A DNA stretch of 64,000 bases from Lentilactobacillus parabuchneri DSM 5707 = NBRC 107865 (lineage in GTDB: Bacteria > Bacillota > Bacilli > Lactobacillales > Lactobacillaceae), in assembly GCF_001435315.1 (NCBI RefSeq), contig NZ_AZGK01000006.1:1-64000 (forward strand), written 5' to 3'. Both the position numbers and the translations under genes were made by a program. A model generated the notes under the pieces. It was not told the origin of the DNA. It did no database searches and saw only the letters and a list, made by a program, of their open reading frames with translations. Positions 1 through 64,000 of this stretch are shown one piece after another (the stretch's first letter is position 1; each line of letters starts with the position of its first letter).

Positions 1-20
1 TCGCTTTTGACAACTATTTA

Positions 21-49
21 ATATTATCATGACACACAATCTGTGTCAA
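21..49 (-). promoter_or_regulatory. Promoter reading leftward out of the window, with palindrome
   Basis: On the minus strand TTGACA (44-49) is followed after 17 bp by TAATAT (21-26). A perfect inverted repeat, TGACACA-N5-TGTGTCA (30-48), overlaps the -35 box and spacer and could be a repressor operator. The gene served would start left of base 1, so it cannot be named. Bases 50-135 show nothing else clear. Confidence 0.55.
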
Positions 50-137
50 CGACTTTTTTTAAAATATCATTGATTGAAAAAGTGATTCCTACGAAAGCCG
101 CACTGAATAATATACCGGCTTTTTGAATCATTGTCAA

Positions 138-169
138 CAAAAAAAGACAGACCTTCGATCGGCCTGCCT
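138..169 (-). terminator. tyrS terminator
   Basis: A nine-pair stem with G-U wobbles (145-153 pairs with 161-169), followed on the minus strand by a T run. It lies just after the tyrS stop codon. Confidence 0.75.
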
Positions 170-175
170 CAAGTT

Positions 176-1432
176 CTATTTAACTCTTGCTAAAAAGTAC
201 TTCTTCTTACCCCGGCGAACGATGACAAATTTGCCGTCAAACTTATTCGCTGGATTAATCTCAAAGTTCACATCTTCAATTCGCTCTCCGTTAATCCGAA
301 TTGCGCCATTGGTAATGTCTTCTCTTGCTTGGCGACGGGACTTTTCAATCTTAGTCACATCGGCCAGCCATTCAACAATGTTTAACGGATCTGATGAAAC
401 ATCCACTGACGGCATATTCTTAAATCCCTGTTCGATTTCATTGGTCGTTAGTTCTGCAACGTCCCCGGAGAATAACGCTTCGGAAATGTGTTCTGCCTGC
501 TTGACTGCTTGCTTGCCGTGGACAAATTCAGTCAGTTCTTCAGCCAGCTTACGTTGTGCCTCACGCTTCTCTGGGTGAGTAGCCACTTTTTCCGCCAGCT
601 CATCGATTTCATCTTTATCAAGAAAAGTAAAGTACTTCAGGTATTTGACAACGTCATGGTCATCTTGGTTAATCCAGAATTGGTAAAATTCATAAGGGGT
701 CGTCTTTTCCGGATCCAGCCAAACATTGCCGCCTTCTGATTTACCAAACTTTGTACCATCCGCCTTTAGCAGTAGCGGAATCGTCAGTCCAAAGACCTTG
801 GCTTCCTGTCCTTCCATCTTGTGGATGAGATCAATTCCCGAGGTGATATTTCCCCATTGATCAGCGCCGCCAAGCTGAATCTGAACGTCATTATGTCTGT
901 ACAAATGGAGAAAATCAATTGCCTGAAGAATCTGGTAAGTAAATTCCGTAAACGAAATTCCAACTTCCAATCGGCTGGCAACAATTTCCTTGTTCAACAT
1001 GGTATTGATATTAAACAACTTACCGTAGTCACGAAGAAAATCCAACAGCGATAATTTGGAAAGCCACGTGTAGTTATTAACGATTTCAAACTTTCCGTCC
1101 TGTCCAAACAGTTTTTCCATCTGTGCCGTCAATTTGCGTTCATTACTGCGAACCTTATCCATTGACTGCAGGACCCGCTCCGACTTCTTACCGCTTGGAT
1201 CACCAATTGAGCCAGTTCCACCACCAATCACAATCACTGGGTGGTGCCCAGCCAACTGGAACCGCTTAAGAATCATAAACGGAATTAAATGACCAATGTG
1301 CATACTGTCGCCAGTTGGATCAATCCCAACGTAAATCCCAGCTGATTGTTTGTTGACCAAGTCGGTTAACCCTTCATGATCAGTTTCCTGGTTGATGGCA
1401 CCTCGCCACTTCAACTCATCCAAAATATTCAT
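176..1432 (-). CDS. tyrS: Tyrosyl-tRNA synthetase
   Basis: Cytoplasmic class I aminoacyl-tRNA synthetase that charges tRNA-Tyr. The 418-residue protein has the usual family length. The HIGH motif is at residues 45-48, a KFGKS version of the KMSKS loop at about 228-232, and an S4 RNA-binding domain at about 350-415. The reading frame stays open for 50 codons upstream, but that part is T-box leader. The start chosen is the ATG at 1432, which has an AGGAGG site a few bases upstream. The gene is monocistronic, between its own T-box and a terminator, so its expression should follow tRNA-Tyr charging. Identity is secure. Confidence 0.97.
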   Translation of the reverse strand: MNILDELKWRGAINQETDHEGLTDLVNKQSAGIYVGIDPTGDSMHIGHLIPFMILKRFQLAGHHPVIVIGGGTGSIGDPSGKKSERVLQSMDKVRSNERKLTAQMEKLFGQDGKFEIVNNYTWLSKLSLLDFLRDYGKLFNINTMLNKEIVASRLEVGISFTEFTYQILQAIDFLHLYRHNDVQIQLGGADQWGNITSGIDLIHKMEGQEAKVFGLTIPLLLKADGTKFGKSEGGNVWLDPEKTTPYEFYQFWINQDDHDVVKYLKYFTFLDKDEIDELAEKVATHPEKREAQRKLAEELTEFVHGKQAVKQAEHISEALFSGDVAELTTNEIEQGFKNMPSVDVSSDPLNIVEWLADVTKIEKSRRQAREDITNGAIRINGERIEDVNFEINPANKFDGKFVIVRRGKKKYFLARVK

Positions 1433-1440
1433 CAATAATT

Positions 1441-1690
1441 TCCTCCTAATAAAAAAGTCCCTAACAATTAAATTGCCAGGGACGAAGTTTTTCCGCGTTA
1501 CCACCCAAGTTGTTGCCGATATGTCGACAACCTCTCGATTCATCGGTAACGGGATGATCCGTCTAACATTATTAAGACTCAACAGCTGTATGTTCGTTGG
1601 CCAAGCGCTCAGCTCACATTCCCGCTGAGTTTCTGAATTCTCACGTTGACCAACTACCGGACTGTCTCAACGTCCATGAAACAATAAGTT
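1441..1690 (-). promoter_or_regulatory. T-box riboswitch (Tyr) of tyrS
   Basis: The leader carries the T-box core TGGGTGGTAACGCG at 1494-1507 (minus strand). A terminator hairpin with a T run follows at about 1451-1484, immediately before the tyrS ribosome site. A TAC (Tyr) triplet at 1588-1590, in an AACATACAG context on the 3' side of Stem I, is the likely specifier codon. Uncharged tRNA-Tyr would favour the antiterminator and let transcription reach tyrS. Confidence 0.9.
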
Positions 1691-1691
1691 A

Positions 1692-1720
1692 ATCATAGTG
1701 TCTGAACAATCGGTTGTCAA
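1692..1720 (-). promoter_or_regulatory. tyrS promoter
   Basis: TTGACA (1715-1720) and TATGAT (1692-1697) on the minus strand, 17 bp apart, immediately upstream of the T-box leader. Confidence 0.8.
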
Positions 1721-1735
1721 TGGATTCTAAAGAAA

Positions 1736-2389
1736 TTACAGGCGGCCATTGAGCATTTGTTGATAGTAAAGCCCAGTGTTAGAACGGTAGTGACGAAACT
1801 CTGTTTGAGACATACTTCTGGTTTTCTTTAACGACCACTTTGCGAGCTTCTTGTCAAACGGCTTAATACTCGTGGCGTAATTACCACCCATGATGGTTTG
1901 AGCTTTGAACAAACTGCGTAAAGACGCGTTTGGATATTCGTACAGGTCTTTGGTGCCAAAAGTATGACCCAGCTCGTGGATCACAACCGCACGCCGCTTT
2001 TGCTGATTGTATCGGCTCATCCATGACGTATTGAGTGCAATAACGCCGCTATTTATTTCTGCTACCCCAGCATAACTTGCCCCAAGCTTATTTGTTCCGG
2101 TAAATACTAATCGGGAACGGCTGATTGAATTGGTCCGTTGGAAAACTTTCTTACCGAGCGCGTTGTTCCATTTTTTGGTTGCGTAGGTTATTTCAGGTGT
2201 GTATTTTTTAGCGTCGGATTTAACATAGTACTTGATTGTTCCGTTGTAAGTCAGGTTCTTGCTGGTGTGCATCTCACTGGTAAATTTAATCGTCTGTGCG
2301 GAACTGGATTGGCCAAAAGCTGCGGCTAATCCGATGACAAAAATCAACGTGGTTAACACAAGAACAAAAACATGCTTAAACTTAAACAT
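1736..2389 (-). CDS. Secreted metzincin-like zinc metalloprotease (HExxHxxGxxD type)
   Basis: A 217-residue exported protein with a signal peptide (a hydrophobic stretch at about 8-25, then a small-residue region). The zinc site is HELGHTFGTKD at 138-148. His138 and His142 are ligands, Glu139 is the catalytic base, and Asp148 sits where most metzincins have a third His, as in snapalysins. A candidate Met-turn, TIMGG, follows at about 165-169. The start ATG has an AGGGGG site. The tyrS promoter lies just downstream, so the gene is transcribed alone. Substrate unknown. It resembles the larger protease at 39934 in architecture but differs in the third ligand. Confidence 0.75.
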   Translation of the reverse strand: MFKFKHVFVLVLTTLIFVIGLAAAFGQSSSAQTIKFTSEMHTSKNLTYNGTIKYYVKSDAKKYTPEITYATKKWNNALGKKVFQRTNSISRSRLVFTGTNKLGASYAGVAEINSGVIALNTSWMSRYNQQKRRAVVIHELGHTFGTKDLYEYPNASLRSLFKAQTIMGGNYATSIKPFDKKLAKWSLKKTRSMSQTEFRHYRSNTGLYYQQMLNGRL

Positions 2390-2619
2390 TCAATTCCCCC
2401 TAATTAAACGTCGTGTTCAAAATATTTAGTTGTAGGATGTTACGACAGCCATCCCCTCACTCATAATATATCATGACAGAAATAAGCGGCCAAATTTAAA
2501 GTCTCAAAAAAGTCATCAATTCTTCACACTAAATTCACAATGCAGTTAGTTGTATTTTAAAATGGAGCCATTAGAATTAAGTCGTAAACAAAATCATTAT
2601 ATAGAAGGAAAGTGACACC

Positions 2620-2829
2620 ATGTTAAAAATTACTTACGAAAATGGCGGCGCAACTGAATCAATCGAGTACCAATCGGCCGCTGATTTTCTGGCTAACCAA
2701 CGTCTGGAAGTTCCCGATTTGGAAGATTACTACAAAATCGTTGAGGTCACTTTGGATGGCAAACCCGTTGAGTTGACCGATAAAACAATTATTGGCTTAT
2801 ATAAGAAGTTTGATAACGAACAAGACTAA
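2620..2829 (+). CDS. DUF4649 family small protein
   Basis: A 69-residue acidic cytoplasmic protein with no membrane segment. The sequence (LKITYENGG near the start, LDGKPVELTDK near the end) matches the small DUF4649 proteins common in lactobacilli, whose function is unknown. The start is supported by a GGAAAG site 8 bases upstream. It is transcribed alone and ends at a strong bidirectional terminator shared with the convergent MerR-type gene. Confidence 0.75.
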   Translation: MLKITYENGGATESIEYQSAADFLANQRLEVPDLEDYYKIVEVTLDGKPVELTDKTIIGLYKKFDNEQD

Positions 2830-2842
2830 TCTAAATGACGCA

Positions 2843-2886
2843 AAAAAGGTTGAGACATCTATGAGCAAAGATGTCTCAACCTTTTA
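2843..2886. terminator. Bidirectional terminator
   Basis: A long near-perfect hairpin (AAGGTTGAGACATCT arm) flanked by an A run and a T run, between two convergent genes. Confidence 0.85.
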
Positions 2887-2913
2887 TTCATTTCTTAAAA
2901 ATATTTGTGCAGA

Positions 2914-3354
2914 TTACTCATCATGAACTTCTTCAATCTTAAACGCCGTTTTGCCGTCTTCAATCACACCATAAACGCGCTTTGTATGCGACTCGTCGAG
3001 ATAGCCAAAATCAATCAGGCTTTTATCCGCGTCACTGGAAACCCCCTGAAGCTGCGATTTTAAAAATTGACGCAACACCGGCAGCTGCTGATCAAGTTGT
3101 TTCGCTTTATCAACGGCTGCCTGCAGGGTAAATCCCTGCTCCAAAAACCGGGATACGTGGAAAATAAAAAATAAGGTATGCATTGAATATTCTCTGGCAG
3201 CCCCTTTCTTCTGACTGAGAGAGTGAATGTAACCCTGCTCCTCCCAGTAGCGAAGCTGACGCCCAGAAACGCCGGTGATTTGTTGGACCTGGCCAATCCC
3301 AAATATTAATTTGTCTGTGTCGATGAAGGCATCGTTATTATTTTCTTCTGCCAT
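2914..3354 (-). CDS. MerR-family transcriptional regulator
   Basis: A 146-residue DNA-binding protein. The N-terminal winged helix contains ITGVSGRQLRYWEEQGYI, the MerR signature and close to GlnR/TnrA in wording. A short helical stretch for dimerisation follows. The acidic C-terminal tail has no cysteine pair, so metal sensing is unlikely. The ATG at 3354 is preferred over a GTG three codons earlier, because the AAGGGTGG site would overlap that GTG. There is no glnA next to it, so a GlnR role is not supported. Its target is unknown. Confidence 0.8.
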   Translation of the reverse strand: MAEENNNDAFIDTDKLIFGIGQVQQITGVSGRQLRYWEEQGYIHSLSQKKGAAREYSMHTLFFIFHVSRFLEQGFTLQAAVDKAKQLDQQLPVLRQFLKSQLQGVSSDADKSLIDFGYLDESHTKRVYGVIEDGKTAFKIEEVHDE

Positions 3355-3473
3355 TGTTGCCACCCTTTTTGATTTCTACAGTTAATTATATCAGTTCGGC
3401 CAAACGGGATTCAAAATATTCCGGTGATTTTCAAAATCATTTGTTATAATGCTTTTTGAAAGGTGTGAATGAA

Positions 3474-3674
3474 ATGAGTTTTTCTCCAAAATTAATTGTT
3501 GCAGATGTATCACTAATCATATCGATTGCCCTTGGGCTCTTTATTCAAAAGGCATCGTTGGCCGATGACGTTAAAATCGGCTTGGTGATTCTTGCCGGCA
3601 TCTTTTTGATGGTTTCAGTCGTTATCAATTTGGTTGTCGCAACTCAAAGACGAAAAGAAAAGCGGCAAAAATAA
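3474..3674 (+). CDS. Small two-helix membrane protein
   Basis: A 66-residue hypothetical protein with two transmembrane helices (about 8-28 and 38-58) and a very basic C-terminal tail (RRKEKRQK). The ATG at 3474 is preferred to an upstream TTG because GAAAGGTG then serves as its ribosome site. An extended -10 (TGTTATAAT) ends at 3450. No family recognised. Confidence 0.65.
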   Translation: MSFSPKLIVADVSLIISIALGLFIQKASLADDVKIGLVILAGIFLMVSVVINLVVATQRRKEKRQK

Positions 3675-3724
3675 CTGGCGGGCTCAACACACTTTGAGCC
3701 TGGAATTAAACCAAGACTTACCGT

Positions 3725-3770
3725 ATGAGCGTGAGACATGAACCATTTAAATGTCTTAGGCTTATTTTTT
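3725..3770 (+). terminator. Terminator after the small membrane protein
   Basis: An imperfect hairpin (AGACAT/ATGTCT core with flanking pairs) followed by TTATTTTTTATT. A shorter GGCTCAA/TTGAGCC hairpin lies just upstream at about 3681-3702. Confidence 0.6.
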
Positions 3771-4635
3771 ATTGGCGTTCATAAACTTTCATCAACCCTT
3801 GGGTGCCAAGATCGCCCAACTTCATCTGGTCGACCATCTTCTGGTACAAATCACGGGCAACAGTCGTAGCTGGGAGCTCAATGCCCATTTCATCAGCAGT
3901 ATCCAGTGCGATTCGAAGGTCCTTTAAGAAATGCTTAGCCGCAAAGCCCGGCTTAAAATCATTCCCCAGAATTCTTGGCCCATAGTTGGTCATGCTCCAG
4001 TTGGCCGCAGCCCCACCATTAATTGTTTCAATCATCTGTGTTAAATCCAAGCCGGCCTTTTTTGCATAAACCAGTGATTCAATCATCCCGGTCATCGTCC
4101 CTGCAACCATAATTTGGTTCGCCATCTTGGCGTTTTGTCCCTGACCAGCATCCCCAAATCGTTTAATCGATGTGCCCATTGCCTGCAATATCGCCGATGC
4201 ACGGTCAAATGCTTCAGCGGTTCCGCCGACCATAATCGTCAAGGTTCCCTTTTGGGCACCGACATCGCCTCCGGAAACGGGGGCATCAAGAACACTAATT
4301 CCATTCGGTGACCCGGCTGCCGCAATTTTTTGCGCCAACTTTGGTGAACTGGTCGTCATATCAATTAACAGTTGGCCCCGATGAGCGGTTTCAAAAATAC
4401 CATTTTGGCCAAAGTAGACTTCTTCAACATCCTTGGGAAAGCCAACGATTGTGATGACCGCATCGGTGGTTTTCGTTACTTCAGCCGGTGTATCCCGCCA
4501 GGCAGCGCCCGCCTTTAAGGCGTCGGCCGCGTGATCCTTGGTCCGATTATAAACGACCACTTCAAAGCCGGCCTTCAACAAATTCCTGATCATCCCAGTG
4601 CCCATGACACCAGTCCCAATAAATCCAATTTTCAT
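3769..4635 (-). CDS. 3-hydroxyisobutyrate / tartronate semialdehyde dehydrogenase-family oxidoreductase
   Basis: A 288-residue beta-hydroxyacid dehydrogenase. The Rossmann fold opens with IGFIGTGVMGTGM (GxGxxG), the substrate-binding signature DAPVSGGDVGA is at about 118-128, and the family's catalytic Lys lies in the GQGQNAKMANQ segment at about 163-173. Family members reduce small semialdehydes with NAD(P)H. The exact substrate cannot be read from sequence. It lies 12 bp after rfbB and is probably cotranscribed with it. GGGGTGAG precedes the ATG. Confidence 0.85.
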   Translation of the reverse strand: MKIGFIGTGVMGTGMIRNLLKAGFEVVVYNRTKDHAADALKAGAAWRDTPAEVTKTTDAVITIVGFPKDVEEVYFGQNGIFETAHRGQLLIDMTTSSPKLAQKIAAAGSPNGISVLDAPVSGGDVGAQKGTLTIMVGGTAEAFDRASAILQAMGTSIKRFGDAGQGQNAKMANQIMVAGTMTGMIESLVYAKKAGLDLTQMIETINGGAAANWSMTNYGPRILGNDFKPGFAAKHFLKDLRIALDTADEMGIELPATTVARDLYQKMVDQMKLGDLGTQGLMKVYERQ

Positions 4636-4647
4636 GCTCTCACCCCA

Positions 4648-5631
4648 TTATCGATTTTTAACTTGCCGCAACAACGGCCGCCACCACGTTTCATGATCGA
4701 CGTACCAGGCAATTGTTTCATTCATCCCGACATCAAATTCAATCCGCGGTCGCCACCCCAACTCATTTCGAATTTTGTCATCATTAATTGAATATAATTG
4801 GTCATTGGCTGGACGGTCACGGACATATTCAATCCGTGATTCCGGTAACTGCAATTGTCGAATAATGCCTTCAACGATTTCGTTGTTTGTTTTGTATTGA
4901 TGCGCAGCAATATTGTACACCTCGCCGGCCCGGCCCCTTTTCAAAACGGCCGCAATTGCCGCACAATTGTCTTGGACGTGCAGCCAATCGCGACTATTTT
5001 GGCCGTTTCCATAAATTGGTAAGGATTCTTCTTGGAGGCCGTGTGTGACCATCAGCGGAATTAATTTCTCAGGAAACTGATACGGTCCGTAATTATTTGC
5101 GGAACGGGTAATCGACACATTTAAATTGTATGTCTTAAAGTACGACAGTGCCAAAAGATCAGCGCTGGCTTTTGTCGCCGAATAAGGTGAGCTTGGATTC
5201 AACGGGGCCGATTCGCTAAATTGCTGGTGTGGCAAAGAGCTGCCATAAACTTCATCGGTTGAAATCTGGACGAACTTATCGACGTTGAATTTTTTAGCGG
5301 CAGCCAACAAGACGCCGACCCCATCAAAATTGCTGTGGATAAACGCCGCTGGATTTAAGATGGAACGATCCACGTGAGACTCTGCAGCAAAATTCACAAC
5401 CGCATTAATGTTAAAACCGTCAAAGACCGCTTCCACAGCACTGCGATCGGCAATGTCCCCTTCGACAAATTGATAGTGGGGATCTGCTTTGATATCGTCA
5501 AGATTATTCAAATTCCCAGCGTAGGTTAATGCATCAAAGTTGATCACATGATCGCTTCGGTCTTGCTTCAGCAGATAGTGAATAAAGTTAGCACCAATAA
5601 ACCCGGCACCACCCGTAACTAAAATATTCAA
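4648..5631 (-). CDS. rfbB: dTDP-glucose 4,6-dehydratase (TTG start)
   Basis: A 327-residue extended short-chain dehydrogenase. It has the NAD motif TGGAGFIG near the N-terminus, STDEVYG at about 124-130, and the YSATK catalytic pair. It converts dTDP-glucose to the 4-keto-6-deoxy sugar for dTDP-rhamnose. No rmlA, rmlC or rmlD is nearby, so it is an isolated copy. The start is a TTG at 5629-5631, preceded by a near-perfect AAAGGAGGT site 5 bases away. No better ATG exists. Confidence 0.88.
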   Translation of the reverse strand: MNILVTGGAGFIGANFIHYLLKQDRSDHVINFDALTYAGNLNNLDDIKADPHYQFVEGDIADRSAVEAVFDGFNINAVVNFAAESHVDRSILNPAAFIHSNFDGVGVLLAAAKKFNVDKFVQISTDEVYGSSLPHQQFSESAPLNPSSPYSATKASADLLALSYFKTYNLNVSITRSANNYGPYQFPEKLIPLMVTHGLQEESLPIYGNGQNSRDWLHVQDNCAAIAAVLKRGRAGEVYNIAAHQYKTNNEIVEGIIRQLQLPESRIEYVRDRPANDQLYSINDDKIRNELGWRPRIEFDVGMNETIAWYVDHETWWRPLLRQVKNR

Positions 5632-5717
5632 GCTGGACCTCCTTTTGAAACCCTTGTTAGACTCATTTTACAATATTTGGCAACTGATGATACGACAATA
5701 TCGCAAAAGACAACTTA

Positions 5718-5765
5718 AATAAGGCTGGAAAATCGTTTTGATACCCCGATTTTCCAGCCTTATTT
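5718..5765 (-). terminator. Terminator of the 5772 gene
   Basis: A perfect 18-bp hairpin arm (AATAAGGCTGGAAAATCG) with a T-rich tail on both sides. It lies between the secreted-protein gene and rfbB. Confidence 0.85.
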
Positions 5766-5771
5766 GGATTC

Positions 5772-6278
5772 TTAATCATCAATTGCGTCTTCATTCACCC
5801 AATATTTTGTCGCTTTATGACTTGCCGAGACCCGAATTCTGTAAAAGTCTTCACTTTCACGCTCGCCGTCATCGTCACGATAGTAGGCCTTCGCCTTTTT
5901 ATCCACGTATACCCGTTTGCCGGTCTGAGCTTTAATCTTTTTCCAGCTGTACGTGCGATTCTTTTTCTTGCTTCCCGGCACATACCGGTATAATTTTTCT
6001 TCACGATAATCTTCATCCAGAACCGTTTTAAAATTGACCGTCCGATACTTGATGCTAAATACCTTTGAGGCCTGGAAATATAGCGGCCGAATTGCCCCTT
6101 TGCCGGCATTGGAATCAGCTGTGTATTCAATATCAATATTTTTGCCGATTTTGTTGGCCTGAGCCGACTGCGTGGTTGAAATGTCAGCATTATGGGTGTG
6201 AATGCTGGCAGAAATTCCCACCATCGTCAATGGAATTAGCAGAAGCATTGCCGTATCGGTGAAAACTGATTTTGTCAT
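5772..6278 (-). CDS. Secreted protein, paralogue of the lipoprotein at 12531
   Basis: A 168-residue exported protein of unknown function. The N-terminal hydrophobic segment (about 10-28) acts as signal or anchor. The C-terminal domain of about 110 residues shares a pattern with the lipoprotein at 12531: FKTVLDEDYREEKLYRYVPG, a VYVDKKA segment, EDFYRI, and KYWVNEDAIDD at the end. The ATG at 6278 is used because the alternative GTG at 6287 overlaps the GGGAGGG ribosome site. No enzyme motif is seen. Confidence 0.7.
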   Translation of the reverse strand: MTKSVFTDTAMLLLIPLTMVGISASIHTHNADISTTQSAQANKIGKNIDIEYTADSNAGKGAIRPLYFQASKVFSIKYRTVNFKTVLDEDYREEKLYRYVPGSKKKNRTYSWKKIKAQTGKRVYVDKKAKAYYRDDDGERESEDFYRIRVSASHKATKYWVNEDAIDD

Positions 6279-6446
6279 TGTATGCACCCTCCCGTGTTAA
6301 TTAGTCATTCATCCCTCAATTTGTCGTTATCTTATCTACACCATAATTTTATCTTAATATCCGATTGAAGTTGTGAAGAAAGTGTGAAGATTTTTAGCAG
6401 ATTTATCGGCGACCGAATTGACCGCTTCATTTGGATTGATCGCAAC

Positions 6447-6505
6447 AAAAAACCGGCGACTGAGTTAAAAGCGTGCACTTTTGACTCAGTCGCCGGTTTG
6501 GTGAT
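6447..6505 (-). terminator. Terminator of the iron alcohol dehydrogenase
   Basis: A long hairpin (AAACCGGCGACTGAGT arm) with a T run on the minus strand. It shares the GACTGAGT...ACTTTTGACTCAGTC core with the terminator at 34550. Confidence 0.85.
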
Positions 6506-6550
6506 TTCATATGATCGAACTAAAAGATCTGCTTCAACTTGATCAGCAGT

Positions 6551-7720
6551 CTACTTCATGTCATATGCCTTTTGGAACAACTGAACTAATTCTTCTTTTG
6601 TTCCCTTACGAGGATTCGAGAAAGCATTTCCGTCCTTCAAAGCATTTTCTGCCATTAATTCAAAGTCTTCCGGCTTGGCACCAATTGCCTTGATACTACG
6701 TGGAATGTGGACATCATCAGCCATCTGGCGCATTGCTTTGATTGCCAATTCAGCTGCGTCTCTGGTGGACAAACCATCGGTATTTTCACCCATTGCCTTT
6801 GCTAATTCAGCAAATCGTTCTGGGCAGGCAACCAAGTTATATTCCTCAACAATTGGCAACAGCATTGCACAGCAGACACCATGCGGTGCGTCGTATTGAC
6901 CACCCAATTGGTGAGCCATTGCGTGAACGTATCCTAAATCGGCATTGTTAAAGGCCATTCCACCTAACATTTCAGCCTCAACCATCTTGGTTCGAGCTTC
7001 CAGGTTATGACCATTGGCAACTGCTTCTCTCAAACTTTCTTCACACAATTTGATTGCTTCAATACATTGACCATCCGTAATTTCATTGCGGTTGGTTGAA
7101 ACATATGGTTCGATCGACTGAACAAACGTGTCCATTCCAGTAGCAGCAGTCAATCCTGCGGGAACATCTAATTCCAGCATTGGGTCATTAAACGAAACCA
7201 ACGGAACGTTTCGCCATGATACAACCACAAACTTTAATTTCGTCTTTTCATTGGTAATCACACAGTGACGGGTCAATTCTGATGCCGTTCCGGCAGTGGT
7301 GTTAACGGCCATCAGTGGTGGCAGTGGGTTTTCCAATGTTTCGATGCCGGCTAACTTCGTAATATCATCGCCGTTTGTTAAAATAATTCCGGTTCCTTTT
7401 CCGGCATCATGTGATGAACCGCCACCAACCGTAATAATACTGTCACAGTCGTTCTCTAAATAAACTTTTTTGGAAGCTTCAATATTTCGAATTTTTGGAT
7501 TGGGTTCAACGCCATCATAGATTGCGTAAGGCACACCTGCTTCATCCAGTGATGCAAGGGTTTGGGCAACTGGGCCGTTATCCATCCCCCGAAGGAACTT
7601 GTCAGTCACAATCAAAGGCTTCTTCATATTGAGCATCTTGGCACGATCACCAATCTTCTTAATAACCCCTTTACCAAAGAAGTTAACACTTGGCATTAAA
7701 AAATCGAAATTTTCTTTCAT
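6551..7720 (-). CDS. dhaT: Iron-containing alcohol dehydrogenase, 1,3-propanediol dehydrogenase-like
   Basis: A 389-residue group III alcohol dehydrogenase that probably reduces 3-hydroxypropionaldehyde to 1,3-propanediol with NADH, a redox sink in heterofermenters. The nucleotide motif GGGSSHD is at 99-105. HAMAHQLGG (266-274), PHGVC (279-283) and the C-terminal NPRKGTKEE are typical of DhaT. Metal ligands visible are Asp197, His266 and His280. The fourth position, normally His in GMDxxxH, is Gln201 here (GMDTFVQ). GGAGGAAGAACTC precedes the ATG. No glycerol dehydratase is nearby, so the symbol rests on similarity alone. Confidence 0.82.
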   Translation of the reverse strand: MKENFDFLMPSVNFFGKGVIKKIGDRAKMLNMKKPLIVTDKFLRGMDNGPVAQTLASLDEAGVPYAIYDGVEPNPKIRNIEASKKVYLENDCDSIITVGGGSSHDAGKGTGIILTNGDDITKLAGIETLENPLPPLMAVNTTAGTASELTRHCVITNEKTKLKFVVVSWRNVPLVSFNDPMLELDVPAGLTAATGMDTFVQSIEPYVSTNRNEITDGQCIEAIKLCEESLREAVANGHNLEARTKMVEAEMLGGMAFNNADLGYVHAMAHQLGGQYDAPHGVCCAMLLPIVEEYNLVACPERFAELAKAMGENTDGLSTRDAAELAIKAMRQMADDVHIPRSIKAIGAKPEDFELMAENALKDGNAFSNPRKGTKEELVQLFQKAYDMK

Positions 7721-7965
7721 GAGTTCTTCCTCCTACGAAGTAAATAATTTTCTAACCGCTTTCATCCTAACACCTTGTGAAAAATATGTAAATAGGGGCA
7801 ACAACTATTTCGATAAAATACGTTTTACTAAAACGGTGGCTAATTCCTTGTAAACAAAAGGTTTTTACTAGAGTTTCATTTACATCAGTGATCAAACGCC
7901 AGATGAATCAATACACGAAACAGCCAAGATTGTGAATTTTTAAACCATATTTGTCCGATACGTCA

Positions 7966-7994
7966 TTGATTTTTCCTGAAAATTATTCTACAAT
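7966..7994 (+). promoter_or_regulatory. Promoter of the Met T-box leader
   Basis: TTGATT (7966-7971), 17 bp, TACAAT (7989-7994), just upstream of the T-box transcript. The rest of 7721-7965 holds the promoter region of the divergent dehydrogenase, with no further clear signal. Confidence 0.6.
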
Positions 7995-8000
7995 AAAATA

Positions 8001-8300
8001 AATTTTAATTTACTTAAGTGTTGATGAGAAGAGTAGTGTTTTTTTTGGCCTGCCAAAGAGAGCTTTGATTTGGTGAAACAAAGCCAGGCATAAAACATGA
8101 AGATGATCTCTGAACTCCGATGCGGTCAGTTGGCCAATTCGACGTCAGCAAGCGTTACTTTGCCGAGTATCCCACATTTTGGTGTGGCGTACTTATTGAG
8201 GCTGAAATTGTGAGATTTCAGTGAAGACAGGTGGTAACGTGCACAAAACCTTCACCCTGGATGATGTTGAAAGACATTATCTGGGATGAAGGTTTTTTTA
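8001..8300 (+). promoter_or_regulatory. T-box riboswitch, probably methionine-specific
   Basis: The T-box core AGGTGGTAACGTG is at 8229-8241. A terminator follows, with arm AACCTTCACCC (about 8247) pairing with GGGATGAAGGTT (about 8283) and a T run ending at 8299. At the base of Stem I, AGAGA pairs with TCTCT. The specifier loop just above contains ATG (8103-8105), a Met codon. It controls the cystathionine gamma-synthase-type gene in response to uncharged tRNA-Met. Confidence 0.85.
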
Positions 8301-8327
8301 ATACATTTTTTAAAGGAGAGATTGATA

Positions 8328-9458
8328 ATGACACAGAAACAATTTGACATTGATACGTTACTTGCACAGGCTGGAAACCGCGACAACAATGACCAGTACC
8401 ACTCGGTTTCAACTCCGATTTACCTAACTTCCAACTTCCGCCACCGGGACTTGGAGGATGCCGAGACGTTTGATCCCCATCAACAATATTCTTATTCACG
8501 GCTTTCGACGCCAACTCGCAGTGTTCTACAAAAAATGCTGGCAGAACTTGAAGGCGGCGCCAATGCCTTTGCGGTCAGTTCAGGAATGGCAGCGATTCAA
8601 TTGGTGTTCTCGCTTTTTAACTCTGGCGATGAAATCGTGACGTCAGACGATCTTTACGGTGGATCGTTTCGTTACTTCGATTATTTGGCCGAGCACTATG
8701 GTATTAAATTTAGTAAGTGGAACGGTCAAGATTACGATGAACTAACTAAATTGGTGAGTGCCAACACCAAATGCGTCTGGCTGGAGACCCCTTCCAACCC
8801 CACCATGAAAATTATCGATATTCAAAAAGTCAGCGATATTGCCCATCGTGCCAACCCCAACATCCTTGTTTGTGTGGACAACACGTTTTTGACGCCCGTT
8901 TACCAACAACCACTGCGTGAAGGTGCCGATATTGTGGTTCACAGCGCCACCAAGTACCTTTCAGGCCACAATGATATGTTAGCCGGCTGTGTGATCGCCA
9001 AATCAAAAGAAATTGCAGACACATTGGAATTTAACTTTAACACGACTGGCGTCACGCTGGATCCGTTTGATTCCTGGCTACTGTTACGAAGTCTGAAAAC
9101 TTTATCGGTTAGAATGGCGCGACACACCAGCAACGCTAAATATGTCGCAGCGTGTTTGGCTAAACTGCCTCAAGTTGAAAAAGTCCTCTACCCTGGCGTT
9201 GGCGGCATGATCAGTTTTTATTTAAAGGACATGAAGCAAGTCGACAGACTCTTCAAGCATCTTAAAATTATTTCCTTTGCCGAAAGTCTGGGCGGAATTG
9301 AAAGTTTGTTGACCATTCCGTCACTTCAAACCCACAGTGACATGTCAAAAGAAGCCCGCTTAAAATTAGGGATCACCGACGAGCTACTCCGATTATCAAC
9401 CGGGCTCGAAAATCCCAAGGACTTGGTTAATGATTTGACACAGGCATTGGGAGATTAG
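8328..9458 (+). CDS. metI: Cystathionine gamma-synthase / O-acylhomoserine sulfhydrylase-type PLP enzyme
   Basis: A 376-residue Cys/Met-metabolism PLP enzyme. The PLP lysine lies in HSATKYLSGHND (about 205-216), the substrate and PLP-phosphate region in YSRLSTPTR (about 50-58), and the C-terminal RLSTGLENP is typical. The SGHNDMLAG wording resembles MetI of Bacillus, which makes cystathionine or homocysteine from O-acylhomoserine. The Met T-box supports methionine synthesis. The ATG at 8328 has a clear AAAGGAGAG site; an upstream in-frame start at 8286 lies in the terminator. The exact activity (synthase or lyase) cannot be settled here. Confidence 0.85.
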   Translation: MTQKQFDIDTLLAQAGNRDNNDQYHSVSTPIYLTSNFRHRDLEDAETFDPHQQYSYSRLSTPTRSVLQKMLAELEGGANAFAVSSGMAAIQLVFSLFNSGDEIVTSDDLYGGSFRYFDYLAEHYGIKFSKWNGQDYDELTKLVSANTKCVWLETPSNPTMKIIDIQKVSDIAHRANPNILVCVDNTFLTPVYQQPLREGADIVVHSATKYLSGHNDMLAGCVIAKSKEIADTLEFNFNTTGVTLDPFDSWLLLRSLKTLSVRMARHTSNAKYVAACLAKLPQVEKVLYPGVGGMISFYLKDMKQVDRLFKHLKIISFAESLGGIESLLTIPSLQTHSDMSKEARLKLGITDELLRLSTGLENPKDLVNDLTQALGD

Positions 9459-9492
9459 TCTGATTACGCAAAATACTAGATACTGTCAATCT

Positions 9493-9538
9493 AAAAAGGG
9501 GCTGAGCAAAACGATTCGTTTTGTCTCGGCCCTATTTT
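9493..9538. terminator. Bidirectional terminator overlapping a stop codon
   Basis: The hairpin GGGCTGAG...CTCGGCCC has a self-complementary AAAACGATTCGTTTT top. A tracts and T tracts flank it on both sides. The TAG stop of the minus-strand DUF975 gene (9532-9534) lies in one arm. Confidence 0.85.
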
Positions 9539-10257
9539 GGTGCACGTTCATTCAATGTTTGCTGTTGAGAAATTTTGACGTAGAAGTTGGCAAATGACAA
9601 TTGGAAATAAGGCTGCAGCCATATGAGCAAGATGCCATACGTAAAGGAATTTAAGATGTACCAGCCAATAAAGCTGAGTTGCATCACGAAGTAATCCATT
9701 TTGTGTCCAGCCATCAACTGCCGGCTTCGAGTAATGGCTTCCAGATACCCAATCGGTTTGCCGGCATCAACGGAATCACGATAAATATTGAGCGCCTGCG
9801 AATAGGCAAATCCCTTAATGATGCCTGGAACAATCAATAAAATCGACCAAAGAAGGGTCAACACGGTTGTCAAAATTCCGATCACAATCGCGCCCATGAA
9901 ATATTGTCCGTTATTTAAAATAGTAAATGATTTAGTAACCGGCTGGTCGAATTTGGTTTTGTTGCGAATGATGTCGATGCAGACAAACATCATTCCGGAC
10001 AATAAGAGCCCCGTAATAATTGAAATAATCGTCGACAACAAATAGACATTCATGAGTTCATTGCTGCCCAAGCGAGCAGTCCCAGCCGCAATTTGATTGG
10101 CTTCGGTCATGATCTCATTTGGATCCAGCGGGTTCATCGTATAGGCCGCGGCATATCCAATCTGAATAATGATAACCGGTAAAAACAACAAAATAAAAAA
10201 TGGAAAATGGCTTGAAACAATTCGTTTTGCTTCTAATTTAAGTCCAACGCGATCCAT
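9532..10257 (-). CDS. DUF975 family integral membrane protein
   Basis: A 241-residue membrane protein with five or six predicted helices. The sequences GLKLEAKRIVSSHF, the VPGIIKGFAYSQ motif and ITRSRQLMAGHK are typical of DUF975. Function unknown. The gene at 16852 is a paralogue with the same motifs. The ATG at 10257 has GGAGG five bases upstream; an upstream TTG would overlap that site. It follows the aquaporin gene by 27 bp and may be in one operon with it. Confidence 0.8.
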   Translation of the reverse strand: MDRVGLKLEAKRIVSSHFPFFILLFLPVIIIQIGYAAAYTMNPLDPNEIMTEANQIAAGTARLGSNELMNVYLLSTIISIITGLLLSGMMFVCIDIIRNKTKFDQPVTKSFTILNNGQYFMGAIVIGILTTVLTLLWSILLIVPGIIKGFAYSQALNIYRDSVDAGKPIGYLEAITRSRQLMAGHKMDYFVMQLSFIGWYILNSFTYGILLIWLQPYFQLSFANFYVKISQQQTLNERAPK

Positions 10258-10284
10258 AGCTGCCTCCAAATGAATTAATAATGT

Positions 10285-10989
10285 CTATTTAAACATAACT
10301 TGAACAGCAGCCGCAAGAATTCCACCAACTAATGGACCAAACATCGGAACCCAGGCGTAATCCCACTCGCCGCCGCCTTTGTTTGGCACAGGAATGATGG
10401 TATAAGCAAACCGGGGGCCCCAATCACGAGCCGGGTTTAAGGCAAATCCGGTCGTGGTTCCAACGCCTAGGCCAACGACCATAATTAATAGGCCAACCAC
10501 CAACGGTTTCAATCCCTGGGTAAAGTTGCCCAGATTTAATAGTGCAAATATAAAGATAAAGGTGGCTACAACTTCCGAGAGAAAATTTGAAAGTGGTGCC
10601 TTAATTGCCGGCCTCGTCGCAAAAATCCCGACGGTGTTGCCGTTTTCCGGGTTGGTTGTTTTAAAGTGCGGATAAAAAATCATCATGATCGTGGCGGCCC
10701 CCAGAAAGGCACCGATAAATTGGCCCAAAAGATACGGCAACACTTGGCCCCACGGAAATAGGCCAAAGATAGCGTAGGGAATGGTCACCGCCGGATTCAG
10801 ATGCCCCAACGACCCCAATGATGACGCAACGTAGACACCCATTGTAACGGCCAGACCCCAAGCCAGACTGACAAACGTCCAGTCGGAGCCCTTTGCATAC
10901 GTCCGATTCAGGTTAGTGCCGGCACAGGCGCCAGTCCCCAACACAATTAAGACATACGTTCCAAATAATTCGCCAATAAATCCATTCAT
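10285..10989 (-). CDS. glpF: Glycerol facilitator / aquaporin (MIP family)
   Basis: A 234-residue MIP channel with six membrane helices. The two pore motifs are HLNPAVT in the first half and ALNPARDWGPR in the second. Asp after the second NPAR is typical of glyceroporins rather than strict water channels. It would let glycerol, water and small neutral solutes cross the membrane. The preferred start is the ATG at 10989, since no ribosome site precedes the in-frame GTG four codons upstream. It sits 35 bp after the MFS gene and could be cotranscribed with it. Confidence 0.88.
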   Translation of the reverse strand: MNGFIGELFGTYVLIVLGTGACAGTNLNRTYAKGSDWTFVSLAWGLAVTMGVYVASSLGSLGHLNPAVTIPYAIFGLFPWGQVLPYLLGQFIGAFLGAATIMMIFYPHFKTTNPENGNTVGIFATRPAIKAPLSNFLSEVVATFIFIFALLNLGNFTQGLKPLVVGLLIMVVGLGVGTTTGFALNPARDWGPRFAYTIIPVPNKGGGEWDYAWVPMFGPLVGGILAAAVQVMFK

Positions 10990-11024
10990 ATTCTCACCCA
11001 CATTTTTTTGTATTCAATCACATT

Positions 11025-12212
11025 CTACAAAGAATTTTGATCAGATGAAAGCCCTTTCTGGGTCATGTGGTTTAACCAAAGTACCAATCCCAGTGAAACC
11101 AAAGCATAAACGGCCCCACCAGGCCCTACGCCGTTTAGGCTCAAGTGACTCACGATGATCCCACCAGTTGCCGATCCCAGTGCAATTCCAAAATTTGAAA
11201 AAATCGAGTTAAGTGATGATGCCAGAACGATTGACTGTGGATATTTCTTTTCAGCAATCGACAGGAAAAATAATTGAATTGGAGAATTGATGAGTGGCAT
11301 GGTGAAAATAACTAGAAATAGCAGAACAGCTCCCAGCCAACTGTAATGAAATACCAAGGGCATTAAGGCCATCAGGATCAGTTGTGAAATGTAAACAAAC
11401 GGCATTGCCCGCAGTCCGGGTCCTTCGCTAATGAGTCCACTAACTCGATTACCGATAATGTTGGAAATTCCAAATACGCCGAGTAAGATCGTTAACATCT
11501 GAACTGAAAAATGAAGTTGATTGGTGATAATGGGACGTAAGTACGTGTAGAAGACGTAAATGGCCGCCAAATTAAACATTGGCAGTAACATTCCCACTTG
11601 GATTTTGTGATCTTTGAGTAATGCTAATTGACCCGAAATCGTGCTTTCTTTTTGTTTGAAATCACGTGGCAGGCTGAAGAAGACCAACCCCATTGTCATG
11701 ATCGATATAACAATAACCGTTAAGAACGAAATCCGCCAACCAAACTGAGTTGAAATCCAGGTACCAAGGGGAACGCCGACCACCGAGGCGATGGAGAAGC
11801 CTGAGAAAACCCACGAAAGCAACCAACCCCGTTTTGACATTGGGGCAATGTAGCCAGCAAATGTCAGGCCCAGTGAGATTGAAACGCCGGCAACCATCGC
11901 CGTGACAACCCGTGAAATTGCCAAGAAGACAAAGTTGGTAGCGACAAAGCTGAGTATGTTTCCGAATGTAAAGATGGCCATCATTACCATCAGATCCCAA
12001 AACAAATTGTATTTCCCAATCATAATGGTAATTAACGGTGTGCTAACCGCATAAACCATCGCAAAAATTGTGACAAGGTAGCCGACTGTGGCCACCGGCA
12101 CGTTAAATTGTGTCCCAAGATCATCCAAGATTCCGACAATTAGGAATTCACTGAATCCCAAGATAAATGCAATAAGAACTAAGACAAAGCTTTGAAACTT
12201 GAATGTTTTCAT
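11025..12212 (-). CDS. MFS transporter, DHA1-like
   Basis: A 395-residue protein with twelve predicted membrane helices. The N-terminal FILGFSEFLIVGILDDLGTQFNVP and the helix 5 region are typical of the 12-helix drug:H+ antiporter 1 branch (AraJ/PbuE/YdhP relatives). Substrate unknown. Candidates include drugs, sugar efflux and purine efflux. The start has an AAAGGGGATGAG site. It is first in a likely MFS-glpF-DUF975 operon that ends at the terminator at 9493. Confidence 0.8.
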   Translation of the reverse strand: MKTFKFQSFVLVLIAFILGFSEFLIVGILDDLGTQFNVPVATVGYLVTIFAMVYAVSTPLITIMIGKYNLFWDLMVMMAIFTFGNILSFVATNFVFLAISRVVTAMVAGVSISLGLTFAGYIAPMSKRGWLLSWVFSGFSIASVVGVPLGTWISTQFGWRISFLTVIVISIMTMGLVFFSLPRDFKQKESTISGQLALLKDHKIQVGMLLPMFNLAAIYVFYTYLRPIITNQLHFSVQMLTILLGVFGISNIIGNRVSGLISEGPGLRAMPFVYISQLILMALMPLVFHYSWLGAVLLFLVIFTMPLINSPIQLFFLSIAEKKYPQSIVLASSLNSIFSNFGIALGSATGGIIVSHLSLNGVGPGGAVYALVSLGLVLWLNHMTQKGLSSDQNSL

Positions 12213-12356
12213 TGATTTCTCATCCCCTTTATGTTTTATAAAATGCAGACTGTTTCATATTACAGGTTTTGAATCAATATTTCTATAAGTATTCGGTGTT
12301 TAATTGAATTAATTGACGATTTAACCCCGATGTAACATTGCCAAGTACCAGTGCAC

Positions 12357-12395
12357 ACAAAAAGACCCGCGAGTTTTATTTCGCGGGCCCTTTCT
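12357..12395 (-). terminator. Terminator downstream of the 12531 lipoprotein unit
   Basis: CCCGCGA pairs with TCGCGGG, followed by TCTTTTTG on the minus strand. It lies 12 bp after a candidate 17-codon reading frame. Confidence 0.8.
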
Positions 12396-12407
12396 TAAAT
12401 ACATCAA

Positions 12408-12461
12408 CTATTTTAATTCGTTCTCCACAGCTGATGCTTTAAGAGATATTCCTGAAGTCAA
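12408..12461 (-). CDS. Candidate 17-codon peptide with very strong ribosome site
   Basis: A TTG-initiated frame of 17 codons ending in TAG, preceded by AAAAAAGGAGGTGATGC. That is one of the strongest ribosome sites in the window and belongs to no recognised gene. A 9-bp perfect inverted repeat (TGATGCTTT/AAAGCATCA, 12432-12440 and 12462-12470) brackets the start and could hide it. The start overlaps the stop of the 26-codon frame upstream. A transcription terminator follows at once. A peptide or an attenuator are both possible. Expression is not shown. Confidence 0.3.
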   Translation of the reverse strand: MTSGISLKASAVENELK

Positions 12462-12538
12462 AAAGCATCACCTCCTTTTTTGATTGTCAATAGAATACAA
12501 CCAACAACCAGAAAATGCAAGCCCTTTGAACTAATCAT
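12458..12538 (-). CDS. Candidate 26-codon hydrophobic peptide, coupled to the lipoprotein gene
   Basis: The ATG (12536-12538) overlaps the TAG stop of the lipoprotein gene, so translation could be coupled. The 26 residues have a hydrophobic centre (LHFLVVGCILL) and a basic end (TIKKGGDAF), somewhat like a small membrane peptide. The strong ribosome site of the next frame is inside its last codons. It could equally be non-coding linker. No family recognised. Confidence 0.25.
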   Translation of the reverse strand: MISSKGLHFLVVGCILLTIKKGGDAF

Positions 12539-13052
12539 CGTAATCGGTCTCATGATCGTTTTGAAGAACGTCGTCATTGACCCAATATTGTTTGGAAGAT
12601 TTTCCATTATCGAATTTGATTCGGTAAAAATCCTCGTGGTCGTACTCGTTATCATCGTGATCTTTGAACGTTGCGATCGCCTTTTTATCGACATGTACTT
12701 TCGTGTTGGTCGAAACGTTCAACCCATCCCAGTGGAAGATTTGATTCGAAGTGACGGTTCCCGGGACGTAACGATAAAGGTGTTCTTCTTGATACTCATG
12801 ATCAAGAGTTGTCGTAAACTTCAAATTTTCGTAACGGACTTTAACCGCCTTTCGACCCGTCACCGTGGTCACCTTAGACGAGCTGGATGAAGCGTCAGAG
12901 GCAGAGGCACTGCTGGCCGTCGATGAACTGGACTGAGCAGTGTTTTGAGTACTGCTGGAACTGGATTTGTCGCTGTTAGAATTTGTGGAACAGCCAAATA
13001 AACTTACCGGCAGCACAACTAACAAACAGGCAGTCATTAATAATTTTTTCAT
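12531..13052 (-). CDS. Lipoprotein, paralogue of the secreted protein at 5772
   Basis: A 173-residue lipoprotein. The signal peptide ends in a lipobox (SLFGC, Cys21), followed by about 40 residues that are mostly Ser, then a C-terminal domain of about 105 residues matching the 5772 protein: FTTTLDHEYQEEHLYRYVPG, VHVDKKA, HEDFYRI and KQYWVNDDVL. It would be anchored to the outer face of the membrane with the Ser linker spanning the wall. Function unknown. GGAGGTTCCCC precedes the ATG. Confidence 0.75.
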   Translation of the reverse strand: MKKLLMTACLLVVLPVSLFGCSTNSNSDKSSSSSTQNTAQSSSSTASSASASDASSSSSKVTTVTGRKAVKVRYENLKFTTTLDHEYQEEHLYRYVPGTVTSNQIFHWDGLNVSTNTKVHVDKKAIATFKDHDDNEYDHEDFYRIKFDNGKSSKQYWVNDDVLQNDHETDYDD

Positions 13053-13146
13053 GGGGAACCTCCTTTTTAGTCAGTAAGTTGAATATCTGTCTTTATTATA
13101 AATGATCAGGCAATCTTATCCTAACAAACTGATTCAAGAAGCTCCA

Positions 13147-13578
13147 CTAATCAAGTACCTTATATGAATATCGGTGTTCGTATTTGTGACTCGGGAAAAC
13201 GTGGTAAGTCCCGATTCCATGGTATTTAACCAAAACCTTTTTATACGATCCGTTGATCAGCTTCTTAGTGGTCTTATATTGTCCCAAGTCCTTAGAAGGC
13301 GATTTACTCTTATTAAAGAGGTACCATGAGCCCCATTTGTTAACCTGAAGTTTGCGGTCGGCTTTCTTTGAAGGGGTATAACTTCTACCATTATACGAAA
13401 CGCGGTGCGGCGTAATCTTGATAACGTTAAACTTGCCGCTGCCACGGTACTCAAACCAAGTCCCACGAAGCGCCTTTGGAGTTGTTGCCGAACTTGCATG
13501 CGCCTGTGCTGGAAGAGCTGTTAATTGGACGCCAAAAATTACGACTAATGCGAGAATGAACAGTCTCATCTTTTTCAT
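13147..13578 (-). CDS. Secreted protein of unknown function
   Basis: A 143-residue protein. The cleavable signal peptide (KKMRLF, hydrophobic core, then AQAHASS) is followed by a basic beta-rich domain beginning ALRGTWFEYRGSG and rich in Lys, Tyr and Ser. The TWFEYRG and HRVSYNG wording suggests a small lipocalin-like barrel, but this is weak. The ATG at 13578 has GGGAGG upstream and is preferred to a start 16 codons earlier. Confidence 0.7.
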   Translation of the reverse strand: MKKMRLFILALVVIFGVQLTALPAQAHASSATTPKALRGTWFEYRGSGKFNVIKITPHRVSYNGRSYTPSKKADRKLQVNKWGSWYLFNKSKSPSKDLGQYKTTKKLINGSYKKVLVKYHGIGTYHVFPSHKYEHRYSYKVLD

Positions 13579-13658
13579 GTTTTTGCCTCCCTGTATGACT
13601 AAAAGTATATCATTGATTACCCCCACGTTATTTTTCTATCAGACTACAATTACTTTAC

Positions 13659-13697
13659 AAAAAAAGCCTTTGACATATTGAGACTGCCAAGGCTTTA
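13659..13697 (-). terminator. hisD terminator
   Basis: AAAGCCTT/AAGGCTTT stem followed on the minus strand by seven T residues. Confidence 0.7.
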
Positions 13698-13798
13698 CAA
13701 TAGTGATCCACGCCGACTTTTAAGTAACAGCATTATCTGAATCACCAATATTTAACTGGTTTTGTAAACTGTATTACGGCATTAAGACAAACAATCCG

Positions 13799-15079
13799 CT
13801 AGTCATCAAACCGACTTTCGATTGCCCGGGCGTGAGCTTCTAGTCCTTCAACTCTTGCCAACGTGGTAATGGCATCCTTTTCTTCACGCAAAGCGGATCG
13901 GGTATATGAAACAAATTGGGTTCGTTTGACAAAATCCTGTACGCCAAGCGGTGAGAAGAAGCGTGCCGTGCCACCTGTTGGCAGAATGTGATTGGGGCCA
14001 GCAAGATAGTCGCCAAGCGGTTCGGATGCTGAAAATCCTAAGAAGACCGAACCGGCATTTTGAATTTGATTCAGATATTCAATGGCGTCGGGCAATTGGA
14101 CCTCTAAATGTTCTGGTGCCACGGCGTTCATTAACGTAAAAGCATCATCAATATCGTCGACAACCGCAATGAAGCCTTCATTATCCATTGCTGCCTTGGC
14201 AATTTCCTTTCTCGGTAATAACGCGACTTGCCGATCCATTTCCTTGCTGACATCCTCGGCCAATTTCCGGTCGTCCGTCACGAGGATTGGTCGGGCAAGC
14301 TTGTCATGTTCAGCTTGAGAAAGCAAATCAGCGGCTACTTGGCTTGGAACTGCTTGGGATCCTGCAATCACACCAATTTCGGATGGGCCGGCGATCATGT
14401 CGATATCGACTTGTCCGAATACTTGTTTTTTGGCTGTCGCAACGAAGACATTACCAGGACCGGTAATTTTATCGACGCGGGGAATCGTTTCTGTCCCGTA
14501 CGCTAAGCTGGCAATTGCTTGGGCGCCACCAACCATATAAATCTCGTCAACGCCGGCAATTTTGGCTGCTGCGAGGACTGCTTTGTTCAAACCGTCCTTT
14601 TGTGGTGGCGTCACCATCACGATCCGTGGAACGCCAGCAATCTTGGCTGGAATCACATTCATCAAAATTGAGGAAGGATAAGCAGCGGTGCCGCCTGGAA
14701 CATACAACCCCACTGCTGCTAACGGCGCAATTTTTTCGCCGCGAATGACGCCTTTTTTCTTCGCATCGATGAAGCTGTCTTCAACTTCCATTTTGTGAAA
14801 TGACACGATGTTTTCCTTGGCCAGATTAAGGGCATCAATGACTTTTTGATCGGTTTGCGCATAAGCGTCATCAATTTCTGCTTGAGAGACTTTCAAGTTA
14901 TCGAGGTCAACGTTGTCAAACTTCTTTTCATAGGCTTTGACTGCTTGATCCCCATCCTTAATCACGTTGGCAATAATCTCACGGACAGATTTTTCAACGG
15001 CTTCCCGATTGGCGACGGCGTTCGTTCTGATAGCGACTTGTTTTAATAATTGGTCCAAAGAATCTTCAATAATTTGCAT
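13799..15079 (-). CDS. hisD: Histidinol dehydrogenase
   Basis: A 426-residue NAD-dependent enzyme that oxidises L-histidinol to L-histidine in two steps. Conserved segments are GPGNVFVATAKKQVFG, DMIAGPSE, SQAEHD (zinc ligands), VAPEHLEV (catalytic Glu/His) and GPNHILPTGGTARFFSPLGVQDF. The ATG at 15079 is used; the frame stays open upstream through the leader. No other his gene follows. A terminator comes at once and unrelated genes lie beyond, so it is an orphan, controlled by its own T-box. Confidence 0.95.
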   Translation of the reverse strand: MQIIEDSLDQLLKQVAIRTNAVANREAVEKSVREIIANVIKDGDQAVKAYEKKFDNVDLDNLKVSQAEIDDAYAQTDQKVIDALNLAKENIVSFHKMEVEDSFIDAKKKGVIRGEKIAPLAAVGLYVPGGTAAYPSSILMNVIPAKIAGVPRIVMVTPPQKDGLNKAVLAAAKIAGVDEIYMVGGAQAIASLAYGTETIPRVDKITGPGNVFVATAKKQVFGQVDIDMIAGPSEIGVIAGSQAVPSQVAADLLSQAEHDKLARPILVTDDRKLAEDVSKEMDRQVALLPRKEIAKAAMDNEGFIAVVDDIDDAFTLMNAVAPEHLEVQLPDAIEYLNQIQNAGSVFLGFSASEPLGDYLAGPNHILPTGGTARFFSPLGVQDFVKRTQFVSYTRSALREEKDAITTLARVEGLEAHARAIESRFDD

Positions 15080-15147
15080 ATGATCTACACTCCATTTCCG
15101 TTGACTAAAACACTTCATCTTGATTAGCTGACACCTATGAACAGCAA

Positions 15148-15462
15148 TAAAAAAATCCCCAGACATTGCCTAAGCAATATCTGAGGACGATCGTTCGCGG
15201 TTCCACCTCACGTTTGCCGTTCCCTTACGAAAACGACCTTACGCTGCTCGCAACTCGTCGTCCACAAATGTGGAGAACAGTTGCAGTAGCCGTGGTAACG
15301 CTTGCTAGCGGGATAACCTACTTGGTTCAATTACCCAGTTCATAGATGTGTGTTCGCCGCTTGCCACCACTCCTTCTCACCGACGGAGTTCTCTTTATGT
15401 GAACCAAACGGTTACTTTTCTAATCGTAACTTCATGTTTATTATTATTTTTTAATTTGTTGA
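15148..15462 (-). promoter_or_regulatory. T-box riboswitch, probably histidine-specific
   Basis: The T-box core AGGTGGAACCGCG is at 15196-15209. A terminator follows, with CCTCAGATATTGC pairing with GCAATGTCTGGGG and then a T run (about 15150-15186). CAC triplets at 15348-15352 in a GAACACACATC context are candidate His specifiers, which fits hisD downstream. Confidence 0.85.
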
Positions 15463-15469
15463 TACTTGT

Positions 15470-15497
15470 AATTTACCACCATCAATAATTAAGTCAA
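15470..15497 (-). promoter_or_regulatory. hisD promoter
   Basis: TTGACT (15492-15497), 16 bp, TAAATT (15470-15475) on the minus strand, upstream of the T-box leader. Confidence 0.6.
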
Positions 15498-15519
15498 GCC
15501 TTTTTAAAAATAAAGTGAA

Positions 15520-16173
15520 TTAAATATTAAAGTAGATCGACAAAAACATGGTCAAAGTCCCACCCATAACGAAAAAGTGCCAGATTAAATGCATCCCCGG
15601 AATCCTCGGAATACTATAGATCAACGCACCGACTGTGAAGGTCACGCCACCGGCCACCAACAGCCAAAAGCCACTGGTGCTCAAATTAGCGTAAAGTTGC
15701 TTGCCTAAAAACATGCAAAGCCACCCCATTACGACATAAATCGTCGTTTCGGTCTTTTGAAATCGGCCGTGAAAGACAACGTGGCTGACAATTCCTGCAA
15801 TTGCTAATGTCCAAACGCTGGCCAGCATCACGTTACCTGCCCAGTTATGCACAAAAATAATGCAGTACGGCGTGTACGTCCCGGCGATTAAAATAAAAAT
15901 ATTGCTATGATCCAGAATTTGGAAAATCCGCTTGGCGCGCGTAAAGACAAAGCAGTGCAGCAGCGTTGATGCCAGATACAGTGAAAGAACCGACAGACTG
16001 TAAATCACCAGGCTGGTAATCGCAATCCCCGAAAGGCCGTTATGGACCGCTTTAGTTAGCAGTAAGATTGAAAACCAAATGGCAACCAAAAACGACACCC
16101 CATGGGTCACGGCATTTAAGACCTCGTAAATAATCTGCTGGTGACGCATTTTTAATGTTTGCTGATTCATCAT
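15520..16173 (-). CDS. Hemolysin III / PAQR family membrane protein
   Basis: A 217-residue protein with seven predicted helices. The N-terminal EVLNAVTHGVSF, STLLHCF, LDHSNIFILIAGTYTP and the C-terminal HLIWHFFVMGG contain the conserved Ser/His/Asp/His metal-site residues of the PAQR/HlyIII family, a predicted membrane hydrolase superfamily. Despite the name, haemolysis is not implied. AAGGAGGTGTC precedes two adjacent ATG codons; either may be used. Confidence 0.85.
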   Translation of the reverse strand: MMNQQTLKMRHQQIIYEVLNAVTHGVSFLVAIWFSILLLTKAVHNGLSGIAITSLVIYSLSVLSLYLASTLLHCFVFTRAKRIFQILDHSNIFILIAGTYTPYCIIFVHNWAGNVMLASVWTLAIAGIVSHVVFHGRFQKTETTIYVVMGWLCMFLGKQLYANLSTSGFWLLVAGGVTFTVGALIYSIPRIPGMHLIWHFFVMGGTLTMFLSIYFNI

Positions 16174-16304
16174 GACACCTCCTTAGCAACATAATAAGAT
16201 AATGCAGTCTCAAAGTCAACGTAACATAGTTTTTAATACTACGTTCTTTATTTTTTGATTCACATATGTAATAATACAAGTACTTATATTGAAGGGGCAA
16301 GACA

Positions 16305-16778
16305 ATGGCAAAAGAAAATTTCACCAAAAAATTAGCCGGCATGACAATGCCACATTTTTCTGACCTTCCCAACCTGGATTTGTACATGGACCAGGTTATC
16401 GATGAGGTCAATCAATACTTGGCACCGATCACCCACACAGACATTACCAAAGCAATGATCAACAGTTACGTCAAAAAAGGAATTGTGGATCGCCCAACCA
16501 AGAAACGGTATTCACGGGTTCACTTGGCAAAAATCCTGGTGGTGAGCCTGCTCAAACCGATTTTATCGCTGGATACCATCGATCAGGCAATGAAAATTGC
16601 CTTGAAGTTGGACGCACCCGACAAAGCGTATGATCAATTTATCGATCTGTTTAATCAAGAACTGACCGATGTCGATATTGATGACCTTTCAGCTAAACAG
16701 TATCAGGCGATGGCAATCCGCTCACTGCTCTACAAGTTAGTCGTTGATGATCTGATTACAAATAGCCAAAAAGCTTAA
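16305..16778 (+). CDS. DUF1836 family protein
   Basis: A 157-residue cytoplasmic protein. The segment ITKAMINSYVKKGIVDRPTKKRYSRVHLAKI resembles a MerR-like winged helix, and the whole matches DUF1836 proteins of Firmicutes. A DNA-binding regulatory role is plausible but not shown. GAAGGGGC precedes the ATG. It is divergent from the hemolysin III gene and 73 bp before the DUF975 gene on the same strand. Confidence 0.75.
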   Translation: MAKENFTKKLAGMTMPHFSDLPNLDLYMDQVIDEVNQYLAPITHTDITKAMINSYVKKGIVDRPTKKRYSRVHLAKILVVSLLKPILSLDTIDQAMKIALKLDAPDKAYDQFIDLFNQELTDVDIDDLSAKQYQAMAIRSLLYKLVVDDLITNSQKA

Positions 16779-16851
16779 CGACTTTTTATTAAATGAAAAC
16801 ACAGCGTTGCACTATAATGAATTTGTAACTAAATATATGGGGGTTGATATT

Positions 16852-17649
16852 ATGAATCGAGCAGCATTAAAGTTGGACGCGAAAAGTTTATTAAACGCCC
16901 ATTTCAAATTTTTCTTTTTGCTATTTTTACCGGTATTTATTCTTGAATTGGTTGGCGGCTTTATGTCGGCACCTAGAGAAGACTATTATGACGCGCAGTT
17001 AAATGCCAATATGCCGGTGTGGTCTGGCGAACAAACGCTGGGGACCATTCTGATCTACGTTGGTGCATTGGTCTCCATGGGTGTCTTCTTTGTCTGCGTC
17101 GACGCCATGCGCCAAAAATTGACTTACGACCACCCGTTCCAAAAATCAATGACCATCTTTAACAATGTTGATTATTTCTTAGGCAGCATTGTCATTTACA
17201 TCTTAGAATTCATTTTCGTGATGTTGTGGATGATTCTCCTGATCGTTCCTGGAATCATCAAAGCAATGGCCTATTCGCAATCATTTTTCATTTATCGTGA
17301 TGCCGTTGATTGCGGCGAAAAGATCAGCTACTTGGATGCAATCACCCGCAGTCGTAAACTCATGGACGGACACAAGTGGGAATACTTTGTAATGGCGTTG
17401 AGCTTCATTGGCTGGGGCCTGTTAGTGACAGTGACCTTAGGAATCGCTGCAATTTGGGTTCAACCATACATGGCACTCAGCTTTGCTAATTACTACCGTG
17501 AATTGGTTGATGAACACGAAGCAGAAGTCACACAAGAAGCCCAAACAATTAACAACACGCCAGTTATGGCTTCTGAAAATCAGCCAACCACGACTGAAGA
17601 TTCGAGTGACCAATCAGATGATCATTCAAACGATGCCCCAAAAGAATAA
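16852..17649 (+). CDS. DUF975 family integral membrane protein, second copy
   Basis: A 265-residue paralogue of the protein at 9532. It has the same ALKLDAKSLLNAHF start, VPGIIKAMAYSQ loop and ITRSRKLMDGHK motif, with five or six predicted helices. It differs by a C-terminal acidic, Thr/Ser/Gln-rich tail of about 45 residues that looks disordered. The ATG at 16852 follows GGGGGTTG; an upstream in-frame ATG at 16807 lacks such a site. Function unknown. Confidence 0.8.
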   Translation: MNRAALKLDAKSLLNAHFKFFFLLFLPVFILELVGGFMSAPREDYYDAQLNANMPVWSGEQTLGTILIYVGALVSMGVFFVCVDAMRQKLTYDHPFQKSMTIFNNVDYFLGSIVIYILEFIFVMLWMILLIVPGIIKAMAYSQSFFIYRDAVDCGEKISYLDAITRSRKLMDGHKWEYFVMALSFIGWGLLVTVTLGIAAIWVQPYMALSFANYYRELVDEHEAEVTQEAQTINNTPVMASENQPTTTEDSSDQSDDHSNDAPKE

Positions 17650-17691
17650 GAAAACGGGATCGAGATTAGTTGACCTCAGAATTTAAACAAT

Positions 17692-17734
17692 TACCGTGAT
17701 GATTCCAGGATCTGGAATGGTCACGGTATTTTGT
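17692..17734 (+). terminator. Terminator of the second DUF975 gene
   Basis: ACCGTGA-ATTCCAG pairs with CTGGAAT-TCACGGT, followed by ATTTTGTT. Confidence 0.8.
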
Positions 17735-17880
17735 TATTGGCAAAAATTTTATCAAACCAACATTTGGTTAAAAAATGTGCGGGATGCTCGCCCGTTGCAC
17801 CCCTTCCAACACCGTTTCGAACAACGCAGACAATATGGTATGATACAGTTACAAGTTTTTAACGATTGGAGATTTTCGTG

Positions 17881-18900
17881 ATGCGGGTAACCACTTTTGG
17901 TGAAATCATGCTGCGGCTGACGGTCCCAGATAATAAGAAACTCATTCAAACAGACACCTTTCAGGCAAACTATGGGGGTGCCGAAGCCAACGTTGCGGTA
18001 TCACTGGCTTTACTGGGCGATTCAGTAAATTTTGTGAGCAAGCTGCCGGAAAATGAATTAGGCAATGCAGTTATCCAAAAGCTCAAAAGTTTTGGCGTTG
18101 ACACCTCGGCAATTTCTCGTGGTGGTAATCGGTTGGGTATCTATTTTCTCCAACCAGGAATCGGGAATCGGCCCAGCAAGGTCATTTATGATCGTGGCGA
18201 AAGTTCCTTTACTGCTTCGGACGATTCAGATTATCCCTGGAAACAACTATTAAATGAAACTGATTACTTCTATATTTCCGGAATCACACCAGCACTCTCC
18301 GACAAGCTCAAAGCCACACTTCTTTCAGCGGTTGAATTTTGTCGCAATCACGCCATCAAAGTGGTTTACGATGCCAACTTTAGAGGGAAATTGTGGACGC
18401 CGGCCCGAGCACAACAGTTCAATCGGCAGATTCTCCCCTTTGTCGATATCTGCCTGGTTCATGACGAAGATCTTGAGCAGGCTTTTGGCCTTCAGGCATT
18501 TAAAAGCACAAACCATCAAGCGATTGATCAAAAGGCATCCTTTAAACAGGCCATGTCCACGCTTACTGCTCATTACCCAAATATCTCAACGGTGGCAAGC
18601 GTTCTGCGAAATAGCCACTCCGTTCAAAGCAGTCAGTGGATGGGCGTGATGTTAACCGGCGACAGCTTTTATGAAAGCCCCATCTACAACGTGGCAATTT
18701 TACCGGAAGTCGCCGGCGGTGATGCGTTCGGCGCGGCAATTGTCCATGGCATTCTCAATCATTTCAAGCCTCAATACCAACTTGATTATGCGATTGCAGC
18801 CGCTGTTTTGAAGCTGACAATCCCGGGTGATTTCAATCTTTCTTCCGATGGAGAAATTAAAGCAGCCATGATTGACGATAATCAAACCATTAGTCGATAA
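17881..18900 (+). CDS. kdgK: PfkB-family sugar kinase, 2-keto-3-deoxygluconate kinase-like
   Basis: A 339-residue ribokinase-fold kinase. The N-terminal FGEIMLRLTVPDN and YGGAEANVAVSLALLG, the DANFRGKLW motif and the C-terminal AGGDAFGAA with its catalytic Asp match 2-keto-3-deoxygluconate kinases. It would phosphorylate KDG to KDPG. The ATG at 17881 follows a GGAG site that would overlap an upstream TTG. It is convergent with uxuA. A second kinase at 43641 looks like a more typical KdgK (DTVGAGD), so this copy may act on a related keto-sugar. Confidence 0.75.
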   Translation: MRVTTFGEIMLRLTVPDNKKLIQTDTFQANYGGAEANVAVSLALLGDSVNFVSKLPENELGNAVIQKLKSFGVDTSAISRGGNRLGIYFLQPGIGNRPSKVIYDRGESSFTASDDSDYPWKQLLNETDYFYISGITPALSDKLKATLLSAVEFCRNHAIKVVYDANFRGKLWTPARAQQFNRQILPFVDICLVHDEDLEQAFGLQAFKSTNHQAIDQKASFKQAMSTLTAHYPNISTVASVLRNSHSVQSSQWMGVMLTGDSFYESPIYNVAILPEVAGGDAFGAAIVHGILNHFKPQYQLDYAIAAAVLKLTIPGDFNLSSDGEIKAAMIDDNQTISR

Positions 18901-18945
18901 AAAATGATCCAAACATCCTGGACCTGGATGCTTGGATCATTTTTG
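18901..18945. terminator. Bidirectional terminator between kdgK and uxuA
   Basis: AAAAATGATCCAA-CATCC pairs with GGATG-TTGGATCATTTTT, between convergent genes. Confidence 0.88.
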
Positions 18946-18992
18946 TTTTACGCCGGAAGCTGTTTTTCTGCGCCCAGTTCAGCTAGGCGGCA

Positions 18993-20072
18993 TCATTTTT
19001 TGTTGTCCTTATTAATTGCCTCCCAAAGCCCATTGAGATAAGTCACACCCAAAGCCCGGTCGTATAGACCGTAACCGGGGCGACCATTTTCACCCCAAAT
19101 GTTTCGGCCGTGATCTGGCCGGATATAGCCATCATAGTGATTATCAGCAAGTGCCTTCATAATCTCATACATATCAAGCGAACCCTCGGTCGACAAATGA
19201 GCCGACTCGTGAAATGCGGTCTTGTCCGCATTCATGAACCGGATATTTCGGGCATGGATAAACGGTGCCCGGTCTTTTTGAACAAATTCACGAATAATTG
19301 CCGGCACATCGTTAGCAGGATTCTCCCCCAAGCTGCCGGTACAAATCGTAAACCCATTGTAGCGTGATTCGTAGAGCTGCTCGATTTTCAGCATGTCGTC
19401 TCGGCTCTTATAAATCCGTGGCAAGCCAAACAACGGAAATGGTGGGTCATCGGGATGCATGGCCATTCTGACATCATATTTTTCACAGGTCGGCATAATG
19501 GCATCAAGGAAATATTTTAAATTAGCCAACAGCTTTTCGGCGTCAACGTTTCGGTACTCGTCAAACAAGTGTTGAATGCGTGCCAAACGATCCGGCTCCC
19601 AGCCCGGCATCTCAAAGCCCTTGGAACCATTCAGAATGCTTTGAATCATTTCGTTAGGATCATCGGGCAACTGATTCGGTTCATAAGCCATCGCATTGGT
19701 GCCATCCGGGAGTTGGTAGTGCAAATTGGTCCGCAGCCAATCAAAAACGGGCATAAAGTTGTAACAAATAACCTTTATGCCATATTCGGACAAGTTCTGA
19801 ATGGTCTGTTTATAATTTTCGATATACTGATCGCGAGTGGGTAGGCCAATCTTGATATCATCATGAATATTAACCGATTCAATAACCTCAAATCCCAAGC
19901 CACTTGCTTGAACCTGCTGTTTTAACTGGGAAATTTTTGATTTTGGCCAAACGTCCCCCACGGCAACATCGTATAATGCGGTAACGGCCTGTGAAACCCC
20001 AGGAATCTGCTTAATTTCCGATAAATGAACCGGATCGTCTTCCTCGCCAAACCACCTAAAGCCCATCTTCAT
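18993..20072 (-). CDS. uxuA: Mannonate dehydratase, copy 1
   Basis: A 359-residue enzyme that dehydrates D-mannonate to 2-keto-3-deoxygluconate in glucuronate breakdown. Conserved features are MGFRWFGE at the N-terminus, MAMHPDDPPFPLFGLPRI, TGSLGE, HARNIRF, HESAH and RPDHGR near the end, which together hold the metal-binding His, Cys and Asp residues. The start is the ATG at 20072 behind GAGGGG; the longer frame adds residues absent from copy 2. It is divergent from a GntR gene. Copy 2 (45573) is similar across its whole length. Confidence 0.93.
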   Translation of the reverse strand: MKMGFRWFGEEDDPVHLSEIKQIPGVSQAVTALYDVAVGDVWPKSKISQLKQQVQASGLGFEVIESVNIHDDIKIGLPTRDQYIENYKQTIQNLSEYGIKVICYNFMPVFDWLRTNLHYQLPDGTNAMAYEPNQLPDDPNEMIQSILNGSKGFEMPGWEPDRLARIQHLFDEYRNVDAEKLLANLKYFLDAIMPTCEKYDVRMAMHPDDPPFPLFGLPRIYKSRDDMLKIEQLYESRYNGFTICTGSLGENPANDVPAIIREFVQKDRAPFIHARNIRFMNADKTAFHESAHLSTEGSLDMYEIMKALADNHYDGYIRPDHGRNIWGENGRPGYGLYDRALGVTYLNGLWEAINKDNKK

Positions 20073-20168
20073 GGCATTTCGTCCCCTCATGTTTCTCAAA
20101 TTCCACATTAATACATCATTTTTGGAACAAACCGTCAAAACCAGTCGTTCACGGTTTTACTAAGTTTT

Positions 20169-20207
20169 ATGTTCTTGGAAATGATTAATATGGTAACATG
20201 TTCTTGG
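20169..20207. promoter_or_regulatory. Direct repeats in the uxuA/gntR intergenic region (copy 1)
   Basis: ATGTTCTTGG occurs at 20169-20178 and 20198-20207, 29 bp apart and so on nearly the same DNA face. It sits between the divergent uxuA and gntR genes and is a candidate operator for the adjacent GntR protein. Confidence 0.45.
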
Positions 20208-20242
20208 TATTTGTATTTTAAAATAAAGAAAGATGAGATGAC

Positions 20243-20908
20243 ATGGAAAGTTTACAGGACAAGGCTTATAACGCAATCTATTCAAAAATAATGAACTTGG
20301 ACCTCTATCCAGGCCAACAGGTTTCTGATAAGCAGTTTGAAGAAGAAATCGGTGTGAGCAGAACGCCCGTCCGCGAAGCCATGTTACGGCTGCGGCGGGA
20401 TGATATGTTGTATTCACTGCCTCAAAGCGGCACTTATGTCACTCGGATTGACTTAAAAAAATCGTTGGATGCCCGCTATGCCAGACAATTGTTGGAGTCA
20501 AACATTGCCGGATCGATTGGTGACCAATTAACCGACGACCAAATTCAGACGCTTTCTGACATTACATCCAAACAAACAACCGCCTCGAGCCGAGACCAGA
20601 TTCAACGTTTCTTCCAAATGGATAACGCCTTTCATGAACAGATTTATCGGTTTGCGGACAAGGGCAACATTTGGAACTGGCTGTTAACCTTTAGTACTGA
20701 TCTTAACCGTTACCGTTTATTACGGGTATACGATGCTAATTTACCAATGGATCGCCTGACGGATGAACATAAGGCCATTATTGCGGCCTTTGCGGCCCAC
20801 AATGCCGATAAAGTCAGACAATTGGTATATAGCCATTTAAACTTAATGCTGAGCGAACAACAGTCCGTTTTGGATAAGTTTCCAAATTATTTCACGAATA
20901 TTAAGTAG
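20243..20908 (+). CDS. GntR-family regulator (FCD domain), copy 1
   Basis: A 221-residue repressor-type regulator. The winged helix (residues 1-70) contains GVSRTPVREAMLRL. The FCD effector domain has the metal- and ligand-site residues in MDNAFHEQIY, DEHKAIIAA and YSHLNLM. Position and similarity to UxuR/ExuR-type regulators suggest it senses a hexuronate intermediate and controls uxuA. Its paralogue at 46865 shares QSGTYVT, NRYRLLR/DRYRFLR and HLNLMLSE. Confidence 0.85.
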   Translation: MESLQDKAYNAIYSKIMNLDLYPGQQVSDKQFEEEIGVSRTPVREAMLRLRRDDMLYSLPQSGTYVTRIDLKKSLDARYARQLLESNIAGSIGDQLTDDQIQTLSDITSKQTTASSRDQIQRFFQMDNAFHEQIYRFADKGNIWNWLLTFSTDLNRYRLLRVYDANLPMDRLTDEHKAIIAAFAAHNADKVRQLVYSHLNLMLSEQQSVLDKFPNYFTNIK

Positions 20909-21017
20909 CCTCCACAGCGTTACTCCGATGGCACAATTCTTTTACAGTTCTGTTAAAAGGGCGTGTGAGCAGACGTTGAATGTTACACTTTTAACGTAAT
21001 GAGGAGGAGATTCGTAT

Positions 21018-22208
21018 ATGAAACTTAATCAATTTTTGCGTACGGCACTCGTTGCCTGCGCGGCAGTCTTTACAATTGGAGTGAGCTTGTCGACACAAGC
21101 ACCAACGGTTAGTGCCAGTTCAGCGACATACAAAACGGTTGCCACGACTAGCATTAAAAAAGCTCCCTACCACAAAAAGTCATCTGCCGGGGCGATTTAC
21201 AATGCGTCACACACCAAGAAAGTCGCTAATCTAAAGACGTATCCCTACACAACCTGGTACGCAACTGCTAAAGTAACCCTGAAGCATGGAAGCTCCAAGG
21301 CCCTGTATTATAAGGTTAAGAATGCTTCAGGCAGCGTTTCCGGAATTGTTTGGAACAAGTACGTCACGCCCGGTAAATCACCATTTGGCTTAAAGTATGC
21401 CAAGTCAGCGGTTGCCCTTGACGTTAACACGAATAACAACGTTTGGACTAAGAATCCAAATACGGCTCGCCCGATCGCATCATTATCAAAATTAATGACG
21501 TTGTATCTGGTTCGCCAAAAGATTGCCCAGGGCAAAGGCACTTGGTCAAGCAAGGTCAATACCAGCAATGCCGGTCTGAAGCGATTGGGTAAATCGAACG
21601 TTTTTGGCGGTTTCAAATTTAACCACAACAGCTATACGGTCCGTCAATTATACTTAGCCGGTCTGATTGAGTCATCAAACAACGCGGCAATTGCGCTTGG
21701 CCAATGGGTTGCCGGTGGGTCGACACCTGCCTACAACAAAAAATTCATTGGGATGATGAATAATCAAGCCAGTGAATGGCATTTAAAGCATTCATCATTT
21801 GTCTCCGCATCCGGAATGGAACAAAATAGTTTGCAGCCTTATGGTTATAGCATTGGTGCTTCCAAGAATGCCAATTATGTTTCAGCCAGTGACATCGCAC
21901 AGATTTCGCGTCACTTCATCGTAGACTATAACGATATTTTGACTGATGCCTCTGTTAAATCAATGAAGGTTGACGGCCAGACGCTTCACAATTACAACAA
22001 CTTGTTACCTGGTCGAAAGTACTATCAAAAATCGCTCAAGGTTGATGGCTTGAAGACGGGTTACACTGACCCTGCAGGCTATTGCTTCGTTGGAACCGGT
22101 CGAAAATCCGGTCATGATCGCATCGTTACCGTTGTTTTGCATGATGAAAATGAATTTACAGAAACTCGTTCATTAATGAATTATGTTTATAACCAGAATT
22201 TAGCTTAA
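21018..22208 (+). CDS. dacA: D-alanyl-D-alanine carboxypeptidase (S11, PBP5 type)
   Basis: A 396-residue secreted serine peptidase that trims the terminal D-Ala of peptidoglycan. After the signal peptide (cleavage near VSAS) comes a Lys-rich region of about 100 residues resembling the SH3/SLAP-like wall-binding repeats of lactobacilli. The catalytic domain follows, with SLSK (about 156), SSNNAA (SxN) and LKTGYTD (KTG). The C-terminal beta domain of classical PBP5 is missing. GAGGAGGAG precedes the ATG. It is monocistronic. Confidence 0.9.
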   Translation: MKLNQFLRTALVACAAVFTIGVSLSTQAPTVSASSATYKTVATTSIKKAPYHKKSSAGAIYNASHTKKVANLKTYPYTTWYATAKVTLKHGSSKALYYKVKNASGSVSGIVWNKYVTPGKSPFGLKYAKSAVALDVNTNNNVWTKNPNTARPIASLSKLMTLYLVRQKIAQGKGTWSSKVNTSNAGLKRLGKSNVFGGFKFNHNSYTVRQLYLAGLIESSNNAAIALGQWVAGGSTPAYNKKFIGMMNNQASEWHLKHSSFVSASGMEQNSLQPYGYSIGASKNANYVSASDIAQISRHFIVDYNDILTDASVKSMKVDGQTLHNYNNLLPGRKYYQKSLKVDGLKTGYTDPAGYCFVGTGRKSGHDRIVTVVLHDENEFTETRSLMNYVYNQNLA

Positions 22209-22230
22209 CAATTCCACTTATTGATCAACA

Positions 22231-22273
22231 AAAGCCGGAAGAAAAGTGCAAAAACTTTTCTTCCGGTTTTTTG
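22231..22273 (+). terminator. dacA terminator
   Basis: AAGCCGGAAGAAAAGT pairs with ACTTTTCTTCCGGTT, followed by a T run. Confidence 0.88.
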
Positions 22274-22451
22274 TCTTTTCTATTAGCCGGCCAAAGTTGG
22301 AAATTATTTGTCAGTCATTAAAACAGATCCCCGAAAGAATTCCGATACACCTGTACTGTCAGGATTGACTTCTCACATAAAAAATCATATTCTTAAATAT
22401 GTTGGTTTCATTATACAAGATGTTGAATTTACGGGGAGAATTTACATAATC

Positions 22452-22712
22452 ATGGAAAACGAAAGTAATTATGACTTATATCTACGGCTAACCCCAACAA
22501 GTTGGGCAACCGGCCTACTCGCGGCTGCGGCTCGCAACGAATTGACCAGACGGGCTGCTCACGGTGATGGCGAGGCCAAAATGCTATTGGAGATCCACAG
22601 ACTAGAGCCTGCCAAGAAGCAGATTCATGGTCGGGTGATGAACCGAACAAACTTGTCACATCAAAAAGCAGGTCACAAGTTCATTTATACACTGCATTTT
22701 AGACTTGACTAG
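22452..22712 (+). CDS. Hypothetical small protein
   Basis: An 86-residue basic protein starting MENESNYDLY with a long helical segment (TGLLAAAARNELTRRAAHGDGEAKMLLEIHRL). No family recognised. The only ribosome-like site (GGGGAG) is about 15 bases from this ATG, which is far, so the start and the gene itself are uncertain. The open frame upstream to 22308 has no ribosome site. Confidence 0.45.
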   Translation: MENESNYDLYLRLTPTSWATGLLAAAARNELTRRAAHGDGEAKMLLEIHRLEPAKKQIHGRVMNRTNLSHQKAGHKFIYTLHFRLD

Positions 22713-22829
22713 TATCAGATAAATGAGGCATTGGAAACGGCTTAACGGATTGGTTGCTGAGTTCTAATGCCTTTTTTGGTGGGATCTTGCGGCAATCTGT
22801 CGGCATTTAGTTTCCATGACATCAAACCA

Positions 22830-22874
22830 AAAGCACCAACGATCCGACAAAGTGATGATCGTTGGTGCTTTTTA
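22830..22874 (+). terminator. Strong hairpin terminator
   Basis: AAAGCACCAACGATC pairs with GATCGTTGGTGCTTT, then TTTAATAATG. It lies about 120 bp after the 22452 frame. Confidence 0.75.
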
Positions 22875-22906
22875 ATAATGATTACATTTAAATTCCATCT
22901 TAGATT

Positions 22907-23014
22907 GGAAAATGCTACCAAGCTTGCTCCGACGGCCGCAAACGCAGTGCAGCGCCTAGTCCTGTGGACGACGGCCATGAAATGCCAAGTAGCTAACCGG
23001 CTTGTTACGCACTC
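22907..23014 (-). repeat. 3'-UTR repeat element, copy E2
   Basis: Read on the minus strand it starts GAGTGCG and ends near GGAGCAAGC...GCATTTTCC. Its bases 22925-22973 are a 49-bp direct repeat of 23077-23125, with one mismatch. The internal GGCATTTCATGG segment recurs in copy E4 (37691-37776). Confidence 0.6.
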
Positions 23015-23065
23015 CCGAGAACCTCAATCTTAGATGTAGATTAGGTTAATGCTCTGCCGTTACTT

Positions 23066-23228
23066 GGAGAAAACGTGCTCCGACGGCCGCAAACGCAGTG
23101 CAACGCCTAGTCCTGTGGACGACGCAACTGACGCTGACTTCTAAGCCAGCTTTAATCGAAGCCCCAAACCCAGGGACTTCAATCAAAGCTGGCTTAGAAA
23201 CCGCGTCACCCGTTGCTCGTCGCACTCT
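23066..23228 (-). repeat. 3'-UTR repeat element, copy E1, with long inverted repeat
   Basis: It begins directly after the SDR stop codon (TAG then AGAGTGCG) and ends with GGAGCACGTTTTCTCC on the minus strand. Inside, 23130-23209 forms a long imperfect hairpin. Its core TTCTAAGCCAGCTTT/AAAGCTGGCTTAGAA is a perfect 15-bp pair, and the outer arms are TGACGC/GCGTCA. Confidence 0.65.
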
Positions 23229-23963
23229 CTACATTGCCGTCATTCCGCCATCTATCACGAACTCTGATCCCGTTGAGTAGCTTGAATCATCTGATGCCAG
23301 GAAGAGAACCTTCTTCGAGACCTCTTCCGGTTCCGCAACTCTTTGTAGTGGGATCGATTTAGCGAATTGTTTAATCACTTCTTCGCTGTCTCCTTGGTGA
23401 ATCATTGGTGTTGAAATGACACCTGGATGCACGGAGTTAACCCGAATATGGGATCCAGCCAACTGCAGCGCAGCCGCCTTTGTCATCCCACGAACCGCAA
23501 ACTTCGTGTCCGTGTAGCCAATCGCACCACCTACCAAACCGTTCATTGATGAAATATTAACAATACTGCCGCTGCCGTTTTTCTTCATTGCTTCAGCCGC
23601 ATACTTCATCCCCAAGAAGACCGAAAGTTGATTAATCTTGAAGATCTTCATGTAATCATCAGTGGTGATGTCAGCCAGCGATTTGTTAAAACTAATCCCT
23701 GCATTATTCACCAAAATGTCCAGCTTACCAAATTTGTCAACTGTTTCAGCGATCACTTTTTTCCAATCATCTTCACTGGAAACATCTTGCTTAATAAAAA
23801 TCACGTTATCGCCTAAATCATCGGCCAACGCATTTCCCTTTTCAGCATTAATATCAGTAATGGCCACCTTAGCGCCCTCTTCAACGAAGAGTTTGGCGTG
23901 ACTGGCACCCATTCCTTGTGATGCACCTGTAATAATGGCAACTTTATTATCTAACTTTCCCAT
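23229..23963 (-). CDS. Short-chain dehydrogenase/reductase
   Basis: A 244-residue classical SDR. The cofactor motif TGASQGMG is near residue 13, NNAG at about 87, and the catalytic Ser and YTDTK follow NISSMNG. The acidic residue after beta-2 (TDIN) suggests NAD rather than NADP. It resembles R-specific alcohol dehydrogenases and 3-ketoacyl reductases; the substrate cannot be named. AGGAGGTATC precedes the ATG. A cre-like box (23980-23993) lies just upstream. A repeat element begins at its stop codon. Confidence 0.85.
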   Translation of the reverse strand: MGKLDNKVAIITGASQGMGASHAKLFVEEGAKVAITDINAEKGNALADDLGDNVIFIKQDVSSEDDWKKVIAETVDKFGKLDILVNNAGISFNKSLADITTDDYMKIFKINQLSVFLGMKYAAEAMKKNGSGSIVNISSMNGLVGGAIGYTDTKFAVRGMTKAAALQLAGSHIRVNSVHPGVISTPMIHQGDSEEVIKQFAKSIPLQRVAEPEEVSKKVLFLASDDSSYSTGSEFVIDGGMTAM

Positions 23964-23979
23964 AAGTGATACCTCCTAT

Positions 23980-23993
23980 TGAAAACGGTTACT
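23980..23993. promoter_or_regulatory. cre-like box
   Basis: TGAAAACGGTTACT matches the CcpA site consensus at most positions. It lies directly upstream of the SDR ribosome site. Confidence 0.45.
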
Positions 23994-24048
23994 TACATCT
24001 ACGCTTATAGTATAACTGATCCATTCTAAATAACTAAACATTATGATT

Positions 24049-25020
24049 TTAAAATTTTAGGAGAATCTTTTTCTTTTTTGCGTTTTCTTCAAGCTTCTGG
24101 TGGGCCCAGGCTGCTTGTGTATACGACTTCTCCAAAACGTCGTCTTCTAAGAGGTACCCGTCAGCCATCATCCGATTAATAAATTTCCCGGCTTCTTGAA
24201 TTTGATCTAGCGAAGCGTTACTAATCACAAAACCATGAATAGTCTTTGATTGTGTGTAAAATTTACGAACGTTAAAGGTCGCCTTTTCGAGTTTGGGGGC
24301 AGTGATTAGACAAACCTGGCCTCCCAGTTTAAGCGCCCGGAGATTATCTGCCAGCGACACCTTTCCCGAGGTGTCAACCGCGTAATCGACCTGGCTGATA
24401 GTGGACTTTTCCAGCTGCTTGGACAGTGACTTGGTGTAGTCGAGACAGTCATCGCTACCCAATCGATCCAAGAGGTCAAAATCTTTTCGTTGAGAGGTTG
24501 TGACAACCTTCAATCCCAGAATATGGGCCATTTGGACAAACTTCGTCCCAACGTGGCCAGCTGCGCCTTCGATCAAAATCGCTGATCCTGATTGGACCTT
24601 AAAAATATTTTTGAGAACAATAGCCGCTGTCGCTGACGAGTGAATAGATGCGACCAGTTGAATGGGGTCAACGTTTTCGGGAACGTGAAACAAACGGTCT
24701 GCCGGAATCGCCGCAAATTCGCTGGTGACTCCCTGCCGTCCCTGGTAACCCATACTGTTGGTCCAAACCCAGTTTCCCTCAGAAAAGCCCGTCACATTGG
24801 CACCAGTTTCAACCACTTCACCAACGGCATCCCTGCCGATGACAAACGGAAAACTGGTGTCTGTTTCAAACGATCCTGAACGAACAAATGTATCCACATG
24901 ATTAACCGAGACTGCGTTCACTTTTATCAAAACCTCATCTTCTGCAATCTGTGGTTTTGGTAGATCGCCAATAATAATATCCTTGGCACTTCCGTTTTGC
25001 GTAATATATGCTGCTTTCAT
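24049..25020 (-). CDS. Zinc-independent MDR oxidoreductase (quinone reductase-like)
   Basis: A 323-residue medium-chain dehydrogenase/reductase. The N-terminal GroES-like domain (VNAVSVNHVDTFVRSG, FVIGRDAVGEV) lacks the zinc ligands. The cofactor domain has GAAGHVGTKFVQMA. It is probably an NADPH-dependent quinone or enone reductase. GGAGGAAGG precedes the ATG. It is 85 bp upstream of the SDR gene on the same strand and may be cotranscribed. Confidence 0.82.
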   Translation of the reverse strand: MKAAYITQNGSAKDIIIGDLPKPQIAEDEVLIKVNAVSVNHVDTFVRSGSFETDTSFPFVIGRDAVGEVVETGANVTGFSEGNWVWTNSMGYQGRQGVTSEFAAIPADRLFHVPENVDPIQLVASIHSSATAAIVLKNIFKVQSGSAILIEGAAGHVGTKFVQMAHILGLKVVTTSQRKDFDLLDRLGSDDCLDYTKSLSKQLEKSTISQVDYAVDTSGKVSLADNLRALKLGGQVCLITAPKLEKATFNVRKFYTQSKTIHGFVISNASLDQIQEAGKFINRMMADGYLLEDDVLEKSYTQAAWAHQKLEENAKKKKILLKF

Positions 25021-25140
25021 AATCCTTCCTCCATTCCAGAGCTACCAGTACTTACAATTTAATTATAAGTCCATATCAATGCCAAGATAAGCATAGTGAC
25101 GTTTGAATTCCCTTTTGTCCAGCCCGCTTTCCCGCAAATA

Positions 25141-25174
25141 AAAAGCACACCCCAGAAGCTATCTGGTTGTGTGC
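25141..25174 (-). terminator. Terminator of the 25264 gene
   Basis: GCACACAACCAGA pairs with TCTGGGGTGTGC, then TTTTTATTT on the minus strand. Confidence 0.75.
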
Positions 25175-25263
25175 CATTAAAAGTAAGTCGTTCGCGCTCC
25201 CCGCAGTCAAAAGCTTGTATATTCCCGCATTGATGCATGCGGCCATATACAAACTCCCGAATG

Positions 25264-25506
25264 CTAGTGTTTGGACAGCCACTGAATTTTGAACCGCTGC
25301 TCACCGTCAATTGAATGAACGTTTTCAACATCCCCGTCAATCGGTGCATGCGTCATCAAAAAGTTGGGGTGTAAGTGCGCCGTAAAAGAAAATTTGTAAG
25401 CAAGGCCGCCCTTTTCCTTCATTGCAGTCATCACACCATAGGTCCCATCTGACAGCTTAACGATCTGTTCCTTTTTTTTTGAAGGGTCAATATAAATTGT
25501 TGTCAT
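25264..25506 (-). CDS. Hypothetical small protein
   Basis: An 80-residue cytoplasmic protein beginning MTTIYIDPSKKK, with no membrane segment or recognised domain. The ATG at 25506 is preferred because a GGAGGTGTGG site lies just upstream and would overlap the alternative GTG. It has its own terminator and so is a likely monocistronic real gene. Confidence 0.65.
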   Translation of the reverse strand: MTTIYIDPSKKKEQIVKLSDGTYGVMTAMKEKGGLAYKFSFTAHLHPNFLMTHAPIDGDVENVHSIDGEQRFKIQWLSKH

Positions 25507-25740
25507 TTTCCACACCTCCAGTTCTATTATAGCAGTGGTTAAGGCATTCGAAAGAAGTCAAAATAATTTTTTTGGGCCTCAAACACTTTTTGAATCGATT
25601 AGACTTGACTTGAAGTGCGCTTCAACGTTTATAGTGGATATAGTCGTTGCCAGACAACTGGTAATGACTTGCAAAAAGCGCGTATACTGAAAATAAATTA
25701 CTTCCAAAACGATCATTAACCAACTCACAAAGGAGTCACA

Positions 25741-26607
25741 ATGAAAAAATATCAAAATCAATATTTCGAAGGTGAACGCTCATTATTCGCGGAAACAAAC
25801 GCGGATATCGATGGCACCACCTTTGGGATGGGAGAATCCCCCCTCAAAGAAAGTCGAAACATCCATTTAACCGATTCAATCTTTACTTACAAATACCCGC
25901 TTTGGTACAGCACCCATATCAAAGTCGATCATTCCATTTTGGAAACCATGGCCCGATCTGGGATTTGGTACACCGATGATATCGAAATTAACGATAGTAC
26001 AATTCAAGCACCCAAGATTCTTCGCCGCAGCAGCCGCATCACGCTGAACCATGACCACTTTTCCGACGCCGAAGAAACGCTTTGGAATTGTCGTGACATC
26101 AAGATGACCCATGTCCAGGCGAATGGCGATTATTTCGGGATGAACAGTGAAAATATCTACGTTGACCACATGAATCTGGTCGGTAATTACGTCTTTGACG
26201 GTGCCAAAAATGTCGAAGTTCACAATTCGACGTTTGTTTCCAAAGATGCTTTTTGGAACTGTGAAAATGTGACCATCTTCGATTCAACAATTAACGGTGA
26301 GTATCTGGCGTGGAACACCAAGAATATCACGTTCGTGAACTGTACGATTGAAAGCGATCAGGGGCTTTGCTACATCGATCATCTGACCATGCGAAACTGT
26401 CGCCTCCTCCGCACAGATTTGGCGTTTGAATATTGTTCCGACATTGATGCCGATATTAATTCGACCATCATGAGCGTCAAAAATCCAATCAGTGGCACGA
26501 TCCACGCCCATGCAATCGACGACGTCATTTTAGATCCAACTAAGATTGACCCAAGTCAGACCAAAATTATCACTGATAACAAACTCAACAAAAAGGAGAC
26601 GGCATAA
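25741..26607 (+). CDS. DUF3737 family protein (right-handed beta-helix)
   Basis: A 288-residue protein made almost wholly of short repeats ending in an asparagine/aspartate turn (for example ENIYVDHMNLVGN, KNVEVHNSTFVSK, ENVTIFDSTINGE). This gives the parallel beta-helix pattern of DUF3737. No signal peptide. Function unknown. AAAGGAG precedes the ATG. Its TAA shares one base with the ATG of patB, so the two are translationally coupled. Confidence 0.85.
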   Translation: MKKYQNQYFEGERSLFAETNADIDGTTFGMGESPLKESRNIHLTDSIFTYKYPLWYSTHIKVDHSILETMARSGIWYTDDIEINDSTIQAPKILRRSSRITLNHDHFSDAEETLWNCRDIKMTHVQANGDYFGMNSENIYVDHMNLVGNYVFDGAKNVEVHNSTFVSKDAFWNCENVTIFDSTINGEYLAWNTKNITFVNCTIESDQGLCYIDHLTMRNCRLLRTDLAFEYCSDIDADINSTIMSVKNPISGTIHAHAIDDVILDPTKIDPSQTKIITDNKLNKKETA

Positions 26608-27779
26608 TGTACGATTTTACATCAATGATTCCCCGGCGAAATACCGACTCAATTAAATGGGATGTGCAACCCAATGAGCTGCCAATGTGGGTGGCTGATA
26701 TGGACTTCAAAGTGGCACCGGAAATTCTTTCCGCAATGCGGCAAAAAGTCGACTTTGGCATCTTTGGTTATGAGGAACCTCACGACGACTACTTCGATGC
26801 AGTCGCAAATTGGTATGCCAGCGAACACCATGCCAGACCCGAAAGAGATTGGATGATCTTTTCAACCGGAGTTGTCCCAACCATTTCCTCTGCAGTTCGG
26901 CGGGTGACCAATGTTGGGGATAATGTGGTGGTCCAAGCACCTGTTTACAACATTTTTTATAATTCTATCATCAATAATGGCCGTCACGTCCTCTCCAGCG
27001 ATTTGGCTTATGACGATACCGAGCACCAATATCACATCGACTATGCCGATTTGGAACAAAAATTAGCCGACCCATTAAGTACCATGATGATTTTATGTAA
27101 TCCCCACAACCCCATTGGTAAGGTTTGGACGCGTGATCAGTTAATCAAAATTAATCAACTATGTCTCAAGCACCACGTGACGTTGTTGAGCGATGAAATC
27201 CATGGCGACTTGGTTTTTCAAGGAAATGACTACACACCAATGTTCTCGCTTCCTAGTGAGCTGATTCAAAACATAATTGTCTGTGTCTCGCCCAGCAAAA
27301 CGTTTAACGTTGCTGCACTTCACGCCGCAACCGTGATTATTCCAAATGAAGATCTAAGAAATAAAGTCAGCCGCGGGATTAATACTGATGAGCTCGGTGA
27401 ACCTAATTTACTGGCAATTCCTGGAACCATCGCTGCTTACACACAGGGCCACCAGTGGGTGCATGAATTACGTGAACAAATTCAAAAGAACGTATTGCTG
27501 GTGACGACATTTTGTGAGCAATCGATCCCAGAGGTCGCAATCGTCCATGGAACCGCTACCTACCTCATGTGGATTGATGTTAGCCAGCTTACCAATGACG
27601 CCACCAAACTTGAAACTTTCATCCGTCAAGAAACTGGATTGTTTGTGTCAGACGGCTCGGTTTACCGTGGAAATGGCCACTTATTCTTGAGAATGAACGT
27701 TGCCAGCCCGACTTCGATGGTTAAAGATGGGTTAAATCGCTTAAAAACCGGGATTGAGAAATTTAAGAACCTGCAATAA
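26607..27779 (+). CDS. patB: MalY/PatB-type PLP aminotransferase/C-S lyase
   Basis: A 390-residue fold type I PLP enzyme. Features are PMWVADMDF, the CNPHNPIGKVW loop, LSDEIHGDLVF and the PLP lysine in SPSKTFN (about 231-236). These match MalY/PatB cystathionine beta-lyases, which split cystathionine to homocysteine, pyruvate and ammonia. It could feed the methionine route started by the enzyme at 8328. The ATG overlaps the stop of DUF3737. Confidence 0.87.
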   Translation: MYDFTSMIPRRNTDSIKWDVQPNELPMWVADMDFKVAPEILSAMRQKVDFGIFGYEEPHDDYFDAVANWYASEHHARPERDWMIFSTGVVPTISSAVRRVTNVGDNVVVQAPVYNIFYNSIINNGRHVLSSDLAYDDTEHQYHIDYADLEQKLADPLSTMMILCNPHNPIGKVWTRDQLIKINQLCLKHHVTLLSDEIHGDLVFQGNDYTPMFSLPSELIQNIIVCVSPSKTFNVAALHAATVIIPNEDLRNKVSRGINTDELGEPNLLAIPGTIAAYTQGHQWVHELREQIQKNVLLVTTFCEQSIPEVAIVHGTATYLMWIDVSQLTNDATKLETFIRQETGLFVSDGSVYRGNGHLFLRMNVASPTSMVKDGLNRLKTGIEKFKNLQ

Positions 27780-27796
27780 ATAAACGCGATAATGTC

Positions 27797-27835
27797 AAAA
27801 TGAGGTGCCCATCTTGTGGACACCTCATTTTTTGT
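27797..27835. terminator. Terminator between patB and the CE6 gene
   Basis: AAAATGAGGTG pairs with CACCTCATTTT, then TTTG. It lies between convergent units. Confidence 0.8.
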
Positions 27836-27910
27836 TCTCAAATCCAAAGCTTAGGATTGTTGTTTAACTGTTATCATGCTTAGGCCATTCGCTATCCGCC
27901 ACTGTGACGT

Positions 27911-27971
27911 TTCCGCAAACGTGAGAGAAAGGACTTAAATTCTGGGTTCAAAACGCCCTTTCCACGCTCGT
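27911..27971 (-). repeat. 3'-UTR repeat element, degenerate copy E8
   Basis: Ten bases after the CE6 stop, on the minus strand, GAGCGTGGAAAGG...GCGTTTTGAACCCAGA resembles the left part of copy E6 (40769). It ends CTCACGTTTGCGG like the others. Confidence 0.4.
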
Positions 27972-27980
27972 TTGATGTCA

Positions 27981-28799
27981 TTAATAAACGCGGTATTCAC
28001 CGCCGTCAACTCGTGGTGCATCAATAATGTGTTCATTGATAAGCGAGTTATAAATTGCCTTGCCAAAGTAAACACTGGATTTCGGATCAAAATGGAATTG
28101 ATCCAACAGGGTTCCGTTTTGCATGTCAACAACGTGAACGTCCGCATCCTCATTGGCAATTTTAAGCAAGCCTGCTTCGACTTTGGGATCATATTGCTCA
28201 GAGTTATGACTCACCGTTCCACAAAAGATTGGCAGGTCTGGTTTGCCCACAAATTTTCGGCAAGCTTCAAATACTGCTTTTAAATTTTGATAGTAATGAT
28301 CAGCGGCTTCTTGAGAAAATGATGCCCGATCACCTTCACCCTGATGCCAAATCATTGCTTTGACGTCCAAATTCTGTTGGGCATTCTTCATGCAAGCCTC
28401 AATAATTTGCTTGAATTGAAGCAGCAATGAGTTGCTTGGACTATCCAGTTGATCAATTTCAGTCGTCCAGTGATTATGTCCTTGATGCCCGCCTTCACCG
28501 GTTGGCGCAACTGAAGTGCCACCTTCAGAGCATTTCATCACGTATAAATCATACTTGGCAACCTGGGTCAGGTAATAGTACGTAACCAGATCAAAGCCCC
28601 AACGGTTGTCCGACAAATCACTGACTTTCAGTGAGTCCTGAAAGACACCCTTTTCGTGATCCGGTGTGTAATTACTGCAGTAGTGACAATTGGTCAACGG
28701 CAAAGAAATCATTTTGGGTAACTCTGCCACTGGCACCCGGCCGTCAATATTGGATTGGCCGGCAGAAATAATCGTTAGTTTTTTTGATTCGTTTTTCAA
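27981..28799 (-). CDS. SGNH-type carbohydrate acetylesterase (CE6-like)
   Basis: A 272-residue esterase. GQSN at residues 14-17 holds the nucleophile Ser, the WHQGEGD block is in the middle, and the Asp/His part of the triad is around DQFHFD near the C-terminus. This is the SASA/CE6 pattern of acetylxylan esterases. There is no signal peptide, so it would deacetylate imported oligosaccharides. The start is a TTG behind GAGAGGAAG. It follows the GH115 gene by 48 bp in the same operon. Confidence 0.82.
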   Translation of the reverse strand: MKNESKKLTIISAGQSNIDGRVPVAELPKMISLPLTNCHYCSNYTPDHEKGVFQDSLKVSDLSDNRWGFDLVTYYYLTQVAKYDLYVMKCSEGGTSVAPTGEGGHQGHNHWTTEIDQLDSPSNSLLLQFKQIIEACMKNAQQNLDVKAMIWHQGEGDRASFSQEAADHYYQNLKAVFEACRKFVGKPDLPIFCGTVSHNSEQYDPKVEAGLLKIANEDADVHVVDMQNGTLLDQFHFDPKSSVYFGKAIYNSLINEHIIDAPRVDGGEYRVY

Positions 28800-28847
28800 A
28801 ATTTGCTTCCTCTCTCAATTAAAATGGCACTTCAAACAAATTGTCAA

Positions 28848-30899
28848 TCAAAGTTTATCAATCAGCTTTTCTCGTAATTTCTTTGCCAAATGGTCATCAG
28901 ACATTTCTCGAGATGTCGTCCAAAGCGTCATCACTCTGGCTTCCCCTGGAGTCTTGATGTAGTTTCGTTCCCAAGCATCCTCATCTTCTGTATCACCCAA
29001 GGTTCTTAGATAATGTCTTAAGAACTTTAGTTTGATTGCCGTCAAAGGCATATCGTCATAGCCATCATTTTTGTAGAAATCATACCATTTCGTGGACTTA
29101 TGATGATCCTGTGCAAAGACAATATCGCTCATGGCATGATATGCCTCATCAGCAAGCAAGAATGGCTTTAAATAATCATCATCTTTTTGAGCGGCCATTG
29201 ATAAATTGTATGCCTGAATAACCAAATGCATCGCATTTAAGCCATTTGCTTGATAAAGGACGCTCAAGTACAGATCACCATACAATGTTTTGGCATCCTG
29301 CTCACTTAAATCCAACATGAGCTTCTTAATATCTAGAACCAGTGATTGCCATTCTGGCAGCTTTGGTTCGATCAAGCCATCGATTTTTTTGACGGCTTCA
29401 GGTAGTGAAACATCACCGACAACCCAGCCTGTATCAGACATCTTTTCGCGGTGACCAACCCAAGCCTTAATGATTCTTCTAATCATAAATGGTGCAAATT
29501 CGTCGCCAGCGGTTTCATCTGAGTGGGAGCCATACTGAACAATTGCTTGCCAATAACGCTTGTACAGACTAACAATTTCTGCTTGATGACTGCCATAGTA
29601 GTTCGCCACGTAATCATCTAAAATTTGATCATTTGTCCGTGCTTGATAGCCATCAATCCAAGATTTAGCGGCCTCTCTCAAGTAAAGAACATGTGGCTTA
29701 ATGTTTCCGGTATTGACTAATTCAAGGGTATCAAAGTGTTTTTCGTGAGCCTTTGTCAGCTCTGATGAAACGAATTCCGGGCTATTGGATAATAATCCCA
29801 AGAAATTAGATGCCTGTAAATCATGGAACGCAACGTGATAATACAAGCCACGTTGACGATGATGTGGATTAGGAACATCAAGTAATGGCAATCTTGGATT
29901 ATCCAGGTTTTGCCGTCTTGAAACCAACTTACCATAACCACTGTCAGCCCAAATTTCAATCACGTCATCTGGCACTTTAATTAAGTCTTTGCGATACAGA
30001 CCAGCCAGTTCGCCATAGATGTTCAAAGCCATTGGGGCTTCAGGATCCAACTCCCTAACCATGTCATATTGCTCTTGAATAATGCCATTCACCACGTCAG
30101 CGATGGATTGGTCGTTCCATTCTCGACTATTGTCATCCTCACAGAACGGCTTGTCACCCTGGCCACGGAATCCCAGACTATAAATCGTTGGGGTCCCTTT
30201 TTGGTCCATGATGGCATCTCGCCAAAGTTTTCTGAATAGATCGGGATACTTAATAAATGATGCGGTTAGGTCTGGATATTCACGAGCAAACATCTTAGCA
30301 CCCAATGGTTCGGCATGATGTTGTGCAATTGCTAACCCAAACGACTTGGCAGGATTTCGATTAATCTGTGAGCTAACATCAGTTCCCGGAACGATCACGT
30401 TACAGCCGACTCTTAAAGCAGTTTCAAACACTCGGTTCCAAACGTATCGATCGGAGTCATGATCCTTCCAGCCGCGGAGCAACAGCTCATCGTTCACGAA
30501 CCAGCCACGGTACTTGGTGCGATAATCCGGAATATGAAGATCAAAATTTGTCCACTTGATCGATTTTTGAACTGACGGAACGGTATCCATCCAGTACCAA
30601 AAGTCATCAATCTTTAAAATGTTCCGAGAAACTGCTAAGGCGCCGTACATCACGCCGAGAGAAGTTTTTGCGGTAATGGTGATACGTGAATCAGTGGACT
30701 GATTAATTTGAAAGTCGTCACCCTCAACTGCCGCATGATCATCAACTGTTAAATAAATTTCGTTGTCGCTTTCTTTTTGGGTCGTCACTTTTTGAATATC
30801 TCGCTGCAAAATTTCCGTTGCGTTTTTAAGAATATTGTTGCGAAAATCTTCAGCTACGACTCGTGTTGCTTGCGAGATGATAAATTCTTTTTCAGGCAA
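28848..30899 (-). CDS. GH115-family alpha-glucuronidase (TTG start)
   Basis: A 683-residue cytoplasmic protein. The N-terminal alpha/beta domain is followed by YWMDTVPSVQK and DYRTKYRGWFVNDE, the signature region of GH115 enzymes, then the barrel with SLGFRGQGD, NIYGELAGLY and IEIWADSGYG. GH115 removes (4-O-methyl)glucuronic acid from xylan. It is shorter than many members and seems to lack their C-terminal beta domain. The start is a TTG behind AAAGGAAG. No signal peptide, so it acts on imported fragments. Confidence 0.85.
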   Translation of the reverse strand: MPEKEFIISQATRVVAEDFRNNILKNATEILQRDIQKVTTQKESDNEIYLTVDDHAAVEGDDFQINQSTDSRITITAKTSLGVMYGALAVSRNILKIDDFWYWMDTVPSVQKSIKWTNFDLHIPDYRTKYRGWFVNDELLLRGWKDHDSDRYVWNRVFETALRVGCNVIVPGTDVSSQINRNPAKSFGLAIAQHHAEPLGAKMFAREYPDLTASFIKYPDLFRKLWRDAIMDQKGTPTIYSLGFRGQGDKPFCEDDNSREWNDQSIADVVNGIIQEQYDMVRELDPEAPMALNIYGELAGLYRKDLIKVPDDVIEIWADSGYGKLVSRRQNLDNPRLPLLDVPNPHHRQRGLYYHVAFHDLQASNFLGLLSNSPEFVSSELTKAHEKHFDTLELVNTGNIKPHVLYLREAAKSWIDGYQARTNDQILDDYVANYYGSHQAEIVSLYKRYWQAIVQYGSHSDETAGDEFAPFMIRRIIKAWVGHREKMSDTGWVVGDVSLPEAVKKIDGLIEPKLPEWQSLVLDIKKLMLDLSEQDAKTLYGDLYLSVLYQANGLNAMHLVIQAYNLSMAAQKDDDYLKPFLLADEAYHAMSDIVFAQDHHKSTKWYDFYKNDGYDDMPLTAIKLKFLRHYLRTLGDTEDEDAWERNYIKTPGEARVMTLWTTSREMSDDHLAKKLREKLIDKL

Positions 30900-30931
30900 T
30901 TCGCTTCTTCCTTTCTAAGCTTACATTACGA

Positions 30932-31291
30932 TCAGTTATCCTTATTGCTTGGAACCCCAGCGACTGTTTGAAACACATCAGCTAATGACATGTTTTGATC
31001 CGCAAATTTCTTATTCAAAATCAGGGTTCGAAAATCCTCAATGGACATCTTCTCTTTTTCTTTGGTTGGCAGCGTCATTGGTGCGTTACCTGATGTCTGA
31101 TTCATACCGGTTGTCAACGAGATAATAATGCCATCACTGTTGTCAAGACGGACAACGTAATGTTCATAATATGACGGAATATCGTACGTTCCCGTTAATT
31201 CCTTGTGTGCTTTGAAATAATTGATAATAAACTCGTGGAAAGCTTTCTCGGATTTTAAGGATTCTTTCCATTCGTCATTAGATTCTGTCAT
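30932..31291 (-). CDS. Small unknown protein, family member b
   Basis: A 119-residue cytoplasmic protein. It has two paralogues in the window (31418 and 37125). Shared blocks are WKESL, a FxxFIxxYFKxHKxLTG segment, PSYYEHY, SIEDFRxLILxKKFAD and SLADVFQTVAGVP at the C-terminus. No known domain recognised. The ATG at 31291 follows AGAGGT; the longer frame adds eight codons without a site. It lies between the GPH symporter and GH115, in the same operon. Confidence 0.75.
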   Translation of the reverse strand: MTESNDEWKESLKSEKAFHEFIINYFKAHKELTGTYDIPSYYEHYVVRLDNSDGIIISLTTGMNQTSGNAPMTLPTKEKEKMSIEDFRTLILNKKFADQNMSLADVFQTVAGVPSNKDN

Positions 31292-31417
31292 TTGATTGAC
31301 CTCTTTTTCGTCCATTTAATTCTCAGTGAACATGGTCGGTCCACTGACAAAAAGAAACACCACACTAACAACATTCGTAAATGCAATTAATCTGATGTTA
31401 CTTTTTGACATCAAGCC

Positions 31418-31792
31418 TTAGTTATTATCGTCGTCACTCGCATCAGGGACACCAGCGACAGTTTGAAAGACGTCAGCCAATGACATGTCCTGGTCAGCGA
31501 ACTTCTTGTGCAGAATTAAATTCCGGAAGTCTTCGATTGACATGCTTTCCCTTTGTTTAAATGGCAGTGGTGCTGATACATTACCGCTCCCACCAGTTTG
31601 GTTCATACCGGTTACCAGTGTAATGACAATGCCATCGTGACTGTCCAGTGTAACCGTGTAGTGCTCATAATACGACGGAATATCGTAAGAGCCGGTCAAC
31701 TGCTTGTGTTCTTTGAAATAATTGGTAATCAAGTCTTTAAACGCATCCGGTGAGTTTAAAGCTTCTTTCCAGTCATTATTACTATTAGTCAT
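31418..31792 (-). CDS. Small unknown protein, family member a
   Basis: A 124-residue paralogue of the proteins at 30932 and 37125, sharing the same five conserved blocks and ending in an acidic tail (DASDDDNN). The conserved Tyr-rich PSYYEHY and the FRxLILHKKFAD helix are the most constant parts. AAAAGGGGG precedes the ATG. It is placed directly after the symporter (44 bp). No enzyme motif, membrane segment or signal is seen. Confidence 0.75.
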   Translation of the reverse strand: MTNSNNDWKEALNSPDAFKDLITNYFKEHKQLTGSYDIPSYYEHYTVTLDSHDGIVITLVTGMNQTGGSGNVSAPLPFKQRESMSIEDFRNLILHKKFADQDMSLADVFQTVAGVPDASDDDNN

Positions 31793-31836
31793 AATTATTT
31801 ACCCCCTTTTAGCTGTCTCAAATCATTCTTTAAAGC

Positions 31837-33432
31837 TTACGATAGCTTCTGGAATTTAGGATCATCATTCTTCTTCCAGAAATCAATGGAATCGTATTTC
31901 ACACCAGTTAAGTCTTCACAAACTTCCTTGGTATGTGGGTCAACATCTTTCATGCTGCCACCCTTTTGAAGACGACCCAATTCTTGAGCCAATACCTTAA
32001 AGGTCTTCTTACTCAAGTGGAATCTAGCAGCAAAGAACATTGCCAGCAGAATCATGAAACCAACACCGCCAGAAACGATGAAGATGATCATGTTAGTGGC
32101 ACTTGCCGGTTGGGCAACGGCACCACTTGCTGATTGACGGAAGTGGGCAAAATCAAGTAAGTAACCTGCCACAACTGAAGCCAAACCTTGACTAATTTGG
32201 TTAATGAAAGTCATAACTGAAGCGAACAAGCCGGCACGGTTTTTACCAGTTACCAACGTATCCAAATCAGGAATGAATGGGAAGACGTTCCATGGTGCGA
32301 AGTACAGGATGTACAAACCAACTTCGTAGAATGACATTCCGACAATCAACCAAACCATCATGTGGGCTGGGCGGGTAAAGGCAACGAATGCCCAGTTAGC
32401 GGCACTGATTAAAATCAGAGAGTAACCAAACAGGTAAAGTGAGCGGTAAGTAAATTTCGTAACCGCAAACCCAGCGATGATCGTAACTGGAATGGAAACG
32501 ATACTCAATGATTGTAAGAATCCTGATGTACTTGTAGACATCTTCAAAACATAAACAATGTAGTAAACAAACACTGTTGAGAACAAGATAGTTGCAAAGT
32601 ATGAACTTAAGTAGATCCCCATGTGAAGTCTGAAAGTCTTAATCTTAAATGTTGAGAAGTAGTTCTTCAATTCAGATTTCAAGTTTGGCTTTTCGCCATT
32701 ATTTTCTTCAAGGGCTTCTGCTTCCAACTTCTTGGCTTCAGCCTTGGTAACAAAATGCTCCCAAGTGGTGTGATAAGTGATCAGAACCAGGAAGAATGTG
32801 GCAACTGAGAAGATAACCTGCATCAAGATATATGGTTCTGGAGAAGTCTTAGGGAAGAACTTGAATAATTGAGCTGGCACAAATTGGGTTAACATTCCAC
32901 CTAATCCGGCAAGCACCATTCGAGTGGTCGACATCTTCGTACGCTCGTTGAAGTCCTTGGTCATTTCGTTTGGTAATGTCTCCCAAGGAATCTGTAGGGT
33001 TGACATCAAAACCGTCACGATCAGGTACGTAATTAAGTAGTACCAGAAGCTCATGCCGGCAACCCACATTGTGATCGCAACTAATACTGATGGTGCAGCG
33101 ATCAAAATGAAAATGTGACGACGACCAAACATTCGTCCGAGCTTATACTTGTAAATATTATCGGAAATATTTCCCATGACCAGTGAAACAATGGCATCGG
33201 CCACCCGGCCAATCAGGAAGATGGTGGCACCTTGACCGGCACTCAACCCGGCAAATGTCGTGTAGAAGAACATCAGCCAAGCACCAACTAATCCCTGCAT
33301 TGAAATACTGAAGAATGAGAAGACCCCAAACCCTAGTGATCGCCAAATTCCGATCTTCCCACGACTCTTATAAATTCGTTTGTTGGCATATTCATCCCAA
33401 CCGTCGTGGACAACTTGTTTTTGATTATCCAT
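31837..33432 (-). CDS. GPH-family glycoside/hexuronide:cation symporter
   Basis: A 531-residue transporter with twelve predicted helices. The N-terminal GFGVFSFFSISMQGLVGAW and the DAIVSLVMGNISDN loop are typical of the glycoside-pentoside-hexuronide:cation symporter family (XynB/UidB/MelB relatives). With GH115 and CE6 in the same operon it probably imports acidic xylo-oligosaccharides. A cre box overlaps its promoter. AGGAGGTTTCACG precedes the ATG. Confidence 0.88.
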   Translation of the reverse strand: MDNQKQVVHDGWDEYANKRIYKSRGKIGIWRSLGFGVFSFFSISMQGLVGAWLMFFYTTFAGLSAGQGATIFLIGRVADAIVSLVMGNISDNIYKYKLGRMFGRRHIFILIAAPSVLVAITMWVAGMSFWYYLITYLIVTVLMSTLQIPWETLPNEMTKDFNERTKMSTTRMVLAGLGGMLTQFVPAQLFKFFPKTSPEPYILMQVIFSVATFFLVLITYHTTWEHFVTKAEAKKLEAEALEENNGEKPNLKSELKNYFSTFKIKTFRLHMGIYLSSYFATILFSTVFVYYIVYVLKMSTSTSGFLQSLSIVSIPVTIIAGFAVTKFTYRSLYLFGYSLILISAANWAFVAFTRPAHMMVWLIVGMSFYEVGLYILYFAPWNVFPFIPDLDTLVTGKNRAGLFASVMTFINQISQGLASVVAGYLLDFAHFRQSASGAVAQPASATNMIIFIVSGGVGFMILLAMFFAARFHLSKKTFKVLAQELGRLQKGGSMKDVDPHTKEVCEDLTGVKYDSIDFWKKNDDPKFQKLS

Positions 33433-33460
33433 CGTGAAACCTCCTAATAATATTTTCTAG

Positions 33461-33489
33461 TGTGTATCCGCTTACAAACAATCGTGCAA
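33461..33489 (-). promoter_or_regulatory. Promoter of the GPH-GH115 operon
   Basis: TTGCAC (33484-33489), 17 bp, TACACA (33461-33466) on the minus strand. A cre box (33463-33476) covers the -10 and spacer. Confidence 0.55.
33463..33476. promoter_or_regulatory. cre box (CcpA site)
   Basis: TGTATCCGCTTACA, whose reverse complement TGTAAGCGGATACA is a strong cre match. It is placed to block the GPH operon promoter when preferred sugars are present. Confidence 0.75.
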
Positions 33490-33529
33490 GAATTTGCTTA
33501 CATGACCAATCATCTCCACTGGATTTTCA

Positions 33530-33604
33530 TAAACAGTATTGATACTTTTATAAGGGGCTTATATACCAGAACAAAATAATGGCTAAATCAACCCATACTG
33601 TTTA
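33530..33604. promoter_or_regulatory. Inverted half-sites, candidate AraC-regulator operators
   Basis: TAAACAGTAT (33530-33539) and its exact reverse complement ATACTGTTTA (33595-33604) lie between the divergent GPH operon and araC-type gene. Confidence 0.4.
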
Positions 33605-33635
33605 CTTAATACCCAAACTTTTGTACAATTTAAAT

Positions 33636-33649
33636 TGTAAACGCTTAAT
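33636..33649. promoter_or_regulatory. cre-like box before the AraC gene
   Basis: TGTAAACGCTTAAT fits the cre core (TGTAAACGCT), with weaker ends. Confidence 0.5.
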
Positions 33650-33704
33650 AACGCATATTCTTTGCTTAAATTGACAAAAATATTGCAAAAAGGTAGGTGG
33701 TTGT

Positions 33705-34547
33705 ATGATCATTGATTTACCGCTTGATGGAACGCTTCCAACGGATATTGTTTGCTCTCATAATCGTAATCGGCATCATGACAGTCCATTTCATCAGCAT
33801 ACCGATCACATTGAACTGATCTTATTTATTTCCGGAGATGTCATTTTTTACACGCCTCACAAGGCTTTTCCAGTTAAGCCGGGATACTTGGTTGCAATTC
33901 CAAATGGGATTTGGCATCGGGTGGTTACGACAACATTTGAGCCGTATGAACGAATCTTCCTGAATATCAATGTTGATTTAATCAAGCAGTTATCGACGCC
34001 AACTACTGATTTAATGAAATGTTTTCAAACCGATGGAAATAATGAAGTTAACATTTTCAATTTGAATAAAGATTTTTTTGATGATTACATTTCACTCTGT
34101 GACCAGCTGATTTCAACCATGGACCACAAAGGTTTTGGCAGTGATGTTAATGAACGAATTTTGCTGTCGCAGATATTACTGGTCGCAAATGAAGTCGTCC
34201 CCGTTCATCATCAGCCAAAAAACATTATCCCACCATTCTTGGAGAAGGTAACTTCCTTTATTGATAATAATTTGGAAAATGATCTGAGTTTATCAGCATT
34301 CAGCAAGGAATTCTTCATGAATCAAAACTATTTAGATCGCTATTTCAAGAAATACACTGGGCTATCGATTCATCGATACGTGATTGAGAAACGAATTGAG
34401 CTGGCCAAACAACTACTGCGTAGCGGCCACAATGTCACCACCGTTTGTGAGAAATCAGGCTTTGGAAACTACAGCAACTTTATTCGAACCTTCAACTCAT
34501 GTGTCGGTATCTCTCCAGGTAAATACAAGAAAAAGTACCATGGATAA
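33705..34547 (+). CDS. AraC-family transcriptional regulator
   Basis: A 280-residue regulator. The N-terminal cupin domain for sugar sensing includes HQHTDHIELILF and the KPGYLVAIPNGIWHRV turn. The C-terminal pair of helix-turn-helix motifs includes NYLDRYFKKYTGLSIHRYV and the GFGNYSNFIRTFNSCVGISPGKYK signature. It is divergent from the GPH-GH115 operon and is its likely activator. AGGTAGGTGG precedes the ATG. Confidence 0.88.
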   Translation: MIIDLPLDGTLPTDIVCSHNRNRHHDSPFHQHTDHIELILFISGDVIFYTPHKAFPVKPGYLVAIPNGIWHRVVTTTFEPYERIFLNINVDLIKQLSTPTTDLMKCFQTDGNNEVNIFNLNKDFFDDYISLCDQLISTMDHKGFGSDVNERILLSQILLVANEVVPVHHQPKNIIPPFLEKVTSFIDNNLENDLSLSAFSKEFFMNQNYLDRYFKKYTGLSIHRYVIEKRIELAKQLLRSGHNVTTVCEKSGFGNYSNFIRTFNSCVGISPGKYKKKYHG

Positions 34548-34549
34548 GT

Positions 34550-34592
34550 AAAAGACTGAGTCAAAAGTGTCAACTTTTGACTCAGTCTTTTG
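34550..34592 (+). terminator. Terminator of the AraC gene
   Basis: AAAGACTGAGTCAAAAGT pairs perfectly with ACTTTTGACTCAGTCTTT around a four-base loop. Confidence 0.88.
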
Positions 34593-34614
34593 TTTGGTGC
34601 TTTTAGACGATCCA

Positions 34615-34733
34615 GCCAAAACGTGCTCCCCAGGGCAGAATCCTGCACCTAAACCAACGGCCAGCGAAATCAAACTCGATTTCACTGGCCGTTAATTTAG
34701 GCTCCGGCTTCTAACCGCCCTAGTCCGCACTCT
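34615..34733 (-). repeat. 3'-UTR repeat element, copy E3, overlapping a stop codon
   Basis: Read on the minus strand it starts AGAGTGCGGAC and ends GGAGCACGTTTTGG. The start lies inside the last codons of the 34720 gene (Lys-Ser-Ala-Asp-stop). The centre is a long hairpin with CCTAAA outer arms and AACGGCCAG/CTGGCCGTT inner arms. Confidence 0.6.
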
Positions 34734-35280
34734 TTATTTTTCCCACCGCAATCGGTAGCGTCGTATGTTGGTCATACTTGCCAACCGCGCCTTGAATCGT
34801 ATCTGGTAGTTCCATCGATTCTGGGACGCCATGAATATAGATAACCCGCTTTTCCAAGTGGAGATCATCGTCATTAAAGACTTCTTTGAATTTGTGGCTG
34901 ATTTCTGCCAATGGCACTTCCTTTTTATAATGGAAATGACCGTTAGCATCCGACGTTGGGTAGGTGTCCGTGGGGATATCCATCTTCTCAGGTTTGTCGT
35001 TAAATGGCACCATCGTGGTTCCCGAAACGGGTTCCGTCTCCGCCAAATCCACGTAGCCATCCCCATTAGTATCTTGGGCAATCGTTGCCGGTTGCGCGTC
35101 TTTACCGTCTGGGAACCCATGGAAATGCATCCAGTGCTGGGTATTTGGCGACGTGTGATCCATTGTAATTTCAACCATTAACGTCTCATCATCAACCGTA
35201 AATGTTGCTTCACCGGTTGGATGTGTTCCAATCTTGTCACCATTCAATGATGTAATCGCTGCAACGTACTTTTTAACCAT
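34720..35280 (-). CDS. Unknown cytoplasmic protein with CHRD/SOD-like pattern and calcium-loop motif
   Basis: A 186-residue beta-rich protein without a signal peptide. HWMHFHGFPDG has the spaced His pattern of copper/zinc superoxide dismutase-like or CHRD folds. It is followed by DTNGDGYVDLAE, which reads as an EF-hand-type calcium loop. The ATG at 35280 lies behind AAAGGGAGTG; an upstream GTG would overlap that site. The last four residues are encoded inside a repeat element. Function not assigned. Confidence 0.65.
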   Translation of the reverse strand: MVKKYVAAITSLNGDKIGTHPTGEATFTVDDETLMVEITMDHTSPNTQHWMHFHGFPDGKDAQPATIAQDTNGDGYVDLAETEPVSGTTMVPFNDKPEKMDIPTDTYPTSDANGHFHYKKEVPLAEISHKFKEVFNDDDLHLEKRVIYIHGVPESMELPDTIQGAVGKYDQHTTLPIAVGKIKSAD

Positions 35281-35375
35281 GATTGACACTCCCTTTTATC
35301 TTTTTTAACCGCCTCAAATATAGCACGATTATAAGTTGTGCACAATCTAATTAGTGACATTCTACGATTTTATTT

Positions 35376-36314
35376 TTAAGGTCGGTTAACTGGCCATTGT
35401 GGTGCTTGACCGCTTAGTACCCGCACGACTTCACTGGCAGCGTCCGTTGCCATCCGAGAGAAGCTTTCAACCGTGCTTGACCCAATATGTGGCGTTAATA
35501 ACACGTTATCGAGCTTGAATAACTCACTATCCAGCGGTAACGGTTCCTCATCAAACACGTCTAACGCGGCACCAGCAATCTCCTTTGATTTCAAAGCATC
35601 AATCAGCGCATCCTGATCGACCAGAGCGCCACGACCCAAATTGATTAGCACGCTGCTAGCTTTCATTTCGGCAAGCTGTTCTTTTCCAATCGTGTGATAA
35701 GTGGCCGGATTCGAAGCTAAATGCAGGGTTAAAACGTCTGATTCTTTTAATAAGGTCTCCAAATCCACAAACTGGCCATAACTGGATTCACGTGGCGTTC
35801 GATTGTGAATTAAAATCCGCATTCCCAAACTTCTGGCCTTTTTGGCAACCAACTGACCAATCTTGCCATACCCTAAAATACCAAGGGTCTTGCCTTCAAG
35901 GTCAAAGCCAAGGTGGGCCAGCGGATAGCCAAAGTTGCCATTCCGCATTTCAAGTGAGTCTTTCGTCAAATTTTTGGATACGTCTAAGATTTCAGCAATC
36001 GTCGTCTCTGCCACGGTGGCTGCATTGGCGTTCGGGGTGTTTGTTACCCAGACTCCATGCTTGGCACTGGCGTCAAGATCAACACTGTCATAGCCAACGC
36101 CGTGGCGGGCAATAATTTTTAAGTTGGGCATCTGAGAAATGACATCTTCTCCAATCGGATCAACAAATAAAATCATTCCGTCCACATCTTGGCCATATTT
36201 TAGAATATTTTCTTGATTGGCTCGAGGCACCTCGATCACTTCAAGACCATGGCCTTTTAAATAAGCTTTGCCATCTGATGATAATTGAGCGGGTACAAGT
36301 ACTTTTTGAGTCAT
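35376..36314 (-). CDS. D-2-hydroxyacid dehydrogenase (phosphoglycerate dehydrogenase-like)
   Basis: A 312-residue NAD-dependent enzyme. The cofactor motif is GILGYGKIG (about 145-153). The catalytic Arg is in NLGRGALVDQ, Glu in DVFDEEPL and His in TPHIGSST. It lacks the C-terminal ACT domain of full SerA. The substrate (glyoxylate, hydroxypyruvate or another 2-keto acid) cannot be told. AAAGGAGGAAC precedes the ATG. It is 22 bp after the NUDIX gene and probably cotranscribed. Confidence 0.87.
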   Translation of the reverse strand: MTQKVLVPAQLSSDGKAYLKGHGLEVIEVPRANQENILKYGQDVDGMILFVDPIGEDVISQMPNLKIIARHGVGYDSVDLDASAKHGVWVTNTPNANAATVAETTIAEILDVSKNLTKDSLEMRNGNFGYPLAHLGFDLEGKTLGILGYGKIGQLVAKKARSLGMRILIHNRTPRESSYGQFVDLETLLKESDVLTLHLASNPATYHTIGKEQLAEMKASSVLINLGRGALVDQDALIDALKSKEIAGAALDVFDEEPLPLDSELFKLDNVLLTPHIGSSTVESFSRMATDAASEVVRVLSGQAPQWPVNRP

Positions 36315-36336
36315 TTTACAGTTCCTCCTTTAGTCA

Positions 36337-36789
36337 TTAAACATTCTTGGCAGCGTAAGCGAGCATGTCTTGGGTTTGCTGGTTCAATAATGGTGGCAAT
36401 TTGTCAAAATCAAAGTAGTCCAACTCCAAGGTTTCATCAGTTGCAGTTGAAAGTGTCTGCCCGCCGACTTTCTTTACCAAAAAGAGTTGGGTAATTGTTT
36501 GAACCTCGTCACCGTTTGGGTAGGTAAAAATTCCCTGATCAAATATTTTAAGCGGCTTAACAATCTCAACGTCTACCCCACTGTCTTCTTTGTATTCCCG
36601 GACGCACGTTTCAGCAAACGTTTCGCCGAATTCCATATACCCGCCAGGCAAGCTCCAATTGTGGGTATCCGTTCTTAAATTCAGGAGAACTTGGTGCTGG
36701 TCGTTGAGTAGAATCCCGCCGGCTGTGTTTAAAATTAAAGGCATATGACCGACTAACGAACGAATGGTTTCAATGTATCCAACTGGCAT
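36337..36789 (-). CDS. NUDIX hydrolase
   Basis: A 150-residue protein with the Nudix box at about 50-72 (GYMEFGE, then REYKEDSGV); the usual second Glu of the REUxEE block is Asp. It hydrolyses a nucleoside diphosphate linked to some group; the substrate is unknown. AGAGGTGG precedes the ATG. First gene of a two-gene unit with the dehydrogenase. Confidence 0.85.
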   Translation of the reverse strand: MPVGYIETIRSLVGHMPLILNTAGGILLNDQHQVLLNLRTDTHNWSLPGGYMEFGETFAETCVREYKEDSGVDVEIVKPLKIFDQGIFTYPNGDEVQTITQLFLVKKVGGQTLSTATDETLELDYFDFDKLPPLLNQQTQDMLAYAAKNV

Positions 36790-36883
36790 TTAACCACCTC
36801 TTTCAAAAATTTGAATTCTGTTAGTGTTATCGTCTTACAAAACAGTGTTCAAATCAAGCAAGGAGGAATCCTTTTATGCTTAA

Positions 36884-36895
36884 CTAACATATTAG
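36884..36895. promoter_or_regulatory. CTAACATATTAG motif, site 1
   Basis: A near-palindrome that differs by one base from the CTAATATATTAG operator at 50452. It occurs twice in the 335-bp region before the 37125 gene. The rest of 36790-37124 is AT-rich, with an isolated AAGGAGGAATCC at 36860 and no gene seen. Confidence 0.45.
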
Positions 36896-37056
36896 TCATT
36901 AATTGGTATCATTGATGCCGATTTAATCAAGATATCGATTTCAATTATAAAATATCGTTAAATCCAGTGTTGCCAACGTTTTCATAAGTATTTTCACTTG
37001 TTTTATTTTAAAAAGTGTTTAGAATGATAATTGAAGTAAGGAAGCAATACAAGCCT

Positions 37057-37068
37057 CTAACATATTAG
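37057..37068. promoter_or_regulatory. CTAACATATTAG motif, site 2
   Basis: Identical to site 1 and placed 56 bp before the start codon of the 37125 gene. It probably overlaps the transcript start or early leader. Confidence 0.45.
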
Positions 37069-37124
37069 TTTTAATTCCTTACCAGACTCTCTGACACTGC
37101 TTTGACTTGAAAGGAAGCTTTAAA

Positions 37125-37475
37125 ATGACAACTAAAGACTGGAAAGCATCACTTGAATCAAGCGACGCGTTTAACGATTTCATCACCGATTACTTCAAAG
37201 ACCACAAGCAATTAACCGGAGATTACGAAACCCCATCGTATTATGAGTACTACACCGTAACGCTGAACAGTAAGAAAGGACTGGTCATCACAATGACTAG
37301 TGCTGTTACCAGCGTTCCTAACGCCGAGGTTCCAACCATCCCATTCAAAAACGTTGAGATCATTTCTGTCGAAGAATTTCGTCAACTCATTCTTCACAAG
37401 AAGTTCGCAGATATGCATACATCCCTGGCCGACGTCTTTCAAACAGTCGCAGGCGTTCCCGGTAATTCCAAATAA
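37125..37475 (+). CDS. Small unknown protein, family member c
   Basis: A 116-residue paralogue of the two small proteins at 30932 and 31418. It keeps KDWKASLESSDAF, DYFKDHKQLTG, PSYYEYY, SVEEFRQLILHKKFAD and SLADVFQTVAGVPG, and differs mainly in the middle. It is transcribed alone, with AAAGGAAG before the ATG and a strong terminator after. Two CTAACATATTAG motifs upstream suggest link to the hexuronate regulon. Function unknown. Confidence 0.75.
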   Translation: MTTKDWKASLESSDAFNDFITDYFKDHKQLTGDYETPSYYEYYTVTLNSKKGLVITMTSAVTSVPNAEVPTIPFKNVEIISVEEFRQLILHKKFADMHTSLADVFQTVAGVPGNSK

Positions 37476-37530
37476 ATTCCGGGATCAACTGATTGTCACA
37501 TGTTTTCTGCCAGATCATATGAAATCCCCC

Positions 37531-37581
37531 CCGAAAAAGGCCGAGTCAAAAGTTAATACTTTTGGCCCGACCTTTTTTCGG
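37531..37581 (+). terminator. Terminator of the 37125 gene
   Basis: AAAAAGGCCGAGTCAAAAGT pairs with ACTTTTGGCCCGACCTTTTTT. It shares its GAGTCAAAAGT core with other terminators in the window. Confidence 0.88.
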
Positions 37582-37612
37582 TGGTGGCATCTTTTTACCT
37601 TTTGGAAACGTG

Positions 37613-37646
37613 CAGCGTCTAGTGTCTAAACGGTTTGAGTCGCACT
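37613..37646 (-). repeat. 3'-UTR repeat element, short copy E5
   Basis: On the minus strand it starts AGTGCGACTC and ends CTGCACGTTTCC, with little between. It lies in tandem with copy E4. Confidence 0.5.
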
Positions 37647-37690
37647 TTACTTTGATGTGGATGGTCATTTTGGGTGCTTATTTTACCTTG

Positions 37691-37776
37691 TGGAAACGTG
37701 CTACGCGAACCAACTTCCTCCGCTTAATCCGATAACCATGAAATGCCTACTAGTTACCCGGTTCGCTCCGCACTCT
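37691..37776 (-). repeat. 3'-UTR repeat element, copy E4
   Basis: It begins inside the MFS stop codon context (TAA then GAGTGCGGAGCGAACC, minus strand) and ends TAGCACGTTTCC. It shares GGCATTTCATGG with copy E2. The 300-bp stretch 37476-37775 holds this copy, copy E5 and a terminator, but no gene. Confidence 0.6.
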
Positions 37777-39233
37777 TACTTTATAACCCTTCGATTCGGA
37801 TCCAGCACATTTATCAACAGCACCACGACCAGCATCGTGACCACGCCCACAAACACCATATGAAGCGCTGTGAGGATGATTGGGTCGATTAGCGCCTGAT
37901 TGACCGCAACCTTGGCACCCTTCGAACTGATCACACTATTGACCTGTGAGAAGGTCACATTTCCGTGCAGTTGAAGTCTGATCACCAAATTCAAAATGGC
38001 ACCGTACGCGCCTGCCATCACAGTTTGCCCCAAGGACCGGCCCAACGTTAACACCGATGTCGCCGAGCCAACCATTTCGTTTGGAACCAAATGCTGGCTC
38101 AGAATCGTGTTCATGCTAACGACGATTCCCATGCCCATTCCATTGATCATTGCAATCACATAAAACGCCCACACCGGAAATGTCGGTCCAGCAAAGATCA
38201 GTGACACATAACTCACGAGCATTAAGCTAATTAAGGCAATCGCAATTTGTTTGGGAACAAACTTGGCAATTAATTTACCCACAAAAAACGACGCAATCAG
38301 CCACATAATCGAACTAGACGTAACCACCAGCCCGGCAGTGGTTGCCGACACCCGATAAAGCGATTGAAGCCAAATTGGAAAATACATCTGATAACCAATT
38401 AAAACACCGCTCAAAATGGTCGCGGTTAGGATCTGAATCGTAAACGTTTTTGATTTAAACATCGTCGGAGAAATTAAGGGATCAGAGAAACGATGCTCCT
38501 GCTTGATTAATAGCCAACCAGCAACCGCTGCGACAACTAACAGCATTGTTCCGAAGACCGGCATCGTATCCAGCGCTTGAATCCCAAGTAGCAGGCTAAT
38601 CAATAAGACTGCTAACCAAAGAATCCCCAACCAATCGATGACAAGTTTGCTGTTTAATTCAATCGTTTCGTGATAACCCAGCCAAATTAAAATTGCAACA
38701 ATGATTCCCAACGGCACATTAACGAAAAAGACCCAGTGCCACGAGAGCTGATCAACCAAAAAGCCGCCAATGAGTGGCCCGACCAACGCCGATAATCCCC
38801 AGGCGGTGTTATTTAACGCCAAGACGTTTGCCCGCTCCTTAAAGCTGAAAATATCGGCGATGATCGTAAATGTCAACGGCATCACGGCGCCAGCGCCGAT
38901 CCCTTGAACGGATCTGGCTAAAATCAGGAAGAGAATTGATGGTGACAAACCACTTAACAATGACCCCAGTGAGAAAACAATCACACCCCAGAGAAATATA
39001 TTCCGCCGCCCTAACGTATCCGCCATTTTGCCGTATATTGGCGTGGTGATGGCCGTTGTCAACAGGTAGGCACTCATAATCCAGCTTTGGTAAGCTAAGC
39101 CATGGAGTTCACTGATGATAGACGGCAGGGCCGTTGTGACAATCGTCACTTCAACTGACGTCATAAAAGTCGCAATAAATACTGCGGTCATAATGACCCA
39201 GCGCTTATTGTGAACTTGATTGGTTTGACTCAT
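37776..39233 (-). CDS. MFS efflux transporter, DHA2 (EmrB/QacA) type
   Basis: A 485-residue transporter with fourteen predicted helices. Signatures are TIVTTALPSI in helix 1, the LADTLGRR-type loop (GKMADTLGRRNIF), ARSVQGIGAGAVMPLT (motif C region) and NNTAWGLSALVGPLIGGFL. The drug:H+ antiporter 2 family exports drugs or toxic compounds. Its substrate is unknown. AAAGGAGACTGG precedes the ATG. Confidence 0.87.
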   Translation of the reverse strand: MSQTNQVHNKRWVIMTAVFIATFMTSVEVTIVTTALPSIISELHGLAYQSWIMSAYLLTTAITTPIYGKMADTLGRRNIFLWGVIVFSLGSLLSGLSPSILFLILARSVQGIGAGAVMPLTFTIIADIFSFKERANVLALNNTAWGLSALVGPLIGGFLVDQLSWHWVFFVNVPLGIIVAILIWLGYHETIELNSKLVIDWLGILWLAVLLISLLLGIQALDTMPVFGTMLLVVAAVAGWLLIKQEHRFSDPLISPTMFKSKTFTIQILTATILSGVLIGYQMYFPIWLQSLYRVSATTAGLVVTSSSIMWLIASFFVGKLIAKFVPKQIAIALISLMLVSYVSLIFAGPTFPVWAFYVIAMINGMGMGIVVSMNTILSQHLVPNEMVGSATSVLTLGRSLGQTVMAGAYGAILNLVIRLQLHGNVTFSQVNSVISSKGAKVAVNQALIDPIILTALHMVFVGVVTMLVVVLLINVLDPNRRVIK

Positions 39234-39327
39234 TTTTGACCAGTCTCCTTTCGTGATATGATGAGTTTATTCAATCTCTAAAATTGCACACAAGAAAATA
39301 ATACCACACGTATTTGGAGGACAGCTG

Positions 39328-39825
39328 ATGAATTTAGACTACCGATCCGCAGCATTAAGTGAACTGCCAGAAATCATGGCGATTGAAACAAGTGGTTTTT
39401 CTCCTGCTGAAGCTGCCACTGAAACGGCAATGGCCCAACGGATTAAAGAATATCCAGACACATTTATCGTTGCTAAAGCCGACCACCAAATAGTCGGCTA
39501 CATTGTAGGCCCGGCTTCTCATCAACGCTATATTGACGATGACCTTTTTGAACATGCGCAGCCAAATGATCCAACGGCAGCCTACCAAACCGTGTTGAGC
39601 TTGGTCGTACACCCGGATTTTCGTGGTCACGGAATTGCCAGCCAGCTCCTGGAAAAACTCAAACGGGTTGCGACCGCTCAAAACCGGCAGGCAATCACTC
39701 TTACTTGTTTAAAAGATCTGATTGCCTTTTATGAACGAAACGGCTACAGAAACGAAGGCGTATCTGATTCCGGTCACGCTCACGAAATTTGGTATAACAT
39801 GGTTTTAATGCTTCATAAATCATAA
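39328..39825 (+). CDS. GNAT-family N-acetyltransferase
   Basis: A 165-residue acetyltransferase. The acetyl-CoA motif is LSLVVHPDFRGHGIASQLL (about 91-109), and the LIAFYERNGYRNEG end is typical. The order and the inserted segment after VGYIVGPAS resemble arylalkylamine acetyltransferase-like GNATs, but the substrate is unknown. TTTGGAGGACAGC precedes the ATG. Confidence 0.83.
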   Translation: MNLDYRSAALSELPEIMAIETSGFSPAEAATETAMAQRIKEYPDTFIVAKADHQIVGYIVGPASHQRYIDDDLFEHAQPNDPTAAYQTVLSLVVHPDFRGHGIASQLLEKLKRVATAQNRQAITLTCLKDLIAFYERNGYRNEGVSDSGHAHEIWYNMVLMLHKS

Positions 39826-39933
39826 GGCTTCATTAAGTCCCTTATATTCCAAGCAAGTTTGCTTGAACGATGATTACCTGAATGCTATTATTCAAACGAA
39901 ATGTTTTTTTATTCAGTTCTACTGGAGGTTCTT

Positions 39934-40764
39934 ATGAAAAAAAGAAGTTTTGTTGTCACTGCATTAGCCAGTGTCACCGTTGCTTTGGCAATGCCGCTGG
40001 CCATCTCGACACCAGCTAGTCCGATTACCTATGCAAAATCAACCAAGAAGGTCGCTGGCAAAACCGTTGCCAAGGCCATTCGAAGTACCCCGGATTTAAA
40101 CCCGACTGCGAGTGTTCGTAAATTTCCCGCTTCAGTTTATGACAAGTATTGGCAAGTCTTTGACCGCTGGTATAATGTCCAGCCGATGAGCCAACCCGGA
40201 ACGTTTAAAAATCACACAGCAAAGGTTTACGTTGCCAACAAGGCCTTAAAGAGCTATACCTACGCTGCAATGCAGAATTGGAACAAGGCCCTCAAGGTGA
40301 AGGCTTTTAAGCTGGGAACGAAAGCAAATCATACGATTACCGTCGGCTTCAAGAACGCTGGTACCGGCGAAGGCAGCTGGGATGGTTACTACATTACCAA
40401 CCGACTTTACATTAACTATAACTTCTTTGATAATACACAGTACCTGCCGGCCGTCTATAAGGCGGAAACGGGAACGCCACTGCCGACGGCCAGCCAGCAG
40501 CCGACAAGCGCAGAATACAAGTCGCTGTACGCAACTTACTGGAAATCAGTCTTGACCCATGAATTAGGCCATAGTTTGGGATTGGATCACACCCCGTATT
40601 CAAACGATATCATGGCTGCCGATTCAGGAACAAAGAGCGGCGATGCCAAGTATTCGTGGGATAATTTAAAGGTCGTCAACAATGATTTCGCGGAGTTCCA
40701 GAACCAATTGTCAACAAGAGATATTAACAGGGCAAAGCTGACAAAGGTGCTGGGGTATTGGTAA
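39934..40764 (+). CDS. Secreted matrixin-like zinc metalloprotease
   Basis: A 276-residue exported protein. The signal peptide covers about 1-35, and a short pro-like basic region follows. The catalytic domain has HELGHSLGLDH at 209-219 (His209, His213 and His219 as zinc ligands, Glu210 as base) and a Met-turn at Met227 (DIMAAD). This is a complete metzincin site of the matrixin type. GGAGGTTCTT precedes the ATG. It is similar in plan to the protease at 1736, which has Asp as third ligand. A repeat element starts just after the stop. Confidence 0.82.
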   Translation: MKKRSFVVTALASVTVALAMPLAISTPASPITYAKSTKKVAGKTVAKAIRSTPDLNPTASVRKFPASVYDKYWQVFDRWYNVQPMSQPGTFKNHTAKVYVANKALKSYTYAAMQNWNKALKVKAFKLGTKANHTITVGFKNAGTGEGSWDGYYITNRLYINYNFFDNTQYLPAVYKAETGTPLPTASQQPTSAEYKSLYATYWKSVLTHELGHSLGLDHTPYSNDIMAADSGTKSGDAKYSWDNLKVVNNDFAEFQNQLSTRDINRAKLTKVLGYW

Positions 40765-40768
40765 AGAG

Positions 40769-40891
40769 CAGAGTGCGAAGAAAGACGTTTTGACCCCAGA
40801 GTGTAAGTGAATTAAGCGAATATTCTGGTTTTGAATGTTTGCTTAATTTGCTTACACGGCCGGGGTCAGTCTTTCTGAGCACGTTTACGCC
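40769..40891 (+). repeat. 3'-UTR repeat element, copy E6
   Basis: It starts AGAGTGCG five to eight bases after the protease stop and ends TGAGCACGTTTACGCC. The interior is a long hairpin: AGAAAGAC/GTCTTTCT outer arms, GACCCC/GGGGTC, then GTGTAAG/CTTACAC and AATTAAGC/GCTTAATT. Confidence 0.65.
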
Positions 40892-40934
40892 AAGTAAAAT
40901 GAAAGCACAGAAAACAAGGATCCCCACCAAGCCA

Positions 40935-40981
40935 CAGTGCGACGAAACCGGGGGCAGGGTCGTCGGAATACGTTTTCCAGG
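40935..40981 (+). repeat. 3'-UTR repeat element, short copy E7
   Basis: CAGTGCGACGAAACC to GTCGTCGGAATACGTTTTCC, in tandem with copy E6. Across 40765-41218 no gene is seen; the remaining bases are AT-rich and unassigned. Confidence 0.5.
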
Positions 40982-41218
40982 TTAAATGAAATACGAAATT
41001 TTTATCTACATCAAAACAGAGGAGCCAACCAGCGACAACTTTATTGTCAATGGTTGATTCCTCTGTTTTAATATCACGAATTGGTGTCAGAAGTTTACTA
41101 AGCACGCTAACTATTGACGTCCCCTAACTAATGGCATCTGAAATCGCCTCTCACACATTATCCATCAGTTGCTAAATTTTCTAGAGTTGTTGAATGAATC
41201 GGACTAATTTAATTTAAT

Positions 41219-41677
41219 TTAATTAATGTTGCCCGTTTTCTTTGCATTCGACTTATTAGAAGATTTGATAACCTGTTTTTTCGATTGGGATTTTTTTGTT
41301 TTCTTGGTACTTAAGACGTAAACAGTTTTCATACCCTTTGCTTTTTTAGCACCAACTTTTTTGGCCAATTTCTGTCTGACTTGTTTTTTACTGGGTGCCT
41401 TTATACGCTTCAGTGTTTTCTTGAGCTCCTTTTGACTCATAACTTTCTTTTTAGTTTGAGTCGCATTAGGATCCGAAGCTTTTTTAATATTAGATATTGA
41501 TTGAGTCTCTGACTGACCTTCTGCTTTACCGTGTCCCAGAACTACTTCCGGGTTATTAGCTCTAACAGTTTCGTCGATTGACTTGCTGGCATTGGCAGGC
41601 TGAGAAGAAAAGATCAACGCTCCTCCAACAACGATTGCAATTCCAAACGACTTCAAAAAAACGCGACGCTTAATCAT
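41219..41677 (-). CDS. Secreted lysine-rich protein of unknown function
   Basis: A 152-residue protein. The N-terminal signal peptide (IKRRVFLKSFG, hydrophobic core, then QPANAS) is followed by a polar region and a very Lys-rich C-terminal half (KKAKGMK, TKKTKKSQSKKQ). Its charge suggests binding to teichoic acids or the wall. The ATG at 41677 follows GGGGGG. A TTTAA tandem repeat lies across and after the stop codon. No domain recognised. Confidence 0.65.
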   Translation of the reverse strand: MIKRRVFLKSFGIAIVVGGALIFSSQPANASKSIDETVRANNPEVVLGHGKAEGQSETQSISNIKKASDPNATQTKKKVMSQKELKKTLKRIKAPSKKQVRQKLAKKVGAKKAKGMKTVYVLSTKKTKKSQSKKQVIKSSNKSNAKKTGNIN

Positions 41678-41877
41678 AATAAAATCCCCCCTGTTTATGA
41701 TGAGAAGGCTCAACAGATAATTCCTACTGATACCCCCATACTCAGGTTTAACCTTATGTACACAAGTTGTCAATACTTAAATGTTATCATATTATTCATA
41801 AAGGTTGATGGTATGTTATATATATGAAAAATACCTTTGCATTTATTACCAAGATCTTCAAAATATAAAGAAGATCT

Positions 41878-42651
41878 TTAAGATGTCTCTTCATCTCGTT
41901 TTACTTTAACAGCACTCCTGTCAAACCCAACCAAAAATACAACCGCAACCGCCAGCAAGACACCCCAAACCGCTAGAAAGATCGGCCATGACGTGATCGT
42001 ACTAACCGCATGATCCACGGAAATACCTGGCTGCCAATCAATCAGTGCATGAATTAAAACAACCCATGTTAGTGAATTTGTCGTCAGCCGAATTGCCGCA
42101 AAGATTGCCCCGATGACAAATGCGTAAGTTGCCTGCTGCAATGTCTGTTGAAGGCCCTGCCCTGAAATCAGATTCATGAAGTGAAAGAGCCCAAAGAATA
42201 CCCCGGAGGCCAACGCAGCTTCGGTAAATTTGTACTGTTGTTTTTTAAAAGCGTCTGCGAACGCAGATAATAACAAGCCACGGCAGAGAAATTCTTCAAA
42301 CACCCCCGCTGAAAATGCCATCAACGTATCCGCAATCAGCGTCTGTGAATGAATCATCAACGCCGAATGTGCCAGGACGCTGATAACAATGAATAACCCA
42401 CCCAAACAGATTCCAAAGATAAAGCCCCAGACTTTAGCAAACGTATTTAACTGGATCTTATTTGTGAAAATCTTAGTGGTTCCCAATACATAGTAGACAA
42501 TGCCGGCAACCACGACGGCATAGATAATTCTGGCAATCCCCCGAAGAAGTGGACTCGCCCCCTGAACAGAAAAGTCCACGCCCATTAACAAGATAATAAA
42601 TAGTGCCGCCAAAAGAAATTCTTTTGCCCAAGATAATCGATTTTTAACCAT
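41878..42651 (-). CDS. CPBP-family intramembrane metalloprotease
   Basis: A 257-residue membrane protein with about seven helices. The glutamate pair and Arg are in FEEFLCRGLL, the first His in FFGLFHFMN and the second in HALIDW, the Abi/CPBP (type II CAAX protease-like) active-site pattern. In lactobacilli such genes often neighbour bacteriocin loci, but no bacteriocin is seen here. ACGGGG precedes the ATG. Confidence 0.83.
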   Translation of the reverse strand: MVKNRLSWAKEFLLAALFIILLMGVDFSVQGASPLLRGIARIIYAVVVAGIVYYVLGTTKIFTNKIQLNTFAKVWGFIFGICLGGLFIVISVLAHSALMIHSQTLIADTLMAFSAGVFEEFLCRGLLLSAFADAFKKQQYKFTEAALASGVFFGLFHFMNLISGQGLQQTLQQATYAFVIGAIFAAIRLTTNSLTWVVLIHALIDWQPGISVDHAVSTITSWPIFLAVWGVLLAVAVVFLVGFDRSAVKVKRDEETS

Positions 42652-42678
42652 TGTAGTAACCCCGTTTCGTTATGTATG

Positions 42679-42706
42679 AAAATGACCGGAAGTTATCCGG
42701 CCATTA
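42679..42706 (-). terminator. Terminator of the esterase gene
   Basis: AATGGCCGGA pairs with TCCGGTCATT, followed by TTTC on the minus strand. Short T tract. Confidence 0.5.
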
Positions 42707-42726
42707 ATGTCTAATATTAGTGTAAC

Positions 42727-43524
42727 TCAATCGAGGGTATCCGCAAAGAACCGAATCACATCATCCCAAACGTCATCCAAATAGCCCTTGGCATGGCGAC
42801 TGCCACTCAACATTCGGGTTCGATACGGAATCTGGTGAGCAGTTAAGGCCTGAGCCATATCCAAAACACCACTAGTTGGCACAAATTCGTTCAACGAGTT
42901 GGCCAAATACATCTGACCGGTTTGATCGGTTACCCGATGGACCGGTGTTGCTTCGGCATACTGATCGGTTCGCCCATTAAAGTAGTTGGTCACAAACCAT
43001 TTATAAAACGGATCATTGGCACCCGTTTGGTTAATGTTGGCGCTGGCTGTGGAATTAAAGCCACTGGTGTCGCCTTCTGCAGCCACAACGTCTTGATGTT
43101 CACTGAGCCATTTATCGATATCCAAAATCCCGGAAAGAGACACAATCGGAATTCCATATTTAATCGCCAACTCAACGGTCATGTTGCCGCCGGCAGAGGA
43201 ACCGAAGGCACCAATATGGTCATGGTTAAACGGCAGATCAGATTTTTTCAGCCACTCAAATAAGTGGTCCATATCTTCTAGAGGTGCCGGATAAAAAGCG
43301 TTTGGCGTAATTCGATAAGCCGGCGTTACAACCAAATAGCCGGCTTTTACAAAGCGAATCGAAGAATCCGCATCCTTGGATTTATTGCCCCGAAACCAGC
43401 CACCACCGTGAATATCAATGATGGCACCCTTACTCTCGGCTTTTTCGGCATCGTAATAAATGTCGGTTAATTGATGGTTAATTGGATCATATTCAACGTC
43501 TGTTTTGGTTACCAAATTTGTCAT
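42727..43524 (-). CDS. Alpha/beta hydrolase, HSL-type esterase
   Basis: A 265-residue cytoplasmic esterase/lipase. The oxyanion-hole HGGGW is near residue 45, the nucleophile Ser in FGSSAGG at about 117, and the catalytic His near SRHAKGY at about 245. This is the hormone-sensitive-lipase branch, acting on short-chain esters. The ATG at 43524 follows GAGGAGGG. It lies about 115 bp after kdgK on the same strand; a link to sugar de-acylation is possible but unproven. Confidence 0.82.
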   Translation of the reverse strand: MTNLVTKTDVEYDPINHQLTDIYYDAEKAESKGAIIDIHGGGWFRGNKSKDADSSIRFVKAGYLVVTPAYRITPNAFYPAPLEDMDHLFEWLKKSDLPFNHDHIGAFGSSAGGNMTVELAIKYGIPIVSLSGILDIDKWLSEHQDVVAAEGDTSGFNSTASANINQTGANDPFYKWFVTNYFNGRTDQYAEATPVHRVTDQTGQMYLANSLNEFVPTSGVLDMAQALTAHQIPYRTRMLSGSRHAKGYLDDVWDDVIRFFADTLD

Positions 43525-43640
43525 AAAATCCCTCCTCAAAACATATGACAGCTTCAATCACCAAAAGTATCTACCCAGTGGATTTATGAGTCAACGAAAG
43601 CGACTTTGACCATATTGATTAGCGGTTATTTGACCGATTA

Positions 43641-44591
43641 TTATTTTGCTTGATAAGTTCTTAATTCTGCCTGGGTTGGGTAACCATCGTTGTCCCCCGG
43701 CGCCTGAACCGCCAGCGATCCAATTGCATTGCCACGTAAAGCCGCCTGCTTATTGCTTAAGCCTTCCAATAATCCCGTAATGACGCCGACCGCAAATCCA
43801 TCACCGGCGCCGACTGTGTCGATCACTTTATCAACATGGTAACCGGCAACCATTGATCCTTGGCCACCTTTAACTTTCACGTAAGCGCCTTTTGACCCGA
43901 CTTTAACAATGACCGTGTCAGTATAATGACTATTACCCAAGTAAAAATCGGCGATCTTTTCCGGATCCCGACTGCCCATCAAAATTTCGCCTTCGTTCAC
44001 GCCGGGCAAAATAATGTTTGCTTCTGCAGCAAGGGCATTGATCGTTGAAACCATTTTTGCCTGTGATGACCAAAGCTGGGGTCTAAGATTTGGATCGAAT
44101 GTTGTTCGGATGGTTGAATGTTGATGAACTAATTCAATGAGATGTTTAAAGGCAACCAGTGCCTGCTCGGAAATTCCTGGGAAGATGCCTGACAAGTGAA
44201 CCATTTTAATACCATCAAAATCGATATTGTCGAGTGAAGCCTTATCAAAGTGAGCAGCTGCTGAATTTTTTCTGTAGTAAAAAATTCCAGGATCCCCCTT
44301 TGTTACCCGCTGCTTGAATTGCATCGCCGTCCAATAATCAGCGGTTGTATCAACATAATCCGTCCCAATATGATTTAAGCTGAGCTGTTGACTCACAAAA
44401 GCGCCAATTGGGTCCTCACCGAGGCGGGTAACGTACTCAGTGGAATGCCCTAATCTTGAAACGCCCACTGACACATTTACTTCGGCGCCCGCTAAGTACT
44501 TTTGAAAATGAGTTGCCTCGACTAAGGATTGATCTGCATCTTGCGACGCAAAAAGTCCAATTGGTTCACCAATGGTTAAAAATTCACTCAT
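43641..44591 (-). CDS. kdgK: 2-keto-3-deoxygluconate kinase
   Basis: A 316-residue PfkB-family kinase. It has TIGEPIGLF at the N-terminus, LAGAEVNVSVGVSRLG, FDPNLRPQLW, and DTVGAGDGFAVG with the catalytic Asp near residue 256. The pattern is typical KdgK, making KDPG from KDG and ATP. It is divergent from kdgA, sharing a control region that holds an ATTGATATATTAG operator and a cre box. The ATG at 44591 follows AGGAGGAGC. Confidence 0.88.
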   Translation of the reverse strand: MSEFLTIGEPIGLFASQDADQSLVEATHFQKYLAGAEVNVSVGVSRLGHSTEYVTRLGEDPIGAFVSQQLSLNHIGTDYVDTTADYWTAMQFKQRVTKGDPGIFYYRKNSAAAHFDKASLDNIDFDGIKMVHLSGIFPGISEQALVAFKHLIELVHQHSTIRTTFDPNLRPQLWSSQAKMVSTINALAAEANIILPGVNEGEILMGSRDPEKIADFYLGNSHYTDTVIVKVGSKGAYVKVKGGQGSMVAGYHVDKVIDTVGAGDGFAVGVITGLLEGLSNKQAALRGNAIGSLAVQAPGDNDGYPTQAELRTYQAK

Positions 44592-44605
44592 GTCTGCTCC
44601 TCCTA

Positions 44606-44619
44606 TATAAGCGCTTACA
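44606..44619. promoter_or_regulatory. cre box before kdgK
   Basis: TATAAGCGCTTACA, reverse complement TGTAAGCGCTTATA. It lies just upstream of the kdgK ribosome site. Confidence 0.65.
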
Positions 44620-44685
44620 ATATTCCTCAAAAACAAGCCAAAGCATTGCAATCTCCCGAATAAAGTAATATATTAATATATGTAA

Positions 44686-44701
44686 TTGATATATTAGTAT
44701 T
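44686..44701 (+). promoter_or_regulatory. Candidate hexuronate-regulon operator (kdgA/kdgK)
   Basis: ATTGATATATTAGTAT; 15 of 16 bases equal the minus-strand site at 46720-46735. A second AT palindrome (TAATATATTA, 44667-44676) lies next to it. Confidence 0.6.
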
Positions 44702-44740
44702 ATAGTCCATGACAAGCAAATTTAAAAGGAGCTTTTAATA

Positions 44741-45385
44741 ATGACTATGAATCGTGTTCAAAATCTTCAAAAGATTGTTGACGCCGGAATTATCGCCGTT
44801 GTTCGGGCAGATACTCCACAGAAGGCCGAAACCTTGAGTAAGGCAGCAATTAAAGGCGGTGTAATGGGAATTGAGTTAACCTTTACGGTTCCGCACGCTG
44901 ACCAAGTGATCGCCAAGCTTACTGAAGAACTGCCTGATGGCGTGATTGGTGCAGGAACTGTTTTGGATGTCACTTCAGCACGATTGGCAATGATGGCTGG
45001 GGCCGGATACATCGTCAGTCCAACATTTGATGCAGATATTGCCAAGTTATGTAACCTCTACCAGGTTCCCTACTTACCAGGTTGTAGCTCGATGACGGAA
45101 ATGCAACGCGCATTAGAAGGTGGATCAGACATTGTCAAATTATTCCCGGCAAGTGTTGCTGGCCCATCTATGATTAAAGCGGTAAAGGCACCGTTCCCAC
45201 AAATAAACATCATGCCAACTGGCGGTGTCAGCCTGGAAAACCTCGACCAGTGGTTTGCTGCAGGTGCTGTTTGTGTTGGTGCTGGTGGCAACTTGGTTGG
45301 CCCCGGTGAGACTGGCGATTACGATCAGGTTACTGAAAATGCCAAGAAGTATATCCAGAAATTAAACGAAATTAGACATCAATAA
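44741..45385 (+). CDS. kdgA: KDPG aldolase
   Basis: A 214-residue class I aldolase that splits KDPG to pyruvate and glyceraldehyde 3-phosphate. Schiff-base Lys133 is in DIVKLFPAS, the catalytic Glu45 in GIELTFTVP, and the phosphate-binding MPTGGVS follows. It is the last step of the glucuronate route, fed by UxuA and KdgK from the same neighbourhood. AAAGGAG precedes the ATG. Confidence 0.93.
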   Translation: MTMNRVQNLQKIVDAGIIAVVRADTPQKAETLSKAAIKGGVMGIELTFTVPHADQVIAKLTEELPDGVIGAGTVLDVTSARLAMMAGAGYIVSPTFDADIAKLCNLYQVPYLPGCSSMTEMQRALEGGSDIVKLFPASVAGPSMIKAVKAPFPQINIMPTGGVSLENLDQWFAAGAVCVGAGGNLVGPGETGDYDQVTENAKKYIQKLNEIRHQ

Positions 45386-45401
45386 TCAATACGGCGAATT
45401 C

Positions 45402-45445
45402 AAAAAGCCGGCTCTCAGGTTTATCCCTGAAAGCTGGCTTTTTAT
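45402..45445. terminator. Terminator after kdgA
   Basis: AAAAAGCCGGCTCTCAGG pairs with CCTGAAAGCTGGCTTTTT. T-rich on both strands, so it may also serve uxuA. Confidence 0.82.
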
Positions 45446-45572
45446 GTCTCATCAACACACAGAAGCAAAACGTTATCTTTGCCCATTTGAACTCGAGAAC
45501 GACCTAGCTGATTTGTACGTAAGTATCGACTTTCTACTCGTCATTGATCATGAAACAATGAGGAAATTTTCT

Positions 45573-46649
45573 TTATTTCTTTTCCAGTGCTTCCCACAAT
45601 CCAAGTAGATAAGTGATGCCTAGTGCCCGATCATATAGCCCATATCCTGGACGACCGTCTTCTCCCCAAATATTTCGACCGTGATCGGGACGAATATAGC
45701 CATCGTAATTCGTATCATGAAGTGCCTTCATGATTTCATACATATCCAATGAGCCCTCGCTGGATGGATGAGCAGATTCATGAAAGTCCCCCTGTTGGTT
45801 AACGAATTTAATATTTCGAACGTGCATAAATGGGACCCGGTCCTTTGGCACGAACTCGCGGATAATTGCTGGGAGATCGTTGTTTTGGTTTTCACCAAGG
45901 CTGCCCGTGCAAATTGTAAAACCATTATAACGAGATTCGTAGAGCTTTTCGATCCGCAACATGTCTTCTTCATTCTTAAAAATTCGTGGCAAACCAAATA
46001 ATGGCTTTGGCGGATCATCGGGATGCATCGCCATCCGGACATCATATTGCTCACAAACCGGAATGATGGCATCTAAGAAATACTTCAAGTTCTCAATAAG
46101 TTTGTCTTCATCAACATCTTGATAAGCGTCAAATAAGTCTTGTAGAGCAGAAAGTCGTTCAGGTTCCCACCCGGGTAATGAGAATCCATTGGAGCCGGAC
46201 TTCATGTGGGCCATCAAGGCTTCCGGATCTTGCGGCAGTTTATCTTGCTCATACATCATCACATTTGAACCATCGGCTAACTGATGATGTAAGTCTGTCC
46301 GCAGCCAATCAAAGACTGGCATAAAGTTATAGCAGATCACCTTAATGCCCGCCTTAGAGAGATTCTTGATTGTCTGAATATAGTTCTGAATATACTTATC
46401 GCGCGTCGGCAATCCAATTTTAATATCATCATGAATATTGACTGATTCAATTACTTCCAGCTTCAAGCCAGCATCAGTCACCTGTTTCTTAAGCGCATCA
46501 ATCTTGTCTTGGGGCCAAACATCCCCAACAGGAACATCAAATAACGCCCCAACCACTTGTTTTGTTTGGGGAATCTGCCTGATTTGAGAAAGCGAAATAT
46601 CATCATCCTTTTCTCCGAACCAGCGGAATCCCATTTTCAATTGTGCCAT
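45573..46649 (-). CDS. uxuA: Mannonate dehydratase, copy 2
   Basis: A 358-residue paralogue of the enzyme at 18993, with the same MGFRWFGEKDD, MAMHPDDPPKPLFGLPRI, TGSLGE, HVRNIKF, HESAH and RPDHGR segments. It is divergent from its own GntR regulator and preceded by a promoter with overlapping cre box and downstream operator. AAGGAGGAAG precedes the ATG. Given its place beside kdgA and kdgK, this is probably the main glucuronate-pathway copy. Confidence 0.94.
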   Translation of the reverse strand: MAQLKMGFRWFGEKDDDISLSQIRQIPQTKQVVGALFDVPVGDVWPQDKIDALKKQVTDAGLKLEVIESVNIHDDIKIGLPTRDKYIQNYIQTIKNLSKAGIKVICYNFMPVFDWLRTDLHHQLADGSNVMMYEQDKLPQDPEALMAHMKSGSNGFSLPGWEPERLSALQDLFDAYQDVDEDKLIENLKYFLDAIIPVCEQYDVRMAMHPDDPPKPLFGLPRIFKNEEDMLRIEKLYESRYNGFTICTGSLGENQNNDLPAIIREFVPKDRVPFMHVRNIKFVNQQGDFHESAHPSSEGSLDMYEIMKALHDTNYDGYIRPDHGRNIWGEDGRPGYGLYDRALGITYLLGLWEALEKK

Positions 46650-46719
46650 TTCTTCCTCCTTGATAAAACGCCACTTTTTAGGTAAACCACAGACGCTTCA
46701 TTAAATCTCGTAAATTGAT

Positions 46720-46735
46720 ATTCTAATATATCAAT
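46720..46735 (-). promoter_or_regulatory. Candidate hexuronate-regulon operator (uxuA copy 2)
   Basis: ATTGATATATTAGAAT on the minus strand, just after the -10 box of uxuA. The surrounding ATTGATA...TATCAAT (46714-46735) is also an inverted repeat. Confidence 0.65.
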
Positions 46736-46742
46736 CAATTAA

Positions 46743-46771
46743 AATTTACCACCTCATGTAACCGTTGTCAA
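46743..46771 (-). promoter_or_regulatory. uxuA (copy 2) promoter
   Basis: TTGACA (46766-46771), 17 bp, TAAATT (46743-46748) on the minus strand, with a cre box over the -35 end and the operator next to the -10. Confidence 0.7.
46757..46770. promoter_or_regulatory. cre box at the uxuA promoter
   Basis: TGTAACCGTTGTCA, differing by one base from the cre box at 50487. It overlaps the -35 element. Confidence 0.65.
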
Positions 46772-46864
46772 TGGTATGGTATGATTCAATTAAACAATTT
46801 AAAAATCAGCCGTTTCTTAGTGGTACAATAAGAGAATCGAATACAACGAAGAACGAGGTTTGCC

Positions 46865-47533
46865 ATGCAAAGTTTAAATGAAGTTGCTTACGAATCGATC
46901 TTAAATGACATCTTAAAATTAAAGTTTTTGCCCGGCGAAAAAATCCAGGACAAGACGCTCATGGAACAACTTAACATCAGCCGTACGCCCATCCGAGAGG
47001 CCATTTTGCGTTTAAAAAACGACGGCTTGATGATGACGGTTCCTCAAAGTGGCACTTACGTCACCAAAATCAGCCTCAGTAGTGCTTTAAATGCCCGCTT
47101 TGTTCGTCAAAGCGTCGAACGTAGCGTGGTTAGCGAGGCTGCCGGAAAAATGTCTAAATTAGATCTACTTGATAGCAGGACGATCATTAGCAAGCAACAG
47201 ATTGCTGCCGAGGAACAAAACGCCGTTGACTTCTTTTACTTGGATAATGACTTTCATAAGTTATTTTATGCTGCCACGGATCGGCTCCAAGTCTGGGATT
47301 GGTTGGAAAACTTATCATTGCAACTGGACCGTTATCGATTTTTGCGTATTCAGCAGACCAACATGCCATTAGACGAGCTCATCAAACAACACACTGAAAT
47401 ATTGGATGCTGTTGAGGCTCACGACATCAAAGTCGCCGAGAAAAAAGCCTTCAATCATTTGAATCTCATGTTATCTGAAAAAGATAAGTTAATTGCGCAA
47501 TTTCCTGATTATTTTGAAGCTGAACAAAAATAA
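46865..47533 (+). CDS. GntR-family regulator (FCD domain), copy 2, UxuR-like
   Basis: A 222-residue paralogue of the regulator at 20243. The winged helix contains NISRTPIREAILRL. The FCD domain has LDNDFHKLFY, IKQHTEILDAV and FNHLNLM, which carry the metal and ligand residues. It is divergent from uxuA copy 2. It is the most likely protein to bind the ATTGATATATTAG-type sites found at uxuA, kdgA/kdgK, the secreted glycosidase and the transporter. Confidence 0.86.
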   Translation: MQSLNEVAYESILNDILKLKFLPGEKIQDKTLMEQLNISRTPIREAILRLKNDGLMMTVPQSGTYVTKISLSSALNARFVRQSVERSVVSEAAGKMSKLDLLDSRTIISKQQIAAEEQNAVDFFYLDNDFHKLFYAATDRLQVWDWLENLSLQLDRYRFLRIQQTNMPLDELIKQHTEILDAVEAHDIKVAEKKAFNHLNLMLSEKDKLIAQFPDYFEAEQK

Positions 47534-47543
47534 GCTCAATATC

Positions 47544-47585
47544 AAAAACTCCTCAGCCCATTTTTGAGCCGAGGAGTTTTTTGTC
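47544..47585. terminator. Bidirectional terminator
   Basis: AAAACTCCTC/GAGGAGTTTT stem with T tracts on both strands, between the convergent gntR and glycosidase genes. Confidence 0.82.
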
Positions 47586-47591
47586 ACTCAT

Positions 47592-50377
47592 TTATTTGTG
47601 AATCACCATTGTTTTGCTGGCAGAAATATAATGCCCATTCGTTAACTGATAGCGTGTCGTAAGCTTGTATTTAACAACCCGCTTAACGGTTAAGCGAGTG
47701 CCTTTTTTATAATGCGCTGTTTTGTGCTTCAGACTAGCTGAGGTGTATGCATTAATGCCCTTCTTTGAAATAACAGAAATATGCTTGTTTTTGGGCATTG
47801 TTTGGTAATAGGCGTTAGACACATACTTCGAACTCGCAGTGATATAGCCCACCTTGCCATTTTTTAAACTGCGGACTTTATATCTGAGTGCCCCGTTATT
47901 TGCACGAGCGTATCCGAGAACAAGAAACTTGGGTCGATTAGTGCGCTTAGCTTGGGGAAATTTAGCAATTCGTTGTGACTTTTTGAAGTTAGCGGATTTG
48001 TACATGTATAAGCCCTTAGTCGCATAAACGACTGTATGTGTTTTCTTGGCATAATTGGGCAATCCAGTACTTCCGTTTGATGTTGACGGTGATGAAGGAT
48101 TCCAGTTGTTATTCGTCGTATCAGATGTCGTTGTCGAGTTGTCGGAATTACCGCCGTTATTGTTGTTACTTGGTGTTTGTGTCTTTTTTGAAACGTTGAC
48201 AACTGAATACTTCGGCACCGTAATCGTGTAAGATCCATCCGTATTCTTCTTGTAGGTGACATTTCCATCAGTTGAAATCCATTTATTTGACTGTGGTGTT
48301 TGGTACTGACCATAGTTCACAGAAGTAACCTTGCCAAAGTTTTTAAGGGTAAATGTGGCATCGGAATCCAGTGTACTTGCTAACACAATATCATCCTGGT
48401 CCCGTTGAATCGCAATTCCCATACTCTTATTAGTATCAGTATGGTAAGTCACATTGGTATCGTTGAGCTTCTTGTTAAGTGTCAGGTTATCCCCACTTGC
48501 AGGGACGGCATTGAAGAATAGAAGCTGTTTCCCCCGGCACCATCTGCTTGTTTGGTTGCCAAATCATACCCAATCTTATTAACAAAGTGGTTGACGTCTC
48601 GAATGGACTCAATCGCTTTTCCGCCATTGTACTCATGGGGTGTGAACGTCCCGTCGGAATTTACGCCATCGTATAGGTCAAATCCATCACCACTCTTAAA
48701 GTCGTAGTAGTTTCTGGTTGCACCCCCGGCAAGCGCCGTAATCGTTCTTAATCCGGCATCAAGTGGACTGTAGTTCCCTTTAGCCCAGCTCCAGCTATTT
48801 GCGCCCATTCCATCTTCCATGACCATTGGAATATTGTCACCATTGGCATATGGTTTTGAGTGACCATAATTATATAAATGTTGATAATCATATTGATAAG
48901 GATCAAGACCGACCGCGTCAAGATTGGTTGAAGATGACGAACGCTTATTTTCATTTAAAGCGATGATGGCATCGCCGCCATCCGACGCAGCGTTATTGAC
49001 TCGCGTCCATACCGGATAAGCTGAAGTTTTAACTGCAGCATCTAAATTATTGGTATAGTTCCACAAGGTCCAAGTGTTGAAGTCACTGCTACTCAAATTC
49101 ATCTTGCTTTTCAATGACAAACTGGGCTCTGTGTAAGACATCTTAATTGTTGGCTCATTTGGCATTTGAGCACCGATTACCGTATCAGTTGAACCATTCG
49201 CCGCGTTATTTTCGGCAACGTGGTTAAAGACATTCGAAACAGACTGGGCCTCTTGCTTCTGCAAATTTGCATCATTCTTATCTAGCCCGAATACATATTG
49301 TCCTGTCGTTGAGGTTGGGGCAGCTTTCGTAATGCTCGATTTACCATCTGAATTTTTTGAGATTGTGTAGTCGTGCATGACATAGTATGGAACCCGGTGT
49401 TCTGTCGCTTCTTTGGTGGTATCACTTCCGAACCACAGTAATTCCAACTTAATATCCGCATCTCTGGCAGCTTTGATAACTTGATCCAAATAGCTGTAAT
49501 CATAGTTACTCTTGCTGGATAAAGTCAGTTGCGGTGTTTCGTTCAATGATTTATTGAGAACTTTCTTACTGCCAATTTGTGAGCCACCACCCATTTCCAG
49601 TGTGGTTCCTTTTTGAGCTTGTAAAGCCAAAGTAACCTTACCGGCATTTTGACTGTTTACAAAATCAGTGACGTCAAAGTCATAATAATTTTCATCCTTA
49701 ATCGGGTCGTAACTAGGTGAAACGGAGATCGCCTTATGGCTGGTATCGCCCTTGAACGGAATCGTCTTCCAGGTGGAATCGTTAGACCAGTTATCATCCT
49801 TGTTGAGACCATACACATTTAAATTGGCAGTGGTGTTTGCTTTTGCATAAATTCGCAATTTAGCACCGTCGAGACCGCCTGCCTTGAATTTGCTTGAGTC
49901 AAGATTACTTAAATCGTATTTGAGGTAAACAAGTGATTGATTCGTGCCATCATTCGTCAAAGTGAACGGTGTTGAAGATTCGCTGAAATTCTTAGCCGCA
50001 TCATCGCCATTCTTAACATAAGCAACATCGGTCGGATTTAAAGACTTGTCTGGCTGGACGTCTGACCACAGAATTTGCGAGTTAACCACTGTGAAGCCGT
50101 CACTTTTTGCCTGCTTGAATGCATTACGAATATCGGTCATGTTATAACCATAATTGTCACGAAGCTTATCAATTCGAATCTGCACACCATTATAGAAAAA
50201 TGGCTGGTTATTAACTTCTAAAACCTGCTTCTTATCAAACCCGGATGTTGCAACCTTCGATATTGGGTTGTTTCCTTGGTTGGTTGCCGCTTTAGATGGG
50301 AAACTGGAAGTTGCTCCCAGTCCCAGTACCCCAGTAAGTGCAAGTACTGATAACACAAGATCTTTCTTGAAATTCAT
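47592..50377 (-). pseudogene. Secreted wall-anchored glycosidase split by a frameshift in a G5 tract
   Basis: Two consecutive frames make one gene. Part 1 (50377 to about 48482) has a signal peptide, a clan GH-A barrel resembling GH35/DUF5597-type enzymes (LELLWFGSD, GAQMPNEP, VMEDGMGANSW), and an inserted DNRLRE-type beta domain (about 130-270). It stops at 48482. Part 2 (to 47592), in another frame, has the C-terminal beta domain, an Asn/Ser/Thr linker and two SLAP-like wall-binding repeats. One extra G in the tract at 48531-48535 would join them as GGKQLLFFNAVPASGDNL, about 928 residues. It may be a mutation, phase variation or a sequence error. Confidence 0.8.
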
Positions 50378-50450
50378 TGCAATATCTCCTCGTAAAATAG
50401 TTTCCCCAAAATTGTGTATCCTTGTATTCACATGACCCTCATCATATCGT

Positions 50451-50466
50451 ACTAATATATTAGAAT
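50451..50466 (-). promoter_or_regulatory. Candidate hexuronate-regulon operator (secreted glycosidase)
   Basis: ACTAATATATTAGAAT on the plus strand, with perfect palindrome CTAATATATTAG (50452-50463). It shares ATATATTAGAATA with the uxuA site and lies directly after the -10 box. Confidence 0.65.
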
Positions 50467-50472
50467 ACAAGT

Positions 50473-50501
50473 ATTATAATTCCGTATGTAAGCGTTGTCA
50501 A
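50473..50501 (-). promoter_or_regulatory. Promoter of the secreted glycosidase
   Basis: A consensus promoter: TTGACA (50496-50501), 17 bp, TATAAT (50473-50478) on the minus strand. Confidence 0.85.
50487..50500. promoter_or_regulatory. cre box at the glycosidase promoter
   Basis: TGTAAGCGTTGTCA, a strong CcpA site overlapping the -35 box and spacer. Confidence 0.75.
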
Positions 50502-50509
50502 TGTGTATC

Positions 50510-50544
50510 AAAAAAATGGACCTCAGAAACATCTGAGATCCATT
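50510..50544 (-). terminator. Terminator of the DUF2264 gene
   Basis: AAATGGATCTCAGA pairs with TCTGAGGTCCATTT, then a T run on the minus strand. It makes the glycosidase a separate unit. Confidence 0.82.
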
Positions 50545-50561
50545 TACCCAAGTACGATGCT

Positions 50562-52448
50562 TTAAAATTCAGCCAACGTTACACTAGAGGTATGATTATT
50601 AGACGTAATCGTTAACTCGCGGCCATCCAATTTGACTTCTGGCACGACAATGTTGCCATCGGCATCCAGGCTCTCAAGCTCACGATCACCAAGGTACAGC
50701 GATACCAGAATGTACTTACCTGGCTCCAAGACGCCGGTTTGCAGCGGAATCTTAGTTTTGTTGAAATACAGGTTGGTATTTGGTTCTGGTGTTGATAACT
50801 CAGTTGTCAATTCCTTTGATAAGCCAACTAAACCGGTAATGCCAACTCTTGAATGATAGAAGACAGCGTTGTCCGCGCCAGTCTTCATTTCATATTCATC
50901 AGACGCCCCACTATCAGGCGCTGAGAAACTGCCCTCAGCCAAATGAAGGGGTCGACCAGTATTAACTTCATGAACTCTCACATGCCAAGGCATTGCCGGA
51001 ATAACAAAGTTCTTGATTTCGACATCGTCATACGGCTGCCAATCTGAGTAGACATAGTTATCGTGGATTGCATAGTCGTCATACTTAAAGGCCGTTTGCC
51101 AGAAGTTCTCGGATTCGGCAACTGCCAGTGTATTATCATAAGCCCCCTGTTTGAGGAGAACTGAGCCCTTAGGCGTACTAAAGCCAAAGGTAGTTGAGTA
51201 GACGTACTTCTCATATTTTGCCTCGCCATGGGCATGCTCATGCGAGTGTTGCCCCGCCGTAAACGATTGAACTTCCAACCCATTTTGACTGTGGGCAATC
51301 AACATTCTCGGTTCCGGCTGCTTCTTTAACGGTTCAAACTTAAAGTCGTCACTTTCTTTTGTGGTCCAGAACGGATCATCATCTGGCAACGCATAGAAAA
51401 TAAAGGTCTTTAAAGCCCAATAAGCGGATGCAGGGCCATTATAACCTTCCGCAAAGTTCATATTGGGATAGGCGTACCCAATCGGCATCAAGCCATCTGT
51501 CTGGAAAATATTCTGTTGGAACCACCAACGCAGGTTGTTCAACAGTAGGTGCTTAATGTCGCCCAGACTGTAGCCGTCAGGTAAATCAACGTGGGCATAT
51601 GCATAAGCTGCCCAAAACGCGGCTTGAGCAAACCGATAGTCTAAACTCCGACCGTATGGAAGCGCAGCACCATCCGCAGCAAACCAGTTGGCATAGCTGG
51701 GAACAAACGCCTTCGCCCGCTGCTTTAACAACTGGCTTTGCTTGTCATCAGTGTCTGCCAAACCAACTGTTAAAATTGTGAAGAACTGGTAGGCAAACGG
51801 GATGTAGTTATCAATCTGGTTAACGTAACCATCATAGGACCAACCATGACCTAAATAGTGCTTATTGGTAATCGCATAGTCAGCATCAATTAACGCCGAG
51901 TTATCCATGTAGCCGGTATCGTCAATAAATTGGTTCACCATTGCTCTGAAAAACAACCAGTTGGTCTTGGGAATCACTTTGTGGTTAACCTGATCCATCC
52001 ATTTGACGATTGTTTTTTGCTTAGGAACGGAAAGATTATCCCAGAAAGTTGCTTTGGTTTCGTATAGAAATGCCGTCAAGGCCCCCATTTCAACGAAGAC
52101 TTGGTCATAATCGCTCAGATCACCACCCCAATAATCGGGTGAGTCGGGATCAGTTCCGGCAATAATGCCTTCTGTTACCAATTCGTACCAGTCAGGACGT
52201 TCGTAGATTCGTTTGGGATCACTGAAGAATGGGCCAAGTCCCCAAAGTAAACGCATAAAGCCTTCAACTTCAGTCTTATCTTGAAGGTAAACGGCACCAC
52301 TGTCACTCATTCGAAAACGGCCTTTGCGTTTCTGCTGGGCCAAAACTTCCATTGCTGGGGCCAGGATATCGACCAAAGCCGCTTTAACATCCGCTTTGCT
52401 GCGCAACGGGTTATCCTTAATCTGCTCATTAAATAATTGACGTCTCAA
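50562..52448 (-). CDS. DUF2264 (GH154-type) protein, candidate beta-glucuronidase
   Basis: A 628-residue cytoplasmic protein. The N-terminal helical (alpha/alpha) domain with RMSDSGAVYLQ, RLLWGLGPFF, FVEMGALTAFLYETK and NWLFFRAMVNQF matches DUF2264. The C-terminal beta-sandwich carries the SHEHAHGEAKYEKYVYSTTFG region. My recollection is that CAZy places this family in GH154, with a characterised beta-glucuronidase. The context of galactosidase and glucuronate genes fits. The TTG at 52448 is preferred, with GAGGTG eight bases upstream; a GTG at 52460 overlaps that site. Confidence 0.75.
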   Translation of the reverse strand: MRRQLFNEQIKDNPLRSKADVKAALVDILAPAMEVLAQQKRKGRFRMSDSGAVYLQDKTEVEGFMRLLWGLGPFFSDPKRIYERPDWYELVTEGIIAGTDPDSPDYWGGDLSDYDQVFVEMGALTAFLYETKATFWDNLSVPKQKTIVKWMDQVNHKVIPKTNWLFFRAMVNQFIDDTGYMDNSALIDADYAITNKHYLGHGWSYDGYVNQIDNYIPFAYQFFTILTVGLADTDDKQSQLLKQRAKAFVPSYANWFAADGAALPYGRSLDYRFAQAAFWAAYAYAHVDLPDGYSLGDIKHLLLNNLRWWFQQNIFQTDGLMPIGYAYPNMNFAEGYNGPASAYWALKTFIFYALPDDDPFWTTKESDDFKFEPLKKQPEPRMLIAHSQNGLEVQSFTAGQHSHEHAHGEAKYEKYVYSTTFGFSTPKGSVLLKQGAYDNTLAVAESENFWQTAFKYDDYAIHDNYVYSDWQPYDDVEIKNFVIPAMPWHVRVHEVNTGRPLHLAEGSFSAPDSGASDEYEMKTGADNAVFYHSRVGITGLVGLSKELTTELSTPEPNTNLYFNKTKIPLQTGVLEPGKYILVSLYLGDRELESLDADGNIVVPEVKLDGRELTITSNNHTSSVTLAEF

Positions 52449-52476
52449 ATTTAAATTCACCTCATTAACTTGATTT

Positions 52477-52492
52477 TGAAAGCGCTTTTACA
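52477..52492. promoter_or_regulatory. cre box before the DUF2264 gene
   Basis: TGAAAGCGCTTTTACA, a strong CcpA site between the promoter region and the ribosome site. Confidence 0.75.
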
Positions 52493-52541
52493 ATACCTAG
52501 GATACTACTAATTTTACTAAAATACAATGTATCGTTAATTG

Positions 52542-52574
52542 AATTTACCAAAAATATAATATTTTTGGTAAATT
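52542..52574. promoter_or_regulatory. Perfect 33-bp palindrome, candidate operator
   Basis: 16 bases (AATTTACCAAAAATAT) and their exact reverse complement flank a single central A. It lies upstream of the DUF2264 gene and next to, but distinct from, the lacM terminator. A TTTACTAAA motif (52513-52521) lies nearby. Confidence 0.5.
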
Positions 52575-52609
52575 AAAAAGAGCCACGCATAATTGCAATG
52601 ACTCTTTTG
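52575..52609 (-). terminator. lacLM terminator
   Basis: AAAAGAGTCA and TGGCTCTTTT pair around a long loop, with a T run on the minus strand, 30 bp after lacM. Confidence 0.65.
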
Positions 52610-52638
52610 GGTAATCTCATCCGTCTGTGATGGAGAAG

Positions 52639-55480
<2,842 letters not shown>

Positions 55481-55507
55481 CTATTCTTCAATCTAAACAC
55501 TAATTAT

Positions 55508-55536
55508 AATGTAAGCGCTTTATTATATTTTGTCAA
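55508..55536 (-). promoter_or_regulatory. lacL promoter
   Basis: TTGACA (55531-55536), 17 bp, TACATT (55508-55513) on the minus strand. Confidence 0.7.
55510..55523. promoter_or_regulatory. cre box at the lacL promoter
   Basis: TGTAAGCGCTTTAT, a cre core with a weak right end. It overlaps the -10 box and spacer. Confidence 0.6.
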
Positions 55537-55562
55537 TAAACCTTTTAAACTTTCAATTAAAC

Positions 55563-55583
55563 ATTTAGTTGGTTTTACTAAAT
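55563..55583. promoter_or_regulatory. Inverted repeat upstream of lacL
   Basis: ATTTAGT and ACTAAAT separated by seven bases, about 27 bp before the lacL -35. TTTACTAAA or TTTAGTAAA also occurs at 52513, 57426 and 57595. Confidence 0.35.
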
Positions 55584-55592
55584 TTGCCCATA

Positions 55593-55624
55593 AAAAATCA
55601 GGCCCCAAACACGGGACCTGATTG
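55593..55624 (-). terminator. Terminator of the MFS transporter gene
   Basis: AATCAGGTCCC pairs with GGGGCCTGATT, then a T run on the minus strand. It separates the transporter from lacLM. The rest of 55625-55787 shows nothing clear. Confidence 0.8.
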
Positions 55625-55787
55625 TAGTAACGTCTTAGTTATTTTTCTTAGCCTTCTTAAGTAAAACTACCCAGCCGAAAAATATTCTAAGGTCGAAAAG
55701 CAAGCTGGTCAATTCTAAATTTTCGTTATCTAAATTTGAATTTAAGCGTTCTTTCCATAATGAAATGAACAACTTAATTAGCGGTAA

Positions 55788-57083
55788 TTACTTAACCCGC
55801 TTAATCATGGCGATCGAAACACCACCAATGAATTCCATTGCGATCGCGAAAACAAAGATTGCACCGTACCCAAAGGCTTCGACAATAGCAGATGCAACCA
55901 TGGCACCTAACATCTGGCCAAGCGTATTGGCCAAGTTAATGAGTCCTAGGTCTTTCCCGGCAGTATCCGATGATGGCAAAACGTCCATATTCAGCGCGCC
56001 ATCAACTGAGTTATATAATCCATTACCAAATGCTGCGATAACGGCATAAGCAAACATTGCCCATGGTTCCCGGACGAACAGTGGGAATAATGCTGCGGCC
56101 CCTAAAGCAAAGGTTGCAATTACAACTGGGGCTTTAACACGGCCGAGTTTATCAGCAAGCGGGCCACCAACCAATGCAAAGAAAACACCAATGAACAACA
56201 TGATCGAACTGAAGATTGAAATTGAGCCACCGGCTTGTTTCGTGTTTTGCCCAATATAATCAGTGAATAAAAATAGCAGAAACGTCGTTACGATGGTTGA
56301 TCCAACAACCATGAAAAACTTGCCAAAAAGTGCTAAATAAAAGTCACGAGCATCGTGCGTTGGGAAAAAGAAATATTTCTTCAAACTGTCCTTGTCGAAC
56401 TTAACTTTGGGTTCGTCCAATTTTCCCTTTTCTTGAATCAGTAACTCGTGGATAATGGCCAAGATAACCGTGCATCCAGCCATAAAATAAATACCGAACT
56501 TAACGTTGCCAAGAAATTGAGCAGCTAAGAGTGCGAACCCCTGCTGGGCGATGGTAAAACCAACCCCGTAGAAAGTCGAAACGGTCCCTCGCCATTTTGG
56601 CGCAACCCGATCGGAAATTTGCGGATAAATCGCGGCAGCAATTGCATTTTCAGCTGCGGCGGCGACAATCCAAATGGCAATGATCGCAACAATCGACTTC
56701 ATGTTAGCGATGACAACCAAAGAAATAGCAATTGCAATGGTTCCTAACACAATGTAGGGCTTCCGTTTACCAAACCGAGTCCGGGTGACATCTGATAATG
56801 CCCCGAAAAGTAAATTAGTAACCGCACCAACGATAGAAGCAACTGTCGCAAGAATTCCGACGGCCCAAACCTTATGTGCCGGATCCAACTGTGCAAACAA
56901 TTGTGGAATTAAAACACTTCGGGTCGATCCAATTGGACCATACCAGCAAAGTGGCGCTAAAAACATTGCGGATGAAATCATCCAGGGTAACTTCGGCTGT
57001 TCTTCATCCTTAATCTTAGCGTTAGTTACAACGCCAACTGATGTCTTAACTGCGTCTTTTTCTAAATCATCTTTTTTAGCCAT
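55788..57083 (-). CDS. MFS sugar transporter (SLC45/GPH-like)
   Basis: A 431-residue transporter with twelve predicted helices. The helix 2-3 loop GALSDVTRTRFGKRKPYI is the pattern of disaccharide:H+ symporters of the SLC45/GPH-like group. The long polar N-terminus (KKDDLEKDAVK) is cytoplasmic. A promoter with a cre box and a hexuronate-regulon operator lies about 300 bp upstream. It probably imports the galactoside or glucuronoside handled by lacLM and DUF2264. The ATG at 57083 follows GGGAGAG. Confidence 0.82.
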   Translation of the reverse strand: MAKKDDLEKDAVKTSVGVVTNAKIKDEEQPKLPWMISSAMFLAPLCWYGPIGSTRSVLIPQLFAQLDPAHKVWAVGILATVASIVGAVTNLLFGALSDVTRTRFGKRKPYIVLGTIAIAISLVVIANMKSIVAIIAIWIVAAAAENAIAAAIYPQISDRVAPKWRGTVSTFYGVGFTIAQQGFALLAAQFLGNVKFGIYFMAGCTVILAIIHELLIQEKGKLDEPKVKFDKDSLKKYFFFPTHDARDFYLALFGKFFMVVGSTIVTTFLLFLFTDYIGQNTKQAGGSISIFSSIMLFIGVFFALVGGPLADKLGRVKAPVVIATFALGAAALFPLFVREPWAMFAYAVIAAFGNGLYNSVDGALNMDVLPSSDTAGKDLGLINLANTLGQMLGAMVASAIVEAFGYGAIFVFAIAMEFIGGVSIAMIKRVK

Positions 57084-57215
57084 GACATTCTCTCCCAAAA
57101 TCAAAATTTTGTCTTAAACGTTTTTGAAATGTTCCTTACCACTTTGATTTTCTGTGCCCCACCTCCAGAATTCAAAACTCCAATGTAAAAGTGCTTACCC
57201 AACTTCGAACGGATA

Positions 57216-57229
57216 ATAAACCGCTTACA
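57216..57229. promoter_or_regulatory. cre-like box in the transporter leader
   Basis: ATAAACCGCTTACA, reverse complement TGTAAGCGGTTTAT. It lies in the approximately 290-base untranslated leader, where it could act as a roadblock. No gene is seen in 57084-57661; otherwise the stretch holds the promoter, operator and a terminator. Confidence 0.5.
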
Positions 57230-57359
57230 TTTGTCACCAAAATATGAAAGCATTCGAGGACGATTCGCTAAACCAACAAAATGTGATTTTCGTAATAAAT
57301 AGCTGTTCTCTCAATGTTACCATGAATAATCACCACTCTTTTTGACCGTCAACACTTGA

Positions 57360-57375
57360 ATACTTGTATATCAAT
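57360..57375 (-). promoter_or_regulatory. Candidate hexuronate-regulon operator (MFS transporter)
   Basis: ATTGATATACAAGTAT on the minus strand; 14 of 16 bases equal the kdgA site. It starts seven bases after the -10 box, at the expected transcript start. Confidence 0.6.
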
Positions 57376-57381
57376 GACTTT

Positions 57382-57410
57382 ATAATAGCTCTCCAAGAAA
57401 ACGCTGTCAA
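57382..57410 (-). promoter_or_regulatory. Promoter of the MFS transporter
   Basis: TTGACA (57405-57410), 17 bp, TATTAT (57382-57387) on the minus strand. Confidence 0.75.
57396..57409. promoter_or_regulatory. cre-like box at the transporter promoter
   Basis: AGAAAACGCTGTCA, reverse complement TGACAGCGTTTTCT; one mismatch at the end. It overlaps the -35 box. Confidence 0.55.
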
Positions 57411-57599
57411 TGAGTTTTTCTACTTTTTACTAAAATCTTTAAGGGGAATCGACTTAACTTGCAATTGTTGTTGTGATAGTCGGTGCATATACGGGCAACT
57501 CGAAAAATCAGGGAAGATAATGCAACATTTTTATCGGCATAATCTGGTATATCAGCAAGGAAAATAACGTTTATCTCTAATCACTCCGTATTTTTTTAG

Positions 57600-57645
57600 T
57601 AAATTAAAAGAACGATCACAAAGTTCTACTCTGCAATCGTCCTAT
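57600..57645 (-). terminator. Terminator of the tyrosine phosphatase gene
   Basis: AGGACGATTGC pairs imperfectly with GTGATCGTTCT, followed by TTTTAATTT on the minus strand. Confidence 0.6.
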
Positions 57646-57661
57646 TCAATCAATTCATTTA

Positions 57662-58525
57662 TTATTTTAAATACATCCTGTGGAGATCAGCTTGCTGTTC
57701 GCGGGTTATATCAAGCCCATGCGTAATATATCCGGTCACTGAACCAAATCTTTTGTTCATCTCGTCAAAAGCCGATTTGAGATACGACAAATCAACACCA
57801 CTATCTACCTTTGCGTGTTCAACCTCAGCATTGGATGCGCCATTCTCTTTCAAGTTGGTGATCCGCTGTTCAGTTTGGGCAGCCAAAAAATCATTTGAAG
57901 CCACGTAATCCGCAAAAATTGTCTTCGTATCAACACCCAAAACATACAGGATTAGTGCAGCGGCCACGCCGGTCCGATCTTTGCCGGAGGTACAATGCCA
58001 CAAAACCGACTGCCCATATGGCTTGTTCAATAAAGTCATAAATAAGTCGTGGTAAACTTTTTGCGCTTGTCGAGACGTGACATAACTTCGGTAATGCTCG
58101 CGGTTATTTGCCATTGTAATGTGGTAATGATAAGTCTCATAGGTATCGACTGATTCATTTAGATATTCAACGCCCGGCAGCATGATATCCGGTCGCTCCG
58201 CAACTTCTTCCGGTCGCCGCAAATCAAAATCGATGCCAACGTGATAGGTATTAATTAATTGCTTCACATCTGATTGGGTCAACTGATTTAACCTAGCTGA
58301 TCGTAGCAGCAAGTGGTCCTTGATAACCAAGCCGTCAGTAGTCTGATAGCCACCCATATCACGGACGTTGAAGGCACCTTGAAGATGAATTTCATGCTCC
58401 TTAACGGGCTTTAATGTCCTTAAAGCGGGTTGGCTGACGGAAAACGATTTTGCAGCTGTGTCAGCGGTCGGAACTGCCCCCTCAGAAATCGCTGAGGCAA
58501 TCAAAGAATCGTGATTCTCTTTCAT
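57662..58525 (-). CDS. Tyrosine-protein phosphatase (atypical dual-specificity type)
   Basis: A 287-residue phosphatase. The P-loop is HCTSGKDRTG with nucleophile Cys and Arg, and NVRDMGG near the N-terminus is typical of the Y_phosphatase3/LipA-IphP-type family. It removes phosphate from tyrosine or phosphoinositide-like substrates; the role in this organism is unknown. The ATG at 58525 follows AGGAGGG; an open frame extends 13 codons upstream without a site. Confidence 0.86.
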   Translation of the reverse strand: MKENHDSLIASAISEGAVPTADTAAKSFSVSQPALRTLKPVKEHEIHLQGAFNVRDMGGYQTTDGLVIKDHLLLRSARLNQLTQSDVKQLINTYHVGIDFDLRRPEEVAERPDIMLPGVEYLNESVDTYETYHYHITMANNREHYRSYVTSRQAQKVYHDLFMTLLNKPYGQSVLWHCTSGKDRTGVAAALILYVLGVDTKTIFADYVASNDFLAAQTEQRITNLKENGASNAEVEHAKVDSGVDLSYLKSAFDEMNKRFGSVTGYITHGLDITREQQADLHRMYLK

Positions 58526-58654
58526 GTGAAACCCTCCTAACTTTCTCAATCTCGCACATTCCAATGTAACACTTTTAGTATAGAAGGGTAATATTTTTGC
58601 CTGGTATCGATTGTGTAAATGAAATGTAAAAAATTTTTTTGGGGGGGATTTGAT

Positions 58655-59563
58655 TTACATCCGTCTTCTCATCTTGAGCATCACCAGCATTGCAATAATC
58701 AAAACAGCTGAAATCCCCACCGTAATCATCCAAGCACCCTGCATGGTGGCGAGCGGCAATTTGACATTCATCCCGTAAAAGCCCGTTATAATCGTTGGCA
58801 CCGCCATTGTCAGCGACCAGATTGTCAAAAACTTCATCGTGTCGTTTAGATTATTATTCGCAATACTATTAAAGGTATGATCAATGCGATCGACCACTTG
58901 GGTTTCAATTTCAAACATCCGTTGAACCTGCTCACCTTCAATTTGAACATCTTCGAATAAATCCAGCTTATCTTGATTAGCACCGGCACCGAAATGGGTC
59001 TTAGGTAAACGGTTAAGCTCGCTCAGGTTGGTTTGCACCGCGCTTGATAAGAAGGTCAAAGTCTGCTGCAAATGGGACAGGGACACCAAATCAGTATTTT
59101 TTGTCTTGCGATTAAGCATTTTATCCAAATAATTGCGTTTCTTGGTAATCGCCCGAGAAATCGGGATAAAGCTGTCAACCACGGCAAACAACGTTTCCAA
59201 GATGAACGCATCCACAGTTTGCACCTCCGGATTATCCTTGGCAGAATAAAGGGCCGTATTGACTTCCGGAATGTGACTCTGGTTAAACGTAAATAAAACG
59301 CCCTTATGAAGCAGCATACCAAACGGTTGCGTGATATATCTCAACGCCGCGCGATCCAAGGCATATGGTGCCAGAAAAATAAATAACTGATCGTCTTCGT
59401 TGAGATCATAAACATAATTGGTACTTTCATCTTTATCGGTAACGTACTCAATAATATCTTCGTCAATGCCGTACTCATCTTCAAGCTTGACTCGCTCGTC
59501 ACTTGTTAACTTGATGGTCTCAATCCATTTGGTACCGTTAATCATCTTTTCAGGTTTGATCAT
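58655..59563 (-). CDS. corA: CorA-family magnesium/divalent cation transporter
   Basis: A 302-residue channel. A large N-terminal cytoplasmic domain is followed by two C-terminal helices. The GMN selectivity motif is in FYGMNVKLP, right after the first helix, and the protein ends in a basic tail (KMRRRM). It is downstream of mntH on the same strand but separated by a terminator. AGGGGGATTACCC precedes the ATG. Confidence 0.9.
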   Translation of the reverse strand: MIKPEKMINGTKWIETIKLTSDERVKLEDEYGIDEDIIEYVTDKDESTNYVYDLNEDDQLFIFLAPYALDRAALRYITQPFGMLLHKGVLFTFNQSHIPEVNTALYSAKDNPEVQTVDAFILETLFAVVDSFIPISRAITKKRNYLDKMLNRKTKNTDLVSLSHLQQTLTFLSSAVQTNLSELNRLPKTHFGAGANQDKLDLFEDVQIEGEQVQRMFEIETQVVDRIDHTFNSIANNNLNDTMKFLTIWSLTMAVPTIITGFYGMNVKLPLATMQGAWMITVGISAVLIIAMLVMLKMRRRM

Positions 59564-59610
59564 TGGGTAATCCCCCTGTTAGTTATTATTTCTATTTTAA
59601 AACAAATTAA

Positions 59611-59648
59611 AAAAAGCCGCAGACATTTTTCAATGCCCACGACTTCTT
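59611..59648 (-). terminator. mntH terminator
   Basis: AAGTCGTGGGCATT pairs imperfectly with ATGTCTGCGGCTT, then seven T residues on the minus strand. Confidence 0.75.
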
Positions 59649-59661
59649 GTTAAAAATCATT

Positions 59662-61047
59662 TTAAAAGAATCCCATTGTTTGTAAGATCAAGTAAACGTT
59701 CAACACCACAAGGACAGTGGTTGCAACCCAAGCAGCGTACTTAACCCACGGCTTATTAACGAATTCGCCCATCAGTTCCTTGTTGCTGGTAAAGAGCACC
59801 AGCGGAATAATCGCAAATGGTAATGCAATGCTCAAGAATACTTGAGAAGCAGTCAACAAGTTTTCAATCTTCGCTTCATTACCATGATAGTAAATGGCGA
59901 AAATCAACACAGGCGTTACGGACAACAACCGAGTGATCAATCGCTGTGCCCAAAGCGGCATTCTTAAATGAATGAAGCCTTCCATAATGATCTGGCCTGA
60001 AAGTGTCCCGGTAATCGTTGAGCTTTGACCTGATGATAACAAGGCAACTGCGAACAGCATGCTCAAGATTGGGCTGGCAATCGCACCAACAACGTGGGAA
60101 TTTTGCAACGCGTTAAACAAGTCCACAAATCGGCCAACTGAACTATTCGTGCCAAAGAATAAGGCGGCACCAAGTACCAGTAATAAGCTGTTAACGATGA
60201 ACGCAAGTGATAATTGGATGTTCGAATCGATGGTTGAGAACTTGATTGCTTTAGCAACGTTCTTACGATTCTTTCGATCCACCCGTCTTGTTTGAGAAAT
60301 TGAAGATCCCAGGAACAAATCATGGGGCATAACAGTCGCACCAACAATCCCCAGTGCCAAATAAAGCATAGACTTATTAGTGACAATCGAAGTCGATGGA
60401 ATGTATCCTGCAAATAGCTCAGGCATATTGGGACCAGATAGAAATACTTCATATGAGAAGACCATCAAAATGACGGCGACCAAGGTTGCAACAATTGCCT
60501 CGATTTTTCGAAATCCGAGTCTCATTAATAAGAGAAGGATCAAGACATCGGCACTGGTAATCAAAATCCCAATCACCAGTGGAATCTTGAATAGCAACTC
60601 CAAGGCAATCCCTGAACCAATAATTTCGGCAACGTCCGTCGCCATAATCGCTAATTCTGTAATAATCCACAGGGCAAATCCGACTCGCTTGGAGGTCCGT
60701 TCACGGGTTAATTGGGCTAAATCTTTTCCAGTCACGATACCAAGTTTAGCTGCCATGGACTGCAACAACATCGCAATCAAACTTGAGATCAGGACTACGG
60801 ATAATAAACTGTACTTGAACTGAGCACCACCAGCAATTGATGTGATCCAATTTCCTGGATCCATATACCCCACGGCAATGAGAATTCCCGGTCCGGTATA
60901 AGTCATCAAAGTCCGCCAGAAACCGGCATCTTCCGGAACAATGATACTGCCGTTGACCTCATCCAGGCTCTTGCTGTTTCCTTCTTCTTCTGTACTGCTG
61001 AAAAACTTCTTCTTAGGTTCTTTCGTAATTTCCACACTCTCTCGCAT
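59662..61047 (-). CDS. mntH: Nramp-family manganese transporter
   Basis: A 461-residue proton-coupled Mn2+ importer with eleven predicted helices. The metal-site motif GYMDPGNW is in helix 1 and [13 protein letters not shown] in helix 6. The N-terminal tail (about 45 residues, acidic) is cytoplasmic. Lactobacilli depend on Mn for oxidative defence. Its promoter overlaps a GGTTGACC motif that could be an MntR operator. AGAGGGC precedes the ATG. Confidence 0.94.
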
Positions 61048-61120
61048 GTCGTTAGCCCTCTTTCATTGGTTTGAATTCGGGCAATTGTTTGAGTAGTTAC
61101 TCACTCAATCACCAATTCAT

Positions 61121-61148
61121 ATTATACACACACTTTTTGTTAGGTCAA
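61121..61148 (-). promoter_or_regulatory. mntH promoter with possible MntR site
   Basis: TTGACC (61143-61148), 16 bp, TATAAT (61121-61126) on the minus strand. TTAGGTCAACCAA over the -35 resembles the TTAGG-N-CCTAA form of DtxR/MntR operators, but imperfectly. Confidence 0.55.
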
Positions 61149-61299
61149 CCAAAAAATATCAATCTTTTAAAGAAGCCGTTTTCAAAGTGTTTATGACATT
61201 TTTATCATGGAAAATTAATTAAGACTTTTAATTCAGCGGATTGAGTGTATACTTAATTTGAAATTTAAATCACACGAGTGACCATAAGGAGTCAATCCA

Positions 61300-61941
61300 A
61301 TGTTGAAAGGTACCGAATTAAAGCTGTTTGCCGACACCCATGCCTTGGATGGCATGACTGACAAACAGGTCAAAATTTTGCTGGCTGCAATCGACGTTTT
61401 TGCCGCAAAAGGTTACGCCAACGCAAGTACAAAAGAGATTGCAACCGAAGCCGGCGTTGCTGAAGGAAATATCTTTAGTAAGTTCAAAAGCAAGCGTGGT
61501 CTTTTAAACACCATTATTCAGCCAGTAACTAAGGCGATTTTTCCTGCCGTCTTGACCGACTTCAAAGAACATCAACCACTGAACCCCAAGTTTATGACAC
61601 TGCATTCATTTATTGAGGCATTGGTGACCGATCGTGTTCAATTCGTGCGGGATAATGCCGCTGTCTTAAAGATTTTTGTGTCCGAAGTTCTATATAGCAA
61701 TGAGGTCCGCGTAGAATTGGTCAAACAATTTCCCGAATCATACTGGCACAATATCAATCAGACCTTGACGCAGTTAAAAGAAAACCACTTGATGATCAAT
61801 TGGCCGAATACCGAGATTTTAAAATTGATGTGGGCAGTCGTCGGTGGAATGGTTGTCGGTTACTTACTATTTGATCAAACATTGGCATCCCAAGAAATCA
61901 CCCATATTATTACTGCCCTAACAAAAGCTTTAGCAAGATGA
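61300..61941 (+). CDS. TetR/AcrR-family transcriptional regulator
   Basis: A 213-residue regulator. The N-terminal helix-turn-helix contains FAAKGYANASTKEIATEAGVAEGNIFSKFKSKRGLL. The C-terminal helical ligand domain is unlike known subfamilies. It is divergent from mntH and could regulate a gene outside the window. AAGGAGTC precedes the ATG. Confidence 0.86.
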   Translation: MLKGTELKLFADTHALDGMTDKQVKILLAAIDVFAAKGYANASTKEIATEAGVAEGNIFSKFKSKRGLLNTIIQPVTKAIFPAVLTDFKEHQPLNPKFMTLHSFIEALVTDRVQFVRDNAAVLKIFVSEVLYSNEVRVELVKQFPESYWHNINQTLTQLKENHLMINWPNTEILKLMWAVVGGMVVGYLLFDQTLASQEITHIITALTKALAR

Positions 61942-61994
61942 GTTGTGTAAGTAGAAGCTAGAACGAAAGACGTCGTAAGTAAACATTATGGAAT

Positions 61995-62036
61995 AAGGCC
62001 GAATCAAAAGCTGACACTTTTGCTCCGACCTTTTTT
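61995..62036 (+). terminator. Terminator of the TetR gene
   Basis: AAGGCCGAATCAAAAGC pairs with ACTTTTGCTCCGACCTT, then TTTTAA. It belongs to the AGTCAAAAGT terminator type. Confidence 0.82.
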
Positions 62037-62161
62037 AATTTATTTCAAAAGAAAAAATGAGATAGTTATAAAAGTTGTCTTCATTAATCATTGCGAGCGG
62101 TTCCATTGTTGTTATGGTTGGACTGAAAAATTCTTGATGAAGATAAATGGACTTTCGGATT

Positions 62162-62175
62162 AAAACACGAACATT
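62162..62175. promoter_or_regulatory. PurR-like box, upstream copy
   Basis: AAAACACGAACATT is close to the PurR box of lactic acid bacteria (CCGAAC core, here ACGAAC). Its centre is about 70 bp before the predicted start site, where PurR acts as activator in Lactococcus. Confidence 0.45.
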
Positions 62176-62204
62176 AGAAGTAAAAAATCTTAATTATTTA
62201 CATA

Positions 62205-62233
62205 TTGATTATTGAGAAGTGAGTGTTTATAAT
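62205..62233 (+). promoter_or_regulatory. Promoter of the purine permease
   Basis: TTGATT (62205-62210), 17 bp, TATAAT (62228-62233). The start site falls near 62240. Confidence 0.7.
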
Positions 62234-62277
62234 AAGTTCTGACTAGCGATACGAATTATCATATTTTATTTTTAAAT

Positions 62278-62290
62278 ATAGTTCGTGTTT
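62278..62290. promoter_or_regulatory. PurR-like box, downstream inverted copy
   Basis: ATAGTTCGTGTTT, reverse complement AAACACGAACTAT. It shares AAACACGAAC with the upstream copy in opposite orientation and lies in the transcribed leader. The rest of 61942-62329 shows no gene. Confidence 0.4.
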
Positions 62291-62329
62291 CGCTTATTTA
62301 AAAACTTTTTCATCAAAAGGAGAGCAATA

Positions 62330-63718
62330 ATGAAACGTAACCAAAACGGTTTGCTATATGGTCCAGAAGATAAAGTCCCTGTCTTTCAATCAGGTTTACT
62401 CGGACTTCAGCACGTCTTAGCCATGGATGTCTATGTGCCGCCCATTATTATTGCAGGCTTGCTGTCAATGAGCCTGGCACAAAAGACCGGCTTTCTTCAA
62501 GCCGCGTTTCTCGCTTGTGGAATCGGAACCATCTTACAGACCAAGTACTTCATGAAGCTGCCTGTATCGCAGGGACCATCATTTGTTCCCATTGGGGCTG
62601 TTGCTGGTGTTTACCTTGCCAACGGCGCCTCGCATGGCGGCATGGCAACTGTTTTGGGTTCACTGATTGTTGGCGCCATTCTGCTGATTCTTCTGGGCTT
62701 ATCAGGAATCTACCAAAAAATTATCAATACACTGGTACCAGCCATCGTTGGTGGGACAATCATCACTTGCGTTGGATTGTCACTGCTTCCTTCAGCTTTG
62801 AACGATAATATCTTCAAAGCTGCTGGTAATATTAACCAAAATATTGAAATTGCGGCCATCACAGCTTTTGCGATGCTGGTTGCAATTACCATCGGGCTGC
62901 GGGTTCCTCAACTTCAACGGTTGTTCAAGGTCAGTTCAATTATTATTGCATTAGTTGTTGGGACAATTGCCGCATCTATGATGGGCCAGTTTGACTGGTC
63001 GGTTGTAAACGATGCATCTTGGATCAGCCTTCCCCAATTCACTTCTTTACATTACGGCATTCATTTTTCATTGCCTGCTATTTTAACGTTTATCGTCATT
63101 TACATGGTGCTAACGACTGAGACAACCGGTACTTGGTTTGCCATGAGCGCCGTGGTCGATGAAAAAATCAGTAAGAAACAGTGGAACCGCGGAATTATCG
63201 GTGAAGGCCTGAGCTGTCTGTTTGCTGCCCTTCTGGGAACCACACCAATGACCGGTTACTCCACTAACGCTGGCGTTGTGTCGATTACCGGAGTGGCCAG
63301 CCGGCGGGTCTTCGTCTCAGCTGGACTCTGGTTTATCGTTCTTGGCTTCTGCGGAAAATTATCGGCATTTCTTTCGGCTGTTCCCGCAGCGGTTATCGGT
63401 GGTATCTTCTCAATCATCTGTGTCATCATTATGTTAAACGGCTTAAATGTTATCAGAAACTTGGCAACCGATGAAAGTACCATCTATGTATTAGGGATTC
63501 CAATCGTCTTGACCATGGCTGTCATTCTTTTGCCAGCTAAGGTTGTTAGTGAGACTCCTCAAATCATTCAGTATCTGTTGGGTTCCCCTATTACGATTGC
63601 AGCATTAAGCGCCATTATCATTAACCTTGTGATGGGCAACAAGGCAACTTCCGAGGATCGAGTTGAAGACCCAAAAGTCGATAGCATCACAAAAGGCCCG
63701 GTTGTTGAAACCAAATAA
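62330..63718 (+). CDS. NCS2-family purine (xanthine/uric acid) permease
   Basis: A 462-residue transporter with fourteen-segment NCS2 topology. Motifs are GLQHVLAMDVYVPP (QH motif, helix 1), QGPSFVPIGA (helix 3), the TETTGTWFAMS helix and GTTPMTGYSTNAGVVSITGVASR, with residues typical of xanthine/urate rather than uracil carriers. The ATG at 62330 follows AAAGGAGAGC; the frame is open 15 codons earlier without a site. PurR-like boxes upstream fit purine control. Confidence 0.87.
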   Translation: MKRNQNGLLYGPEDKVPVFQSGLLGLQHVLAMDVYVPPIIIAGLLSMSLAQKTGFLQAAFLACGIGTILQTKYFMKLPVSQGPSFVPIGAVAGVYLANGASHGGMATVLGSLIVGAILLILLGLSGIYQKIINTLVPAIVGGTIITCVGLSLLPSALNDNIFKAAGNINQNIEIAAITAFAMLVAITIGLRVPQLQRLFKVSSIIIALVVGTIAASMMGQFDWSVVNDASWISLPQFTSLHYGIHFSLPAILTFIVIYMVLTTETTGTWFAMSAVVDEKISKKQWNRGIIGEGLSCLFAALLGTTPMTGYSTNAGVVSITGVASRRVFVSAGLWFIVLGFCGKLSAFLSAVPAAVIGGIFSIICVIIMLNGLNVIRNLATDESTIYVLGIPIVLTMAVILLPAKVVSETPQIIQYLLGSPITIAALSAIIINLVMGNKATSEDRVEDPKVDSITKGPVVETK

Positions 63719-63730
63719 TAGTGTAAAATA

Positions 63731-63766
63731 AAAGGCCATCCGAATTTTTCTCGGATGACCTTTTTA
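63731..63766. terminator. Bidirectional terminator
   Basis: AAAAGGCCATCCGA pairs with TCGGATGACCTTTT, between convergent genes. Confidence 0.85.
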
Positions 63767-63771
63767 CGATC

Positions 63772-64000
63772 TTATTTTTTCGTTAATTTGTTATAAACTT
63801 CATCGGCAACCAAGTCGTTTGTCCACATCCAGATCACGTGGCCCAACGCCTCTGAAACATGTTCTTCTGCTGGTTGATTCTTGGCAGAAGGGACCGTTCC
63901 CATTGCAGGCATGATGCCCAAATGAAAGGCGCCCCAAACACCGAGACCAAACAGCGTACCATCCGCCAACTTAATGACCGGCACATAGTGACCTGCCAAG
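63772..64000 (-). CDS. DUF1440 (YagU-like) membrane protein, partial
   Basis: The C-terminal 75 or so residues of a gene that runs off the right edge; the true start is outside. GVWGAFHLGIMPAMGTVP and SEALGHVIWMWTNDL match the end of DUF1440/YagU inner-membrane proteins, linked in Escherichia coli to acid resistance. The TTG at 63997-63999 is not the true start. Confidence 0.75.
   Translation of the reverse strand, partial: LAGHYVPVIKLADGTLFGLGVWGAFHLGIMPAMGTVPSAKNQPAEEHVSEALGHVIWMWTNDLVADEVYNKLTKK

Follow-up and report, generated by a model that had tools for sequence, protein, structure and literature searches.

UxuR regulons of Streptococcaceae and Lactobacillaceae have been described by comparative genomics (Table 2 of PMC3616900), and, as far as that table goes, the pathway regulated in Lactobacillales is presumably the same as the one found here. 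As for the regulators, UxuR and ExuR of E. coli combine GntR and FCD domains, act on hexuronate genes and are paralogous regulators of one pathway (PMC9369180), and in these respects the regulator encoded beside uxuA, named A below, resembles them; A differs in scoring 24.9 bits against the curated UxuR cut-off of 442 (NF007588) and 22 bits against that of 396 for ExuR. None of the 15 Lactobacillaceae genomes in the tabulated set of that study is known to belong to Lentilactobacillus. Regarding the operators, those of the FadR subfamily are characterized (PMC4494728) as AT-rich palindromes with TKGT/ACMA boxes; the operator of this locus, approximately CTRATATAYYAG, is likewise palindromic and AT-rich but lacks the constant GT/AC, and the site of the MFS transporter, TTGATATACAA, comes nearest to the subfamily type.

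A second known system is carbon catabolite repression by CcpA, whose cre site has the consensus TGWNANCGNTNWCA. The likeness lies in a box over the -35 that follows this generally known consensus; the difference is that the present promoters combine cre and -35 in one fixed cassette, which also has a specific operator behind the -10. Lactic acid bacteria with UxuR regulons are known already; the small protein, the fixed cassette and the paralogues with a shared operator are new.

The promoter cassette and the genes behind it

The whole stretch of DNA analysed, called the window, is 64 kb long, and its features are collected in Table 1. The earlier note had proposed three minus-strand promoters made of TTGACA, 17 bp and a -10, with a cre-like box and an operator, and their coordinates were confirmed. 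In a promoter consensus scan, those of uxuA, the glycosidase and the MFS transporter scored 10/12, 12/12 and 11/12, respectively, the last two being the top-scoring among 38 promoter-like sites between 43.5 and 58.0 kb. A cre consensus at the promoter, the mark of the CcpA regulon, occurs in all three cassettes, the boxes over the -35 agreeing with it at 14/14 (uxuA), 14/14 (glycosidase) and 13/14 (MFS) positions; the operator begins 6-7 bp after the -10. As a palindrome, the operator of the MFS gene departs furthest among the three, and it has no match to the pattern WYTRATATAYYARW. With up to three mismatches allowed, the 16-mer ATTGATATATTAGTAT matches at 8 places in the window, where 0.94 would be expected; 0 of 100 shuffles reached that count.

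Table 1. Coordinates of the features in the window
Feature	Position	Strand	Remarks
uxuA promoter cassette	46720..46771	-	TTGACA-17-TAAATT, 46771-46743; cre/-35 46771-46757; -10 TAAATT 46748-46743; operator ATTGATATATTAGAAT 46735-46720
Glycosidase promoter cassette	50451..50501	-	TTGACA-17-TATAAT, 50501-50473; cre/-35; -10 TATAAT; operator ATTCTAATATATTAGT 50466-50451
MFS transporter promoter cassette	57360..57410	-	TTGACA-17-TATTAT, 57410-57382; cre/-35; -10 TATTAT; operator ATTGATATACAAGTAT 57375-57360
GntR/FCD regulator A, candidate reader	46865..47533	+	Pfam GntR and FCD above cut-offs
GntR/FCD paralogue B	20243..20908	+	divergent from uxuA2
uxuA, mannonate dehydratase	45573..46649	-	
uxuA2, second mannonate dehydratase	18993..20075	-	
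kdgK, PfkB-family 2-keto-3-deoxygluconate kinase	43641..44591	-	predicted function; below curated NCBIfam cut-offs
kdgA, KDPG/KHG aldolase	44741..45385	+	
Two operators between kdgK and kdgA	44664-44679, 44685-44700 (span 44664..44700)	.	
Putative secreted glycosidase	48482..50377	-	CBM96, DUF4978, weak GH35-like match
MFS transporter	55788..57083	-	
GH115/small-protein/GPH cluster	28848..33432	-	
GH115 alpha-glucuronidase	28848-30899	-	in the 28848..33432 cluster
Two small-protein copies	30941-31276, 31439-31783	-	in the 28848..33432 cluster
GPH transporter	31837-33432	-	in the 28848..33432 cluster
116-aa protein	37125..37475	+	dual operators upstream
Operator O1 ACTAACATATTAGT	36883..36896	.	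upstream of small-protein gene
Operator O2 TCTAACATATTAGT	37056..37069	.	upstream of small-protein gene, 173 bp from O1

The further copy reported between kdgK and kdgA is present as an operator, but its promoter differs from the shared design, with a weak -35 and no cre over it. It is one of a pair 21 bp apart, a spacing kept in both relatives examined (G278 and G180); its partner at 44664-44679 and the small-protein operators at 36883-36896 and 37056-37069 had been overlooked. GPH and GH115 have just a weak site in this genome, near 33558, and such an operator is missing from the upstream regions read for DUF2264 and lacLM, which are located between regulon genes. The secreted glycosidase reached 37.9 bits, over residues 288-408 only, against the curated cut-off of 500 for GH35 beta-galactosidase. 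The earlier assignment of glycosidase and transporter to glucuronate metabolism finds support as far as a shared-operator hexuronate regulon is concerned; glucuronate itself is suggested by the pathway genes only.

Occurrence in the genome and in the genus

The DNA itself shows the sites, their rarity genome-wide, how far they are conserved and which genes follow them. A composite pattern (cre over the -35, then the AT-rich operator), written after the three sites had been seen, occurs in the 2.57-Mb genome at 3 places, exactly the promoters of Table 1, and at 0 in the reversed control, which upholds the shared design. A slightly looser form applied to 24 Lentilactobacillus genomes returned 33 rows, equal to 32 places, in 15 of them, whereas the reversed control gave 1. 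Of these places, 28 precede uxuA, uxuB, MFS, secreted glycosidase, GPH transporter or GH115 alpha-glucuronidase genes, and the other four comprise one before the small protein, two unassigned and one not fetched. The -10, absent from the search pattern, lies exactly 17 bp from the -35, with T in 32/32, A in 31/32 and T in 30/32 rows, a tally that includes 4 duplicates and covers only the 28 assigned places. Because the composite is so rare genome-wide and mostly stands before hexuronate genes, there is good support for a hexuronate regulon, larger than first described, whose operator is of a UxuR-like GntR/FCD kind.

Scanning of the genome and its relatives, the check that the earlier note had proposed, found the sites conserved before orthologues, and not the lack of conservation that would have counted against the regulon. 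At the uxuA promoter, conservation was 0.84 for the box and 0.87 for the operator vs 0.57 elsewhere (9 sequences, one of them, from G303, misplaced as its leader extends beyond the stretch used); for MFS, the values were 0.93 and 0.83 vs 0.51 (10 sequences). Among 301 genomes examined, only two others carry the glycosidase gene (E <= 1e-40), and both retain its cassette. In relatives, the same cassette precedes genes for GH115 alpha-glucuronidase (G301), the GPH transporter (G109, G278 and G264) and uxuB; G139 has a single locus with sites that holds uxaC, uxuB, uxuA, kdgK, kdgA, an A-type gntR, araC, GPH and a GH115-like gene. In two genomes of another genus (L119, L115), the MFS gene and a UxuR-like GntR gene are transcribed away from each other, and one or two operators lie in between.

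The pattern WYTRATATAYYARW has 10 distinct places in the genome, 4 of them with no evident hexuronate link and not counted as regulon: C45:6978 is within a gene belonging to a phage-like run, C1:162943 is before a LacI-family gene that by eye resembles ccpA, and C10:23650 and C48:98383 show no obvious connection. One genome match with two mismatches, C12:299616 (L003), was taken as chance; it adjoins repeats that resemble a CRISPR array. The region C12:275-295 kb contains pectin/galacturonate-type genes, UxaC, KduI and a GH88-family gene; it is not claimed for the regulon because its sites (one intergenic with two mismatches, three with three) include none that is convincing.

GntR/FCD paralogues as candidate readers

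The sites probably serve UxuR-like GntR/FCD repressors as operators, with CcpA/cre control of the same promoters; repressor binding, the effector, the action of CcpA and the substrate are what we infer. When no hexuronate-derived signal is available, a repressor dimer would occupy the AT-rich palindrome that follows closely on the -10, covering the transcription start and blocking initiation, while CcpA on the cre over the -35 would keep the same promoters off during the supply of preferred sugars. With both released, the transporter, the secreted glycosidase, uxuA, and the KDG kinase and aldolase would be made. Points that tell against this reading are the missing GT/AC boxes, DUF2264 and lacLM without such a site, the weak GPH/GH115 site, the 4 places of WYTRATATAYYARW with no hexuronate link and, as given below, the family loci with no match before the GntR gene, the promoter of B and the operators kept in genomes that lack A. 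This would be a probable switching scheme for the use of plant-derived uronides by silage and kefir lactobacilli, and it suggests roles for an orphan small-protein family as well as for the transporter and the glycosidase.

Among 35 loci of the family from outside the genus, the palindrome type stands in the 400 bp before the GntR gene at 21, the other 14 having no match there; the downstream count is 3/35, and the upstream Markov control has a mean of 0.56 and a maximum of 3. These loci bear on two other readings. One is that the boxes, AT-rich and adjoining the -10 as they are, serve promoter upkeep or melting; this is the least probable of the readings, as they are palindromic, fixed in place, limited genome-wide and also found away from such a -10, at the kdgK/kdgA tandem pair and at O1. 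The other, which we consider very unlikely, is that a different regulator reads the sites, such as the AraC-type protein at 33705, whose gene lies divergently to GPH in this genome, as an araC gene does in G139; the separate TTTTAGTAAAA box upstream of the MFS -35 would fit it, with a count (8 vs 3.47 expected, reached by 3 of 100 shuffles) that is weak by itself. However, the palindrome precedes the GntR gene at many loci, most stretches around A have sites, and, of 29 stretches searched for a relative of this AraC protein (L061-L088 and L105, stretches rather than whole genomes), that of G139 alone had one.

As for the GntR/FCD repressors themselves, A matches PF00392 with 58.7 bits (cut-off 27) and PF07729 with 63.9 bits (cut-off 24.3), and is one of three related paralogues in the genome, together with B and C (the latter on contig C6). 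A appears to be the likeliest reader at the uxuA locus, since 10 genomes of the genus have it and in 9 of these it adjoins uxuA (the exception is G301, where a GH115 gene separates the two); uxuA, kdgK or kdgA is on the same stretch as A in 16 of 20 cases (L061-L080, the exceptions being L070, L073, L075 and L080). The composite is present in 10/10 genus genomes with A vs 5/14 without it (Fisher p = 0.002, kinship ignored; absence means no match above 44% identity, and three of the 14 are less than 90% complete).

The proposal that the 46865 protein binds the sites holds insofar as A is a candidate beside uxuA, but the operator type occurs beside all three clades and persists without A: at MFS in G217 and G304, at glycosidase and GPH in G264, at uxuA2 in G233, and at the small protein in G217 and G082. 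Since the DNA-binding domains of B and C are related to that of A, and their sites as well, more than one paralogue probably takes part in reading the regulon. A stronger version, in which C or B is the main reader, or all three act interchangeably and A is just one reader, has a chance slightly short of even. It agrees with the RTPxRE segment of the DNA-binding domain common to A, B and C, with the CTGATATATCAG of C-type loci, close to the TGATATATTAG of uxuA, with the MFS operator kept in G304, where only C was found, and with the eight genomes having dual-operator small proteins, 7 of which have C by tree and 6 A (the eighth, G301, has a third relative, not fetched or classed). Against it stand the complete presence of the composite in genomes with A and the difference between sites across the genus: those of uxuB promoters at C are nearly always CTGATATATCAG, whereas A-locus sites have TTA half-sites, which suggests partly distinct preferences of A and C. 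B's own promoter has no recognisable operator. Three paralogous repressors with one operator type would make a clean case in which to study division of labour.

The small-protein gene with dual operators

The small protein has no Pfam match (E <= 0.001) and no NCBIfam match (E <= 1); its predicted structure (pLDDT 79.9) has no PDB match at E <= 0.001, and the family numbers 73 copies in 17 of the 24 genus genomes. The spacing between O1 and O2 is 172-174 bp in 8/8 of the closest copies examined. The degenerate operator pattern used for this gene was written after reading those same sequences, so that its control flatters it; since 173 bp does not clearly correspond to an integral number of helical turns, DNA looping is just a possibility. 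Tentatively, and with rather less than an even chance, three UxuR-like repressors could share one operator family with differing preferences, in a network that includes the small-protein family, possibly through a repression loop, with an accessory or signalling role in uronide uptake. Members of the family sit between uronide transporters and alpha-glucuronidases, while the dual operators are on the stand-alone gene.

Promoter design in the window and in the genome

Re-reading the sequence upheld the positions given in the earlier note for the three minus-strand promoters and the kdgK/kdgA operator copy, and the design that the promoters share: TTGACA, 17 bp, a -10 and an operator. The -10 hexamers are TAAATT (uxuA), TATAAT (secreted glycosidase) and TATTAT (MFS transporter), each 6-7 bp from its operator, and the -35-overlapping boxes agree with the cre consensus at 14/14, 14/14 and 13/14 positions. 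When the interval 43.5-58.0 kb was scanned with a promoter consensus, the promoters scored 10/12, 12/12 and 11/12, respectively, those of the glycosidase and MFS genes topping all 38 scored. The 16-mer operator core (≤3 mismatches) has 8 matches in the window against 0.94 expected, and 0/100 shuffles attained 8; an operator pair 21 bp apart occupies the kdgK-kdgA gap here and in both relatives examined (genomes G278 and G180).

Genome-wide (50 contigs, 2,566,098 bases), the composite in which an operator core comes after cre/-35, a pattern drawn up after the three sites were known, occurred at 3 places, all at the named promoters (reversed control, 0). The palindrome alone, WYTRATATAYYARW, returned 16 rows, corresponding to 10 distinct places (control, 1): 3 lie in the window (kdgK/kdgA, uxuA and glycosidase), the MFS site being too divergent to match; on contig C6, 2 lie within the uxuB-uxaC cluster and a third precedes a GPH transporter gene with an alpha-L-rhamnosidase-like gene behind it. 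At 4 of the 10 places no hexuronate link was evident. The promoter of this GPH/rhamnosidase-like pair has two UxuR-like sites, and the pair shares a stretch with paralogue C of the regulator.

UxuR regulons of Lactobacillaceae are already listed in PMC3616900, and the operator differs from the FadR subfamily consensus TKGT/ACMA, as given in PMC4494728; hence, the regulon belongs to the known UxuR type, with some unusual traits. Among the literature matches listed, judged by titles and abstract openings, no study of it in Lentilactobacillus was found.

Positions of the features (window positions unless a separately read stretch, L-number, is named)
Feature	Position	Strand	Remark
uxuA promoter	46720-46771	minus	
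Secreted glycosidase promoter	50451-50501	minus	
MFS transporter promoter	57360-57410	minus	
Regulator A	46865-47533	plus	GntR/FCD
Paralogue B	20243-20908	plus	adjoins second uxuA
Second uxuA/GntR module (B)	18993-20908		operator at same place in G233, G264; unrecognisable here
Small protein, stand-alone	37125-37475	plus	116 aa, orphan family
Small-protein copies	31439-31783, 30941-31276		~116-aa orphan family
GPH transporter	31837-33432		
Glycosidase region	47592-50377		frame stops at 48482
DUF2264 protein	50562-52460		
TTTTAGTAAAA or near copy	52512-52522		upstream of DUF2264 gene
TTTTAGTAAAA or near copy	55573-55583		upstream of lacL
TTTTAGTAAAA or near copy	57425-57435		upstream of MFS -35
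GPH and rhamnosidase-like genes	L081:2074-6413		contig C6
CRISPR-like repeats	L003:1530-1740		contig C12
Fragmentary uxuA, kdgA matches	L065:11265-11951, 16555-16810		genome G291

Conservation in the genus and the reader of the sites

In Lentilactobacillus, the sites are kept upstream of orthologues. Over 24 genomes of the genus, a slightly loosened composite gave 33 rows, two of them overlapping, thus 32 places in 15/24 genomes (reversed control, 1). Hexuronate genes follow at 28/32: uxuA (8), a second uxuA (2), MFS transporter (9), secreted glycosidase (3), GPH transporter (3), uxuB (2) and GH115 alpha-glucuronidase (1), the least secure assignments being GH115 in G301 (51%), the glycosidase in G264 (56%) and MFS in G301 (65% over 52 residues). 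One composite precedes a small-protein gene; those on G180:C72 and in G013 had no assigned gene, and that on G308:C16 was left out. The -10 was absent from the search pattern, and T-A-N-N-N-T stands exactly 17 bp from the -35 with T in 32/32, A in 31/32 and T in 30/32 rows, counted over the 28 assigned places (32 rows, 4 duplicates; the other 4 places left out). The uxuA upstream alignment (9 sequences, one row misplaced) gave a conservation of 0.84 for the cre/-35 box, 0.87 for the operator and 0.57 elsewhere; that of the MFS gene (10 sequences) 0.93, 0.83 and 0.51. G291 yields only fragmentary matches to uxuA and kdgA but retains the uxuA cassette as well as its A-type regulator.

The earlier note had assigned the sites to regulator A, which carries GntR and FCD domains and has two relatives at 39% identity in this genome, B and C, the latter adjoining uxuB-uxaC on contig C6. 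In a midpoint-rooted tree of 70 relatives, A and B form one clade and C falls in a wider family clade; the same palindrome type occurs at loci of all three, the uxuB-promoter sites of the C locus being nearly always CTGATATATCAG in the genus, and B's own promoter here has no recognisable operator. The composite is present in 10/10 genus genomes with A versus 5/14 without (p = 0.002, kinship ignored), and in 14/17 with any paralogue (E ≤ 1e-40) versus 1/7 without, three of these seven being <90% complete (p = 0.004). A as the sole reader is therefore plausible, yet probably too narrow a prediction, because genomes devoid of A retain operators at the MFS (G217, G304), glycosidase and GPH (G264), uxuA2 (G233) and small-protein genes (G217, G082).

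Judging from the position of the sites, a repressor dimer covering the start region would prevent initiation, and cre-bound CcpA would occlude the -35; we infer both actions from the known behaviour of such sites. The effector would, on the model of E. coli UxuR/ExuR, be a hexuronate intermediate. On C6, uxuB, uxaC, a 2-hydroxyacid dehydrogenase and a gluconate-kinase-like sugar kinase, the last two named by eye, lie behind two operators. In a silage metatranscriptome of Lentilactobacillus buchneri and L. hilgardii, uxaC, uxuB, gntK/idnK and gyaR, the four carbohydrate genes falling together, were jointly down in the mixed inoculum (PMC10602787, where the account of these genes gives no operator); in our reading these correspond to the C6 genes, and they concern the cluster of paralogue C, not A.

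Small-protein family and wider regulon

The 116-aa protein has no Pfam or NCBIfam match, and its AlphaFold model, a mixed alpha/beta fold (pLDDT 79.9), has no PDB match at E ≤ 0.001. The family counts 73 copies in 17/24 genus genomes. Thirty copies were placed by surroundings: GPH transporter (8, 7 with GH115), MFS transporter (6), uxuB (1), stand-alone type (8), an unrelated permease-like gene (4) and elsewhere (3). The stand-alone copies, including that of the window, are closest relatives (62-100% identity), and each of the 8 has an operator pair with a spacing of 172-174 bp: 15 of the operators match at 12/12 positions and one at 11/12 against 0.16 expected in Markov-shuffled upstream regions, with a pattern derived from the same 8 sequences.

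Outside the genus, 21/35 loci around the regulator's relatives have the palindrome type in the 400 bp preceding the GntR gene (Markov control: mean 0.56, largest 3 in 200 runs) and 3/35 downstream (control, 0.45); of the 14 loci with no upstream match, some have it elsewhere, before uxuB, uxaC or kdgA. Cassettes precede relatives of the 31837-33432 GPH transporter in G109, G278 and G264 and the GH115 gene of G301; the GPH/GH115 cluster of the window has nothing beyond a weak site, near 33558. G139, of another genus, unites uxaC, uxuB, uxuA, kdgK, kdgA, an A-type regulator, araC, GPH (74%) and GH115 (63%) in a single locus with matching sites. An 84% identical MFS transporter also occurs in two genomes of a further genus, G132 and G049, where it is divergent from a GntR gene of UxuR-like type, the gap holding two operators in the former and one in the latter. 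Combined, these linkages support a uronide role for the MFS transporter. The glycosidase gene, found in 3/301 family genomes at E ≤ 1e-40, keeps its cassette in 3/3 copies.

Neighbouring enzymes and a second box

The glycosidase frame is split here, and its C-terminal DUF5776 part lies in a different frame, while relatives have open frames of 952 aa (G133) and 1000 aa (G264), pointing to either an interrupted gene or a sequencing error. The DUF2264 protein resembles two solved proteins named glucuronate dehydratase (PDB 9o4u, 9nwf) and, to a lesser degree, one named beta-galactosidase; PMC12269599 argues that the former family GH154 comprises glucuronate dehydratases feeding GH88/GH105 enzymes. 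Contig C12 encodes a KduI-like protein as well as two proteins of the GH88 family, so KDG may also be reached by a second route. The same contig has repeats resembling a CRISPR array. The DUF2264 gene has an upstream region of its own, in which a cre-like box is present but a UxuR-like operator is lacking, and it is therefore not counted in the regulon. A second box, TTTTAGTAAAA or nearly so, recurs upstream of the DUF2264, lacL and MFS genes; before the latter, its column identity is 0.87 (10 sequences), and its reader is perhaps an AraC-type activator.
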